A DNA stretch of 43,476 nt from IMG/VR virus record IMGVR_UViG_3300031977_000477, positions 1 to 43,476 of that record. One strand, written 5' to 3'. This document shows positions 1 through 43,476 of this stretch, in pieces. Position 1 is the first letter of the stretch; each line of letters begins with the position of its first letter. Source of the DNA: a virus. The notes under the pieces were generated by a model. It was not told where the DNA came from and did no database searches. It worked only from the letters and a program-made list of their open reading frames with translations. The translations under genes and the position numbers were made by a program.

Positions 1-22
1 TTGGTTAGAAAGTAATAGATAA
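1..22 (+). CDS. 3' end of the small membrane protein that starts at 43340
   Basis: Bases 1-22 supply the last codons (I-W-L-E-S-N-R, stop TAA at 20-22) of the reading frame left open at the right edge of the window. Joining the last two bases of the window to base 1 gives an ATT codon and keeps the frame, completing a 52-aa protein. See the 43340 entry for the protein itself. This fragment is the main evidence that the sequence is circularly closed. Confidence 0.75.
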
Positions 23-23
23 T

Positions 24-113
24 ATGTGTATGGTGGAAGTAAAAGAAGATGGTTCTTTTGTACAGATATGTAACTGTAAGAATGGGAGTAGAAACTGTGG
101 AAATAATAAGTAG
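24..113 (+). CDS. tiny cysteine-containing protein in lysis cassette (29 aa)
   Basis: An ATG one base after the stop of the membrane protein opens a 29-aa frame ending at TAG 111-113. It overlaps the start of the amidase gene. The protein has four cysteines, three of them in its second half (I-C-N-C and R-N-C). No strong ribosome binding site is visible, only a weak GAAAG upstream. It may be a real small lysis-cassette gene translated by coupling, or just a leader for the amidase. Function unknown. Confidence 0.35.
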   Translation: MCMVEVKEDGSFVQICNCKNGSRNCGNNK

Positions 114-711
114 AGATAGTTGGGGTGCTAAACCTAATAAGACTAAGTTTAGTAAACTAGGAGAAGTCAAAGGTTTAGTGGTGCATTGGTCTGCTTACCC
201 TACAGCAGTAGGTAACGTAGCAGAAATGGACCAGTGTAAAAAAATTCAAAGGTTACATCAGGAAGATAGAGGTTGGAATGATGTAGCTTATAACTTTTTA
301 GTAGGAGATAGTGGACAAATATATGAAGGCAGAGGATTTGGAAACAGGAGTGCTGCACAAGGTGGTAACTCTAGGCAAGAAATCAATTATAATAACAAGC
401 ATTATGTTGCTGTGTGCTGGTTGGGTGGTAGTAATCCTACCGACAAACCTTCAGCTAAAGCTATTGAGGCTGTTAGATGGCTCTACAAAGAAGTAGGTGG
501 TCAGCTTAAACCACATAGTTATTTTAAACAAACTAATTGTCCTGGTGATGCTTGGCGTCAAGAAATAATAGAAGGTTTACAACCTGAATATTCAAACGCT
601 AGTCCTCCTGAAGTATATATACCTTTATCATATGAACAGAAGTTAGATAAAATTCTTGATATACTAGAAGATATACAAAAGAAGTTAAAGTTAGGAAGAC
701 TAATAAAATGA
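97..711 (+). CDS. endolysin: N-acetylmuramoyl-L-alanine amidase (PGRP/Amidase_2 fold)
   Basis: This zinc amidase would cut the bond between N-acetylmuramic acid and the stem peptide in the host wall at lysis. The domain opens with the typical ISRDSWGA motif. Numbering from GTG 97, the zinc ligands of the family are visible as H30 (VVHWS), H140 (KPHSYF) and C148 (TNCPGD), with Y65 in the AYNF motif. The C-terminal tail (about 175-204) is a charged helix without a recognised binding domain. I chose GTG 97 because GGGAG at 84-88 lies 8 nt upstream and the protein then begins at the conserved domain edge. In-frame ATGs at 49 and 82 are alternatives with weaker ribosome sites. The stop overlaps the holin start (ATGA). 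Putative holin genes lie on both sides. Confidence 0.92.
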   Translation: MEIISRDSWGAKPNKTKFSKLGEVKGLVVHWSAYPTAVGNVAEMDQCKKIQRLHQEDRGWNDVAYNFLVGDSGQIYEGRGFGNRSAAQGGNSRQEINYNNKHYVAVCWLGGSNPTDKPSAKAIEAVRWLYKEVGGQLKPHSYFKQTNCPGDAWRQEIIEGLQPEYSNASPPEVYIPLSYEQKLDKILDILEDIQKKLKLGRLIK

Positions 712-914
712 AAAAAGAATATGTAGATTTAATAGAGAGATGTCTTTGGACATTTGTTGAGAGTTTTGCATCAGCTTTAGTTATCACACCTGCATTAGGT
801 ATTGATATAAGTACAATAGAAGTAGCCGCCTTATCAGGTGGTGCTGCTGTTTTGTCAGTACTAAAGACATTTGCAAAGAATAAAATTACACCACAAACGA
901 AAGTATCAAGATAG
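708..914 (+). CDS. holin, r1t type (68 aa)
   Basis: A small inner-membrane protein that would open the membrane so that the amidase reaches the wall. It has a short charged N-terminus, a first hydrophobic helix (about residues 13-30, rich in W/F/A), a turn with GIDIS, a second hydrophobic Ala/Gly/Val helix (about 37-55) and a basic tail ending TKVSR. This two-helix plan, with the phrase AALSGGAAVLSVLKTFA, matches the r1t holin family of Gram-positive and actinobacterial phages (recognised by eye, not searched). It overlaps the amidase stop by 4 nt, so translation is probably coupled. It is the last gene of the rightward arm and is followed by a strong terminator. Confidence 0.8.
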   Translation: MKKEYVDLIERCLWTFVESFASALVITPALGIDISTIEVAALSGGAAVLSVLKTFAKNKITPQTKVSR

Positions 915-926
915 TCTAAATAGCAA

Positions 927-957
927 AGCCGAGGGTGTTATCCTTTCTACCTCGGCT
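927..957. terminator. bidirectional rho-independent terminator between converging arms
   Basis: A perfect 8-bp stem, AGCCGAGG (927-934) and CCTCGGCT (950-957), encloses a 15-nt loop. It is followed on the plus strand by a T-rich run to about 974, and on the minus strand by TTTGCTATTT. It sits between the stop of the holin (914) and the stop of the leftward arm (976), so it can serve both. Confidence 0.88.
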
Positions 958-975
958 CTTGCTTATTTCTTTTAA

Positions 976-1770
976 TTAAAAGGGTGCATCTCCTGGACTA
1001 ATCTCATCTAAAGATTTAGCCTTAGGCATTTCAACACCGTTCATCATAGCAGCGTAATCATTCCAAGACTTAGGTGTTTGTCTGCTATCAACCCACCAAG
1101 ATTTAGAAAATACTTTGCCATCTACAGTATCTCCTGCTGTACATTTAGATGCCATAATGCATCTAAAGTCAGGTGATTTCTGTGATTTCTTTTCTTCATC
1201 AGGAATATACTTTACGCTACCACCACAAGGACACCACAGCCCTACACTATCTATTGCTAATGAACCGTCCTCGTGTTTATTAACTTTTACTGTATATCCT
1301 GCATCCTCCATCTTTGCAATGATACCACCACTAGAGGAGGCGGAGGAAGCAGACGACCCTTCTACTTCCTCCTTTTTGTCTGCTACTTTTGCAGCAGGCT
1401 TTGTGCTTTGAGCCTCTTTGACAGTGGTGTCACCCTGCGTTTTAGACATTTCTTCTTTACTAGGTCGTGCCTTATCACTACCTTGATACTTCCAGTTAGC
1501 TAATGCTCTACCTATTGCAGAAGTTTCGCAGTTTTCTAACCACGCTTCCTTATTAGCAAAGCCACCTTGACCTTTGTATTCTTGTGCATACCCTGTTGCT
1601 ACTGCTTTCTCATCATCAAAGTCTTTATATACTAAAGCTTTAACAATTACCATAGTTCCTTCATCGTTGATTTTAGCAACGTGAGTTTCAATCCTACCAT
1701 TAGGATTATCAGACCAAAACTTCTTTAGTCTGTCTTCTACTGTTTCGTAGTTATCTAAATTAAAAGCCAT
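976..1770 (-). CDS. actinophage-type recombination protein, candidate Rad52/Erf-like single-strand annealing protein with C-terminal zinc ribbon
   Basis: The N-terminal ~110 residues carry the pattern of a family common in actinobacterial phages: VEDRLKKFW near residue 11, a VxALVY strand, ATGYAQE (58-64) and ENCETSAIGRALAN (79-92). The ETSAIGRAL helix resembles the conserved segment of Rad52/Erf-like annealing proteins, so I infer ssDNA annealing for recombination; profile-profile comparison would settle it. A Ser/Ala-rich linker (about 115-150) leads to a Cys4 module, C180, C182, C204 and C210, probably a zinc ribbon. Translation starts behind AAGGAGG. It is the last gene of the minus-strand operon that also encodes the phosphoesterase, which fits a nuclease/annealing pair. 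Confidence 0.68.
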   Translation of the reverse strand: MAFNLDNYETVEDRLKKFWSDNPNGRIETHVAKINDEGTMVIVKALVYKDFDDEKAVATGYAQEYKGQGGFANKEAWLENCETSAIGRALANWKYQGSDKARPSKEEMSKTQGDTTVKEAQSTKPAAKVADKKEEVEGSSASSASSSGGIIAKMEDAGYTVKVNKHEDGSLAIDSVGLWCPCGGSVKYIPDEEKKSQKSPDFRCIMASKCTAGDTVDGKVFSKSWWVDSRQTPKSWNDYAAMMNGVEMPKAKSLDEISPGDAPF

Positions 1771-1788
1771 TTAGCCTCCTTCTTGTTC

Positions 1789-1920
1789 TTATATACTAGC
1801 TTTGTCAGTTTTTAATATAAATTGTTTTTCCTTATACCTTCTGCACATTTGGTTTAAGCATTGCAAAAACCCTCGTGCAGAGTACAAAGCCTTACCACAA
1901 CTCATACATATGTGTGACAT
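1789..1920 (-). CDS. 43-aa zinc-ribbon-like small protein
   Basis: A short minus-strand frame starts with ATG one base after the stop of the phosphoesterase; the GAGGAG ribosome site lies in the last codons of that gene. The protein has C5-M-S-C8 and a second C-x5-C pair (C20, C26), followed by a basic tail, so a small zinc-binding knuckle is plausible. It ends 18 nt before the next gene start, leaving room only for the AAGGAGG site. Too short to assign a function; the tight operon fit supports it being translated. Confidence 0.6.
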   Translation of the reverse strand: MSHICMSCGKALYSARGFLQCLNQMCRRYKEKQFILKTDKASI

Positions 1921-1921
1921 A

Positions 1922-2962
1922 TTACTCCTCTAGGTTTACTAAATACTCAGCAGTAACTCCCTTATCAGGCTTAACAAATAAACAATGCTGTGATGGTCTA
2001 CCCATACTAGCTAATTGTTCTAATGCATATCCATTGTGGCTTTCTGTACTACCATTAACCCACACCCTTGTATCGTTTATATACAAGTTAGTTGGTGTAT
2101 GATAGTGTCCACATACTGCGTGAGTAAAATCTTCCATAAGATTATTAGCTGCAAGAGATTTCCAACCTAAGATTTTTTTGTTATATCCATAGAAAGGAAG
2201 TCCCATACTGCCTCTAATATTATCTCCGTGGAAGCACAGAAACTTTGCTTTTTTACCTAAGTCTGCTACTAAGTACCAAGTCTTATCAGGTACTATGAAC
2301 TTAATTCTTTTCTCATTAGCAAACATTGTTTCCAATATCTTTCCTAACATACGGTCAGCGTTGCTTTCAGGGTTGTAATCTCTACGACTACGACCACCTA
2401 AAGCACCGTGGTTTCCTATAACCCAATATACTTCTACTTCATCAAACTCAGTTAATAGTTTGCTAAAGAAACCATATAGTATTCTTGGACCATCTACTGT
2501 TACTTGCTTATATAAAGAACTATCTATCTCGTGTGCTTGTCCTGGAAAAATTAGCTCTCCTTCTACGATGTCACCGAGACACATTACTGCACACTTCTTT
2601 ATAGAGTGATTAGCTTTTTGTACTCTAGTTATCTGTATAATCTTATCAGCATAACGTAGCACTCTTTCCTCTGCTATCTCACTATTATAAGTAGGTGTTC
2701 TTTTTGCTAATTGAATATCACTAAGTAAAGGCACACAGATTTCTTCTCCTTTTGTTTTAGCTTTAGCAGGTGCTTTTACTTTAGGTAAGTCAAGCGTACT
2801 AATACCATCTCTTGCACCTCTATATACTGCTTCAACTAGGTCAGCTTTCTTATCCTTTAACTTATCAATTTGTTTTAATAACCTTTGATTAGTTTGTTTA
2901 AGGTCTCTGATAGCTTCACTTTCAGCTTCTGCTAGTAAAGATGCAAGTTCTTTTTTATTCAT
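1922..2962 (-). CDS. calcineurin-like metallophosphoesterase (Mre11/SbcD-type DNA repair exonuclease candidate)
   Basis: All the metal-binding motifs of the family can be read: D82 in LSDIQLA (an unusual DIQ in place of DxH), GD131 in LGDIVEG, G-N184-H185 in VIGNHG, H245 in CFHGDN, and H286/H288 in CGHYHT. The first ~50 residues form a charged coiled coil, then a Lys/Ala/Pro linker. Such proteins in phages are usually annotated as exonuclease or phosphoesterase. With the annealing protein two genes downstream, a recombination or replication role is a reasonable inference. The ATG overlaps the end of the upstream 80-aa gene (ATGAATAA). The protein ends NLEE because the ribosome site of the next gene forms its last codons. 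Confidence 0.82.
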   Translation of the reverse strand: MNKKELASLLAEAESEAIRDLKQTNQRLLKQIDKLKDKKADLVEAVYRGARDGISTLDLPKVKAPAKAKTKGEEICVPLLSDIQLAKRTPTYNSEIAEERVLRYADKIIQITRVQKANHSIKKCAVMCLGDIVEGELIFPGQAHEIDSSLYKQVTVDGPRILYGFFSKLLTEFDEVEVYWVIGNHGALGGRSRRDYNPESNADRMLGKILETMFANEKRIKFIVPDKTWYLVADLGKKAKFLCFHGDNIRGSMGLPFYGYNKKILGWKSLAANNLMEDFTHAVCGHYHTPTNLYINDTRVWVNGSTESHNGYALEQLASMGRPSQHCLFVKPDKGVTAEYLVNLEE

Positions 2963-3197
2963 TAGTAAGGTTCTTTAACCACTCTGCAACTCTTGACCTA
3001 CTAACATCAATATTAAATTCTTCATTTAATATTCTATGGACACTACTAGCCACAGGTCTTTTTCCTTCTTGTACCATCTGTTCAATACCATTAGTGAAGG
3101 GTACAGCTTCACTAGGTAATCTCTCATACCAAGGGATATGACCACCCCTTTTTGCGACCATTGCTTTTTTAAGCAAATCGTTAATATCTATACTCAT
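2955..3197 (-). CDS. small HTH-like DNA-binding protein candidate (80 aa), first gene of operon
   Basis: The protein contains a predicted helix-turn-helix-like C-terminal half: SVHRILNEEFNIDVSRSRVAEWL (about residues 52-74, here split as SVHRILNEEF, NIDVS and RSRVAEWL). This has the spacing of a turn flanked by two helices, the second basic. The N-terminus is short, basic and Gly-containing. A DNA-binding or regulatory role is inferred from fold pattern only. The start ATG lies 6 nt behind a TATACT box (3209-3204), which suggests a leaderless transcript. Palindromic sites lie immediately upstream, so it may regulate its own operon. Confidence 0.6.
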   Translation of the reverse strand: MSIDINDLLKKAMVAKRGGHIPWYERLPSEAVPFTNGIEQMVQEGKRPVASSVHRILNEEFNIDVSRSRVAEWLKNLTNE

Positions 3198-3203
3198 AGT
3201 TGC

Positions 3204-3274
3204 AGTATATCATATGAGTATTCATATGCATACGCATTAGAAAAAAATAAAAAAAAGACTTTATGCATATGCAT
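3204..3274 (-). promoter_or_regulatory. operator/promoter region with three overlapping dyads
   Basis: Reading minus, TATACT (3209-3204) is a good -10 box, but no -35 box is found at 17 nt; that position is taken by dyads. They are CATATGA-GTAT-TCATATG (3211-3228, 7-4-7 perfect), ATGC-ATAC-GCAT (3226-3237) and ATGCA-TA-TGCAT (3263-3274). Two share a GTAT/ATAC centre. The arrangement suggests binding of a dimeric regulator that replaces or blocks the -35 contact. Confidence 0.55.
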
Positions 3275-3282
3275 ATATATAT

Positions 3283-3333
3283 AAAAAAAAAGTAGTAAGG
3301 GTAGGCACAAAGAGATAAACCTACCCTACTACT
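3283..3333 (-). terminator. rho-independent terminator of the AAA/VWA operon
   Basis: The minus strand reads a long stem, CCTACCCTACTACT in the plus strand at 3320-3333 pairing with AGTAGTAAGGGTAGG at 3291-3305 (one bulged base), followed by a run of eight T (3290-3283). It lies just after the stop of the VWA gene (3340). Confidence 0.88.
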
Positions 3334-3339
3334 TATAGC

Positions 3340-5139
3340 CTAGCTTTTCAGGGACAACTGTTTAGCTAAGTCTTTTACTTGTTCTCTCATACGTATAGGA
3401 ATAATATTGTGCTTAAACATAAAGCGTAATATATCCTCTCTATCTTGTTTTCGTAAATTAGCACCACCACCGTTCTCATTTACGCCTACGACTTGCTGGT
3501 CGCTAACCCATATACGAGGCTCAGGTTGTTCTGCTAACCATTTAAGAGCGTCATAATCTACTGAGTTCATACCATACTCTTGCAAATCACTAATAGCATT
3601 AGTATCAATACGACCATCTTGTGCGATTATTTTAATCATACCATCATAGCCGTCTTCCTTAATACCGTAGCCTACATAACCTGCAATGCTAGAAGCAGGT
3701 AGTAGTTCAACTACTTCTCTAATGTCATCACTAGTCCAACCCATACTGCCTGAACAATCTATCATCATAGAAGCACCTGCAACAACTTTCCTATTAGTGA
3801 ATACTTTTCTATCAGTAGTCATACGGTACATATTCTTAGGAACAATACCTCTATCACTATTCATCTTTGATAGTTCTCTAATAGCTTTAGGAACTTTACC
3901 ATTAGGTACAAACTTCTTAGTAATAGCTTTGCCGTGAGTACCTGTAGGATTACTGTAATAATCTATTAGTCCTCTCTTAGCGTCTCTATCAGCATTGTCC
4001 ATAATATCATTAGCAAGTTCTTTGTTAATATTATCAGGCAAAGATAATGTCTCATCATACTCTCGTGCTTTTTGGTCTGCATTTAGTAGCTCTTGTAGGT
4101 ACTCCTCACTAGGAAGTTCCATAAGAGTTTGTACATACTTTTCATTTTCTGCACCTTCATCAGTATTATTTAAGTAATCCTGATAAGCTGTCATCAATTT
4201 AGCTACTGTATTGTATCTCTTACTATAGTAAGAATAGTCTTGTGGATTAAGTAATCTCTTTCTAAGAACATTAACTTTCCTACGCATAGAGTGTTTATCA
4301 GCTCTAGTGCTAACGTATCTACTAGTATCATAATCAAACTGCCAATTATAAAACCTAGCCTTACCTAAGTATCTCTTGGCTTCTCGTATCATACCCCACA
4401 TTGTACTAATGACATCTTGTACATAAGCAATGTCTTTCTCTAATGTACTGTCAGGTATGTTAATACCAATAGGATAGAACTTATGTAAGTGAGATTTGAT
4501 ATGTTCTCTTATGCTGTCATCAGTTCTACCATAGGTGTTTGATGCACCTGCTGTATGTAATAAATGTAAATACACTTCATACAAAGGTGTCTTATTAAAC
4601 AACATATCAACCATTACTTTGTTGAGACTTTCTCTACTAGAGGTACTTATCTCAGGTAAATAGAAGCTACGATTTTGTTCAAACACTTTCTCGTTGTTAG
4701 TTAGTTTATAACCATTTTCTTTCTTTTCCTCTATTTGAACAGTTATATCCCAATCATTTTTACCGTATGCTTTAGCAATTTTCTTAGCTACTCTGTTTGC
4801 TTTCTGTCTAGCAATAATTTCTGCAATTAGAAACTGTGCTATATGTAGTGCTTCATCATTGTTTTTGAATTTCATATCCTCAAACAACTGTGCCTTAGCA
4901 TAAGCAATCTGTGTAAGTGTGTGTTCTTTGTTAGTACCACCACCAGTAAGATAGTTTGGAATAACCAACTCTCTCCTATGTGAAGGTATTAAAGAACTAC
5001 GTCTAACGACATTGTACTTTCTTACTTTGTTACCACGCATAGTAAGGTTAGCTAGAGTAGAGGGTACTTCTTGCGAAGCACCCTGTCTCTTACTAAATAA
5101 AGACTTCTTACTGCTTAATTGCTCTAAGAAACTACTCAT
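3340..5139 (-). CDS. VWA-domain protein with MIDAS site, partner of the adjacent MoxR-type AAA+ ATPase
   Basis: The C-terminal third is a von Willebrand factor A-type domain. The MIDAS motif D461-C-S463-G-S465 follows a hydrophobic strand (ASMMI), and a later strand carries IWVSD. The first ~430 residues are mostly charged helix with no motif I recognise. VWA proteins of this length beside a MoxR/NorQ-type ATPase form metal- or client-activating chaperone pairs in bacteria (CbbQ/CbbO, NorQ/NorD, RavA/ViaA, CobS/CobT), so a target-remodelling role is inferred; the client is unknown. The start overlaps the ATPase stop by 8 nt with an AAGGA site inside the ATPase gene. It is the last gene of the operon, followed by a terminator. 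Confidence 0.82.
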   Translation of the reverse strand: MSSFLEQLSSKKSLFSKRQGASQEVPSTLANLTMRGNKVRKYNVVRRSSLIPSHRRELVIPNYLTGGGTNKEHTLTQIAYAKAQLFEDMKFKNNDEALHIAQFLIAEIIARQKANRVAKKIAKAYGKNDWDITVQIEEKKENGYKLTNNEKVFEQNRSFYLPEISTSSRESLNKVMVDMLFNKTPLYEVYLHLLHTAGASNTYGRTDDSIREHIKSHLHKFYPIGINIPDSTLEKDIAYVQDVISTMWGMIREAKRYLGKARFYNWQFDYDTSRYVSTRADKHSMRRKVNVLRKRLLNPQDYSYYSKRYNTVAKLMTAYQDYLNNTDEGAENEKYVQTLMELPSEEYLQELLNADQKAREYDETLSLPDNINKELANDIMDNADRDAKRGLIDYYSNPTGTHGKAITKKFVPNGKVPKAIRELSKMNSDRGIVPKNMYRMTTDRKVFTNRKVVAGASMMIDCSGSMGWTSDDIREVVELLPASSIAGYVGYGIKEDGYDGMIKIIAQDGRIDTNAISDLQEYGMNSVDYDALKWLAEQPEPRIWVSDQQVVGVNENGGGANLRKQDREDILRFMFKHNIIPIRMREQVKDLAKQLSLKS

Positions 5140-5830
5140 CTTCCTTATCCAATTCTGTCATAGCATCTATGATATTGGAAGTGTCATTAGGAAATATTGC
5201 TCTAGCTGCTACTTCTAAATCACAACCTTTGTCTAACAACTCTGCAAACGCTGTCCATTTACGAACAGAGAAGTTTGTTGAGTAGTTGTAATCCTCATAT
5301 ACTGCTTTGAGTTTGTTAGGAAGTGCTTCCAATGCATCAGGATGTACTTCATTAACTTCTATCTTTACAGGAAATCTGTCGCCTAAAGCATCACTCAAAT
5401 CTTGTGGTGTGCCGTTCATAGTAGCGACTATTTGAAATCCTGAAGCAGGTCTTACTACTTCTTTTTCTTTGTTAGGAAGTGTGAATTTTGCAAACTTAGG
5501 GTCGTCTAAGAGTGCGTGTAAGAAAGTCATAACATCTACACCAGCGTGGTCTATCTCGTTAATAACTAGTCTTGCACCTTCCTTCCAAGCACGAACACCG
5601 ACACCATCAAGCCACTCAAATCCACCACTATCGGTAGCTATGTAGTGTCCCATAAGCTCTGCTGCTGTGCTATCTTGTGTTAGTGTAATGTTATATACAC
5701 CTTGTTCTTTCTTTAGTCCAAGTGTATTTGCTTGGTATGTCTTACCTGTACCAGGTACTCCATAGAGCAATACTCTCGGTGTGAAAGGGATAACTTCTTT
5801 AAGTAATCCCCATACGTTATCGTCCTTCAT
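5132..5830 (-). CDS. MoxR/NorQ/CbbQ-type AAA+ ATPase
   Basis: Walker A is GVPGTGKT at residues 24-31, Walker B LVINEID at 88-94, sensor-1 Asn lies in VATMNGTPQD (about 129-138), and an arginine-finger-like DRFP follows directly. The compact length (232 aa) and the TLTQDSTAAELMGHY segment are typical of the MoxR-like AAA+ branch (CbbQ/NorQ/CobS) that works with VWA proteins. It would use ATP hydrolysis to remodel a partner through the VWA protein encoded downstream with overlapping codons. It is one of the few clear enzymes of the leftward arm. It should not be read as a replicative helicase. Confidence 0.87.
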   Translation of the reverse strand: MKDDNVWGLLKEVIPFTPRVLLYGVPGTGKTYQANTLGLKKEQGVYNITLTQDSTAAELMGHYIATDSGGFEWLDGVGVRAWKEGARLVINEIDHAGVDVMTFLHALLDDPKFAKFTLPNKEKEVVRPASGFQIVATMNGTPQDLSDALGDRFPVKIEVNEVHPDALEALPNKLKAVYEDYNYSTNFSVRKWTAFAELLDKGCDLEVAARAIFPNDTSNIIDAMTELDKEDE

Positions 5831-5833
5831 AAC

Positions 5834-6316
5834 CTATTCCTCCTCTTTTAGGTCTTGTGTTTGCACCTCTTGTGCTAACATACTGTCAATGTCTTTGAAA
5901 AACTTAGTAGTAAGTCTTTCTACATTAATATCGTTCCATACTTCCATAGGTTCCTCTTGTATATTTGTAACAAGTGGTACATCAGGAAGCATACTGTAGG
6001 CATCTAAGGGAATATCTACTACAACACTATGTGTTGAATTACTGTCATCTTGTAGAACAAATTCCCATATAGTCCTAACGTGTTCCTCACACTCAACACC
6101 TTGCTTGTGCTTGTGAGGTATAGCCATTTTAAGAAAGATAGGAAACCTATCATCTATACAGGCTAGTTCGCCTAGTGGTTTTGGCTCAAACAACCACTCT
6201 GCTATCTGTCTGTTGTACTCGTTCTTAATGGACAGTTCATTAAGAAACTTTAGTATTGGTTTAGTAATAGCAACGTGTGTCTTAACAGTACTTGTTGCTT
6301 CGTATTGAATAGTCAT
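5834..6316 (-). CDS. uncharacterised operon protein (160 aa)
   Basis: I do not recognise this protein. It is soluble and acidic towards the C-terminus, with alternating hydrophobic strands in the middle (FPIFLKMAIP, SVVVDIPLDAY) that suggest an alpha/beta or beta-rich fold. It lies directly upstream of the MoxR-type ATPase, separated by 3 nt, so it is a candidate cofactor or client of the AAA/VWA pair. It ends KEEE because the last codons GAG GAG GAA double as the ribosome site of the ATPase gene. Confidence 0.75.
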   Translation of the reverse strand: MTIQYEATSTVKTHVAITKPILKFLNELSIKNEYNRQIAEWLFEPKPLGELACIDDRFPIFLKMAIPHKHKQGVECEEHVRTIWEFVLQDDSNSTHSVVVDIPLDAYSMLPDVPLVTNIQEEPMEVWNDINVERLTTKFFKDIDSMLAQEVQTQDLKEEE

Positions 6317-6317
6317 A

Positions 6318-7010
6318 CTATTCCTCCTCCTCTACTTTTAGTTCTTTTAAGAACTTAACAATGTCATCATCACTAATTTTGTTATTAACAACATCTACTA
6401 AGTCTTTCTTATCTACTATGTTTCCTGCCTCATCACTATATCCACCTTCCATAATGTTGCTTATGGTAGGAACAGAACCTAGTGATATCATTGCAGGCTC
6501 AGTATGGTCTAAACACTTTTCGTAGAACTGACTAAAGTGTTCTCTGTTATTTACTATGAACTCAGTAGCTTGTATCAACAGTTGTGCTGCTACCATAAAG
6601 TCGCTAGTGTCCTCACCTTCCTTTTCAAGTTTTGCTACAATACTATCCTTCATCTCTAAGTCAATAGGATTACCTTTAGCCATACCTTGAAACTGATTTG
6701 ATACAAAGGCAGATAAGCCTACCATCATATCAGCAATACGGTTGAACCATAATGTTCTATCAATCATATTGAGTATGTCAGTATAGTCTGTTGCTGCTAC
6801 GTGATACTTACCACCTGCTTTGCTCTTAGATATATTACCGTCCTTATCTACGTCAGGTGGGAAAAAGAAACCAACACCTTGTAGTTTCATCTCCCCTAAC
6901 ATACTAATTTGTTGGTAGTCCTTTAGACCAAGCTGTTCAGCTCGTTCCATTTTTTCTTTTAAGTTCCTAGAAAACTCCTCAAAGTCTTCTTGACTAGGCA
7001 TATCAGCCAT
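6318..7010 (-). CDS. uncharacterised operon protein (230 aa)
   Basis: Not recognised. Mainly helical, with a charged N-terminal coiled coil (about 6-45), a Gly/Pro-rich patch (GVGFFFPPD, about 46-54) and a long helical region with many hydrophobics (about 78-180). The C-terminus is strongly acidic and ends VEEEE, encoded by the purine-rich ribosome site for the next gene, which starts 1 nt after the stop. No enzyme motif is visible. Its place two genes before the MoxR-type ATPase makes it part of the same translational unit. Confidence 0.75.
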   Translation of the reverse strand: MADMPSQEDFEEFSRNLKEKMERAEQLGLKDYQQISMLGEMKLQGVGFFFPPDVDKDGNISKSKAGGKYHVAATDYTDILNMIDRTLWFNRIADMMVGLSAFVSNQFQGMAKGNPIDLEMKDSIVAKLEKEGEDTSDFMVAAQLLIQATEFIVNNREHFSQFYEKCLDHTEPAMISLGSVPTISNIMEGGYSDEAGNIVDKKDLVDVVNNKISDDDIVKFLKELKVEEEE

Positions 7011-7321
7011 TATTCCTCCTCTTGTTTAGTCATCTTTGTACTTCTTGCTACTAAGTAACGGTAACCATTTCTAGTAGCTGTCTTGAAGTCCATCTCTAAG
7101 TTAAGTTCTTTAAGGTTAGTGCAATCAGTTCTAAGTGCGTTAGCACTTGTAATGTCTTGCATAGGACTAACTCCTATAACTATCCACCTTCCATTAGCAC
7201 TCTGAACTTTTCTTAGTGCGTGCTTATATCTATTAGTAACAGCAGTACCTTTATTACCTCTACCTTTAGGTCGGTATTGTACTACCTCATCACTAATCTC
7301 ATCACCTACTTTATAGGTCAT
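7010..7321 (-). CDS. uncharacterised basic operon protein (103 aa)
   Basis: Not recognised. The N-terminal half is basic (RPKGRGNKG, NRYKHALRKV) and may contact nucleic acid; the central segment NGRWIVIGVSP looks like a beta hairpin. It starts with an ATGA overlap on the upstream gene and ends KQEEE with a TAATG overlap on the downstream gene, so it belongs to the coupled operon. No cysteine pair or catalytic motif is visible. Confidence 0.7.
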   Translation of the reverse strand: MTYKVGDEISDEVVQYRPKGRGNKGTAVTNRYKHALRKVQSANGRWIVIGVSPMQDITSANALRTDCTNLKELNLEMDFKTATRNGYRYLVARSTKMTKQEEE

Positions 7322-7656
7322 TCTTCCTCCTCTATTTCACTACAACCACACTCACAGTTTTGTATTGTGTCGTAGGGTGTAGCATACTTACTGTCTATGT
7401 CGTTTCTACATTGCTTACACATAGCACGACTATTGTTCCATATTGGAATTGGCTTATCTATTGGTATCTCTGCGTTACACATATCACAAATCCAAAAGTC
7501 ATCTGCTATTCCTGTGTCTAGTAAAGTATCTATAAAGAAAACTCCACCACTTTCTTGGTTCTCTCTACGAAAACGCATAGCTTCTAGTCTTGCAATCTGT
7601 CTATGCAGTATAGGGTTTGTTACCATATACCAATGATTACTCTCCTCCATCATCAC
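7318..7656 (-). CDS. zinc-ribbon protein (112 aa)
   Basis: It contains a clear Cys4 zinc ribbon: C57-D-M-C60 and C80-K-Q-C83, framed by an aromatic strand (DDFWI). The C-terminal C101-E-C-G-C105 cluster could bind a second metal or bridge. The N-terminal ~45 residues are basic and helical. I considered a WhiB-type Fe-S regulator because marine actinophages can carry them, but the Cys spacing does not fit. It overlaps the upstream gene by 20 nt, and the AAAGG site 5 nt before ATG 7656 supports this start. It ends IEEEE. Confidence 0.75.
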   Translation of the reverse strand: MMMEESNHWYMVTNPILHRQIARLEAMRFRRENQESGGVFFIDTLLDTGIADDFWICDMCNAEIPIDKPIPIWNNSRAMCKQCRNDIDSKYATPYDTIQNCECGCSEIEEEE

Positions 7657-7906
7657 AACCTTTACAATCTTTGCTGTGTGGTACTTGTTCTACATCTAAA
7701 CTAAGTTGTGTAATAGGCATATCGTGCCTTCTACAATTAATTATTAATCTAGTTGTATCCCCTTCAAACTTGAAGCCTACTTCTAACAACTGTTGATATG
7801 GTTCTCCATTAATACCACCAGTTTCCTCTACGCACTTATAACAATGTACATATTGGTCAGCTTCAGGTCTGTTACTACTAGGTTTAGTTACACTATCCCA
7901 GCTCAT
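7637..7906 (-). CDS. small zinc-binding protein (89 aa)
   Basis: Potential metal ligands are C22-Y-K-C25, C58 with H61, and a C-terminal pair C81-K-G-C84, set in a beta-rich middle part (LLEVGFKF, TTRLIINC). This could be a small zinc ribbon plus a flexible metal-binding tail. The gene starts with TAATG coupling and its last codons (GGA GGA GAG) form a strong purine-rich site. Function unknown; one of four or five Cys-rich proteins clustered here. Confidence 0.7.
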   Translation of the reverse strand: MSWDSVTKPSSNRPEADQYVHCYKCVEETGGINGEPYQQLLEVGFKFEGDTTRLIINCRRHDMPITQLSLDVEQVPHSKDCKGCDDGGE

Positions 7907-8172
7907 TACTCCTCCTCTTTAGCTCTTATTACTGCTTCGTTTATTGCTATCACCTGTGTTCTAACATCATCAGATGCAGTTTTATCGTTATTAACATACT
8001 CAGTAAATCCTTCTCTAAACTTATCATTACTGAGAATTGTTGCTATGAACTTAGCACGAAATTCGTTAGAACTTTCGCCTAAGTGTTCTACGATACATTG
8101 TTGTCCTGCTACTAAAATATCTACTCTCTTTGATAGTCCTTCAATAGCATCAACTATATCTTTACTAGACAT
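7906..8172 (-). CDS. uncharacterised operon protein (88 aa)
   Basis: Not recognised. It is helical and amphipathic with an N-terminal heptad-like segment (IVDAIEGLSKRVDILVAG) that could pair as a coiled coil, followed by a mixed region and an acidic end AKEEE. Both ends use TAATG one-base overlaps with the neighbouring genes, and the GAGGAG ribosome site for the downstream gene is within its last codons. Confidence 0.7.
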   Translation of the reverse strand: MSSKDIVDAIEGLSKRVDILVAGQQCIVEHLGESSNEFRAKFIATILSNDKFREGFTEYVNNDKTASDDVRTQVIAINEAVIRAKEEE

Positions 8173-8393
8173 TACTCCTCCTCTTTACTCCATCTACTCT
8201 TAACAAAGAAGGTAGGCATATGGTCTAACAATTCTTTAGCAGTACTATTAGTGCTATCATCTAGCATTGATACCATACTGTCTATAAGTTGTATTGCTTC
8301 ATCTTTTCCTACCTCATTACTAAAAGTAAAATCTACTGTTAGTACATTGACATCATCGTTGCCTGTACTAAACATCTCATATACTTTATTCAT
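8172..8393 (-). CDS. uncharacterised acidic protein (73 aa)
   Basis: Not recognised. It has a short beta-like stretch (VNVLTVDFTFS) followed by an acidic helix (KDEAIQLIDSMVSMLDD) and ends SKEEE, again reflecting the ribosome site of the next gene. It starts by TAATG overlap with the zinc-ribbon gene upstream. A small regulatory or inhibitor protein is possible, but nothing in the sequence decides. Confidence 0.68.
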   Translation of the reverse strand: MNKVYEMFSTGNDDVNVLTVDFTFSNEVGKDEAIQLIDSMVSMLDDSTNSTAKELLDHMPTFFVKSRWSKEEE

Positions 8394-8542
8394 TACGCTC
8401 TCTCCAATCTCTTACTATTCTGTTTCTTTATAGTTTGATAACCACACTTAAAGCACTGCACAATGATATGTACTGAGCTTTTAACATTGCTATGAATAGC
8501 TAGTTTTGTATAGTTACCCTGTCTGCAATTATCGCATAACAT
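8393..8542 (-). CDS. 49-aa Cys4 zinc-ribbon protein
   Basis: The protein starts M-L-C3-D-N-C6 and carries a second pair C30-F-K-C33, an ideal small zinc ribbon, with a basic tail. I chose ATG 8542 because GAAGGGA lies just upstream and the first cysteine pair is immediately N-terminal; the frame stays open further upstream to 8614, but that extension has no ribosome site. Its end (GAG AGA GCG TAATG) overlaps the next gene. Such ribbons are common in nucleic-acid-binding proteins, but no specific function can be given. Confidence 0.65.
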   Translation of the reverse strand: MLCDNCRQGNYTKLAIHSNVKSSVHIIVQCFKCGYQTIKKQNSKRLERA

Positions 8543-8693
8543 AATTGTCCCTTCTATAAATGGCAAAGCCACAGTTTCGGTAGTTAGTTTCAAACAGGGT
8601 GTGATATAAATCACAACTAACGCCTACTACTGTGGCTTCACCTCGTACAAGTATCCGTTTATTAGCGAATACTGCTATGTCCTCACATAGCAC
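8529..8693 (-). CDS. possible 54-aa protein with GTG start
   Basis: A minus-strand frame from GTG 8693 to TAA 8531-8529 encodes a mixed, protein-like sequence (IAVFANKRIL, EATVVGVSCDL) and overlaps the next gene by 14 nt, in the style of this operon. There is no clear ribosome site. The GTG itself falls inside one arm of a 12-bp inverted repeat (8686-8697 with 8750-8761), so if real its start may be hidden in RNA structure. This is the weakest gene call of the operon. Confidence 0.38.
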   Translation of the reverse strand: MLCEDIAVFANKRILVRGEATVVGVSCDLYHTLFETNYRNCGFAIYRRDNYVMR

Positions 8694-8827
8694 TAAGCCT
8701 ACTTGTTGTAGTTGTAGATATTTATGTAGTTTCTATGAACACAAATAGACTTAGTGCTATGCACTAGGGGGCGTACTTATAAGGGGGCAAGGATAGGGCT
8801 TGCCTATATAAACCCTAGTGATAGCAC
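8675..8827 (-). ncRNA. structured leader or ncRNA with mutually exclusive hairpins
   Basis: Two long stems compete. Arm 8686-8697 (CATAGCACTAAG) pairs perfectly with 8750-8761. Arm 8754-8769 (GTGCTATGCACTAGGG) pairs with 8813-8827, with one bulge. The two stems share 8754-8761, so only one can form. The second stem also encloses GGCAAG/CTTGCC (8786-8791 with 8799-8804), and CTATGT/ACATAG (8675-8690) is a further short hairpin. The layout resembles an attenuator or switch in front of the minus-strand operon. The strand is inferred from the genes; inverted repeats look alike on both strands. Confidence 0.5.
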
Positions 8828-8836
8828 ATTATATTA

Positions 8837-9340
8837 TTAGCAACCGTAATCGCAAGTCTTTGTACTTGCTGATATTAATAACCCACAGCCCTTACAGTAC
8901 TCTGCCATATCAATAACCTCTATCTTAGGGGGACGGCAGTATCTACCTTTTACATACGGTCGCTTACATATAGAACAGTTGTCCTTACCTCGTGCTTTCT
9001 TACAGGAGTTCTCTGCTCTACGAATAGCCTTAGCATTAGCTTCGCTTTCTGCAATTATTCTAAGACCTTCCTCTATAGCAAGTCTCTCCTCTATACTAGT
9101 TCTCTTTACAGGGGTTTCTAAGTCCCTGCAATCGTAGCATATATAGCCACGAACTAGTGATTTGCTACAGTACTTACATACTGAAGTCTTGTTAAGAGCA
9201 TTATGTACTGGTTGTACATACTCTCTAACACCATTGAGATTAGGAATACCTGTATCTATAATAGTGTTGTTGTCCTCGTCATATACTCTTTTAGTGCGAG
9301 GAACACTTGGTCGCTTATATCTTTTACCCACAATAAACAC
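8837..9340 (-). CDS. multi-zinc-ribbon protein (167 aa)
   Basis: Three Cys clusters are visible: C55-K-Y-C58 with C68-Y-D-C71, C122-S-I-C125 with C135 (this set lacks a fourth Cys), and C149-K-G-C152 with C163/C167. A charged helix (about 82-112) connects the first and second. The N-terminus is basic. This is the layout of a zinc-ribbon nucleic-acid-binding protein, possibly a regulator; the family is not recognised. The start is GTG: either 9340 or, with better spacing behind AAGGTAGG, the GTG at 9331. A promoter-like pair lies right in front, which would give a leaderless message. Confidence 0.72.
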   Translation of the reverse strand: MFIVGKRYKRPSVPRTKRVYDEDNNTIIDTGIPNLNGVREYVQPVHNALNKTSVCKYCSKSLVRGYICYDCRDLETPVKRTSIEERLAIEEGLRIIAESEANAKAIRRAENSCKKARGKDNCSICKRPYVKGRYCRPPKIEVIDMAEYCKGCGLLISASTKTCDYGC

Positions 9341-9347
9341 CTACCTT

Positions 9348-9385
9348 TCTATATTGAGAATAAAAAGAAAAGTCAAAATTGACTT
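9348..9385 (-). promoter_or_regulatory. sigma70-like promoter with overlapping dyad
   Basis: On the minus strand TTGACT (9376-9371) and TATAGA (9353-9348) are separated by exactly 17 nt, and the gene starts 7 nt (GTG 9340) or 16 nt (GTG 9331) further on. The -35 box lies inside a perfect dyad, AAGTCAA-AA-TTGACTT (9370-9385), a likely operator. The AAGTCAA unit returns at 10238-10249. Confidence 0.55.
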
Positions 9386-9703
9386 GAGAAAAATTTATCA
9401 CATTTCCACTTTGTGTATATTCTTATTAACTGGAAAAATTTGACAACCTCTATGCATAACTTCAGTATGCACGTATACGATATATAAAATTTTTATACAC
9501 AAAAAAAATTTAATTTTTTTTTTGTTCAAGCATAGGTAATTATAGTAATGGTAGATTAGGGTGTTATAGATATATAGATATAGAGATGATGATTGATGTC
9601 ATACTATATATAGTATGAGTATGATGATATGGATATGCATATGGAATAGAGCTGATTATGGTGTAGTGTTCTCCCCATATAAAATAAAAAAAAATCTTAT
9701 AAT
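9386..9703. other. AT-rich intergenic stretch with perfect palindrome at 9600-9617
   Basis: No gene is visible here. The stretch contains long A/T runs (9495-9525) and a perfect 18-bp palindrome, CATACTATATATAGTATG (9600-9617). A GATATGCATATG block (9632-9643) shares the ATGCATA core seen in the operator region near 3226-3274. It may hold operator sites or an easily melted segment; nothing else is evident. Confidence 0.5.
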
Positions 9704-9738
9704 AAAAAAAATGGCTACGCACCATAGTGCGTAGCCAT
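9704..9738 (-). terminator. rho-independent terminator of the 147-aa gene
   Basis: A perfect 12-bp stem, ATGGCTACGCAC (9711-9722) with GTGCGTAGCCAT (9727-9738), has a 4-nt loop and is followed on the minus strand by seven or more T (9710-9704). It starts only 5 nt after the stop of the gene at 9744, so that gene is transcribed alone. Confidence 0.92.
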
Positions 9739-9743
9739 AATTA

Positions 9744-10187
9744 TTAGGACATATAATCCTGTATCTTACCACTGAACTTAGCGTTCATAAATGCTTTACA
9801 TTCTTGCAAAGTTGGTACTTCCTCAAATTGCTCAGCAATAGCGTTGGTACCTATGAGTTCCATAAACTTTGTGTTCATAGAACCATCTTTGTTAGGTGTA
9901 TAGGCTTTACGAGAAAGAACTTTGGGATAGTTTGTAAAGAGTTCTTTGAGTTGTAGAACTGCTTCATATTGTTTAAGTATCCCTAAGTTCTTAAATTCTC
10001 CCTTAGTATTAACACTAGCTATCATATACCTAGTCTTACCTTCACTCTCAGGGGAGAATTTGAAGGCGTATTTTCCCCTTAACTTAACGACACGCATATC
10101 GTTAGGCAACCATTTGGTCGCTTTGTATGGGGAAATTACGGCTTCTGTGTCCGTAGTATAGTGTTTTAGTGTGTGCTTAGTAGCCAT
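9744..10187 (-). CDS. uncharacterised basic protein (147 aa), single-gene transcription unit
   Basis: Not recognised. It is basic and probably alpha/beta, with a strand-rich N-terminal half (AVISPYKATKWLP, KYAFKFSPESEGKTRYMIASV) and a helical C-terminal half (YEAVLQLKELFTNY, LQECKAFMNAKFS). It lies first on the leftward side of the divergent region, has its own promoter-like sequence, a good GAAAGGA ribosome site and its own strong terminator. That arrangement is typical of an early host-takeover or regulatory protein; this is inferred from position only. Confidence 0.72.
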   Translation of the reverse strand: MATKHTLKHYTTDTEAVISPYKATKWLPNDMRVVKLRGKYAFKFSPESEGKTRYMIASVNTKGEFKNLGILKQYEAVLQLKELFTNYPKVLSRKAYTPNKDGSMNTKFMELIGTNAIAEQFEEVPTLQECKAFMNAKFSGKIQDYMS

Positions 10188-10214
10188 TTTATATCCTTTC
10201 TATTAGCTTATAAG

Positions 10215-10249
10215 TACATAAACCAACATAACATTTGAAGTCAAGTCAA
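10215..10249 (-). promoter_or_regulatory. promoter candidate with tandem AAGTCAA units
   Basis: On the minus strand, TTGACT (10244-10239) and TATGTA (10220-10215) are 18 nt apart and lie 28 nt before ATG 10187, leaving room for the GAAAGGA ribosome site. The -35 region consists of two overlapping AAGTCAA copies (10238-10244 and 10243-10249), the same unit as in the dyad at 9370-9385. Confidence 0.5.
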
Positions 10250-10522
10250 ACCGTCTATTAATAAAACTGTATTAAGCGTTACTAGATATTGTGAGTTGTC
10301 GGTAGTTTTATAATAGAATTTTGACTTTACTCATCTGTTAAAAGGTTGTACTTGCTATATGCAAGTGCGTTCTTGTTGGGGGTTTATTACTTATAAGAGA
10401 TATCAATAGTATATATTAGTATTTTTTCTATTTATAGTGCGATAGCTCAAACTTGTTTGATAAAAAATACGTCCCTAAGAAAAGATAGAACACCTTATAA
10501 AATAATAACGACAACTAACCTG

Positions 10523-10602
10523 AAATAAATGCGTATCTTTTGCATACAATAGCGGTGGTGGTTGGGTTGTGGCTGTTGTACTTTATTGTTACGCATTTAT
10601 TT
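10523..10602. repeat. 13-bp inverted repeat enclosing G/T-rich loop
   Basis: AAATAAATGCGTA (10523-10535) is perfectly complementary to TACGCATTTATTT (10590-10602). The 54-nt loop is strongly G/T-biased on the plus strand (GGTGGTGGTTGGGTTGTGG), unlike the AT-rich surroundings. As RNA this would be a long hairpin; as DNA a cruciform. Confidence 0.75.
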
Positions 10603-10944
10603 AAGGACTTTAGTGCAACTTGTTGCATTAGTTGTTGGCTATATATTTTATTGTTATAGCTTTATTTGAAGGGATAATATATACGGTAAGCATAGTAGGA
10701 AATAGTTGGATAGATATGGTGTTATTAATAAGGCATATAGGTTTAGTACAACATAGGACAAACTAGACGTATATAGCTACATAGTGTAGGAGTAAGTTAG
10801 TATATAGAGTTCATATATACAATGTCTCCCCTTGCACCGTACGTTAATATGCTCACGCAGTAGTGGGGGGATTTAACCTGACGTCCCCTATGTATCATTA
10901 TGTAAGTAGAGAAAAATATGCTGGTAAATGTGGAGGGGTTTGGG

Positions 10945-11012
10945 GGTGGTGTAGGTTTATGTTACAGGCATTTGAACAATCAAGGAAGGTATAGATTGAT
11001 ATCTACACCACC
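10945..11012. repeat. 10-bp inverted repeat in divergent region
   Basis: GGTGGTGTAG (10945-10954) and CTACACCACC (11003-11012) are perfect complements with a 48-nt loop. The upstream arm extends a G-rich tract (TGGAGGGGTTTGGGGG). Confidence 0.7.
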
Positions 11013-11308
11013 GTTCCCATTGTCCTATATTAACACACTCACAGTAAAAAAAGAAAGAAATCTTATCTTTTTTTTATAGTGAGAGTGAAGTGCGTATAGC
11101 TAACCCTGTGTCACTCCCGCCCAGCCAAGTGAAAAGTTTAGTGACTAATGTTTGTTAGTTGTCGTTTTCAGTAAATGTGTGAAGTAATAGGCTTTGACCC
11201 TAGTTAGCACCGTGTAGCTAGTCGGCTTATGTATCCTTTGTATGTTCTTACAAATCATTCCTTAGAGCTACTAATTTGTAATACCTGTGTTTATAACTAT
11301 AGTCCTAC

Positions 11309-11337
11309 TATAATTTAAATACAAATAAAGGAAGGAT
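11309..11337 (+). promoter_or_regulatory. -10 box and ribosome site of the rightward arm
   Basis: A perfect TATAAT (11309-11314) lies 27 nt before ATG 11341, with no good -35 (TGTGTT at 17 nt). AAAGGAAGG at about 11328-11336 is a strong ribosome site. An extended or activated promoter for the rightward genes is likely. Confidence 0.5.
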
Positions 11338-11340
11338 AAA

Positions 11341-11907
11341 ATGTTTGATTTTAAAGAACAGTTAGAAGTTGGTAAGCAGGGTGAAACTCTAGTTAAGAAT
11401 TACTACGAAGCACAGAAAGATGAAGAAGGTAAGAAACTTTATATTGTACGAGATGCACGACCTGAGGAACAAGCTAGGGGTGCAGACTTTTTTATAATTA
11501 ATAACCGACTAGGTTTTAGATATGTAGAAGTTAAGACCGACACACAGGCACAAGATACAGGTAATGTAGCACTAGAGATACAGATAGTACAAGACAACGG
11601 CACAAAACAAGCAGGGTGCCAATTTAAAACATTCTCTGACTTTATGTTCTACTGGATTTACCCAAGTAACGAACTTCTTTACTGGCAACCTAATGAGTTA
11701 CTACCATATCTCATAGATTGGATTATGGAAGATAAATACAGAATTGTAGATGCACAAAATAAAAATTTTTTTTCACGCAACCTCATTGTGCCAATTGATG
11801 ATATGCGTGCAACAGGGCTGGTACGCAGTGTATACGTAAGTGCTGGGATTTTAAGAGAAGCGGTGTCAGGAAAGGAGGCAAAACCTAACACCGCCTCCAT
11901 AGTCTAG
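11341..11907 (+). CDS. PD-(D/E)XK-fold nuclease (188 aa)
   Basis: The N-terminal half shows the family signature: E15 in GKQGETL, then D49 in the GADFFI strand, and E63-V-K65 in RYVEVKTD, giving the D-x13-E-x-K pattern. The C-terminal half has aromatic strands (FMFYWIYP, LLYWQ) and no known domain. Phage proteins of this kind can act in recombination (Hjc-like resolvase), DNA packaging or host DNA breakdown; the sequence does not tell which. It is the first gene of the rightward arm, with a TATAAT box and a strong AAGGAAGG site, so early expression is plausible. The helical N-terminus (EQLEVGKQGETLVKNYY) is typical of Mrr/Hjc-like members. Confidence 0.75.
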   Translation: MFDFKEQLEVGKQGETLVKNYYEAQKDEEGKKLYIVRDARPEEQARGADFFIINNRLGFRYVEVKTDTQAQDTGNVALEIQIVQDNGTKQAGCQFKTFSDFMFYWIYPSNELLYWQPNELLPYLIDWIMEDKYRIVDAQNKNFFSRNLIVPIDDMRATGLVRSVYVSAGILREAVSGKEAKPNTASIV

Positions 11908-11919
11908 TATAATAATATA

Positions 11920-12063
11920 ATGCCTAAAAAATTAACGCATTGTAAGAAATGTGAAAATCAATTAGCAATTACAAAAAATTACAAAACTTGTGTTAATCTA
12001 GGTTGTATAAAATATATGGTCAAAGTCGGGAGAAAAATTGTACGGCAAGAAGAAGAAGAATAA
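11920..12063 (+). CDS. 47-aa zinc-knuckle-like protein
   Basis: A short frame from ATG 11920 encodes a basic protein with C8-K-K-C11 and a second pair C24-x4-C29, fitting a small zinc ribbon, and an acidic end QEEEE. No strong ribosome site is seen upstream. It lies between the nuclease and the packaging genes among several other tiny basic proteins. Function unknown. Confidence 0.55.
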   Translation: MPKKLTHCKKCENQLAITKNYKTCVNLGCIKYMVKVGRKIVRQEEEE

Positions 12064-12074
12064 GAAATCTAAAA

Positions 12075-12257
12075 GTGGCAAGAAAAAAAAATATATTTGA
12101 AAATCCTAGTATTTTAAAATCTTGGGCTTTAGATTTAGCAGAAAATTGTGGTAGCATTATTACACAAGATATACCTGATATGGAGAATGTCAATAAATTG
12201 ATTGAAGAATTTGTATCAGATTATAACGAACAGATGGAGAATAGCAATGCCACATAG
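12075..12257 (+). CDS. uncharacterised small protein (60 aa)
   Basis: From GTG 12075 the frame encodes a short basic start (VARKKN) followed by helical acidic sequence (ILKSWALDLAENCG, VNKLIEEFVSDYNEQ). The frame is open upstream to 12003, but that part overlaps the previous gene and reads as Arg-rich low-complexity sequence, so GTG 12075 is preferred. Purine-rich AGAAGAAGAAGAA upstream may serve as ribosome site. It overlaps the next gene by 11 nt. Confidence 0.5.
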   Translation: MARKKNIFENPSILKSWALDLAENCGSIITQDIPDMENVNKLIEEFVSDYNEQMENSNAT

Positions 12258-12381
12258 TAAGGGCAAAAATAGCCTAGTAGCAAATATACATAGACGAAAA
12301 GTACAAGGTAAATCTAGGTCTAAAAAAAATTCTACAATATCTAAAAAAGCATACGCTAAAATGAAAAAAGGTTGGAAATGA
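12247..12381 (+). CDS. 44-aa Lys-rich small phage protein
   Basis: The protein (start MPHSKGKNSLVANI, end KKGWK) is strongly basic with Ser/Lys repeats. Similar tiny basic proteins next to terminase genes are familiar from marine phages, from memory and not searched. It is coupled on both sides, overlapping the upstream stop by 11 nt and the next start by ATGA. DNA or RNA binding is likely from charge; nothing more can be said. Confidence 0.65.
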   Translation: MPHSKGKNSLVANIHRRKVQGKSRSKKNSTISKKAYAKMKKGWK

Positions 12382-12512
12382 AACTATATACAAAAGCTGG
12401 AACTTTATACAAAGGTAAAAAGCATAAGATGTCTGATGGAACGTATCATACTGGTGCTAAGCATACAGCATCATCAAAAAAATTATATAAGAAAAAACCA
12501 AAGAAGAAATAA
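12378..12512 (+). CDS. 44-aa Lys-rich small phage protein with GTYHTGAKH motif
   Basis: A basic protein starting MKLYTKAGTLYKGKKHK and ending in a Lys/Pro tail; the centre reads GTYHTGAKHT. I recall this type as a frequent tiny gene beside phage packaging genes, with no known function. ATGA overlap upstream and TAATG overlap downstream place it in a translationally coupled run, which makes the call firm despite its size. Confidence 0.68.
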   Translation: MKLYTKAGTLYKGKKHKMSDGTYHTGAKHTASSKKLYKKKPKKK

Positions 12513-12766
12513 TGGCTGTTACATATAGAGGAGAAAAATTTTCAGGTTATAACAAACCTAAGCGTACACCTAAAGCTAGTAAGTCACACGCTGTTCTTGC
12601 TAAGAAGGGTGATAAGGTTAAGTTAGTTAGATTTGGACAACAAGGTGTCAGTGGTGATGGTAAAAATAATACCGCGAGGAGAAGGTCGTTTCACGCTAGA
12701 CATAATTGCTCAGCAAAGAAGGACAAGTTTACTGCAGGCTATTGGGCTTGCAAACATAAGTGGTAA
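12512..12766 (+). CDS. conserved small basic phage protein (84 aa)
   Basis: It begins MAVTYRGEKFSGYNKPKRTP and has a middle beta-like stretch (DKVKLVRFGQQGVSG). The C-terminal part RRSFHARHNCSAKKD...AGYWACKHKW holds two Cys and three His that might bind zinc. Proteins of this pattern are conserved beside marine phage packaging genes (recognised from memory), but no role is established. The C-terminus overlaps the GTG start of the terminase gene, so it is translated with the packaging genes. Confidence 0.75.
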   Translation: MAVTYRGEKFSGYNKPKRTPKASKSHAVLAKKGDKVKLVRFGQQGVSGDGKNNTARRRSFHARHNCSAKKDKFTAGYWACKHKW

Positions 12767-14673
12767 ATAATGTAGTATGTGTTTCTCCTGAATGTGAGGA
12801 ACGATTACCAACAGGGCAGCGTAAATATTGTTCTAAAACTTGTATGTGGAGAGAACAAAAAAGAAAAGCAAGACTTAAAGAACAGGGTAGAGAATATGAA
12901 CCTGTTATCAAAGAAGCTAACAAAGGCAAAGTAACACAAGTTAGACGAGGTGCCTTATATGACAAATTTGTTAATGAAGGTTATGCATTAGACCTTATAC
13001 AAGAAAGAATGACTAGAGCTGAAATAGCTAAAGAGTTAGGTTGTACTCCTGCACACATATCTAGATTGTTAGGAGCATTTCAAGAAGATTATGAAAAAGA
13101 TAAACAAGCTGAGAATTGGGAAGTATCTGATGATGCAGCACAATCACTAGAAGATTTTCAAAATTTTAGAGATAGATACTTTTTAACAGAACAAGGTATA
13201 CCTTTTGAAACAGCAGACTTTCATCACAGATGGATAAAATCTATTAACAAAGCTTTACTTACTGGTGGTCAGCAAATGATACTAAGTCCACCTAGACACG
13301 GTAAAACTGAATTGTTAATACATTTTGTTATTTGGCTTATATGTAGAAATCCAAACATAAGAATTATGTGGGTAGGTGGTAATGAAGATATTGCTATGAA
13401 CTCTGTAATGTCTGTTATGGATACATTAGACCAAAACGAAAAACTTAAAGAAGATTTTTGTGGACCTGGTGGTAGCTTTAAGCCTGCAACTAGAGCAGGT
13501 AAAATGTGGTCTAGAAATGGTTTTACTGTATCTACAAGAACAGTATCAGGTATTAAATCACCTACAATGATTGGTATTGGTAGAGGTGGTAAGATACTTT
13601 CTCGTGATTGTGATTTAATTATTGCAGATGACATTGAGGACCACAGTTCTACTATGCAACCTGCATCAAGAGAAAATACTAAAAACTGGTGGACTACAAC
13701 ATTAGGTTCTAGAAAAGAGGAACATACAGCTATGGTACTTATAGGTTCTAGACAGCACCCTGAAGATTTATATTCTGCAATATTAGAGAATGATGCTTGG
13801 GAACATATTGTTGAAGAAGCACACGATAGTATGTGTAACATAGCTGAATTTGAAGAAGAAGAACATTTTGAATGTATGTTGTGGAAAGGTAAAAGAAGTT
13901 TTAAGTGGTTAATGAATAGAAAGAAAGATGCTATGACTACTGGTGGTTTGAAGAATTTTGAAATGGTATATCTTAATAAAGCATTTAACGATACATTAAG
14001 ATTATTTAATCCTGAGCAGATACAAGAATGTTATGACCCTAATATGCGTTTAGGTTATGTACCACCTGGTTCATACTTAGTAGCAGGACTTGACCCTGCA
14101 GCTACAGGTTATCAAGCAGGTTTCTTGTGGGCTGTAGAAACAAGTAATGGTCAAATCAAAATGACAATGGTTGATTTAGAAAATACACACGGTGGTGGAT
14201 TAGATGAAGCTAGAAACTTAATTAAAATGTGGCACGAAAAATATCATTGTTACCACTGGGTTATAGAAGAAAACGGATTTCAAAAAGCAATTAGACAAGA
14301 CCAAACTACAAAAGAATATTGTAATGTTCAAGGTATAAAACTTGAAGGACACGAAACACATAAAAATAAATGGGACGAAAGATTTGGTGTCACTGCACTT
14401 GCTCCGATGTTTTCTGATAAGATGATAGTATTGCCTTTTGCAGATGCAGATGCACAGAGTAAGACAATCGCTTATACAAAACAGCTTACTTATTTCGCAA
14501 GCAAAAACTCTGCAAGAGGTAAGGCAAAGTCCGATATAGTTATGGCAAGTTGGTTCCCAATGAAAGTTGTAAGAACCTTGACAAAATTAACCTATAGTGA
14601 TATGGGGATAGATTACAAACAGAGTTTTACTGGTTATAATACTAATGATTGGAATGAAGTACCTTGGAGTTAA
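12760..14673 (+). CDS. terminase large subunit with fused N-terminal zinc finger and HTH
   Basis: The packaging motor ATPase and nuclease. Walker A is SPPRHGKT (176-183), Walker B LIIADDIED (286-294), and RNase H-like nuclease acidic residues are seen at D445 (GLDPAATG), E503/E504 (VIEENGF) and D592 (SDIVMASW). Ahead of the motor are a Cys4 zinc finger (C7, C12, C24, C28) and an HTH segment (RAEIAKELGCTPAHISRLL, about 86-104), unusual for TerL. No separate small terminase is seen nearby, so the N-terminal part may do the DNA recognition. The start is GTG 12760, inside the end of the previous gene; no in-frame ATG precedes the zinc finger. Confidence 0.9.
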   Translation: MVNNVVCVSPECEERLPTGQRKYCSKTCMWREQKRKARLKEQGREYEPVIKEANKGKVTQVRRGALYDKFVNEGYALDLIQERMTRAEIAKELGCTPAHISRLLGAFQEDYEKDKQAENWEVSDDAAQSLEDFQNFRDRYFLTEQGIPFETADFHHRWIKSINKALLTGGQQMILSPPRHGKTELLIHFVIWLICRNPNIRIMWVGGNEDIAMNSVMSVMDTLDQNEKLKEDFCGPGGSFKPATRAGKMWSRNGFTVSTRTVSGIKSPTMIGIGRGGKILSRDCDLIIADDIEDHSSTMQPASRENTKNWWTTTLGSRKEEHTAMVLIGSRQHPEDLYSAILENDAWEHIVEEAHDSMCNIAEFEEEEHFECMLWKGKRSFKWLMNRKKDAMTTGGLKNFEMVYLNKAFNDTLRLFNPEQIQECYDPNMRLGYVPPGSYLVAGLDPAATGYQAGFLWAVETSNGQIKMTMVDLENTHGGGLDEARNLIKMWHEKYHCYHWVIEENGFQKAIRQDQTTKEYCNVQGIKLEGHETHKNKWDERFGVTALAPMFSDKMIVLPFADADAQSKTIAYTKQLTYFASKNSARGKAKSDIVMASWFPMKVVRTLTKLTYSDMGIDYKQSFTGYNTNDWNEVPWS

Positions 14674-16395
14674 ATGAAACCTAAAGATATCGTAGACAGA
14701 GCAACAATACTTAAATCAATGCACGATAATGCTTTGCCTGATAGAGCTAGATTTAGAGCTATCTTAAATGGTGGAAGGGAAGGCATAGCACAATTACTTG
14801 GTCCTCAAATGAACCAAATGGATAGTGATTTAATTCCTGCACCTAATCTTATTTTGTCTGCATTAGACAGACTTGCACAAAAGTTAGGTAAAGCTCCAAC
14901 TTTAGATGTACACATTACAAACGGTAGAGATAGTGCTCGTAACAAAGTTAAAAAAGAAAAGCTTGAAAGAATTGTTACATCATATGACAGACTACAAGGT
15001 TTAGATAGTCAATTACCACAAGTAGCAAGATGGCTACCTGGTTATGGTTTTGCAGTATGGGTAATTACTACAAAGAAAGATATGGCAGGAAATATATTTC
15101 CTACAGCAGAATTAAGAAATCCATACGATTGTTTTCCTGGTTATTTTGGTAATGGTCAAGACCCTAAAGAATTAGCAATAGTACAAAAGGTACCTGTTAA
15201 AAATCTTATAGAAATGTATCCTGAATTAAGAAGTTGGTTTGCAACTAAAGATGAAAATAAAGCACACAATTCATATAGTGTTCTTGGCGAAACAGGTAAT
15301 GGTAGTTGGGAAAACTCTGATGAAAGTGGAGATGTTTTATTAGAGTATATGAATGAAGAAGGAACTTATATTGTTCACGTTGCTTCACAAAAAATTGTAG
15401 ATTTTGTACCTAATCCATTAAAGTCAGGTCCTTCTTTTGTTATAGCTAAAAGATATAGCTTTGACCAATTACAAGGACAGTTTGACCAAGTCATTGGATT
15501 AATGGCACAAATGGCAAAGATAAATATATTATCTGCTATCGCTATGGAAGATGCAGTATTTACTGAAACAAATATTGTAGGTGAAATTGAAAGTGGTCAA
15601 TATAGAAAAGGCAGAAATGCTATTAACTATTTATCACCTGGTTCACAAGTTATAAGACCTGCAACTAATTTACCTTATCAATTGTTTGAAAGTGTAGGTA
15701 GATTAGAAAGACAACTTAGAGTTGTAGCAGGATATCCTGTACAAGATGATGCTATCTCACCTAATTCATTTGTAACTGGTAGAGGTTTAGAAGAACTTAC
15801 TGCTGGTGTTGGTCAAATGGTTACTGAGTATCACACAATATTATCTAAAGCTTTACAAGAAGTAGATGCAAAAAGATTAGAACTAGATGAACATTTACTT
15901 GGTAAAAAAAGAAAACCATTGTCAGGAACTTACAAAGGTGCTGCCTTTGCAGAATTTTATACACCTAAAAATGATATTGACCATAACTATATAACAAGAC
16001 GTAAATATGGAGCTATGGCTTCTTTTGATGCACCTAACAAAATTATTACTGGGTTACAGTTATTACAAGCTGGAATTATTGATAGAGAAACTATGCAACA
16101 AGAAATGGACGGCTTAGAAAATATATCTGTAATTAATGAAAGAATTACTAAAGAAAAATCAGAGAATATTATGGACCAAATGCTTATTCAACGTTCACAA
16201 CAAGGTGACAATAGTGCTTTGATGGCTATTGTAGAAATTTACAATAATCCAAAAAATAAAGGTGAGATATTAGAAAAGTATTTTACAGCACAAGGAGAAC
16301 AGCCAAGTCCTGAAGAACAAGCATTATTACAACAAGCACAAATGCAACAACAGCAAGGTCCTCCTAATTTAGCACAAATGTTAGGAGGTCAATAA
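14674..16395 (+). CDS. portal protein
   Basis: A 573-aa protein encoded directly after TerL, with GGAG 5 nt before the ATG. It has the look of podovirus/siphovirus portal proteins: an N-terminal segment with repeated Leu/Asp/Arg helices, the motif ELRNPYDCFPG (strand-turn common to the family), a central helical region with GYPVQDDAISPNSFVTGRG (stem/tunnel part), and a Gln-rich C-terminus (Q-rich 540-570). It would form the ring through which DNA enters and leaves. Family assignment rests on position and these segments. Confidence 0.85.
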   Translation: MKPKDIVDRATILKSMHDNALPDRARFRAILNGGREGIAQLLGPQMNQMDSDLIPAPNLILSALDRLAQKLGKAPTLDVHITNGRDSARNKVKKEKLERIVTSYDRLQGLDSQLPQVARWLPGYGFAVWVITTKKDMAGNIFPTAELRNPYDCFPGYFGNGQDPKELAIVQKVPVKNLIEMYPELRSWFATKDENKAHNSYSVLGETGNGSWENSDESGDVLLEYMNEEGTYIVHVASQKIVDFVPNPLKSGPSFVIAKRYSFDQLQGQFDQVIGLMAQMAKINILSAIAMEDAVFTETNIVGEIESGQYRKGRNAINYLSPGSQVIRPATNLPYQLFESVGRLERQLRVVAGYPVQDDAISPNSFVTGRGLEELTAGVGQMVTEYHTILSKALQEVDAKRLELDEHLLGKKRKPLSGTYKGAAFAEFYTPKNDIDHNYITRRKYGAMASFDAPNKIITGLQLLQAGIIDRETMQQEMDGLENISVINERITKEKSENIMDQMLIQRSQQGDNSALMAIVEIYNNPKNKGEILEKYFTAQGEQPSPEEQALLQQAQMQQQQGPPNLAQMLGGQ

Positions 16396-16559
16396 TGGAA
16401 CACGCTGAAGAATTTGCAAGAATAATAGCTAGAAACTTTCCTGAACAACCAATGTTTAAACCTGAAATGTATGAACTAACTGGACAAGAAGAAACATACA
16501 CAGTGTTTTATGCACCTGGTATTGGAAGAATAGACATAACATTTACACCTGATTTTTAA
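16395..16559 (+). CDS. uncharacterised small protein (54 aa)
   Basis: A TAATG overlap with the portal stop opens a 54-aa frame behind GGAGG (16384-16388). The protein has an N-terminal helix (EHAEEFARIIARNF) and a beta-like second half (ETYTVFYAPG, RIDITFTP). Not recognised. Its position between the portal and a Pro/Ala-rich small protein suggests a minor head component, but this is only inference. Confidence 0.65.
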   Translation: MEHAEEFARIIARNFPEQPMFKPEMYELTGQEETYTVFYAPGIGRIDITFTPDF

Positions 16560-16560
16560 T

Positions 16561-16887
16561 ATGAGTAGAAAAAGAAATAAAGCAGATTACAAAGCAGAAG
16601 AATATAAAGGTCAAGCTAAAGAGTTAGAAACTTTACAAGACGCTGCACCTGTAGAAGTAGCAGAAGAACCACAAGTTCCTGCACCTTCTGCAATGCCAGT
16701 GCCTAGACAAAATATAAATAATATTGTAGGAGATGCTACAGCACCAAACCCTGATGCTTTGGCTGACCCATTAGCTGGATTAAATCAAGGTAGATTTGAA
16801 CAGACACCTGATGTAGATATGATTTTGCAAGAAATGTATAGGGTATTACCAAGTAAAGAAATAGCAGCGTTATTAAAACAGATGTAG
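16561..16887 (+). CDS. uncharacterised Pro/Ala-rich protein (108 aa)
   Basis: The N-terminus is basic and helical (RKRNKADYKAEEY), the middle a low-complexity Pro/Ala/Val segment (about 30-75), and the end a short helix (VDMILQEMYRVLPSKEIAALLKQM, about 85-108). Such proteins behind portals are often minor head or scaffolding helpers, but no family is recognised. It starts one base after the preceding stop and is followed within 7 nt by the giant protein, so it is part of the structural operon. Confidence 0.65.
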   Translation: MSRKRNKADYKAEEYKGQAKELETLQDAAPVEVAEEPQVPAPSAMPVPRQNINNIVGDATAPNPDALADPLAGLNQGRFEQTPDVDMILQEMYRVLPSKEIAALLKQM

Positions 16888-16894
16888 GAGATTT

Positions 16895-19800
16895 ATGGCT
16901 GAAATAAGATGGTGGTGGACATCTCCTGTCACAGATGAGTATGAAAACCAAAAACAAGAAGAAAGATTAGAGCAATCTAAATTAATTAGAAATGCTATAT
17001 CTTCTGTACCTGATAAATCAAATAATTTAAAAGACTTAATAGACCAACATTTTTATTTACCTAAAGATGTTCTAGTAGGTTCTGCATTAATGGATTTAAC
17101 TGCTGATAGTCCTGAATTATCTACCATTATAGAAAGATGGTTAGATGTTGAAAAGACTTGGTGGGATAGAACTAAATCTGTTGGTAGAGGAGTTATTAGA
17201 ACTGCTTTTACTGCATTTGATAGTTTACAAGATGAAATTGTTAAGAAACCAACACTTGCATATCAAAAATTCTTAAATGATAAAAAGTGGAATGATGGCG
17301 TAGGTTTAGCAGGTGCTACTTTACAACTGCTTACAAGTCGTGATGCAAGAAATGAACTACAAGATATTAGACAAGAACTTGGTCCTTCAGTAGGTAGAGA
17401 AGCTATTAGTGCTGCAATTAAAGGTGAAAAAGTAAATTTAGGTGAAGGCTACTTTGCAAACTCTACACTTGCAGAAGATACAGATGTATATAAAGAATTA
17501 GTTGGTAGAGGTGCAGACCCTGAAGAAGTTAAAAAAATTGTACAAACTTATTACGGAGAAGATATTACAAATACTGAAAGAATGCGTGATGAAGGTTTAA
17601 CAATACAAAATAGATTTGGTACAACTAAATTAACACCTGCTGCAGGTTTAGTAAGTAATATTATTGAACCTGGAACTAAATCATACAACATAGTATCAGG
17701 TGTAATTGATGGTGCTTTTACATTATTAGCTGACCCATCAATATTAGTAGGTAGCTATTTAGCTAAATCAGGTAAAGCTGTTAGAAGTTTAAGTCAAGCA
17801 GATGCATTAAAAGGTGCAGGTATTATTGACAAGGCTGTAAGAAAAACAGTACATATACCAAGTGCTACAGATTATTTAGCTAATTCTAAAGGTGGTCAAT
17901 TTATCGTAGACCAATTAATTAAAGCTGATAATTTTGATACTGTAAGTAGATTAATGAAAGGTCAAGGAGATGCAGTATTACATAAAAAATTAAAAAATGC
18001 ACAAACTAGACAAGATGTGTATGACGCATTAATACCTGCTATAGAAGGATTAGAAGTTACACAAAGATTAGACCCTACATCACTATTACTAAGAGGTAAT
18101 GTATCTAGAGGATTAGGACAGCTTATTGGTGGTGATTATGGACAAGCAGTTGGATTTGCTGGTGCTATTAGAAAATCACAAGCAGAAACAGCAGTTGGTA
18201 GAATGTTTCAAAGCTTTCCTGTTCCTAAATTAAATGTTAAAGATTTGAATGCATCTTTCTTTGATTTAAAAGATTGGATGCGTTGGGCAAAAGTAGATGA
18301 TGATATAGCTGAACCTGCATTAGATAAATTAGCAGACTTAGCAGAAAGCAGAGTTCTTAATCCAAGTAAAGCACAATCTATGCAAAATATGGGAGACATC
18401 TTAGATATTTGGAATGATGTACTAACACACATTGGAGAAAAGTTTAATAGAATAGACTTACCTGACCAATTAGTTAAAGGAATTAAAAGATGGATGGCTA
18501 GTGTAGATGAAACACATAAATATTTTATTAATGAATTAGGTCAAAGTGAATGGTTCCCTGGTTCTAAATTTGACAGTATTAATACAAATATGCGTAAATA
18601 CTTTGGTGAAGAATTAGATGAAGCTGATGCTTATAACATAATATCTAGAGTTATAGCTAAATATAAAAAAGATAGCAATGTTGTTGATGATGAAGTACAA
18701 GACTTAGTAAATCAACTTAGAGATATAGCAGATAGTCCTAAAGAACAAGTTACTAAAACTTTAGTAGATGAAGTTACTAGTTCTTACTATCCAGGTGCCG
18801 AAAGAGAAGCATTAGAGATAGCAGATGAAATAGGAATAAGAACAAGTGGTAGAGTTCCTTATGGTCATACTGCTGTAGATGCAAAAATAGACCAAGACTT
18901 TTTATCAGAAGAATTAAGAACTAGTGGTTCAAGAATATACAGTATGGGTTACAAAATGAAACCTGAAGAAACAATTGACTTAGGTCAAGAAGGTTCTACA
19001 TTTGCAAGAGTTTTATCAGGTAAAAGAACTTCTACTACAAGACATCAAGGTGGTTGGGTAAAAGAAGGTGGAGTACCAAAAATTGGAGAAAAGATATATT
19101 TTAAAAATTTTGAAGATGATGTAGTTGGTGTAACAGTTACAAAAGTACAAACATTACCTCGTAACTTACTTACAAGTCCTGAACATAGACCATTGTTAGA
19201 CGATATATTACAAACAGAAGGTTGGACAGAAATAGAGTATGCATCTCGTCTTAGAGACAGAATAGAAAGCGGTAAGGCTATTCGTGTTGAATATTTAATT
19301 AATGAAGGTTCTAGATACGATAGTTTATCTCCAAGAATGAAAAACTTAAATTTATCTGACTTTAGAGGTGTAGATGAATACAATGCACAAGTATCTTTAA
19401 ACAAAGCTAAAGATGGATTAGCTGTTGATTTAAGTAATGACTTAAAAACTTTATCTCGTAAAGATAGAAAAAGAGCAGAGTTTCTTATTAATTCAATAGA
19501 AGAAACTGATAAAGCATTACAAAAAATATCAAGTGCTAAAGCAGATTTAGAAAATCAAATATTACAAACTCCTGATAAAGCATTAAAAGATGTTGATGAA
19601 TATGAACCTGTTTTATCAAAACTTTATAAAGATGAAGAACAATTAAGATTGCTTTTTGTAAAAGACAGAGAAGAACTTTATCAACTAGTACCTAACTATC
19701 GTAAAGTAGATGATTTGTCTGCATCAAAAGATATTTATGACCCTGATTACTGGAACCAAGATTTTGGAATTATTAATCCTAAAGGTGACAATATGGGTCA

Positions 19801-22800
19801 AGCAGTTAAATATAACATTGATGAAAGTGATGCAACAATTATATTTCGTAAAAGACAAGATGGTAAAAGTAAAATACCTAAATCACAGAATTTACAAAAA
19901 ATACAAAACTATTTAGACAATGGTAAATGGGAACAACCTGTAGGAGGTTCAAAATTAGATGCTGGTGTTTACCAAGGTTATAAGCCATATGTAGTCATTG
20001 AAATAGGAGCTGATGGTAAATTAGGAAAACAAGATATTGTTAAGTACCAAGACTTCTTATTTAAAAATAAAGCTAAAAAAGTAAACATAGTTGGTGACAA
20101 GTTAATTACTAATGATGAACTATATGATGTATTTAATAGATTAATGTTTTATAGAACTAAAGGTACTGCTATTACTGTAAATAAATTACTAAATGTAATA
20201 GAAGAAAACATTGACCAATTAAGAAAAATAGATTTAAATGATGCTGAACCTGAAGATATTCTTAATGAAGTATTAGAAGAATTTAAGAATACTAGTGCAG
20301 GTAAATCTGTAGATACTGCATACGAACCTAGAGCTACAGCACACTTACTATCTGAGTATTGGGACGAAGGTTATATTCCTATGCCTGATGCTAGATTATT
20401 TTTAAGAATATTTAGACCTATGAGAGATTTAGGTTTAAGACTTACAGGACGACATAGAAATATATCAACTGATGAATATGAAAGATTACTAGCAAGACCT
20501 GTTGCAGATTTAGCAAAAATAGAATTATCTACTGATAGAACTTTTGTAGAAGAAATTAGAAGATTAGTTGGTAAAACAAGAGTAAGTATAAAGGTAGATG
20601 CAGATGCTGATAGTGTAGCAAATATATCAGAAGGTATGCTTACTATGATAGGTGATGGTTATATGCAGAGAATATGGAAACCATCTGTACTTCTTAGACC
20701 TGCTTGGGTAACAAGAGTTGTAGGTGAAGAACAAGTTCGTATGTGGGCAGCTGATTTAGATAATGTATTTGCACACCCATTATCATCTATTTCCTGGATA
20801 CTTGGTAGGTCACCACAAAGAAATAGACAATTATTACTAAAGACTAGAGAAAAATCTCGTGATTATTTATCAGAACAATGGGGTCGTGGTGGTACAGATA
20901 TACTTGATGAAAGTTTAGAAAATAGTTTTTATCATCAATCAGCTATGTCTAATACACATAATGGTGTTTTATTTGGCATAAATCCAAAAAGAGCTAGAGG
21001 GTTTACATTAGTAGGAGTTGGTGGTAAAGGTTGGAATACACACTGGGCTTCAGAATTACTACAACTAGTAGATGACCCATTAGCATCTAAAATAGCTGCT
21101 ATAACTATAGACCCTGTACAAGATGGTCAAAAGTATAAAGTTGCATTAGATGATATAAAACAAAGTTTTTGGGATGGAGAATTAAAAGAATGGAGAATGG
21201 CTTTTGTAGGTAATGCAGATGATATGGGTAGAGCATCTAAAAAACTTATACTAGAAAACAGAGCACACGCTGATAGTTATATAGACAGTATTGTTGCTAG
21301 ATTACACGTTAAAACTGGTGGTACATATGAAGCATATGAAATTGTACCTGGTGGTACACCTAAATTAATATCATCTAGAGATGACGCAAGAGTATTACCT
21401 GCAGTATCTGATATTAAAAATCCAATTAAATATGAAATTAAAAGTAGTGGTGATAAAGAATTACTAGCACACATAGCAGGAGGTGGTACTGAAAAACCTA
21501 ACGTAGTAAATATATTTAGTAAAAAGAAAAATGATTATACAGAAATTAATTTAAGTAGAAATATGACTAGAAGTGAATTTAGAGTTTATTCTAGTTGGCT
21601 TAAAAATTTTAAAACAGATGTATTAGATGGAAGTCTTATTAAATTTAAAGCATCAAGATTTGAATTAGGTAGAGATAAAATATCTGAATACGATAGAGTT
21701 CTTGAAACTTTCTTTAGCACTTTGATGGGTGCATCAACTAATGAACTATCTAGGTCTACTGCATTTAGACAATATTACTGGAGATTTATTGAAAGTATGT
21801 ATGCAAATATGGATGATGCATCTAGAGCTGTAATACTTAAACAAGCTAGAAAAACTATGGGTATAGGAAAAAATAATAGACTTACACCTGGTTCTAGAGC
21901 TAAACAATATATTGATAGTTTAGAAAATATGGGTAAAGCAGATGTTACTAAAATGATAGGAATTGATGATTTAGAAAGTGTAGATGATTTAGCAAAAGCT
22001 TATGCATTAAATGAAACTAAGAGTTTGCTATATGATTTAAATAACAGACACGTCATTTCAGATATGTTAAGACTTATGTTTCCATTCGCAGAAGTATATA
22101 TTGAGATAGCTGGTACTTGGACTAGATTACTTAAAAACCAAAAAACATTATTTGGTAGAAAAGTACAGCGTGCAGTTGAAGGTGCTAGAGATGTAAGTAT
22201 TTTTGGTGAAAATGAAGATGAAGGTTTCTTTACTACTGACCCTAGAACAGGTGAAGAAATGTATAACATAGCTGGTTTTGGTTTGAATAATAAACTTGAT
22301 AGAGCACTTAACCCTGACACTGAAGATGCTACTGTAACTAATCCTGTAACAGGTAAAGATGATTTAGAAGCACCACAAATAAATGCAAGAATAGAAGGAT
22401 ATGCTAGCGGTTTGAATATGGTTGCTGGTTCTATTATTCCTGGTGTTGGTCCTATAGTTCAATTACCTGCATCAGCTATATTACCTTCTACTGCTGCTAT
22501 TGACCAAGCTATATTTCCATATGGCAGACCTGCTTATAAAGTTACTGACCCATCATATTGGGTAGATGCTACATTACCTTCTTGGATTAATAAACTTCGT
22601 GCTGCTAATGGAAGTACAAGTAGTCCTGAATTACAAAGAGCTTATGCTAATAGAGTAAAAGAAATACAAAGAGCTATGTTTACTACTGGTATCTATGACG
22701 ATAGTACTCCTGAAGCAGAACAAGAAAGTTTAGAAAGAGCTAAGACATTAGCTAATTCAATGCTGAAGTATCAAGCATTTATACAATTTGTTATGCCTAC

Positions 22801-23746
22801 AGGTGCAACAGTTAAATATGAATATGAAGTTGGACCTGAAGGTGCTGCATTCTTAGACCCATTCAAAGCTAAAGAAAATGACCCTGAGCATAAGTTTTTT
22901 GCAGATACTTTATTTGCAGATGCATATTATCAAATGTTAGCTAAAAGAGGTGGTGATAGAGTTGCAGCAATAGCAGACTTTATAAAGATGTTTGGATTTG
23001 ACCCTACAGCATTAACTACTTCTAAATCTAAAGCTATACAACCTACTACTTATACAACTGAAGGTGGATATTTTTATAAGCAAAATAAAGACCTTATGGA
23101 TAGACACCCTGATGTATCTTACTATTTGTTTCCTGATAGTCCTTTAGATGAGTTTGATTATCAAGCTTGGGCTGATGCTTTTACAGAAGGTAAGAGAATA
23201 GATTTAACACCTGAAGAATTTCAAAGAAGTGTAAGACAAGCACAAGGTTCATTAGCTTATGAAAACTTTAGAAGATTAATATTAGACACTCCATACTATC
23301 AAGGATTTTCTATAGATAAAAAGTTTGAAGCATTGTATATGTATAAACTTAATTTACAGCAACAATTCCCTGGTTATGGTACTACTTCTACTACACCTAC
23401 TCCTTTAGATACAGATGCTAAAATTAAAGCTTTTAATTCGTTACTAACAACAGAAGCAGGTACAAGTGTAAAACTACCTAATGGTGAAACAAAACTTATA
23501 GGAGAATTAGATGTTGTTCAGGGTGCAATGAAATACATAATGGCTAGAGAAAAACTACTTCAAGGACTAAAATATCAATACGGTGCTAATGCTACTTTGT
23601 ATAGAGCAGAAGCTACTCAACAAAGACAATATTTAAGTTTGTTAGCTAAACAGTTAATGATGCAGCACCCTGATTTCTACTATATATGGTATGATATATT
23701 CCGTAGAGAGATTGAAGAACAAACTACTTTTGGAGCATATAACTAA
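16895..23746 (+). CDS. giant polyvalent virion protein (2283 aa) with ASCH domain nested in a split SLOG/MoCo-carrier-like domain
   Basis: The start ATG follows AGGAG. Residues 627-665 (PGAEREALEIADEIGI then GRVPYG) resemble the first half of a MoCo-carrier-like SLOG fold with a degenerate glycine loop. Residues 685-805 form an ASCH domain (FARVLSGKRTSTTR at 703-716, then PKIGEKIYFKNFEDD). Residues 973-1085 give the second SLOG half (YNIDESDATIIF, PYVVIEIG, VNIVGD). The remainder is helical with a hydrophobic region near 1725-1750 (LRLMFPFAEVYIEIAG). As it lies between portal and scaffold genes, I infer an injected virion protein of the polyvalent type. Domain calls are by eye; ASCH is the firmest. 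It overlaps the next gene by TAATG. Confidence 0.72.
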   Translation: MAEIRWWWTSPVTDEYENQKQEERLEQSKLIRNAISSVPDKSNNLKDLIDQHFYLPKDVLVGSALMDLTADSPELSTIIERWLDVEKTWWDRTKSVGRGVIRTAFTAFDSLQDEIVKKPTLAYQKFLNDKKWNDGVGLAGATLQLLTSRDARNELQDIRQELGPSVGREAISAAIKGEKVNLGEGYFANSTLAEDTDVYKELVGRGADPEEVKKIVQTYYGEDITNTERMRDEGLTIQNRFGTTKLTPAAGLVSNIIEPGTKSYNIVSGVIDGAFTLLADPSILVGSYLAKSGKAVRSLSQADALKGAGIIDKAVRKTVHIPSATDYLANSKGGQFIVDQLIKADNFDTVSRLMKGQGDAVLHKKLKNAQTRQDVYDALIPAIEGLEVTQRLDPTSLLLRGNVSRGLGQLIGGDYGQAVGFAGAIRKSQAETAVGRMFQSFPVPKLNVKDLNASFFDLKDWMRWAKVDDDIAEPALDKLADLAESRVLNPSKAQSMQNMGDILDIWNDVLTHIGEKFNRIDLPDQLVKGIKRWMASVDETHKYFINELGQSEWFPGSKFDSINTNMRKYFGEELDEADAYNIISRVIAKYKKDSNVVDDEVQDLVNQLRDIADSPKEQVTKTLVDEVTSSYYPGAEREALEIADEIGIRTSGRVPYGHTAVDAKIDQDFLSEELRTSGSRIYSMGYKMKPEETIDLGQEGSTFARVLSGKRTSTTRHQGGWVKEGGVPKIGEKIYFKNFEDDVVGVTVTKVQTLPRNLLTSPEHRPLLDDILQTEGWTEIEYASRLRDRIESGKAIRVEYLINEGSRYDSLSPRMKNLNLSDFRGVDEYNAQVSLNKAKDGLAVDLSNDLKTLSRKDRKRAEFLINSIEETDKALQKISSAKADLENQILQTPDKALKDVDEYEPVLSKLYKDEEQLRLLFVKDREELYQLVPNYRKVDDLSASKDIYDPDYWNQDFGIINPKGDNMGQAVKYNIDESDATIIFRKRQDGKSKIPKSQNLQKIQNYLDNGKWEQPVGGSKLDAGVYQGYKPYVVIEIGADGKLGKQDIVKYQDFLFKNKAKKVNIVGDKLITNDELYDVFNRLMFYRTKGTAITVNKLLNVIEENIDQLRKIDLNDAEPEDILNEVLEEFKNTSAGKSVDTAYEPRATAHLLSEYWDEGYIPMPDARLFLRIFRPMRDLGLRLTGRHRNISTDEYERLLARPVADLAKIELSTDRTFVEEIRRLVGKTRVSIKVDADADSVANISEGMLTMIGDGYMQRIWKPSVLLRPAWVTRVVGEEQVRMWAADLDNVFAHPLSSISWILGRSPQRNRQLLLKTREKSRDYLSEQWGRGGTDILDESLENSFYHQSAMSNTHNGVLFGINPKRARGFTLVGVGGKGWNTHWASELLQLVDDPLASKIAAITIDPVQDGQKYKVALDDIKQSFWDGELKEWRMAFVGNADDMGRASKKLILENRAHADSYIDSIVARLHVKTGGTYEAYEIVPGGTPKLISSRDDARVLPAVSDIKNPIKYEIKSSGDKELLAHIAGGGTEKPNVVNIFSKKKNDYTEINLSRNMTRSEFRVYSSWLKNFKTDVLDGSLIKFKASRFELGRDKISEYDRVLETFFSTLMGASTNELSRSTAFRQYYWRFIESMYANMDDASRAVILKQARKTMGIGKNNRLTPGSRAKQYIDSLENMGKADVTKMIGIDDLESVDDLAKAYALNETKSLLYDLNNRHVISDMLRLMFPFAEVYIEIAGTWTRLLKNQKTLFGRKVQRAVEGARDVSIFGENEDEGFFTTDPRTGEEMYNIAGFGLNNKLDRALNPDTEDATVTNPVTGKDDLEAPQINARIEGYASGLNMVAGSIIPGVGPIVQLPASAILPSTAAIDQAIFPYGRPAYKVTDPSYWVDATLPSWINKLRAANGSTSSPELQRAYANRVKEIQRAMFTTGIYDDSTPEAEQESLERAKTLANSMLKYQAFIQFVMPTGATVKYEYEVGPEGAAFLDPFKAKENDPEHKFFADTLFADAYYQMLAKRGGDRVAAIADFIKMFGFDPTALTTSKSKAIQPTTYTTEGGYFYKQNKDLMDRHPDVSYYLFPDSPLDEFDYQAWADAFTEGKRIDLTPEEFQRSVRQAQGSLAYENFRRLILDTPYYQGFSIDKKFEALYMYKLNLQQQFPGYGTTSTTPTPLDTDAKIKAFNSLLTTEAGTSVKLPNGETKLIGELDVVQGAMKYIMAREKLLQGLKYQYGANATLYRAEATQQRQYLSLLAKQLMMQHPDFYYIWYDIFRREIEEQTTFGAYN

Positions 23747-25518
23747 TGAGTGAAGAAGTAAAACCACAACTTACTGAAGAAGAAATACAATTATTAGAAG
23801 ATGTATTAAACAATAGAAAAAATGTTCCTTATCAAGATGCTAGAACTTCTATTCTTGATGTAGCTAAAGATATCAAAGAACAATTACAAACAGGTGTAGA
23901 AGAAGCTGAGTTTAACGATGATAAGTTTGCAGAGTTTTGGAAAGTATTTGGTTGGGTACCAAATATGGTTTGGAATAATATAGTATATAAATCTATATTA
24001 AAACCTGCACAAGAAGCAATTACAGATGTAGGTCAAGCTCAGATAGATGACCCTGCTCCTGATAGACAAAGAGAACAAGGTATGAGTTATGTTAAATGGA
24101 CTAATATGATTTCTTATTCCTTAGGTAGAAGATACGAAGATTTAGAACCTGAAGTAAGAGAAGGATTAGATTTAATATATAACACAGTAGACCCTTCTAG
24201 TTTAGACGAAATATCAAGTCTAGCTGGACAACATCACGATGCTTTTATTGATGCAATTCTTGCAGGTAAAGACCCTAGAGATATTGTTATTACTGTAGAT
24301 GATGCAAATATGGAAATACTTGCTGAGTATTCATCAGAAGCAGACTTGTCATACAAAGCTTATCTAGAAAAAGAAGCTAAAGAAAATGGATACAGAGATA
24401 CAGTATTGACATTAACAGACGAAGCTTTTATGACAGGACAAAGAGCACAGTTAGAAGAAGGTATTATTACTCCTCAACAGTATTTAGATAATATAGATAA
24501 AAGATTAAGAGATTTAGACATAGATATAGAAGCATATCTTACAGCACAAGATGCTGGTGAATTAGGTCCTGGTATGATGGGTCCAGCACAAATGCCTTTC
24601 AATGAAGTAATTGATGACCCTTTCTTACAAGTAAGTGCTTTTAATTTAGGTTCTAGTAATTACTACGGATTAGGAGATGTAGACCTTAAAGGACCTGTAT
24701 ATTCTAATACAGATGAAATACCACTGTATGAGTATGGATTAGGTAGACAATTATTTGCCAATGCATCTGCTGAAGAAATTATGGAAGTACAGCTTTTATT
24801 AGTAGAAGCAGGGTTTCTAAAACCATTTAGTTTTGTTTATGGTGTTCTTGATAACAATGATGGTGGAACTGTACAAGCTATAGAAAGTGCTATGTCAAGA
24901 TTTAATATTAATGGAGAAGCTGTAACAAGAGAAGATTTATTAAGCATAATGTCATTACCTGGTGCTAGTCCACAAAACTTAACAGTATTTATTAAAGAGT
25001 TTTACAAAGATACACTAGAAGATTATGCATTTGGTACTGATAACTTTGAAACTTCTGACAGCTATGGAGTTAATTACAATAGTGTATTTACATACATTAA
25101 ACCTAATTTCTATAATGCTAAAGGAACAATAGAAAATGCTATACAAAAAGGATTAGGTAGACCTGCATCACAAGATGAAATAGATGCTTATGTTAGTTTT
25201 ATTAATAGAACTTCGTATGACTTACAGAAAAAGAATTACGATATTAATAATGCTAATATACAAAAAACATTAGATGCAGAAAGAACTAGAGCACAACTAG
25301 CTGGAAGTGGAATTGATTACAATCCTGAAGTTACATTAGAACAACCACTATCAGGTGAAGCTTTAGCTTCAGCAGTTGGTAACGAATTTGATAAATTTAT
25401 ACAGGATAGATATGGAGATATGTTACAGGGTCAAAGGGCTTCTGCTCTTTATAATGACACTTACGCTAATGTTCTTACCAACATTGCAAACCTCGGCAAC
25501 TACATTAAAGGTAGATAG
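23746..25518 (+). CDS. virion protein with peptidoglycan-binding-like domain (590 aa)
   Basis: Residues about 335-395 show the pattern of a peptidoglycan-binding (PG_binding_1-like) three-helix domain: EIMEVQLLLVEAGFL, YGVLD, TVQAIESAMSRF. Two long acidic and helical regions flank it. With the lytic transglycosylase-like gene directly after, the two may act together at the cell wall during entry. The last ~45 codons (25412-25518) use many C-ending codons (AAC, ACC, CTC, GGC, TAC), unlike the rest of the gene. There the other reading frame spells a signal-peptide-like sequence (see findings). TAATG start coupling to the giant gene upstream. Confidence 0.72.
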   Translation: MSEEVKPQLTEEEIQLLEDVLNNRKNVPYQDARTSILDVAKDIKEQLQTGVEEAEFNDDKFAEFWKVFGWVPNMVWNNIVYKSILKPAQEAITDVGQAQIDDPAPDRQREQGMSYVKWTNMISYSLGRRYEDLEPEVREGLDLIYNTVDPSSLDEISSLAGQHHDAFIDAILAGKDPRDIVITVDDANMEILAEYSSEADLSYKAYLEKEAKENGYRDTVLTLTDEAFMTGQRAQLEEGIITPQQYLDNIDKRLRDLDIDIEAYLTAQDAGELGPGMMGPAQMPFNEVIDDPFLQVSAFNLGSSNYYGLGDVDLKGPVYSNTDEIPLYEYGLGRQLFANASAEEIMEVQLLLVEAGFLKPFSFVYGVLDNNDGGTVQAIESAMSRFNINGEAVTREDLLSIMSLPGASPQNLTVFIKEFYKDTLEDYAFGTDNFETSDSYGVNYNSVFTYIKPNFYNAKGTIENAIQKGLGRPASQDEIDAYVSFINRTSYDLQKKNYDINNANIQKTLDAERTRAQLAGSGIDYNPEVTLEQPLSGEALASAVGNEFDKFIQDRYGDMLQGQRASALYNDTYANVLTNIANLGNYIKGR

Positions 25519-25519
25519 C

Positions 25520-26374
25520 GTGCATAGTTCTTACCACGATAATTACGACACAGAAGATTTGATGTATATTATTTATGGTGCTGCTTATTATTTAAAAACA
25601 AATGGATTTGTTCTTAAAAATACAGATGTAAACCCTGACCCATATGATGAAAATGGTATGGTTACATTAATATCATTAGCTCTAGCTGAGCATAGAACAG
25701 GAGATAATTCTACTGATGGTTATGCTCGTAATGTAAGAGGTGCTAAAAATGCTAATGGAACATATGACCACGGTCTTTGGCAAATTAATTTAAATTACAG
25801 CAATCTTAGTTATCTAAATAGTACACAAGGTAAAGATGGTGTAAATTCTAATATACCTGCATTCAAAGGTAAGACTAGAACTGAAATCAAAGAAATGATG
25901 TACAACCCTTACTATAATGCTATGGCTGCAATAGCTTTGTCACAGCTAACTGTTGGTCCTGAAAATTCACAAGGTATAAACAATTGGTCTACTAGTTCTC
26001 TTATAGGAGAAGATAGCGTATATCATCAAGAAGCAAAAAATAAATTAGATATACATAACAAGGTAGAAGCATTTAGTGCAGAAAGATTAGAAGAAAGAGT
26101 GTTAGAAAGTTTAGATATTCCTAGATATGTATATGACCCTGATGCTGAAGATAATACTTATAAGTTACAAGATGTACCTACAGAACCAACAATTACAATA
26201 ACAACAGAAAATGCTAGTGCATTTGAAGAATTAATACAAAAAGGTGCAGATAAAGTAATGGAAGCATCTAATAAAGTTAAAAAAGTTACAAAGCCTTACT
26301 TTGCTTTTTTAGATTTATTAGGTGATAACTTTAAAGATAGTTTGGAGAATTTGCGTGGACCCCAAGATTATTAA
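25520..26374 (+). CDS. lytic transglycosylase / lysozyme-like virion protein
   Basis: From GTG 25520 the protein is 284 aa. The lysozyme-superfamily pattern is clear: a helix SLALAEHRTGD with the likely catalytic E57, a YDHGLWQIN strand (GLWQIN is the hallmark), and a helix of type NPYYNAMAAIALSQ. It would locally cut peptidoglycan during genome entry. Downstream is a charged, repetitive C-terminal half. The frame is open upstream; ATG 25412, with an AGGA 5 nt before, would add a textbook signal peptide (RVKG, then LLLFIMTLTLMF, then LQTSATT) overlapping the previous gene. Without it the protein is presumably a virion component. Both starts are possible; GTG 25520 is the conservative choice. 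Confidence 0.8.
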   Translation: MHSSYHDNYDTEDLMYIIYGAAYYLKTNGFVLKNTDVNPDPYDENGMVTLISLALAEHRTGDNSTDGYARNVRGAKNANGTYDHGLWQINLNYSNLSYLNSTQGKDGVNSNIPAFKGKTRTEIKEMMYNPYYNAMAAIALSQLTVGPENSQGINNWSTSSLIGEDSVYHQEAKNKLDIHNKVEAFSAERLEERVLESLDIPRYVYDPDAEDNTYKLQDVPTEPTITITTENASAFEELIQKGADKVMEASNKVKKVTKPYFAFLDLLGDNFKDSLENLRGPQDY

Positions 26375-26453
26375 AAAAAATATAGACAGTGCTGTTGCAA
26401 TTGCAAGACTTAGAAGAAGATTGCGTGAAGTACAGAAAAATTATAAAAAATGA
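26355..26453 (+). CDS. 32-aa basic helical protein
   Basis: A GTG at 26355, 7 nt behind GGAG (26344-26347), opens a 32-codon frame ending TGA 26453, which overlaps the ATG of the 1673-aa gene (ATGA). The product is a Lys/Arg-rich helix (SAVAIARLRRRLREVQKNYKK). It overlaps the transglycosylase stop by 20 nt. Size alone makes it uncertain, but spacing and overlaps match the style of this genome. Confidence 0.45.
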   Translation: MDPKIIKKNIDSAVAIARLRRRLREVQKNYKK

Positions 26454-29400
26454 GTGAAGAAAATAAAAGAATAGAAGAACTTCGCAATGAGATGAGGACA
26501 TTAGATGATGTAATATCTTTTTTTGAAGACGTAGCAAAGGATGCAACTGGTGATAAATTAGCATTTATTAATTCAAAAATTAATACTCTCAAAAATGATT
26601 TAATAAAACTATACAAGGAACATTTAGATTTAACAGGAGAAAATCCTCCTGAAGGTTTAATATCACGTCCTGTAAGTAAACAAGACCGTTTAAAAGAAAT
26701 AGATGAAGAAATAGCTGCATTAGAACTTGTCAGTAAAGATGTAACTATGTCTGAAGAAGAAATAGCTATAGCATCAAGTAAGATTGCAGAATTAAAATTT
26801 GAAGCAGATGATATTATGAATATGCTAACTTCAGAAGCAGATGACCCTAACACACCTTCAGAAAGAGAATTAACAGGTGAACGTCTTACTGAACCTAGTC
26901 CTGACTTAGATGATGCATTAGATAATGTAGAACGTACTATGCTAGACGAAGGTAATACATCTGTAGATGATTTAGGTTTTGTTCCTAAAGTACTTTCAGA
27001 AAAAGAGAAAAAAGTAGAAGAAATAGAAACACTACTTGGTGAAAGGTATAAAGAATTTATAGCAAAAGACCCTGGTGATACAGAACCATTTTCTATTTTA
27101 AAAGGTACAGGTCGTCCATCTTTTGAAATATCTTTACTACCAGGCTCAGATGAAAAGTTCTTGTTACTTGATTTACTTACTATAGACCCATCTAAACAAA
27201 GCTCAGGTGCTGGTAGTTTAATTGTTGGTGAACTTGTTAGGTGGGCAGACGAAAACGATATGCACGTTATTGCTACACCTGTAAGTGGTAGAGTTCAAGA
27301 TGCTATGGAAAAGTATGGAGGACAATATATAGACCTTTTAGGATATCATTATTTTGGTTGGAAAAAAGACGAAGTAATAGAACTAGCCAAAGAAAGATTT
27401 GTTGCATCTCATCCTCAAGTTGTTACAGAAATGAATAATTATATAAGAGATATATTAGCGTTAGATGATGAAATGTTTAATGCTTTAGTAGAAGCTAGCG
27501 GTGAGAAAGACGGAGTATTAGTTACAAAAATTAGAGGTGGAGAAATAGATAATCCATCAGCTTTACTCACTTATGTAGAAAATACAGGTGGATTAGGTTT
27601 AGTTAATGTTATGAATGCACCTCCCGCTCCTGGTGCTAGTGTGTCTGCTTTACCACCAAGAGGAGATATTGGAACTCCATTTTATGAAGTATATGGCAAT
27701 CTAACAAATGTTGCTTCAACTCCTATGGACAAATGGCTTACAAATACAATAGCTGGACAAAGATTTGTTCTTAGTTTAATAGCAAGATTTAATAATGCTC
27801 CTGATACAATCCACGATGTAGAGAGTTTGCGTGAAGGCATAAGCAAAGAAATATCTGAAATGATTAATTATACAGTAGATGATAATGTTAATAAACAATA
27901 CAATGCAGGCAGAGCAATAGAAGTAGATTTAAATTCTATTCACAATCAATATGCATCTGACCTTGACGCAGGTATTAGTGAAGGATTAGCAAAATATATA
28001 CACGAACAGATTTATGATAACGATGCAAGAAACCTAATAACATACAATAATCCATTTACAGGTATCGTTATAAATAATGATATGAACAGTAATGCACCTT
28101 TAAGTATGACAGCTAATGAAAATGGAATGATGACTATTTATAGAGCTATGAATGATATAGACGCATCACTTGGTTTAAGAGAAACAAACGTAACAGGTGG
28201 TGGACTTTCTGCTAAAGGTTTTGGTAGGTCTAGTTATTTTACATCTAGTGCTAATTATGCAAATGCATACAAAGGTAGAACGAATTATGTTGGTGGTGAA
28301 ATATATGAAGCTCAAATTAATATTAATGATTTAGAAATAGGTGCTGGTTCTATTATAAACCTGCAACATCCTATAGGATTGTACCCTGAACTTATCTTTG
28401 AATTTAATGAAATAGCAGAAAGTGAAATAATAAATATTAATGATAAAGTTGATAGAAAAAAGACTATTGAGGAAGTATGGTTTAATAACAACTTATCGGA
28501 TGCTAGCACATCTGATGCAAGACTAAATGACCTAGTTAAACTATTAAAAGATTTTTTTGATTATCAAGTTATTGTTAATATGCATACTGGTCCTGGTCAG
28601 GGTATAATTAAATCCTACCTAGATGCTACAGGTTTTGTTGAACAGACTAGTATACATCCTCAGTGGGCAGAAGGTGCACCTATGCCAGTAGATGAAATTA
28701 TATTTATAGATACAAAAACTCTGACAGACAAAGTTAAGATTGTAGGTAAAGTTACAGAAATAGGTTTTGGTGTACCAAAAACTGAACCAATTGAACCATT
28801 ACAAAAAGTAGTTCAAAAATTAATTAACAGAGCTTTTGAAGATTTTAATACACCTGATTTAAAAGGTGAAGGTGGTGCTGTAAGTGTAGTATCAAGAATG
28901 CAAGATATATATCGTACCTTAGATTTAGAGTTAAGCAATAGACCTGATGAAATAAGACTAGCAAACTTAGAACTACTAGAACAAGTTAATACATTAAGAA
29001 GAAATATTCAAGCTGTTATGAATGAAAATGGTGGTTATAAATATGCAACTATTGAACAAATTCAAAAGGGAGTACAGTATAGAGATATTTCTACTGTTGT
29101 TAGATATGAGACAATGGGTATATGGGACCCTAGAACTGAAACATACAAGTCTATTACAGATATTATATCAGAAGGATTTAACCACAAAAATTCATTTATA
29201 CACGAATACTATGTAGATAAAAATGGACAGGTCAAAAAAAGAATGCTAATGATTGACCAAAATGATTTTAGTTCAATAACACCTTTTAATAATAAAAAGG
29301 TACCTGTAATAGATGAAGCAGGAATGAAAGATAATATAGGATACTTTAGTAACTATGAATTAGCTTGGGTTCCTAATAATAGATTAGGTGAATTTGAAAG

Positions 29401-31471
29401 TAAATTTAATATAGACAGAATAATCTCTTTAGAAGCAGGTGGTCCTTTATTAAAGGGAAAACAGTTTTACGATGAAGGTAGGCTTAGTGATGAATTTAAA
29501 GAATTAATTAGTAGACCTGATACAACATTAGAGTTTAATATTACACACGCTTCTCCACATCACAAGATAAGCATCAATGACGTACAAGGTGGTTATGACC
29601 CTATGGTACCTGTAGTAGATAGAACAACAGGAGAGGTTAAATTTATGCCTACACCTGATAGTAGAAATCAAGAATACCTTGTAGGATTGAGTACATCATT
29701 TGAAGATGACATTATTTTTAATAAATACAGTTCTATAACAGGTAAAAGTATTGGTAATCCTGCAAAGAATTATTTTACAGTTAGATTGAATACAGACAAT
29801 TTGTATACTTTAGATGACATAAGATTTAATTGGATTAACAAGTTTTCTATTAGTGATGCTGCTAAAGCTATGGATGTACCACCTAGTGTAGTTATTGAAG
29901 CTTTTGAAAATGCCAACCTTATAATGCCGTCTAACCGTAGACTTGTTGATGGCTTTATGATTAAAGCACATAACTCTGATGGTGTTAGACAATTTTATTA
30001 TAAATTTAAAGAAGCTGCAAAAAACATATTAAGTTATAAAACTGACCAAATCAATCCAACGGTTACAGCTTTAGATATTACAAGACTAATGAGAGGTGGA
30101 GGTATTGAAGCATTGGTTGAAAATCCAAATATGTATTTTGGTAACTTTGAAGAACTTATGTTGTTAGACCCTAATGACCAAGCAGGTATAGGTAAAGCTA
30201 TAGATATAATAGATATAGATGAAGAAACTTATAATTTAAATAGAGATAGTTACAAACTTATTTCACAATCAGAAGTAGAAAACAATCCGCTTAGAAACTA
30301 TGAAGATATAGATAAGAATATAAAACAAACTTCATTAGATGAAGCATATGACATAAGGATTAATTTTGAAAGTGGATTTAATACTGCTGAAACAGAAGCA
30401 TTAGGTCTTAAAGGAGACTTACCTGAATTTGTAGCTAACAGTGTACTTAGTGATGATGATGCTAGAAAACTTATAGAAGTAGGAGAAGCTATTATTACAG
30501 CACCTGAAGCAACACCATTACTTACATCTGCAGGTACTACAATAGATTTGTTTACATTGCACGAAAATGCATACAATAACCTTGCTAACGTCACAGCTTT
30601 AACTGAAGTAGAATATCACACTGTTAGAGGAATACTAGACAAAGATGCTAAAGCCGTAGTTAAAGATGCATCAGGTCCAGGAGGAGCACCTAGAAGTGTA
30701 GTACAACAAAGTGTACAAGCACAAGTAGATGAAGCTTTAAGTAAGATTACACCTGGTCTTATAGATGACAGTGCTAAATGGAAATTACTACAAGGTGCTA
30801 GAAATAAATTAGCATACTCAGCAGGACTAAGAGGAGCAGCACCTACTGGTTTAATACTATTAGACCTATATGAAATAGCTTTATGGGGTGGTGCGTTAGC
30901 TTACGGTACTAGTGATGCTTGGTCAGCAGAGTTTGAAAATATAGTTAAAGGTGTAAGTAACAAAGTTTTTGGTACAGCATACACAATGGAAACACCTGGT
31001 GAAATAGATTATGAAAAACTTAATAATACTTTACTGTTTGCAGAAAAAGCATCGCCTACTGAATGGGTACTTGGTCCTATTATAGATGACTATAAAGGTG
31101 TTAAGTATGCTAATAGTCCTGGTCGTGGTAATGATGATGATGATAATAGACAAGTAATAGATACATTAGGTGCCTTAAATGATGTAGAACCTACAGAAGT
31201 TCTTGCACCTGTACAACTAGGAAATACAGAAGTTTATGTAACAGGTAAAGGTACAGGACCTAATGATATATATAGTGATGGAACTATAAGTCAAGGTAAA
31301 GGTGTTGGTACTTGGTGGTCTAGATATTTTGATTATCAAAGGTTTTCTAACAATAAACAGTTCTATAATAGAAACAATGATAAAAAACAAGACAACTTTG
31401 AAACTGATATGTTTACCACTAATTTATATAGTACTGATAATAACAGTGATTATTGGAGGAGGGATTACTAA
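26450..31471 (+). CDS. giant polyvalent virion protein (1673 aa) with GNAT-like and two ADP-ribosyltransferase-like segments
   Basis: Residues 1-110 are an acidic coiled coil. About 215-320 resemble a GNAT acetyltransferase: LLDLLTIDPSK, the acetyl-CoA motif Q250-SSGAG, then VIATPV. About 555-640 look like an ADP-ribosyltransferase of R-S-E type: TIYR565, S595-YFTSS, and E617/E620 in GGEIYEAQI. A second such segment (1028-1130) has H1033 in ITHASPHH, then EYLVGLSTSFEDD and YFTVRLNTDNLYTLDD. Near 1462-1485 is a hydrophobic stretch (GLILLDLYEIALWGGALAYG). Each enzyme call is by eye and moderate. Together with its position it suggests an injected multi-enzyme protein of the polyvalent type. ATGA and TAATG overlaps with neighbours. 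Confidence 0.65.
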   Translation: MSEENKRIEELRNEMRTLDDVISFFEDVAKDATGDKLAFINSKINTLKNDLIKLYKEHLDLTGENPPEGLISRPVSKQDRLKEIDEEIAALELVSKDVTMSEEEIAIASSKIAELKFEADDIMNMLTSEADDPNTPSERELTGERLTEPSPDLDDALDNVERTMLDEGNTSVDDLGFVPKVLSEKEKKVEEIETLLGERYKEFIAKDPGDTEPFSILKGTGRPSFEISLLPGSDEKFLLLDLLTIDPSKQSSGAGSLIVGELVRWADENDMHVIATPVSGRVQDAMEKYGGQYIDLLGYHYFGWKKDEVIELAKERFVASHPQVVTEMNNYIRDILALDDEMFNALVEASGEKDGVLVTKIRGGEIDNPSALLTYVENTGGLGLVNVMNAPPAPGASVSALPPRGDIGTPFYEVYGNLTNVASTPMDKWLTNTIAGQRFVLSLIARFNNAPDTIHDVESLREGISKEISEMINYTVDDNVNKQYNAGRAIEVDLNSIHNQYASDLDAGISEGLAKYIHEQIYDNDARNLITYNNPFTGIVINNDMNSNAPLSMTANENGMMTIYRAMNDIDASLGLRETNVTGGGLSAKGFGRSSYFTSSANYANAYKGRTNYVGGEIYEAQININDLEIGAGSIINLQHPIGLYPELIFEFNEIAESEIININDKVDRKKTIEEVWFNNNLSDASTSDARLNDLVKLLKDFFDYQVIVNMHTGPGQGIIKSYLDATGFVEQTSIHPQWAEGAPMPVDEIIFIDTKTLTDKVKIVGKVTEIGFGVPKTEPIEPLQKVVQKLINRAFEDFNTPDLKGEGGAVSVVSRMQDIYRTLDLELSNRPDEIRLANLELLEQVNTLRRNIQAVMNENGGYKYATIEQIQKGVQYRDISTVVRYETMGIWDPRTETYKSITDIISEGFNHKNSFIHEYYVDKNGQVKKRMLMIDQNDFSSITPFNNKKVPVIDEAGMKDNIGYFSNYELAWVPNNRLGEFESKFNIDRIISLEAGGPLLKGKQFYDEGRLSDEFKELISRPDTTLEFNITHASPHHKISINDVQGGYDPMVPVVDRTTGEVKFMPTPDSRNQEYLVGLSTSFEDDIIFNKYSSITGKSIGNPAKNYFTVRLNTDNLYTLDDIRFNWINKFSISDAAKAMDVPPSVVIEAFENANLIMPSNRRLVDGFMIKAHNSDGVRQFYYKFKEAAKNILSYKTDQINPTVTALDITRLMRGGGIEALVENPNMYFGNFEELMLLDPNDQAGIGKAIDIIDIDEETYNLNRDSYKLISQSEVENNPLRNYEDIDKNIKQTSLDEAYDIRINFESGFNTAETEALGLKGDLPEFVANSVLSDDDARKLIEVGEAIITAPEATPLLTSAGTTIDLFTLHENAYNNLANVTALTEVEYHTVRGILDKDAKAVVKDASGPGGAPRSVVQQSVQAQVDEALSKITPGLIDDSAKWKLLQGARNKLAYSAGLRGAAPTGLILLDLYEIALWGGALAYGTSDAWSAEFENIVKGVSNKVFGTAYTMETPGEIDYEKLNNTLLFAEKASPTEWVLGPIIDDYKGVKYANSPGRGNDDDDNRQVIDTLGALNDVEPTEVLAPVQLGNTEVYVTGKGTGPNDIYSDGTISQGKGVGTWWSRYFDYQRFSNNKQFYNRNNDKKQDNFETDMFTTNLYSTDNNSDYWRRDY

Positions 31472-32931
31472 TGTCGTATCCAATTGAATATATTAATCCA
31501 CAAACAGGTGAAGAACAAATAGCAAATAGTCCTGAAGAAGAAATTAATCTTTCTAGAGGGGGCTTTGTTGTTAAAACAAGTAAAGGTAATCAACAAATTG
31601 GTACTGAACCTACTGGTTGGACTTTCTCAGATAGAATGGTTGCAGACTATGTTTATGTAGATAGCAATGGTAAAGTCTTTTTCTTATATAACATAACATC
31701 AGTAACAGGTGACCCAACATACATTATGTATGAAGCTACTGGTTTATCTGAAGGTGACTACAACACAAGATGGGATAACGATAGTTTAGGTAATGAAAGA
31801 TATGGACCTCAAAAATCTTATGTGTTACCTGAAGAATGGAATGTAATAACAAGTGAAGGTACTACAGGTACTCCACTTACAATGCATAACTTTCAAATAA
31901 CTAAAACAGCAGAAGGAACAAACCTAGGTGATTGGATAGGTATGACAATGGATGGATTACACGAAATCTATCCATTTTTATATGAACAAGTTGAAGGTAG
32001 ATTACCTGCTTTAGCTTTAGTATTTAACTCTATTATAAGTGGTAAAGGTATTACACAAGAACAAATGACACTAGCAGGTGTAGGTAAAGGATTTACTAAA
32101 TTAAAGTTAGCCTACTTAAATGCTATTATTGCTGCTGTTGATGGTGACCCTAGTACATATAATCTAATAGATAAAGATGGTAAATTAGTTACTGGAGTAA
32201 ATCAAGAGTATTTAGCATTAGAACAAAAAGTAGAAACAGGTATGAATAATGCATTAATTAAATTAGGTATAGATGTTGATGTATTTAAAAAAGACAATCC
32301 TGAATTATACAAATCACTTCTTACTGCTTTAAGTATGGGAGATATAGAATACGATTTTGCTACTGGAGATACTTCACAGTTTGAAAAATATCTAGGATAT
32401 AAACTAGGTATACAAGGTTACAAGGTAGAAAAAGACAGTGCTGTGTATACACTATATGCAGGTGTTGATGCTAAAGTTAATGCACCTGGACAGTTTAATG
32501 CATTTGTAGATTATGATACATTTAGAAGTTCTGAAACTGCAAAAGATACATTGATACAGTACATAGGTATTGCTGCATATAATGCACTACCTGAAGAAGA
32601 AAAGACTAGATTAATAGGATTGTATTCTACTAATCAGAATGCTGCATTAACAGAGTATCAAAAGTTATTTGATAGTGACCCTAGATTTGAAAAGTATTCA
32701 GGTAAAAATCTAAACTATGTTCAAGTAGTAGGTAACTATAAGAGTAGTTATAGAAATATATTTGGTGAAGATGCAGATGAAGAAGACCCAGTATTCTTAG
32801 ATACACTAGGTATGAGTATTGCAGATACTAATAAATCTTTTAGAACACACGCATATAAAACAGGTAATGAAAAATTTATGAGAGATATGGCTGTAAACAT
32901 TAGGAACAGCTTAGGAGGAGTAGTGATATAA
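31471..32931 (+). CDS. virion protein, family unknown (486 aa)
   Basis: I place the start at ATG 31471, behind GGAGGAGGGA and overlapping the upstream stop by one base. The protein is acidic, mixed alpha/beta, with a beta-rich N-terminal part (VYVDSNGKVFFLYNITS) and a helical C-terminal half. No domain is recognised. It belongs to the block of large proteins between packaging and capsid genes and is probably an internal or ejection protein. Confidence 0.7.
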   Translation: MSYPIEYINPQTGEEQIANSPEEEINLSRGGFVVKTSKGNQQIGTEPTGWTFSDRMVADYVYVDSNGKVFFLYNITSVTGDPTYIMYEATGLSEGDYNTRWDNDSLGNERYGPQKSYVLPEEWNVITSEGTTGTPLTMHNFQITKTAEGTNLGDWIGMTMDGLHEIYPFLYEQVEGRLPALALVFNSIISGKGITQEQMTLAGVGKGFTKLKLAYLNAIIAAVDGDPSTYNLIDKDGKLVTGVNQEYLALEQKVETGMNNALIKLGIDVDVFKKDNPELYKSLLTALSMGDIEYDFATGDTSQFEKYLGYKLGIQGYKVEKDSAVYTLYAGVDAKVNAPGQFNAFVDYDTFRSSETAKDTLIQYIGIAAYNALPEEEKTRLIGLYSTNQNAALTEYQKLFDSDPRFEKYSGKNLNYVQVVGNYKSSYRNIFGEDADEEDPVFLDTLGMSIADTNKSFRTHAYKTGNEKFMRDMAVNIRNSLGGVVI

Positions 32932-34125
32932 ATGGCAGTATCAAATGAAGTCTTAACAAGATACTCAGTAAATAGAAGTTTAAGAAAAAAAGGATTAATT
33001 TATATTTACAATAATGGTGATTATTTAGAACCAATTAATAATGATGCAGATTTTATTGCAGCTATGGAAGCAGGTGGTATTGCAATATCTGAAAACTTAC
33101 ATCGTACTGAAATGTATGGTGTAACTGGTACACCTGAAAGTAGAAATCCTTTGAATGATGGTGACCCTAATAGTGGGTTTGATTACACAACTGGTGACGG
33201 ACAAGGTGGTGCTGCAGTAACAAAAGATGGTGTAAGTATGACTAAGAATGAAGTGTATCAACTTCTACCTTGGCTTAGAAGATTTGCTGGTGCTGATGCA
33301 GATAAACTTGTAGAAGCATACATAAATGGATATATAGAAAGTGATGGTAATGTTACAGTAGCATTGAATGAATTAAGATTTGGTGAAGGTGCAGATGCTT
33401 ATAGTAGAGTGTTTGCAGGCATTATAGATGAAGATACAGGCTCATTAAAAATGACAGAAACATCATACATTGCAGGGTTAGAAACTACTTTGACTACATT
33501 AACTGAGTATAACTTAGGTGGATATGCTAGTGCTAAAGGTAAAGAAGTATGGGCTACATTAGTTAAAAACAATGTATCTCCTGAAATATATAGAACTAGA
33601 GTAGCAGTAGCATATGACTTACTTAAAGAAACAGATGTTGATTTAAAGAATAGTATTATAAATCAATACAATGAATACTTTGCAAGAGAAACAGGGCAAC
33701 CAGTATTTATGGATGATAGTAGTATATTAGCTTTAGCTATTGACCCTAATGCTAGTGCAGATATTATTCAAGGAAGATTAAATGCTTCAGAACTAGGTGC
33801 TATATATTCAGGCACTGTAGGTGAAAAGATTGATTTAGCTAGTATAGAAAGATATATTGGTGCAGGTGTAAATACACGAGATGCCAGTAAAACTTTTCTT
33901 GATGCTAGTGTCACCGCTAGAATGTATGGTAGATTGTCTAGAAAGTATGGTAGAAATACTAACCTAGGAAAAGTATCTAGTATCTTAGAAGAACAATTGT
34001 TTGGTGATGAATTAGTATCAGGACAAATTAAGTCTATAGCAGCACAAGCATTGTCTGAAAGCTCACCTGGTATTGGTGCAGCACAAACACAAGGTGGTCA
34101 AGTTATAGGCTTGACAGAAAATTAA
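32932..34125 (+). CDS. virion protein, family unknown (397 aa)
   Basis: It starts immediately after the preceding stop, behind GGAGGAG (12 nt upstream). The sequence is largely helical with Ala/Asn/Gly-rich stretches and a C-terminal low-complexity part (SESSPGIGAAQTQGGQ). No motif is recognised. It is the last gene of the large-protein block; its stop is followed by a structured intergenic stretch. An internal or ejection protein is inferred from position. Confidence 0.7.
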   Translation: MAVSNEVLTRYSVNRSLRKKGLIYIYNNGDYLEPINNDADFIAAMEAGGIAISENLHRTEMYGVTGTPESRNPLNDGDPNSGFDYTTGDGQGGAAVTKDGVSMTKNEVYQLLPWLRRFAGADADKLVEAYINGYIESDGNVTVALNELRFGEGADAYSRVFAGIIDEDTGSLKMTETSYIAGLETTLTTLTEYNLGGYASAKGKEVWATLVKNNVSPEIYRTRVAVAYDLLKETDVDLKNSIINQYNEYFARETGQPVFMDDSSILALAIDPNASADIIQGRLNASELGAIYSGTVGEKIDLASIERYIGAGVNTRDASKTFLDASVTARMYGRLSRKYGRNTNLGKVSSILEEQLFGDELVSGQIKSIAAQALSESSPGIGAAQTQGGQVIGLTEN

Positions 34126-34314
34126 AAGGTAGTACCATATATAGTACTGCGTGGTGAGTTCCGCAGGTTATAAATAGGGTCACAAAATTCGGCAGACCTT
34201 CCAAGGTAGTCTGTCTGTTGTTCTAAATCCTTGTCGTAAAACACCCCTTTAAATTACCAAGCGATTTATATATAGGGTTAAAAGTATGCTTGAGAACATT
34301 AGGAGAGATAAATT
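34126..34314 (+). ncRNA. structured intergenic RNA in front of the capsid genes
   Basis: The 189 bases between the large-protein block and the scaffold gene can fold as a chain of hairpins: AGTAC/GTACT (34131-34135 with 34144-34148), CTGCG/CGCAG (34147-34151 with 34162-34166), and CAGAC/GTCTG (34193-34197 with 34209-34213) with an inner CTT/AAG. The first two share 34147-34148. TTGACA at 34111-34116 could be a -35, but no good -10 follows. No small gene was found. A processing site, attenuator or leader for high capsid expression are possibilities. Confidence 0.45.
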
Positions 34315-34779
34315 ATGTCAGAAGATAAAACAAACGCAGATGAATTTAGCGGTGGATTAGCAGAACTAAGAGCTGAGTACAAGAAGCTTAAAGCTGAAAA
34401 CAAGGAACTTAGGTCAGATGCTATGGGTACTGCTTTATCATCATTAGGACTAGAAGCAGATAAAGGTATAGGTAAAGCTGTATCTAAAATGTATGATGGT
34501 CCAATTAGTGTAGATGCTATTAAAGCATATGCTTCAGAAGAATTTGGATTAGGCGACAGTGAAGTTGCAGCCCAACCAAGTTCAGATGATACTGTCGTAG
34601 ACAATACAGTAGCTGCACAACAGCGTGTGCAGAACTTACAAAGTTTAGGAGTGTCAGAAGATGCTAAAGATATCTTCCATACATTCCAAGAAGTTCTTAA
34701 AGAAGCTGACGGAAATGTAAGAAAATCTATCACTGCAAAATTGCAGATGATGGAAGGACTAAAACAACAAGACAATTAA
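34315..34779 (+). CDS. capsid scaffolding protein
   Basis: Acidic 154-aa protein with an N-terminal coiled coil (ELRAEYKKLKAENKELRS, about 17-34), a linker rich in Asp/Val/Ala, and a C-terminal helix (TFQEVLKEADGNVRKSITAKLQMMEG). This length and layout, directly before the major capsid protein, is typical of phage scaffolding proteins. It starts behind AGGAGAG at the right spacing. It probably guides assembly of the shell and leaves before packaging. Family level is inferred from layout. Confidence 0.78.
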   Translation: MSEDKTNADEFSGGLAELRAEYKKLKAENKELRSDAMGTALSSLGLEADKGIGKAVSKMYDGPISVDAIKAYASEEFGLGDSEVAAQPSSDDTVVDNTVAAQQRVQNLQSLGVSEDAKDIFHTFQEVLKEADGNVRKSITAKLQMMEGLKQQDN

Positions 34780-34793
34780 GTTAGGAGAATTAA

Positions 34794-35882
34794 ATGGCGG
34801 AAATATCGCTAACCAATAATACAATTTACGCTAAGCAAATTAATAACTTTGCTGGTGAATTGTTTAGAGTTGGTGGTCAGAGAACTCCTTTTACTGCTGC
34901 TGTAGGCGGAATGACAGGAGGTGGAAAAGTTTTAAACTCCACTTTTTGGCAATTCCAAACTGCTGATACAGCATCCATTACTTCAGCTCCAACTGTTGGA
35001 ACTGAAGGTGGACAACCTACAGAGTATCTTGGAAGGGACAGAGTATCATATACTGCTGTAACACAAATCTTCCAAAAAGGTGTAAAGATGTCATACACAG
35101 CTTTGGCATCTACTGGCAACCAAAATGTATTTGATGTTAGTAACAACGCTTTCAATATCTCAGACGGAAATGCAGGAAACACTGCTGGTGATAAACTAGC
35201 ACTATTTGGTGGTTCCCCAATTCAAGATGAGTTTGCAGAGCAAATGGAACTAGCACTTGACAAACTAGCCAAAGAGGTAGAATGGTTTGCAATTAACGGT
35301 GTCTATAATGATGGTACTGGTGCAGACTTTGCTGGTACTGGAGACAGAGGTATGAGAGGTTTAGATGCTCACCTAGGATTAACAGGTGGCGTATCTTACG
35401 ATAACCAATCAGGTGGTGTAGACCAAGTACTACATTGGGACACAATCGCAGGAGCATTGAAAGCTATGTATGACGCTAAGTCTGCAATGAAGCAACCAGT
35501 GCTTTTGATTAACCCAGCACAATTACTTTCTTTAAACAAAGAATTAATAAACCCTACCGTTTCAGGTGTTATTACACCTGCTATCTTACCTAGAGATAGA
35601 AATGTTGGTGGTGTTGATATTGATACAGTTATCACACCATTTGGAAACATTGGTCTTATGGTATTGGACCCTGATATATTACCTGATAACAAGTGTTATA
35701 TCGTGGACCTTGCCTTCGTAAGCCCTGTGTTTACAAACATTCCTGGTAAGGGAACTGTATTTGTTCGTGACATAGACCAAGATGACTATGCACGAGTTGC
35801 AAAAGCAATTTATATGGAAATGGGATTTGACTTCGGTCCTCCACAGAACCATTGTAAAATTACAGGTGTAACACCTGCATAA
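34794..35882 (+). CDS. major capsid protein (HK97 fold, SU10/DUF5309-like)
   Basis: A 362-aa protein, strongly ribosome-site driven (AGGAG 6 nt before ATG), with more C- and G-ending codons than its neighbours, as expected of a highly expressed gene. It fits the SU10-like/DUF5309 capsid family: an N-terminal GGQRTPFTAAVGGM loop, a helix with LDKLAKEVEWFAINGVYN, the DAKSAMKQPVLLINPAQLLSLNK stretch, and the P-domain segment TVITPFGNIGLMVLDPDILP. It would form the icosahedral shell. Followed by a strong hairpin, so its message may be made separately in large amounts. Confidence 0.85.
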   Translation: MAEISLTNNTIYAKQINNFAGELFRVGGQRTPFTAAVGGMTGGGKVLNSTFWQFQTADTASITSAPTVGTEGGQPTEYLGRDRVSYTAVTQIFQKGVKMSYTALASTGNQNVFDVSNNAFNISDGNAGNTAGDKLALFGGSPIQDEFAEQMELALDKLAKEVEWFAINGVYNDGTGADFAGTGDRGMRGLDAHLGLTGGVSYDNQSGGVDQVLHWDTIAGALKAMYDAKSAMKQPVLLINPAQLLSLNKELINPTVSGVITPAILPRDRNVGGVDIDTVITPFGNIGLMVLDPDILPDNKCYIVDLAFVSPVFTNIPGKGTVFVRDIDQDDYARVAKAIYMEMGFDFGPPQNHCKITGVTPA

Positions 35883-35897
35883 TAGCTTATGACTTTT

Positions 35898-35923
35898 AGG
35901 GGAGAACTCCACCTCTCCCCTTT
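35898..35923 (+). terminator. hairpin after the major capsid gene
   Basis: AGGGGAGA (35898-35905) pairs with TCTCCCCT (35914-35921) over an 8-nt loop, an 8-bp stem rich in G-C, followed only by TT AAG. The T run is short, so it may be a partial terminator or an mRNA-stabilising end rather than a full stop. Confidence 0.6.
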
Positions 35924-35947
35924 AAGTCTGCTAAGATAAGGAACGAT

Positions 35948-36286
35948 ATGATTAGAACAATAGGCAAAGAAGCTTTAATTGATGTATCTGCAGATGCAAG
36001 TAATTCATTAACTGTAAAGACAGATGGTATGTTGTTGTCAGGAATTATATTTCCTGCTAGCTTTACAGGAACAAAGGTTACTTTTGATTTTTCTTTAAAC
36101 GGAACTACTTGGCACGATGTTGTAGAAACAGATGGTAGTGAAGTATCTTATACAGTAACTGCTGGAGATGCAGTAAGAGTAGACCCTAGTGGTTGGGCTT
36201 TTGCATCAGCAGGATATATTAGAATTACAAGCAACGGAACAGAAGCAGCCGATAGAGCTATAACATTATTATTTAGAACTAGCTAG
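35948..36286 (+). CDS. beta-rich capsid decoration or head protein (112 aa)
   Basis: The protein is almost all beta strand: FTGTKVTFDFSLNG, TTWHDVVETDGSEVSYTV, GYIRITSNGTEAADRAITLLFR. Immediately after the capsid gene, such small beta proteins are often shell decoration proteins or the first head-completion protein; neither can be fixed from sequence. It starts behind AAGGAACG. Confidence 0.6.
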   Translation: MIRTIGKEALIDVSADASNSLTVKTDGMLLSGIIFPASFTGTKVTFDFSLNGTTWHDVVETDGSEVSYTVTAGDAVRVDPSGWAFASAGYIRITSNGTEAADRAITLLFRTS

Positions 36287-36294
36287 GAGGTACA

Positions 36295-37290
36295 ATGAGT
36301 AGTAACATTGGCGACCTAGTTGATAGGACTTACAGAGAATATTTAGAACCAATGGATGATGTTGTTAGTTATACAACATTAGAAACTGGTATTAGTGCAT
36401 CTGATACTACAGTTGTATTCAATAATAATTTACTTAGTGTTGAAGAAGAAGATGCTTTGAATGCTGGAACTATTATTGAAATAGATAGAGAACTTTTAGT
36501 ATGTACTGACTTAAATACTACTACTAATACTATTACAGTTACTAGAGGTGCAAGAGGTACTACTGCAGCTATACACGATGCTGGAGATATAATTAAGATA
36601 TCACCTCCATTTCCTAGACAAAATGTTTTTGATGCTGTATGTGACCAAATAAAAAATATGTATCCTACTTTATTTGCTACAGAAACTAAATCTGTAACAG
36701 CTAAATCAGGATATATTATTTTAGATGGTGCAAATGATAACTACTTAATTACACCACTCAAAGCAATATCACAATATACTGATTGGTCTGCAGGTTCTGA
36801 TGAAACAGGTATAGGATATACAGGAGTAAGTTGTGAGCTAATAGATTTGCCTAATCCTTTTACATATACTGACGCTACAGGTACAGAACAAACTCTTACA
36901 TACTCAAACAATGGACCTAATAAAGTTAATGCACTGCAAGTTTATGGTATTAGTGCAGGTCAAGAAGTTTATGTTACTTTTAAAAAGAAGTTTATAGAAC
37001 CTACAACAGAAGAAACAAGTTTATCAACTATTGGTTTAGAAACAGAATATGAACCTATTGTTATGGCTGGTGTAGCAGCACAGTTAGTATCAGGTAGAGA
37101 TATACCAACAGCTACTGCTGATTACATTACAGACCAAATGCAAGTACAAAATTTTCCTGTTGATAGTGCAACTAGACTTCGTAATTCATTATTACAATAT
37201 CAAAGAGTTTTACTTCAACAAGCACGAAAGGACCTAAGAGCTAGATATCCTGAGCCTGTTACTATTAACAGCATAAATTACACTAACTAA
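36295..37290 (+). CDS. head-tail adaptor/tail-tube protein (331 aa)
   Basis: The N-terminal part (about 30-100) is beta-rich and low complexity (ISASDTTVVFNNNL, TTTNTITVTRGARGTTAA), the rest helical with C-terminal QYQRVLLQQARKDLRARY. Placed after the capsid genes and before the propeller-type tail protein, this is where podoviruses encode the adaptor/tail tubular protein. Good AGGAGG ribosome site 5 nt before the ATG. Role inferred from position. Confidence 0.65.
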   Translation: MSSNIGDLVDRTYREYLEPMDDVVSYTTLETGISASDTTVVFNNNLLSVEEEDALNAGTIIEIDRELLVCTDLNTTTNTITVTRGARGTTAAIHDAGDIIKISPPFPRQNVFDAVCDQIKNMYPTLFATETKSVTAKSGYIILDGANDNYLITPLKAISQYTDWSAGSDETGIGYTGVSCELIDLPNPFTYTDATGTEQTLTYSNNGPNKVNALQVYGISAGQEVYVTFKKKFIEPTTEETSLSTIGLETEYEPIVMAGVAAQLVSGRDIPTATADYITDQMQVQNFPVDSATRLRNSLLQYQRVLLQQARKDLRARYPEPVTINSINYTN

Positions 37291-39260
37291 TGCCTAGAAT
37301 ACCTTCTACTAATTTTATTGGTAAACCTAAAAGTTATGGATATGATGCAAGGCTTGATACTATGCTTCTAAGAACTGCTATAGGACCTGGCAGAGAAATG
37401 ACAATACAATCATCAGATGTACAAGAACAAGGTATTAATGTTAAACAAAACGCTGAGGACTTTACATCTAACTTAGGTCGTATATATTCAAGAAATAATT
37501 TTACAGGTGGTCAAGGTTTAGATACTGCACACAGAGCTAATGGACAGCCTAATGATAGTACAAGATTTTGGGATAGTAGAGGTATAGATGTTTTTCACGG
37601 AGAAGATGAAGTATCATACAACATACACTTACTACATAACACTACATCACTAGAAGTTACTGGCTCAAATTTATCAGACAATAGTTTCTTAGTTAGAACA
37701 AATGGTGATAGTGGAGAAACATTATGGTTAGCTAGTGGTGCAAATATTTATGCAAGTAGTAATGGTGGAACTACTTGGACACTTTCTTTAACTGCTGGTT
37801 ATGACATAACTGGTATGGCACCTTTTGGTGGTACTTTGTTTATTACTGCTGGAAGTGGAACTAATACAGAGTTGCAACACTATGATGGTTCATCTTGGAC
37901 TAATGAAAGTTTAGGCAGTGTTATATCAGGATATTTGAATAACATATTTGTAGAAAAAGGTTTTGTGTTTGTAGCTGGTGTATCTAATGGTACACACTAC
38001 TTATGGCACGCAGACCCAATAGCAAGGAACTTTAATAATAAATTTACAACTGCTTCATCTGATTTAGTTGTAACTGCTGAAGCTAAGTTTACTAGTGCTG
38101 CTGATGCAGGTGCAGTTGTACTTGTAAGTAATGAGAATGGTAAAGTCTATTCTATTAAAGACAATGGTGGTACACCACAAGTTAAAGGTCAAAGTAAAGT
38201 ATCATTTGAAAAAATATTTACAATTGCTGCAACAGAAGGAATAATATTTTTAGGAACACAAGAAGCTACTAGAACAGTAGGCAGATTATATAGAGCACAG
38301 CTTGTTGTAGCTGATGATTTATATGTACTAGCTAATAGACAACTTATAAAAGAATGGTTTGCAGATGGTGTAGATACTACACCATATAGTATGTTTGTAT
38401 CTAGAGATAGTGTGTATATGGGAGTTTGTGAAGCTTCTAATGAATTAAATCTGTGGCGATACTACTTACCAACAGGTGGTTTGGCTAGAGATTTATTAAC
38501 AGTAGGTACAGGTAAATGCAGAGGTATCACACAATCAGATGGTATGTTTCTTATATCAGTATCAGGTCATAATGTATTTAAAGAGCAGACTACATACGAA
38601 AGTACAGGTTATATCATAAGTTCTGCAGCAGATTTTTACACAGCAGAAAGAAAACAGTTTGTAGGTGCAGCAGTATCTACACTAGAACTACCTAGTGATA
38701 CAGATGTAGAACTTAGATTTTCTAATAAATTTGAAGATTTAGACAATCCTGATAGTACTGGATATAAGCTTGGACTAAAACAAAACCACGGTGCAGGTGA
38801 TGCTGAGAAACAGATTACACCTGTAGCTAGATACATTATTGGTAAGCTAGTACTAAATAGTCACTTACAACAAGACACACCTAAAGTTAAATCATTTCAG
38901 TTTCGTGCATTAGCTAGACCTGAACTTGTAGTTGTAAGGGTACCTATAAATATTTCAGATAGAGTAGAAAGACCTAATAGAAAACCATTAATTGTAAAAG
39001 GTTTAGGTGATAGTTTATACAATGAACTTAGAGGAAAAGAAGGTGACAGTATAACATTAGAACTATTTGACCCTGCTGAAGTTGTCAAAGGTGTAGTAGA
39101 AAATTTAAGTTATCCTATAACAGTTAATACTGAAAGAGGTTCTGTTACTACATATGCTGTACTTACAGTGCGTGGAACAAGAGTTCCTATTGTTTCTGAT
39201 GTATCATCAAGAGTTGTATTTGGTATAGAAACATTAGGTGTAATGAGATTTGGAGGTTAA
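37290..39260 (+). CDS. beta-propeller tail protein, nozzle-like (656 aa)
   Basis: Repeated four-stranded segments with Asp-box-like motifs are seen, the clearest being IYASSNGGTTW (about 152-162) and a related YDGSSWTNES, so the middle of the protein is probably a beta-propeller. The N- and C-terminal parts are beta-rich; the C-terminus ends in a Val/Arg-rich strand cluster. Phage proteins with this composition after the adaptor build the nozzle or tail-tube end in podoviruses. TAATG coupling to the adaptor gene. A host-binding role is possible. Confidence 0.65.
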   Translation: MPRIPSTNFIGKPKSYGYDARLDTMLLRTAIGPGREMTIQSSDVQEQGINVKQNAEDFTSNLGRIYSRNNFTGGQGLDTAHRANGQPNDSTRFWDSRGIDVFHGEDEVSYNIHLLHNTTSLEVTGSNLSDNSFLVRTNGDSGETLWLASGANIYASSNGGTTWTLSLTAGYDITGMAPFGGTLFITAGSGTNTELQHYDGSSWTNESLGSVISGYLNNIFVEKGFVFVAGVSNGTHYLWHADPIARNFNNKFTTASSDLVVTAEAKFTSAADAGAVVLVSNENGKVYSIKDNGGTPQVKGQSKVSFEKIFTIAATEGIIFLGTQEATRTVGRLYRAQLVVADDLYVLANRQLIKEWFADGVDTTPYSMFVSRDSVYMGVCEASNELNLWRYYLPTGGLARDLLTVGTGKCRGITQSDGMFLISVSGHNVFKEQTTYESTGYIISSAADFYTAERKQFVGAAVSTLELPSDTDVELRFSNKFEDLDNPDSTGYKLGLKQNHGAGDAEKQITPVARYIIGKLVLNSHLQQDTPKVKSFQFRALARPELVVVRVPINISDRVERPNRKPLIVKGLGDSLYNELRGKEGDSITLELFDPAEVVKGVVENLSYPITVNTERGSVTTYAVLTVRGTRVPIVSDVSSRVVFGIETLGVMRFGG

Positions 39261-39284
39261 AAATATTATGTTAGGATTATTACT

Positions 39285-39464
39285 ATGTCAATGCTAACTA
39301 TTATGAAAGAAGGTGGTAGCCTTCAAATAGATACTATTGGTAACTTACCTATTGATGAAGATATTGATTTTACTGACGATGTAAGTTATTCTGCTATAAT
39401 AGGTCTAGCAAGTTTTGGACTATCAAGACTTGGCGATACAGTTAATACGGAGAAGAAAACATAA
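39285..39464 (+). CDS. uncharacterised small protein (59 aa)
   Basis: A short frame from ATG 39285 with AGGA nine bases upstream encodes a mainly hydrophilic protein (LTIMKEGGSLQIDTIGNLPIDE) with a small hydrophobic stretch (AIIGLASFGLSRLG). It overlaps the next gene by TAATG. Not recognised; position suggests a tail assembly or chaperone protein. Confidence 0.58.
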   Translation: MSMLTIMKEGGSLQIDTIGNLPIDEDIDFTDDVSYSAIIGLASFGLSRLGDTVNTEKKT

Positions 39465-40366
39465 TGCCAGCAAGAGAAGTAAACTTAGCTAACTTTTTTG
39501 AAACAACAGCAAATGGAAATATTGGTGCATCTGATACAACTATTACATTAGATGCAGCACCTACATCAGATGGTACTAACCCTATAGCAGGACCATTCTA
39601 TTTAGTAATAGACCCTGATAGTTTAACTAAAAGAGAAGTAGTTTATGTAGAAACCATATCAGGTTTAGTATGTGATTTAGTAACCACATCTAACAGAGAT
39701 ATTGAGAATAGACACGCAGCAGACCCAAGTCACGATGATGGTGTAACCATTCGTATGTCTGTTGTAAAAGAAATGATAGAGGATGTACACGATAGAATTA
39801 ATGACGTAGCTTTAACAGGTGAAGTAACAGGTACAATAGCATCAGCTACACAAGATATAGCTACAACATTAGCTAGTGGTATAGATGCTACTAAGATTGC
39901 AGATGGCTCTGTAACAAGCACAGAGTTTCAATATATAAATACATTAAGTTCTAATGCACAAACACAATTAGATGCTAAGTTAGACCATACTGGTGGTACA
40001 TTAACAGACGTAACTGAAACAGTACAAGCTGTAACAAGTTCTAGTGGAAATGTAGATGTAGATTTAGCATCAGGAAATGTCGCAACAATTACATTAACAG
40101 AAGCAATTACCTCAATAGACTTTACAAATGTTCCTACATCAGGTGTTGCAGTAGCACAATTAATTATTACACAAGACGCAGCAACAGCTTATGGAGTTAC
40201 ATTATCTGTAACCGTAAATGGTGCTAGTGCAGTTACTGCTAATACAAGTGGTAATGGAGGATTTGCTATGAGTACTACATTAAGTACAGTAGATATTGTT
40301 TCATTCTTATTTGTAAACGGTGGTACTCCTCACGTCACATTCCTTCAGGATATGAGAAACTCCTAG
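39464..40366 (+). CDS. tail fibre-like protein (300 aa)
   Basis: The N-terminal part starts with NLANFFETTANGNIGASDTTITL, a beta motif also present in the adaptor's N-terminus, and continues with Thr/Ala/Val-rich sequence (TGTIASATQDIATTLASG, SVTSTEF) typical of trimeric fibre shafts. The C-terminal ~90 residues (IDFTNVPTSGVAVAQLIITQ..., FVNGGTPHVTFLQDM) form a beta head. It probably attaches to the tail and carries part of the host recognition. TAATG coupled. Confidence 0.68.
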   Translation: MPAREVNLANFFETTANGNIGASDTTITLDAAPTSDGTNPIAGPFYLVIDPDSLTKREVVYVETISGLVCDLVTTSNRDIENRHAADPSHDDGVTIRMSVVKEMIEDVHDRINDVALTGEVTGTIASATQDIATTLASGIDATKIADGSVTSTEFQYINTLSSNAQTQLDAKLDHTGGTLTDVTETVQAVTSSSGNVDVDLASGNVATITLTEAITSIDFTNVPTSGVAVAQLIITQDAATAYGVTLSVTVNGASAVTANTSGNGGFAMSTTLSTVDIVSFLFVNGGTPHVTFLQDMRNS

Positions 40367-40372
40367 GGTGCT

Positions 40373-40777
40373 ATGCCTGTAGGTGCATATAAATTTGCTT
40401 TCATATCAGTAGGAGATGCTGATGGTCCTGTATGGACAACTGCTGCAGGTAATGTAGGTACATTTAGACCTGGTGTTGCTATATCATCACAAGATAGCAA
40501 CATAACTTTACAAGCTGCAGACGAAGCAGGTAACGGAGAAAGCTTTGCAATCACTTCAGGTTCATTACCTTCAGGATTGTCAATGGTAGATAATGGTAAT
40601 GGAACTGCTACAATTAGTGGAACACCAGGACAAGTTACAAGTAGCACTACAAGTACTTTTACAGTAACTGCTAGTGATGACCTTGGTAATGAAAGTCCAA
40701 GAGAATTTAATATAGTAATAGAACCTAACTACTTTGGTGACAGTAGTGATGGTGCATTCAATGACGGTAACGATTAG
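40373..40777 (+). CDS. Ig/cadherin-like (He_PIG-type) tail or adhesion protein (134 aa)
   Basis: Residues about 50-125 form a putative Ig-like domain with the He_PIG signature: GSLPSGLSMVDNGNGTATISGTPG followed by STFTVTASDDLGN (shown in parts). Such domains occur on phage tails and fibres and help to bind cell-surface carbohydrates. It lies between the fibre and the Gly-rich adhesin. The N-terminus PVGAYKFAFI is hydrophobic but not a convincing signal. No good ribosome site; coupling is likely. Confidence 0.65.
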   Translation: MPVGAYKFAFISVGDADGPVWTTAAGNVGTFRPGVAISSQDSNITLQAADEAGNGESFAITSGSLPSGLSMVDNGNGTATISGTPGQVTSSTTSTFTVTASDDLGNESPREFNIVIEPNYFGDSSDGAFNDGND

Positions 40778-40786
40778 GAGTAAATA

Positions 40787-41713
40787 ATGGCAGCATATAC
40801 TTGGTCAGTAACAAATCCAAATGGATATGATGGCGATATGGTGGTAAGACAATATTCATCTTTTAATTTAAGTAGTGGTAATACACTTACACCTGCTAAT
40901 AGGTGTAGAGGTGTTATGATATTTGTAGATGGAGATGCAACTATTAATGGAACTATCACTGTATACGGTGGTTATGGTGGTACTCCTGCTGATACTTCTT
41001 GGAATATGCATTGGATTAAATCAGGTCAAACAGGTTCATTTACAAACTCTACATCACAATGGGGAAATGGTAGTACAGATGCTAATGGCATACACCCTGA
41101 CTTAACAGATATATTTTCTAAAATGCCTGCAACTTCAGGTAACTCTTTTAATGTATTCTCAGGTTCTAACACAGGAGATGGTTCAGGTGGAACAGGCTAT
41201 GGTGGTGCAGCAGGAAACAACCCACAAGATAGCAAGAACCAAGGTTCACCTTATGCAGGTGGAGCAGGTGGAAACGGTGATATTGGAGCAGGAGACAGCG
41301 AACAAAGATATGGTGGTCGTGGAGGTAATGGTCAAACAGGTGGTGCATATCCAATGGGTTCAGGTGCAGGAAACCCTTCAGGTTCTCCGTTTTCAGGTGC
41401 TAGTTATTCAGGAGGATTATTCGTAATGGTAGCTAGAGGTAACATTAATGGCTCAGGAACAATATCCTGTCCTGGTGGAAATGGTGGTAGTGCAGGTTGG
41501 GGTGGTTCAGAACCTTTATACTCTTACGGTGGTGGTGGCTCAGGTGGAGGTAGAATTATTCTTTTAGCAGGTGGAACAGTATCAGGTTCAATAACTACAA
41601 ATGTAAATGGTGGTAATGGTGGTTCAGGTAACTCAGGTGCTAAAAACCTTAGGATAAATGGTAGTCGTGGAGCTCACGGAACTACACAGAAAGTATCTAG
41701 TATAGGAGCATAA
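40787..41713 (+). CDS. glycine-rich tail adhesin, polyglycine-II-like (308 aa)
   Basis: The N-terminal ~110 residues are mixed beta. From about 125 to 308 the sequence is dominated by Gly-x-Gly blocks (GGTGYGGAAGNN, GGAGGNGDIGAG, GGRGGNGQTGG, GGNGGSAGWGG, GGGGSGGGRIILLAGG). Phage receptor-binding tips of the S16 gp38 type fold such repeats into polyglycine II lattices, so this could be the receptor-binding tip. The Gly repeats are encoded by simple GGTGGA units, which makes the gene easy to lengthen or shorten. Starts behind TAGGAGTAAATA. TAATG coupling downstream. Confidence 0.65.
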   Translation: MAAYTWSVTNPNGYDGDMVVRQYSSFNLSSGNTLTPANRCRGVMIFVDGDATINGTITVYGGYGGTPADTSWNMHWIKSGQTGSFTNSTSQWGNGSTDANGIHPDLTDIFSKMPATSGNSFNVFSGSNTGDGSGGTGYGGAAGNNPQDSKNQGSPYAGGAGGNGDIGAGDSEQRYGGRGGNGQTGGAYPMGSGAGNPSGSPFSGASYSGGLFVMVARGNINGSGTISCPGGNGGSAGWGGSEPLYSYGGGGSGGGRIILLAGGTVSGSITTNVNGGNGGSGNSGAKNLRINGSRGAHGTTQKVSSIGA

Positions 41714-41928
41714 TGGCAGCTAACACAGAACCATATGATTTAGACATAGTATGTGTAGTAGTAGATGATGTAAGAAGATGTTTTTCTATTACTAGTAACA
41801 GAGATGATATGGCAGTATGTCAAGACACTGTAACAAAACCTGCTACTGATTTAGAGTGGTACTATGAATTACTTAAACAAACAACTTGTGACCCTGAAAC
41901 AAATGCACCTATGGTAAGGGATTGGTAA
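41713..41928 (+). CDS. uncharacterised small protein (71 aa)
   Basis: Acidic protein with four cysteines (C14, C23, C36, C59) and beta-like start (YDLDIVCVVVDDVRRCFSI). Not recognised. It is coupled by TAATG to the adhesin gene upstream and to the next gene downstream. Small genes here often encode fibre assembly chaperones, but there is no direct evidence. Confidence 0.62.
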   Translation: MAANTEPYDLDIVCVVVDDVRRCFSITSNRDDMAVCQDTVTKPATDLEWYYELLKQTTCDPETNAPMVRDW

Positions 41929-42161
41929 TGGATTACGATACACTAATAGAACCATTTGTAGGATTAGAAGATTGGCAACCTATACATCACTTTGATTACT
42001 TAGCACATTATGATGGACACGCTACAATAACAGCAGAAGCCTTGGCTGAAATGTTTATTAAACAAGTAGATAACTGCAGCAGGTTTCAAAATATGACAAT
42101 ACAAGAAGCAGGAATAAGTAAACAAGACATAACAGAACTTAGAGATTTAGACTTACTTTAA
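41928..42161 (+). CDS. uncharacterised small acidic protein (77 aa)
   Basis: The start is ATG 41928, overlapping the previous stop and behind AAGGG; the open frame extends two codons upstream without benefit. The protein is acidic and helical in the C-terminal half (EALAEMFIKQVDNCSRFQN, QDITELRDLDLL) with an aromatic/His-rich N-terminus (WQPIHHFDYLAHYDGH). Not recognised. Confidence 0.62.
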   Translation: MDYDTLIEPFVGLEDWQPIHHFDYLAHYDGHATITAEALAEMFIKQVDNCSRFQNMTIQEAGISKQDITELRDLDLL

Positions 42162-42179
42162 CAATAGAAAGGTGGAGTA

Positions 42180-42887
42180 ATGAAAGACAAAGTAATCTTT
42201 GTATCAAAATACGATGGACTAGAATTAGTACCTGAATTAAAACCATACCCTAGTGCTATGCATATGCCTAGTTGGTATAAGAAAGTTCCTAGACTATTTG
42301 AAGGACAACAACCATTTGAACCAGGTGGAACTGTAAGAAGATGCCCTAGTTATAAGGATTGGTTTTCTAATGGGTTTATAATACCTAATTGGTGTGATGT
42401 AATACTAGCTAACAATGGTATTAACTGGAGATGGACAACTTCTGTTGAGGGATTTGAATGGGATTTTCACGACAATAAACAGTTTGTAGATTGGATACCT
42501 GAAGAAGCAGGTGTCAATGCAATATATAAAGCTATATGTCCTTGGACTATTATTACACCACCAGGTTGGAGCATACTACAATTGCCTGTTTACTATGACT
42601 ACAACACTGATTGGGAAGTATTACCAGGTGTTATACACACTGATGTTCACCACGAAGTTAATCCACAAGTAGCTTTGTATGGTGATAAAGAATTAATAAA
42701 CATTAAATCAGGTGTACCTTTTTTTCGTATAGTTCCTTTTGAAAGAAAGAAGTTAGACTTTGAAGTATATGGTAAAGGTCAAGCACCTAAGAAAATACTA
42801 GAAGATATTAAAAGAAGGCACCTAAGATTAATGACTTCCTTTCGTGGTAACTATAGAAAAATTATTAAACTAGAAGATTATAAATAA
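42180..42887 (+). CDS. conserved marine-phage protein of unknown function (235 aa)
   Basis: It starts behind AAGGTGGAG. The sequence has a distinctive pattern: MHMPSWYKKVP, RRCPSYKDWFSNGFIIPNWCDV, PWTIITPPGWS and GVIHTDVHHEVNP, then PFFRIVPFERKK. The His/Asp-rich motif HTDVHH and the all-beta look suggest a cupin-like or metal-binding barrel. I recall similar proteins in marine phage genomes, where no function is known. It sits between fibre genes and the lysis cassette. Metal-dependent activity is only a guess. Confidence 0.65.
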   Translation: MKDKVIFVSKYDGLELVPELKPYPSAMHMPSWYKKVPRLFEGQQPFEPGGTVRRCPSYKDWFSNGFIIPNWCDVILANNGINWRWTTSVEGFEWDFHDNKQFVDWIPEEAGVNAIYKAICPWTIITPPGWSILQLPVYYDYNTDWEVLPGVIHTDVHHEVNPQVALYGDKELINIKSGVPFFRIVPFERKKLDFEVYGKGQAPKKILEDIKRRHLRLMTSFRGNYRKIIKLEDYK

Positions 42888-42906
42888 TGTGATACAATTC
42901 CAAAGT

Positions 42907-43056
42907 ATGGAATTTATTATTGTTTTTGCTTTAGGTTATTGTTTTAAAGATTTTACATCTTACCTTAAACAATTAGTAAATGATATTAATTTTAATAAAG
43001 AGTTTAAAACTATTATTGATTTAGATAATGAGTGGAGTAAGGATGACCTACCATAG
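42907..43056 (+). CDS. small protein with hydrophobic N-terminus (49 aa)
   Basis: The frame encodes MEFIIVFALGYCF followed by a polar, charged tail (KQLVNDINFNKEFKT, EWSKDDLP). The N-terminal stretch could insert into the membrane, so it may be part of the lysis cassette. A GTG 18 nt upstream (42889) is in frame. Neither start has a clear ribosome site. Its stop overlaps the GTG start of the next gene by one base. Confidence 0.5.
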   Translation: MEFIIVFALGYCFKDFTSYLKQLVNDINFNKEFKTIIDLDNEWSKDDLP

Positions 43057-43232
43057 TGTCTAGCGAAAAATATCAAAACGGATTTACACAGAAGGAGTTA
43101 AATATAATGATATTAGAAAAGCTAGATAAAATAGAAGAACAGCTTGATACTAAATTAGACAAATCAGAGTTTCATAAAATATTAGGATTAGTAGGCACAG
43201 TAGCAATAGTTATTAGTGCTTACTTAATGTAA
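43056..43232 (+). CDS. small membrane-anchored coiled-coil protein (holin-like or lysis regulator), dual start
   Basis: From GTG 43056 the product is 58 aa and begins SSEKYQNGFTQKEL, a motif I recall from small marine phage proteins. It continues as a heptad-like helix (LEKLDKIEEQLDTKLDK) and ends in a single C-terminal TM segment (ILGLVGTVAIVISAYLM). An internal ATG at 43107 has the better ribosome site (GAAGGAG at 43091-43097) and gives a 41-aa form. Two products from one frame recall holin/antiholin pairs; this is inference. It lies upstream of the other membrane protein and the amidase. Confidence 0.6.
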   Translation: MSSEKYQNGFTQKELNIMILEKLDKIEEQLDTKLDKSEFHKILGLVGTVAIVISAYLM

Positions 43233-43235
43233 ACA

Positions 43236-43343
43236 ATGGAAGAAGATTTTACACTACCGCAAGATATGTTCACAGATAATCCTGTATTCGTAGATACATC
43301 ACAAGAGTTTGATGATGATTGTGGAGATGCTTGCAAGATATGA
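43236..43343 (+). CDS. 35-aa acidic protein
   Basis: Very acidic peptide (DNPVFVDTSQEFDDDCGDACKI end) encoded just after the membrane protein. Its stop overlaps the ATG of the following gene (ATGA at 43340-43343). There is no strong ribosome site (GTAAACA upstream). The two cysteines (C29, C33) might pair. Function unknown; it is supported mainly by the tight overlaps. Confidence 0.45.
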   Translation: MEEDFTLPQDMFTDNPVFVDTSQEFDDDCGDACKI

Positions 43344-43476
43344 TAAAAAAAATAAAAGATAACATAGGTTTAGTTGCAACAGCAGTAGCTCTTATGGGTT
43401 CTGTTGGTGCAGGTTTAGGTACTGCTGCTGAGATAGTCAATACACTTCAAGGTATTGATGAGCGTATGGATTTTAT
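43340..43476 (+). CDS. small membrane protein, holin/pinholin candidate (52 aa, continues at base 1)
   Basis: The frame starts at ATG 43340 (ATGA overlap), begins MIKKIKDN, and then has one long Ala/Gly/Val-rich TM segment (GLVATAVALMGSVGAGLGTAA, residues about 10-30). A polar end runs off the window and is completed by bases 1-22 (WLESNR). A basic start, one TM segment and location directly in front of the amidase fit a holin or pinholin. Together with the r1t-type protein behind the amidase the phage would have two or three lysis membrane proteins. Confidence 0.65.
   Translation, partial: MIKKIKDNIGLVATAVALMGSVGAGLGTAAEIVNTLQGIDERMDF

Follow-up and report, generated by a model that had tools for sequence, protein, structure and literature searches.

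The window, that is, the whole stretch of viral DNA that was analysed (IMG/VR record IMGVR_UViG_3300031977_000477, 43,476 bp), carries on its minus strand, at 3340-5830, two genes encoding a AAA+ ATPase (AAA) of 232 residues and an adaptor protein with a VWA domain (VWA) of 599 residues. A preliminary description of this DNA had taken them for a MoxR/VWA-type pair overlapping by 8 nt. Both open reading frames are indeed real: AAA matches the Pfam family AAA_5, its partner displays a predicted VWA fold and the residues DxSxS...D, and the overlap (ATGAGTAG) lies at 5132-5139. This overlap, together with a Shine-Dalgarno sequence, couples the two genes translationally.

The eight genes upstream of AAA, between 8614 and 5834, follow one another with overlaps of 0-20 nt or gaps of 1-3 nt, and an intrinsic terminator stands directly 3' of VWA, which bears out the earlier placement of the pair at the end of an operon of small proteins. 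A strong hairpin with a T-run follows VWA in all 25 lineages of the same clade (type A, see below) in which this stretch is available, the stem sequences being different; it was detected by folding, the terminator tool having missed it owing to its loop limit. With a second terminator located upstream, the AAA/VWA pair thus closes a terminator-bounded operon (Table 1). Since the terminator comes immediately after VWA, the p80, nuclease and p264 genes on the same strand probably form a separate transcription unit. The AAA/VWA operon lies beside this nuclease unit, on the strand opposite to that of the late genes.

Table 1. Position of the genes, motifs and terminators discussed in the text
Feature	Position	Strand	Observation
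Metallophosphoesterase (MPE)/exonuclease-like, neighbouring unit	1922..2962	-	PHROG 284 exonuclease, 2e-41; 78% mean identity
p80, small HTH-like protein that opens the next unit, outside the AAA/VWA operon	2955..3197	-	25/28 lineages
Intrinsic terminator directly 3' of VWA	3283..3341	-	hairpin + T9, dG -23.6 kcal/mol, z -5.0
VWA adaptor, 599 aa	3340..5139	-	helical N part ~1-400, C-terminal VWA domain ~447-599; model pLDDT 77
MIDAS second Asp, D547	3499..3501	-	invariant
MIDAS threonine position, S526	3562..3564	-	Ser here, Ser/Asn in relatives
MIDAS DCSGS (D461, S463, S465)	3745..3759	-	D461, S463 and S465 invariant
MoxR-class AAA+ ATPase, 232 aa	5132..5830	-	Pfam AAA_5, E 1e-19
Sensor-1 Asn, N139	5414..5416	-	invariant
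Walker B LVINE, AAA residues 88-92	5555..5569	-	Asn where Asp is usual; N91 and E92 invariant
Walker A GVPGTGKT, AAA residues 24-31	5738..5761	-	G27, T28, G29, K30 and T31 invariant
p160, directly upstream of AAA	5834..6316	-	26/26 lineages, 37/37 MPE-baited loci; model pLDDT 78
p230	6318..7010	-	24/28 lineages, position varies; 23% mean identity
p103	7010..7321	-	1/28 lineages, closest lineage group only
p112, zinc-ribbon-like	7318..7656	-	Zn_ribbon_15, E 0.003, below cut-off
p89, CxxC protein	7637..7906	-	sequence; 17/28 lineages
p88	7906..8172	-	3/28 type A lineages; also 25 type B lineages
p73a, common to type B	8172..8393	-	hhalign probability 99.9 to type B pB78
p73b, small CxxC..CxxC protein	8393..8614	-	21/28 lineages
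p167, zinc-ribbon-like, first gene after the 9711-9738 terminator	8837..9340	-	23/28 lineages
Upstream intrinsic terminator, following p147	9711..9738	-	12-bp stem + T-run

Several further features of this region deserve mention. The Shine-Dalgarno sequence GAGGAGG at several operon junctions also encodes the C-terminal EEE of the preceding gene product. Most of the products encoded at 5834-8393 (minus strand) terminate in EEE or EEEE, as does p160 in most relatives, the region of the stop codon serving at the same time as Shine-Dalgarno sequence for the next gene. In the neighbouring unit, p264 (976-1770, minus strand) has a C-terminal zinc-finger-like part and matches only PHROGs without assigned function; its ENCETSAIGRALA motif presumably resembles those of phage single-strand annealing proteins. 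A protein of ~80 residues adjoins a metallophosphoesterase also in Actinomycetia phage DSL-LC01, where it is called the terminase small subunit, and in Streptomyces phage Dagobah; in both phages the two genes stand away from any AAA/VWA pair, and HMM comparison gave no significant similarity between these small proteins and p80.

The ATPase and its VWA adaptor

AAA scores 71.2 bits against the Pfam AAA_5 model (cut-off 22) and matches PHROG 16448, annotated 'ATPase' (5e-34), as well as PHROG 249, the phage CobS-like family (1e-20). Among proteins of known structure, its sequence profile matches NorQ (1.9e-12), CbbQ (1.6e-8) and CobS (9.5e-6), while the bpMoxR conflict-system model PF20030 is matched below its cut-off (20.1 versus 27 bits). 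Walker A, the catalytic glutamate of Walker B, the sensor-1 asparagine, a DRFP arginine finger and a sensor-2 arginine are all present. The Walker B motif, previously considered intact along with Walker A and sensor-1, is nevertheless altered: the Mg-binding aspartate is replaced by asparagine in every lineage scored, namely 26/26 of type A and all 46 of type B caught by the pattern. Since Walker B reads N-E without this aspartate, ATP hydrolysis by the protein is not assured. Mean identity of AAA across 26 lineages is 60%, and dN/dS values of 0.12-0.22, close to the 0.18-0.22 of p160, clearly suggest purifying selection.

The partner protein matches no Pfam VWA model and, among PHROGs, only 33218 (annotated as unknown function, 1e-13); a Pfam MRP-S33 match (E 2e-4, below cut-off) was taken as chance. 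Its identification as a VWA protein therefore relies on the DxSxS...D residues and the predicted fold. In 14 sequences scored, D461, S463, S465 and D547 are invariant, so that the DxSGS and second-aspartate parts of the MIDAS originally reported as intact hold, but the threonine position is occupied by Ser or Asn and the site is not a standard MIDAS. The closest matches of the fold predicted for residues 447-599 are the VWA domains of NorD in NorQ-NorD (9qh8_G, Z 8.4; 9qh6_G, Z 8.3). All matches listed are VWA or VWA-like domains, and NorD's top rank is formally tied because the next match reaches Z 7.5; the resemblance of the model to NorD is modest, lying within 1 Z of unrelated VWA domains. 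The alignment spans 146 of the 257 residues of the NorD VWA domain, for which reason the phage protein may lack the pore finger of NorD or have a shortened one. The two parts of the adaptor diverge at very different rates, with a mean identity of 22% in the N part as compared with 55% in the C part, and dN/dS of 0.31-0.55 for the whole protein and up to 0.57 for the N-domain. This is what would be expected if the N part were the specificity domain.

Two clades and the position of p160

The operon was looked for in other phages, as had been suggested, and its core recurs there. A single AAA query retrieved 23 related IMG/VR contigs, and profile searches with p160, AAA and VWA yielded 28 independent type A lineages; the order p160-AAA-VWA is found in 26/26 of those holding an AAA gene, and p160-AAA-VWA-p80 is strict wherever the type A stretch is complete. 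When the downstream metallophosphoesterase was used as bait, p160, AAA and VWA were present in 37/37 loci with enough upstream sequence, and the system is thus core rather than optional. Neither VWA nor p230 had a tblastn match in isolated phages. A pattern scan for AAA across 84,980 genomes of bacteria and archaea likewise returned no relative, yet this negative result carries little weight because a scan with TerL found two MAG contigs that bear the pair.

One contig reached with the TerL profile encodes an AAA protein matching at 49% and a VWA protein with an N-terminus of a different kind (HELGH...LEEVRI). Searches from this contig led to a sister clade of 56 lineages (type B), 53 of which have AAA and 52 VWA; tblastn of the type B VWA protein in isolated phages gave no match. 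The VWA domains of the two clades belong to one family (hhalign probability 100, 7e-41) whereas their N-domains have no detectable relation (probability 0.5). HExxH occurs in the N-domain of none of 24 type A proteins and in 43/50 of type B; as the other 7 lack it, it is improbable that all of them depend on peptidase activity. In both clades the pair belongs to the core genes, along with TerL and portal; the unit is a never-lost feature of the lineage.

Such company might point to a chaperone for virion or packaging assembly, acting on the terminase or on the giant proteins of 2283 and 1673 residues, since the phage does make very large structural proteins. The operon, however, is on the strand opposite to the late genes, has its own terminator and lies beside nuclease-type genes, and we regard an assembly role as improbable. 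Alternatively, the client may belong to the host (RNA polymerase, a defence complex and a respiratory enzyme are examples), with the pair serving takeover or counter-defence and p160 being an adaptor. The early-type operon of small proteins would agree with this, as would the different N-domain of type B and the very fast evolution of the type A N-domain, of the sort seen in host-facing proteins. Against this stands the outcome of the PADLOC search for defence or anti-defence models, which gave no strong match, the best one (E 1.3e-4) covering ~30 residues around Walker A. We therefore consider a host client rather unlikely, although less so than an assembly role.

The proteins of 160 and 230 residues had been put forward as the nearest candidate clients. 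p230 is common (24/28) but its position is not fixed; p160, by comparison, is best-linked to the pair; its constant adjacency, its close coupling and its place in the same unit make it the best candidate in type A. Among the proteins considered, p160 is the most likely dedicated cofactor or client of the type A pair. It has no PDB match by fold (best Z 3.8) and a weak BFVD match to an unnamed protein of 93 residues (E 0.005). None of the 56 type B lineages encodes p160; AAA is preceded there by the unrelated pB169 (51/51) and pB105 (40/51). Since type B retains AAA and VWA without it, p160 is not the client in the family as a whole. The contrast between the clades is weak evidence in either direction because most other early genes differ as well (p188, p147, p167, p73b, p112, p103 and p230 are also absent from type B), and was rejected as proof of partnership. 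That p160 might be a split-off HExxH domain was rejected (no similarity, hhalign probability 0.2). Distance correlation, for which the background genes were poor, did not single out a client: the values for p160 with p80 (0.83) and with the metallophosphoesterase (0.79) are higher than that for p160 and the VWA N part (0.49).

Cobalamin, host and mode of action

It is common practice to class viral 'cobS/cobT' as auxiliary metabolic genes related to vitamin B12. The pair could accordingly join the CobN of the host and boost insertion of cobalt into cobalamin, as proposed for viral CobST (PMC8651126). The match of AAA to PHROG 249 is in line with this proposal, and in type B the HExxH segment of the N-domain gives a weak alignment (hhalign probability 59) with the 'peptidase' encoded beside cobS in pelagiphage HTVC008M. 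VWA also shows, around the second MIDAS aspartate, the pattern NxxDxxALxW...RIWxSD, which we take to be CobT-like. The specific models, however, do not fit: AAA reaches 17.3 bits with the CobS equivalog model TIGR01650 (cut-off 558.55), and CobT_C (PF11775) has no match in the record. CobN (PF02514), the cobaltochelatase subunit sought in the phage lineage, is absent from all ten related phage records, in agreement with the initial view that the phage encodes no cobalamin client. Nor was CobN found in 42 genomes from the family to which the phage-bearing MAG belongs; these genomes are small and may be incomplete, and the standing of this family as host family is tentative. The control search was positive in 5/14 genomes. 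A function in cobalamin synthesis thus appears very improbable, and the lineage offers a clean case in which the B12 reading fails, the genes being core, the models ill-fitting and CobN missing from both the phages and the probable host family.

The phages of this family are small and marine, and their hosts are probably marine actinobacteria. Two contigs of the Actinomycetota MAG RS345 carry one type A and one type B phage, and the metallophosphoesterase shares 48% identity with its counterpart in Streptomyces phage Dagobah. An actinobacterial host is therefore likely, although binning is no proof and the second MAG match of TerL is labelled Gammaproteobacteria. Both RS345 contigs are over-assembled, repeating themselves over 14,457 bp (99.99%) and 10,323 bp (99.4%); their full-length phage units measure ~43,859 and ~43,828 bp. 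Given related units of ~43.8 kb, the window is probably close to complete.

Although its relatives suggest that this genome is near full length, the Pfam and PHROG searches revealed no DNA polymerase, helicase or primase among the proteins they covered. In TerL (12760-14673, plus strand), an N-terminal zinc-finger-like segment rich in cysteine precedes a helix-turn-helix match (Pfam Crp/HTH_23, residues 76-110), as if a DNA-binding part resembling a small subunit had been fused to it. The last part of the window (38892-43476) is near-identical to IMGVR_UViG_3300032087_000824, a 61.9-kb contig, from ~16100 to its end, two stretches of 3259 and 1324 bp being exactly the same, while the AAA/VWA regions are only ~30-62% alike in protein. 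Either a mosaic exchange took place recently or the longer contig contains a joining artefact.

Bacteria use pairs of a MoxR-type ATPase and an adaptor as motors that reshape other proteins. On balance, we think it probable that the phage pair is a protein-remodelling motor of this MoxR/VWA kind, similar to NorQ/NorD, acting early in infection with p160 as its dedicated cofactor or client. An early role, rather than one in cobalamin synthesis, is suggested by the location of the operon opposite the late-gene strand and next to the nuclease unit. If the working scheme of NorQ/NorD (PMC9976466; PMC13036017) is taken as a template, the AAA subunits would form a hexamer, in or on which the VWA domain would dock; the client would be held through an acidic residue by the MIDAS metal and gripped at a second point by the variable N-terminal domain of VWA, and an ATP-driven rotation might then strain it open. 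In type A, the most likely candidate for that client, or for a cofactor in the process, would be p160.

It is possible, and we advance it tentatively, that the two clades share a core viral remodelling machine that has nothing to do with cobalamin; the client-binding domain of its adaptor would have been exchanged between them (HExxH or helical), and p160 would be a phage-encoded dedicated client or cofactor. If so, to our knowledge, no MoxR/VWA system acting on a viral client would have been known before. The difference in N-domain between the clades provides a natural means to map specificity, and p160, AAA and VWA beside the p80-nuclease unit make up a small conserved set in which to look for the client.

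Comparison with known MoxR/VWA systems

Calling the present system undescribed, as was done at first, is too strong, since MoxR/VWA pairs are known from phages: the cobST two-gene cluster is widespread in tailed viruses of eight orders, for which hijacking of host CobN has been suggested (PMC8651126), and two MoxR-chaperonin subunits have been named in Bacillus phage 0305phi8-36 (PMC2147016). Among the closest cellular counterparts is NorQ/NorD of Paracoccus, which serves iron insertion into cNOR and likewise combines a single-domain AAA+ protein, a close sequence relative of AAA in the PDB, with a protein made of a variable N-domain and a C-terminal VWA/MIDAS domain, the top fold match of the phage VWA domain. 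The phage pair differs in having no NOR client, in its N-E Walker B and in the replaced MIDAS threonine. RavA/ViaA and CbbQ/CbbO follow the same two-gene logic, with an adaptor comprising an N-domain and a C-terminal VWA domain, but sequence similarity is only remote and there is no LdcI, Frd or rubisco client. Midasin (Rea1/Mdn1) belongs to the same AAA_5 class and obtains the top PDB profile score when summed over its repeated AAA domains; in contrast to the phage proteins, it unites six AAA modules and a VWA domain in one eukaryotic chain.

The aerobic cobaltochelatase subunits CobS and CobT also consist of a AAA+ ring and a VWA partner, and share with the phage pair the CobT-like motif around the second MIDAS aspartate, but the latter fails the CobS and CobT_C models and has no CobN. 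Adjacent AAA_5 and VWA genes are likewise found in phage and haloviral 'CobST' systems (cyanophages, pelagiphages with CobS and an HExxH-VWA 'peptidase', Gordonia gp74/75 and DSL-LC01), and the AAA profile matches all three 'CobST' isolates examined. Type A AAA nevertheless lacks their N-terminal extension (232 versus 339-409 residues), the N-domain of its VWA partner is devoid of HExxH and shows no detectable similarity to theirs, and p160 was not found next to the 'CobST' pairs of the isolates examined. The phage pair is a new, compact, non-CobST branch, set apart by a different adaptor N-domain and by a new third protein, p160.
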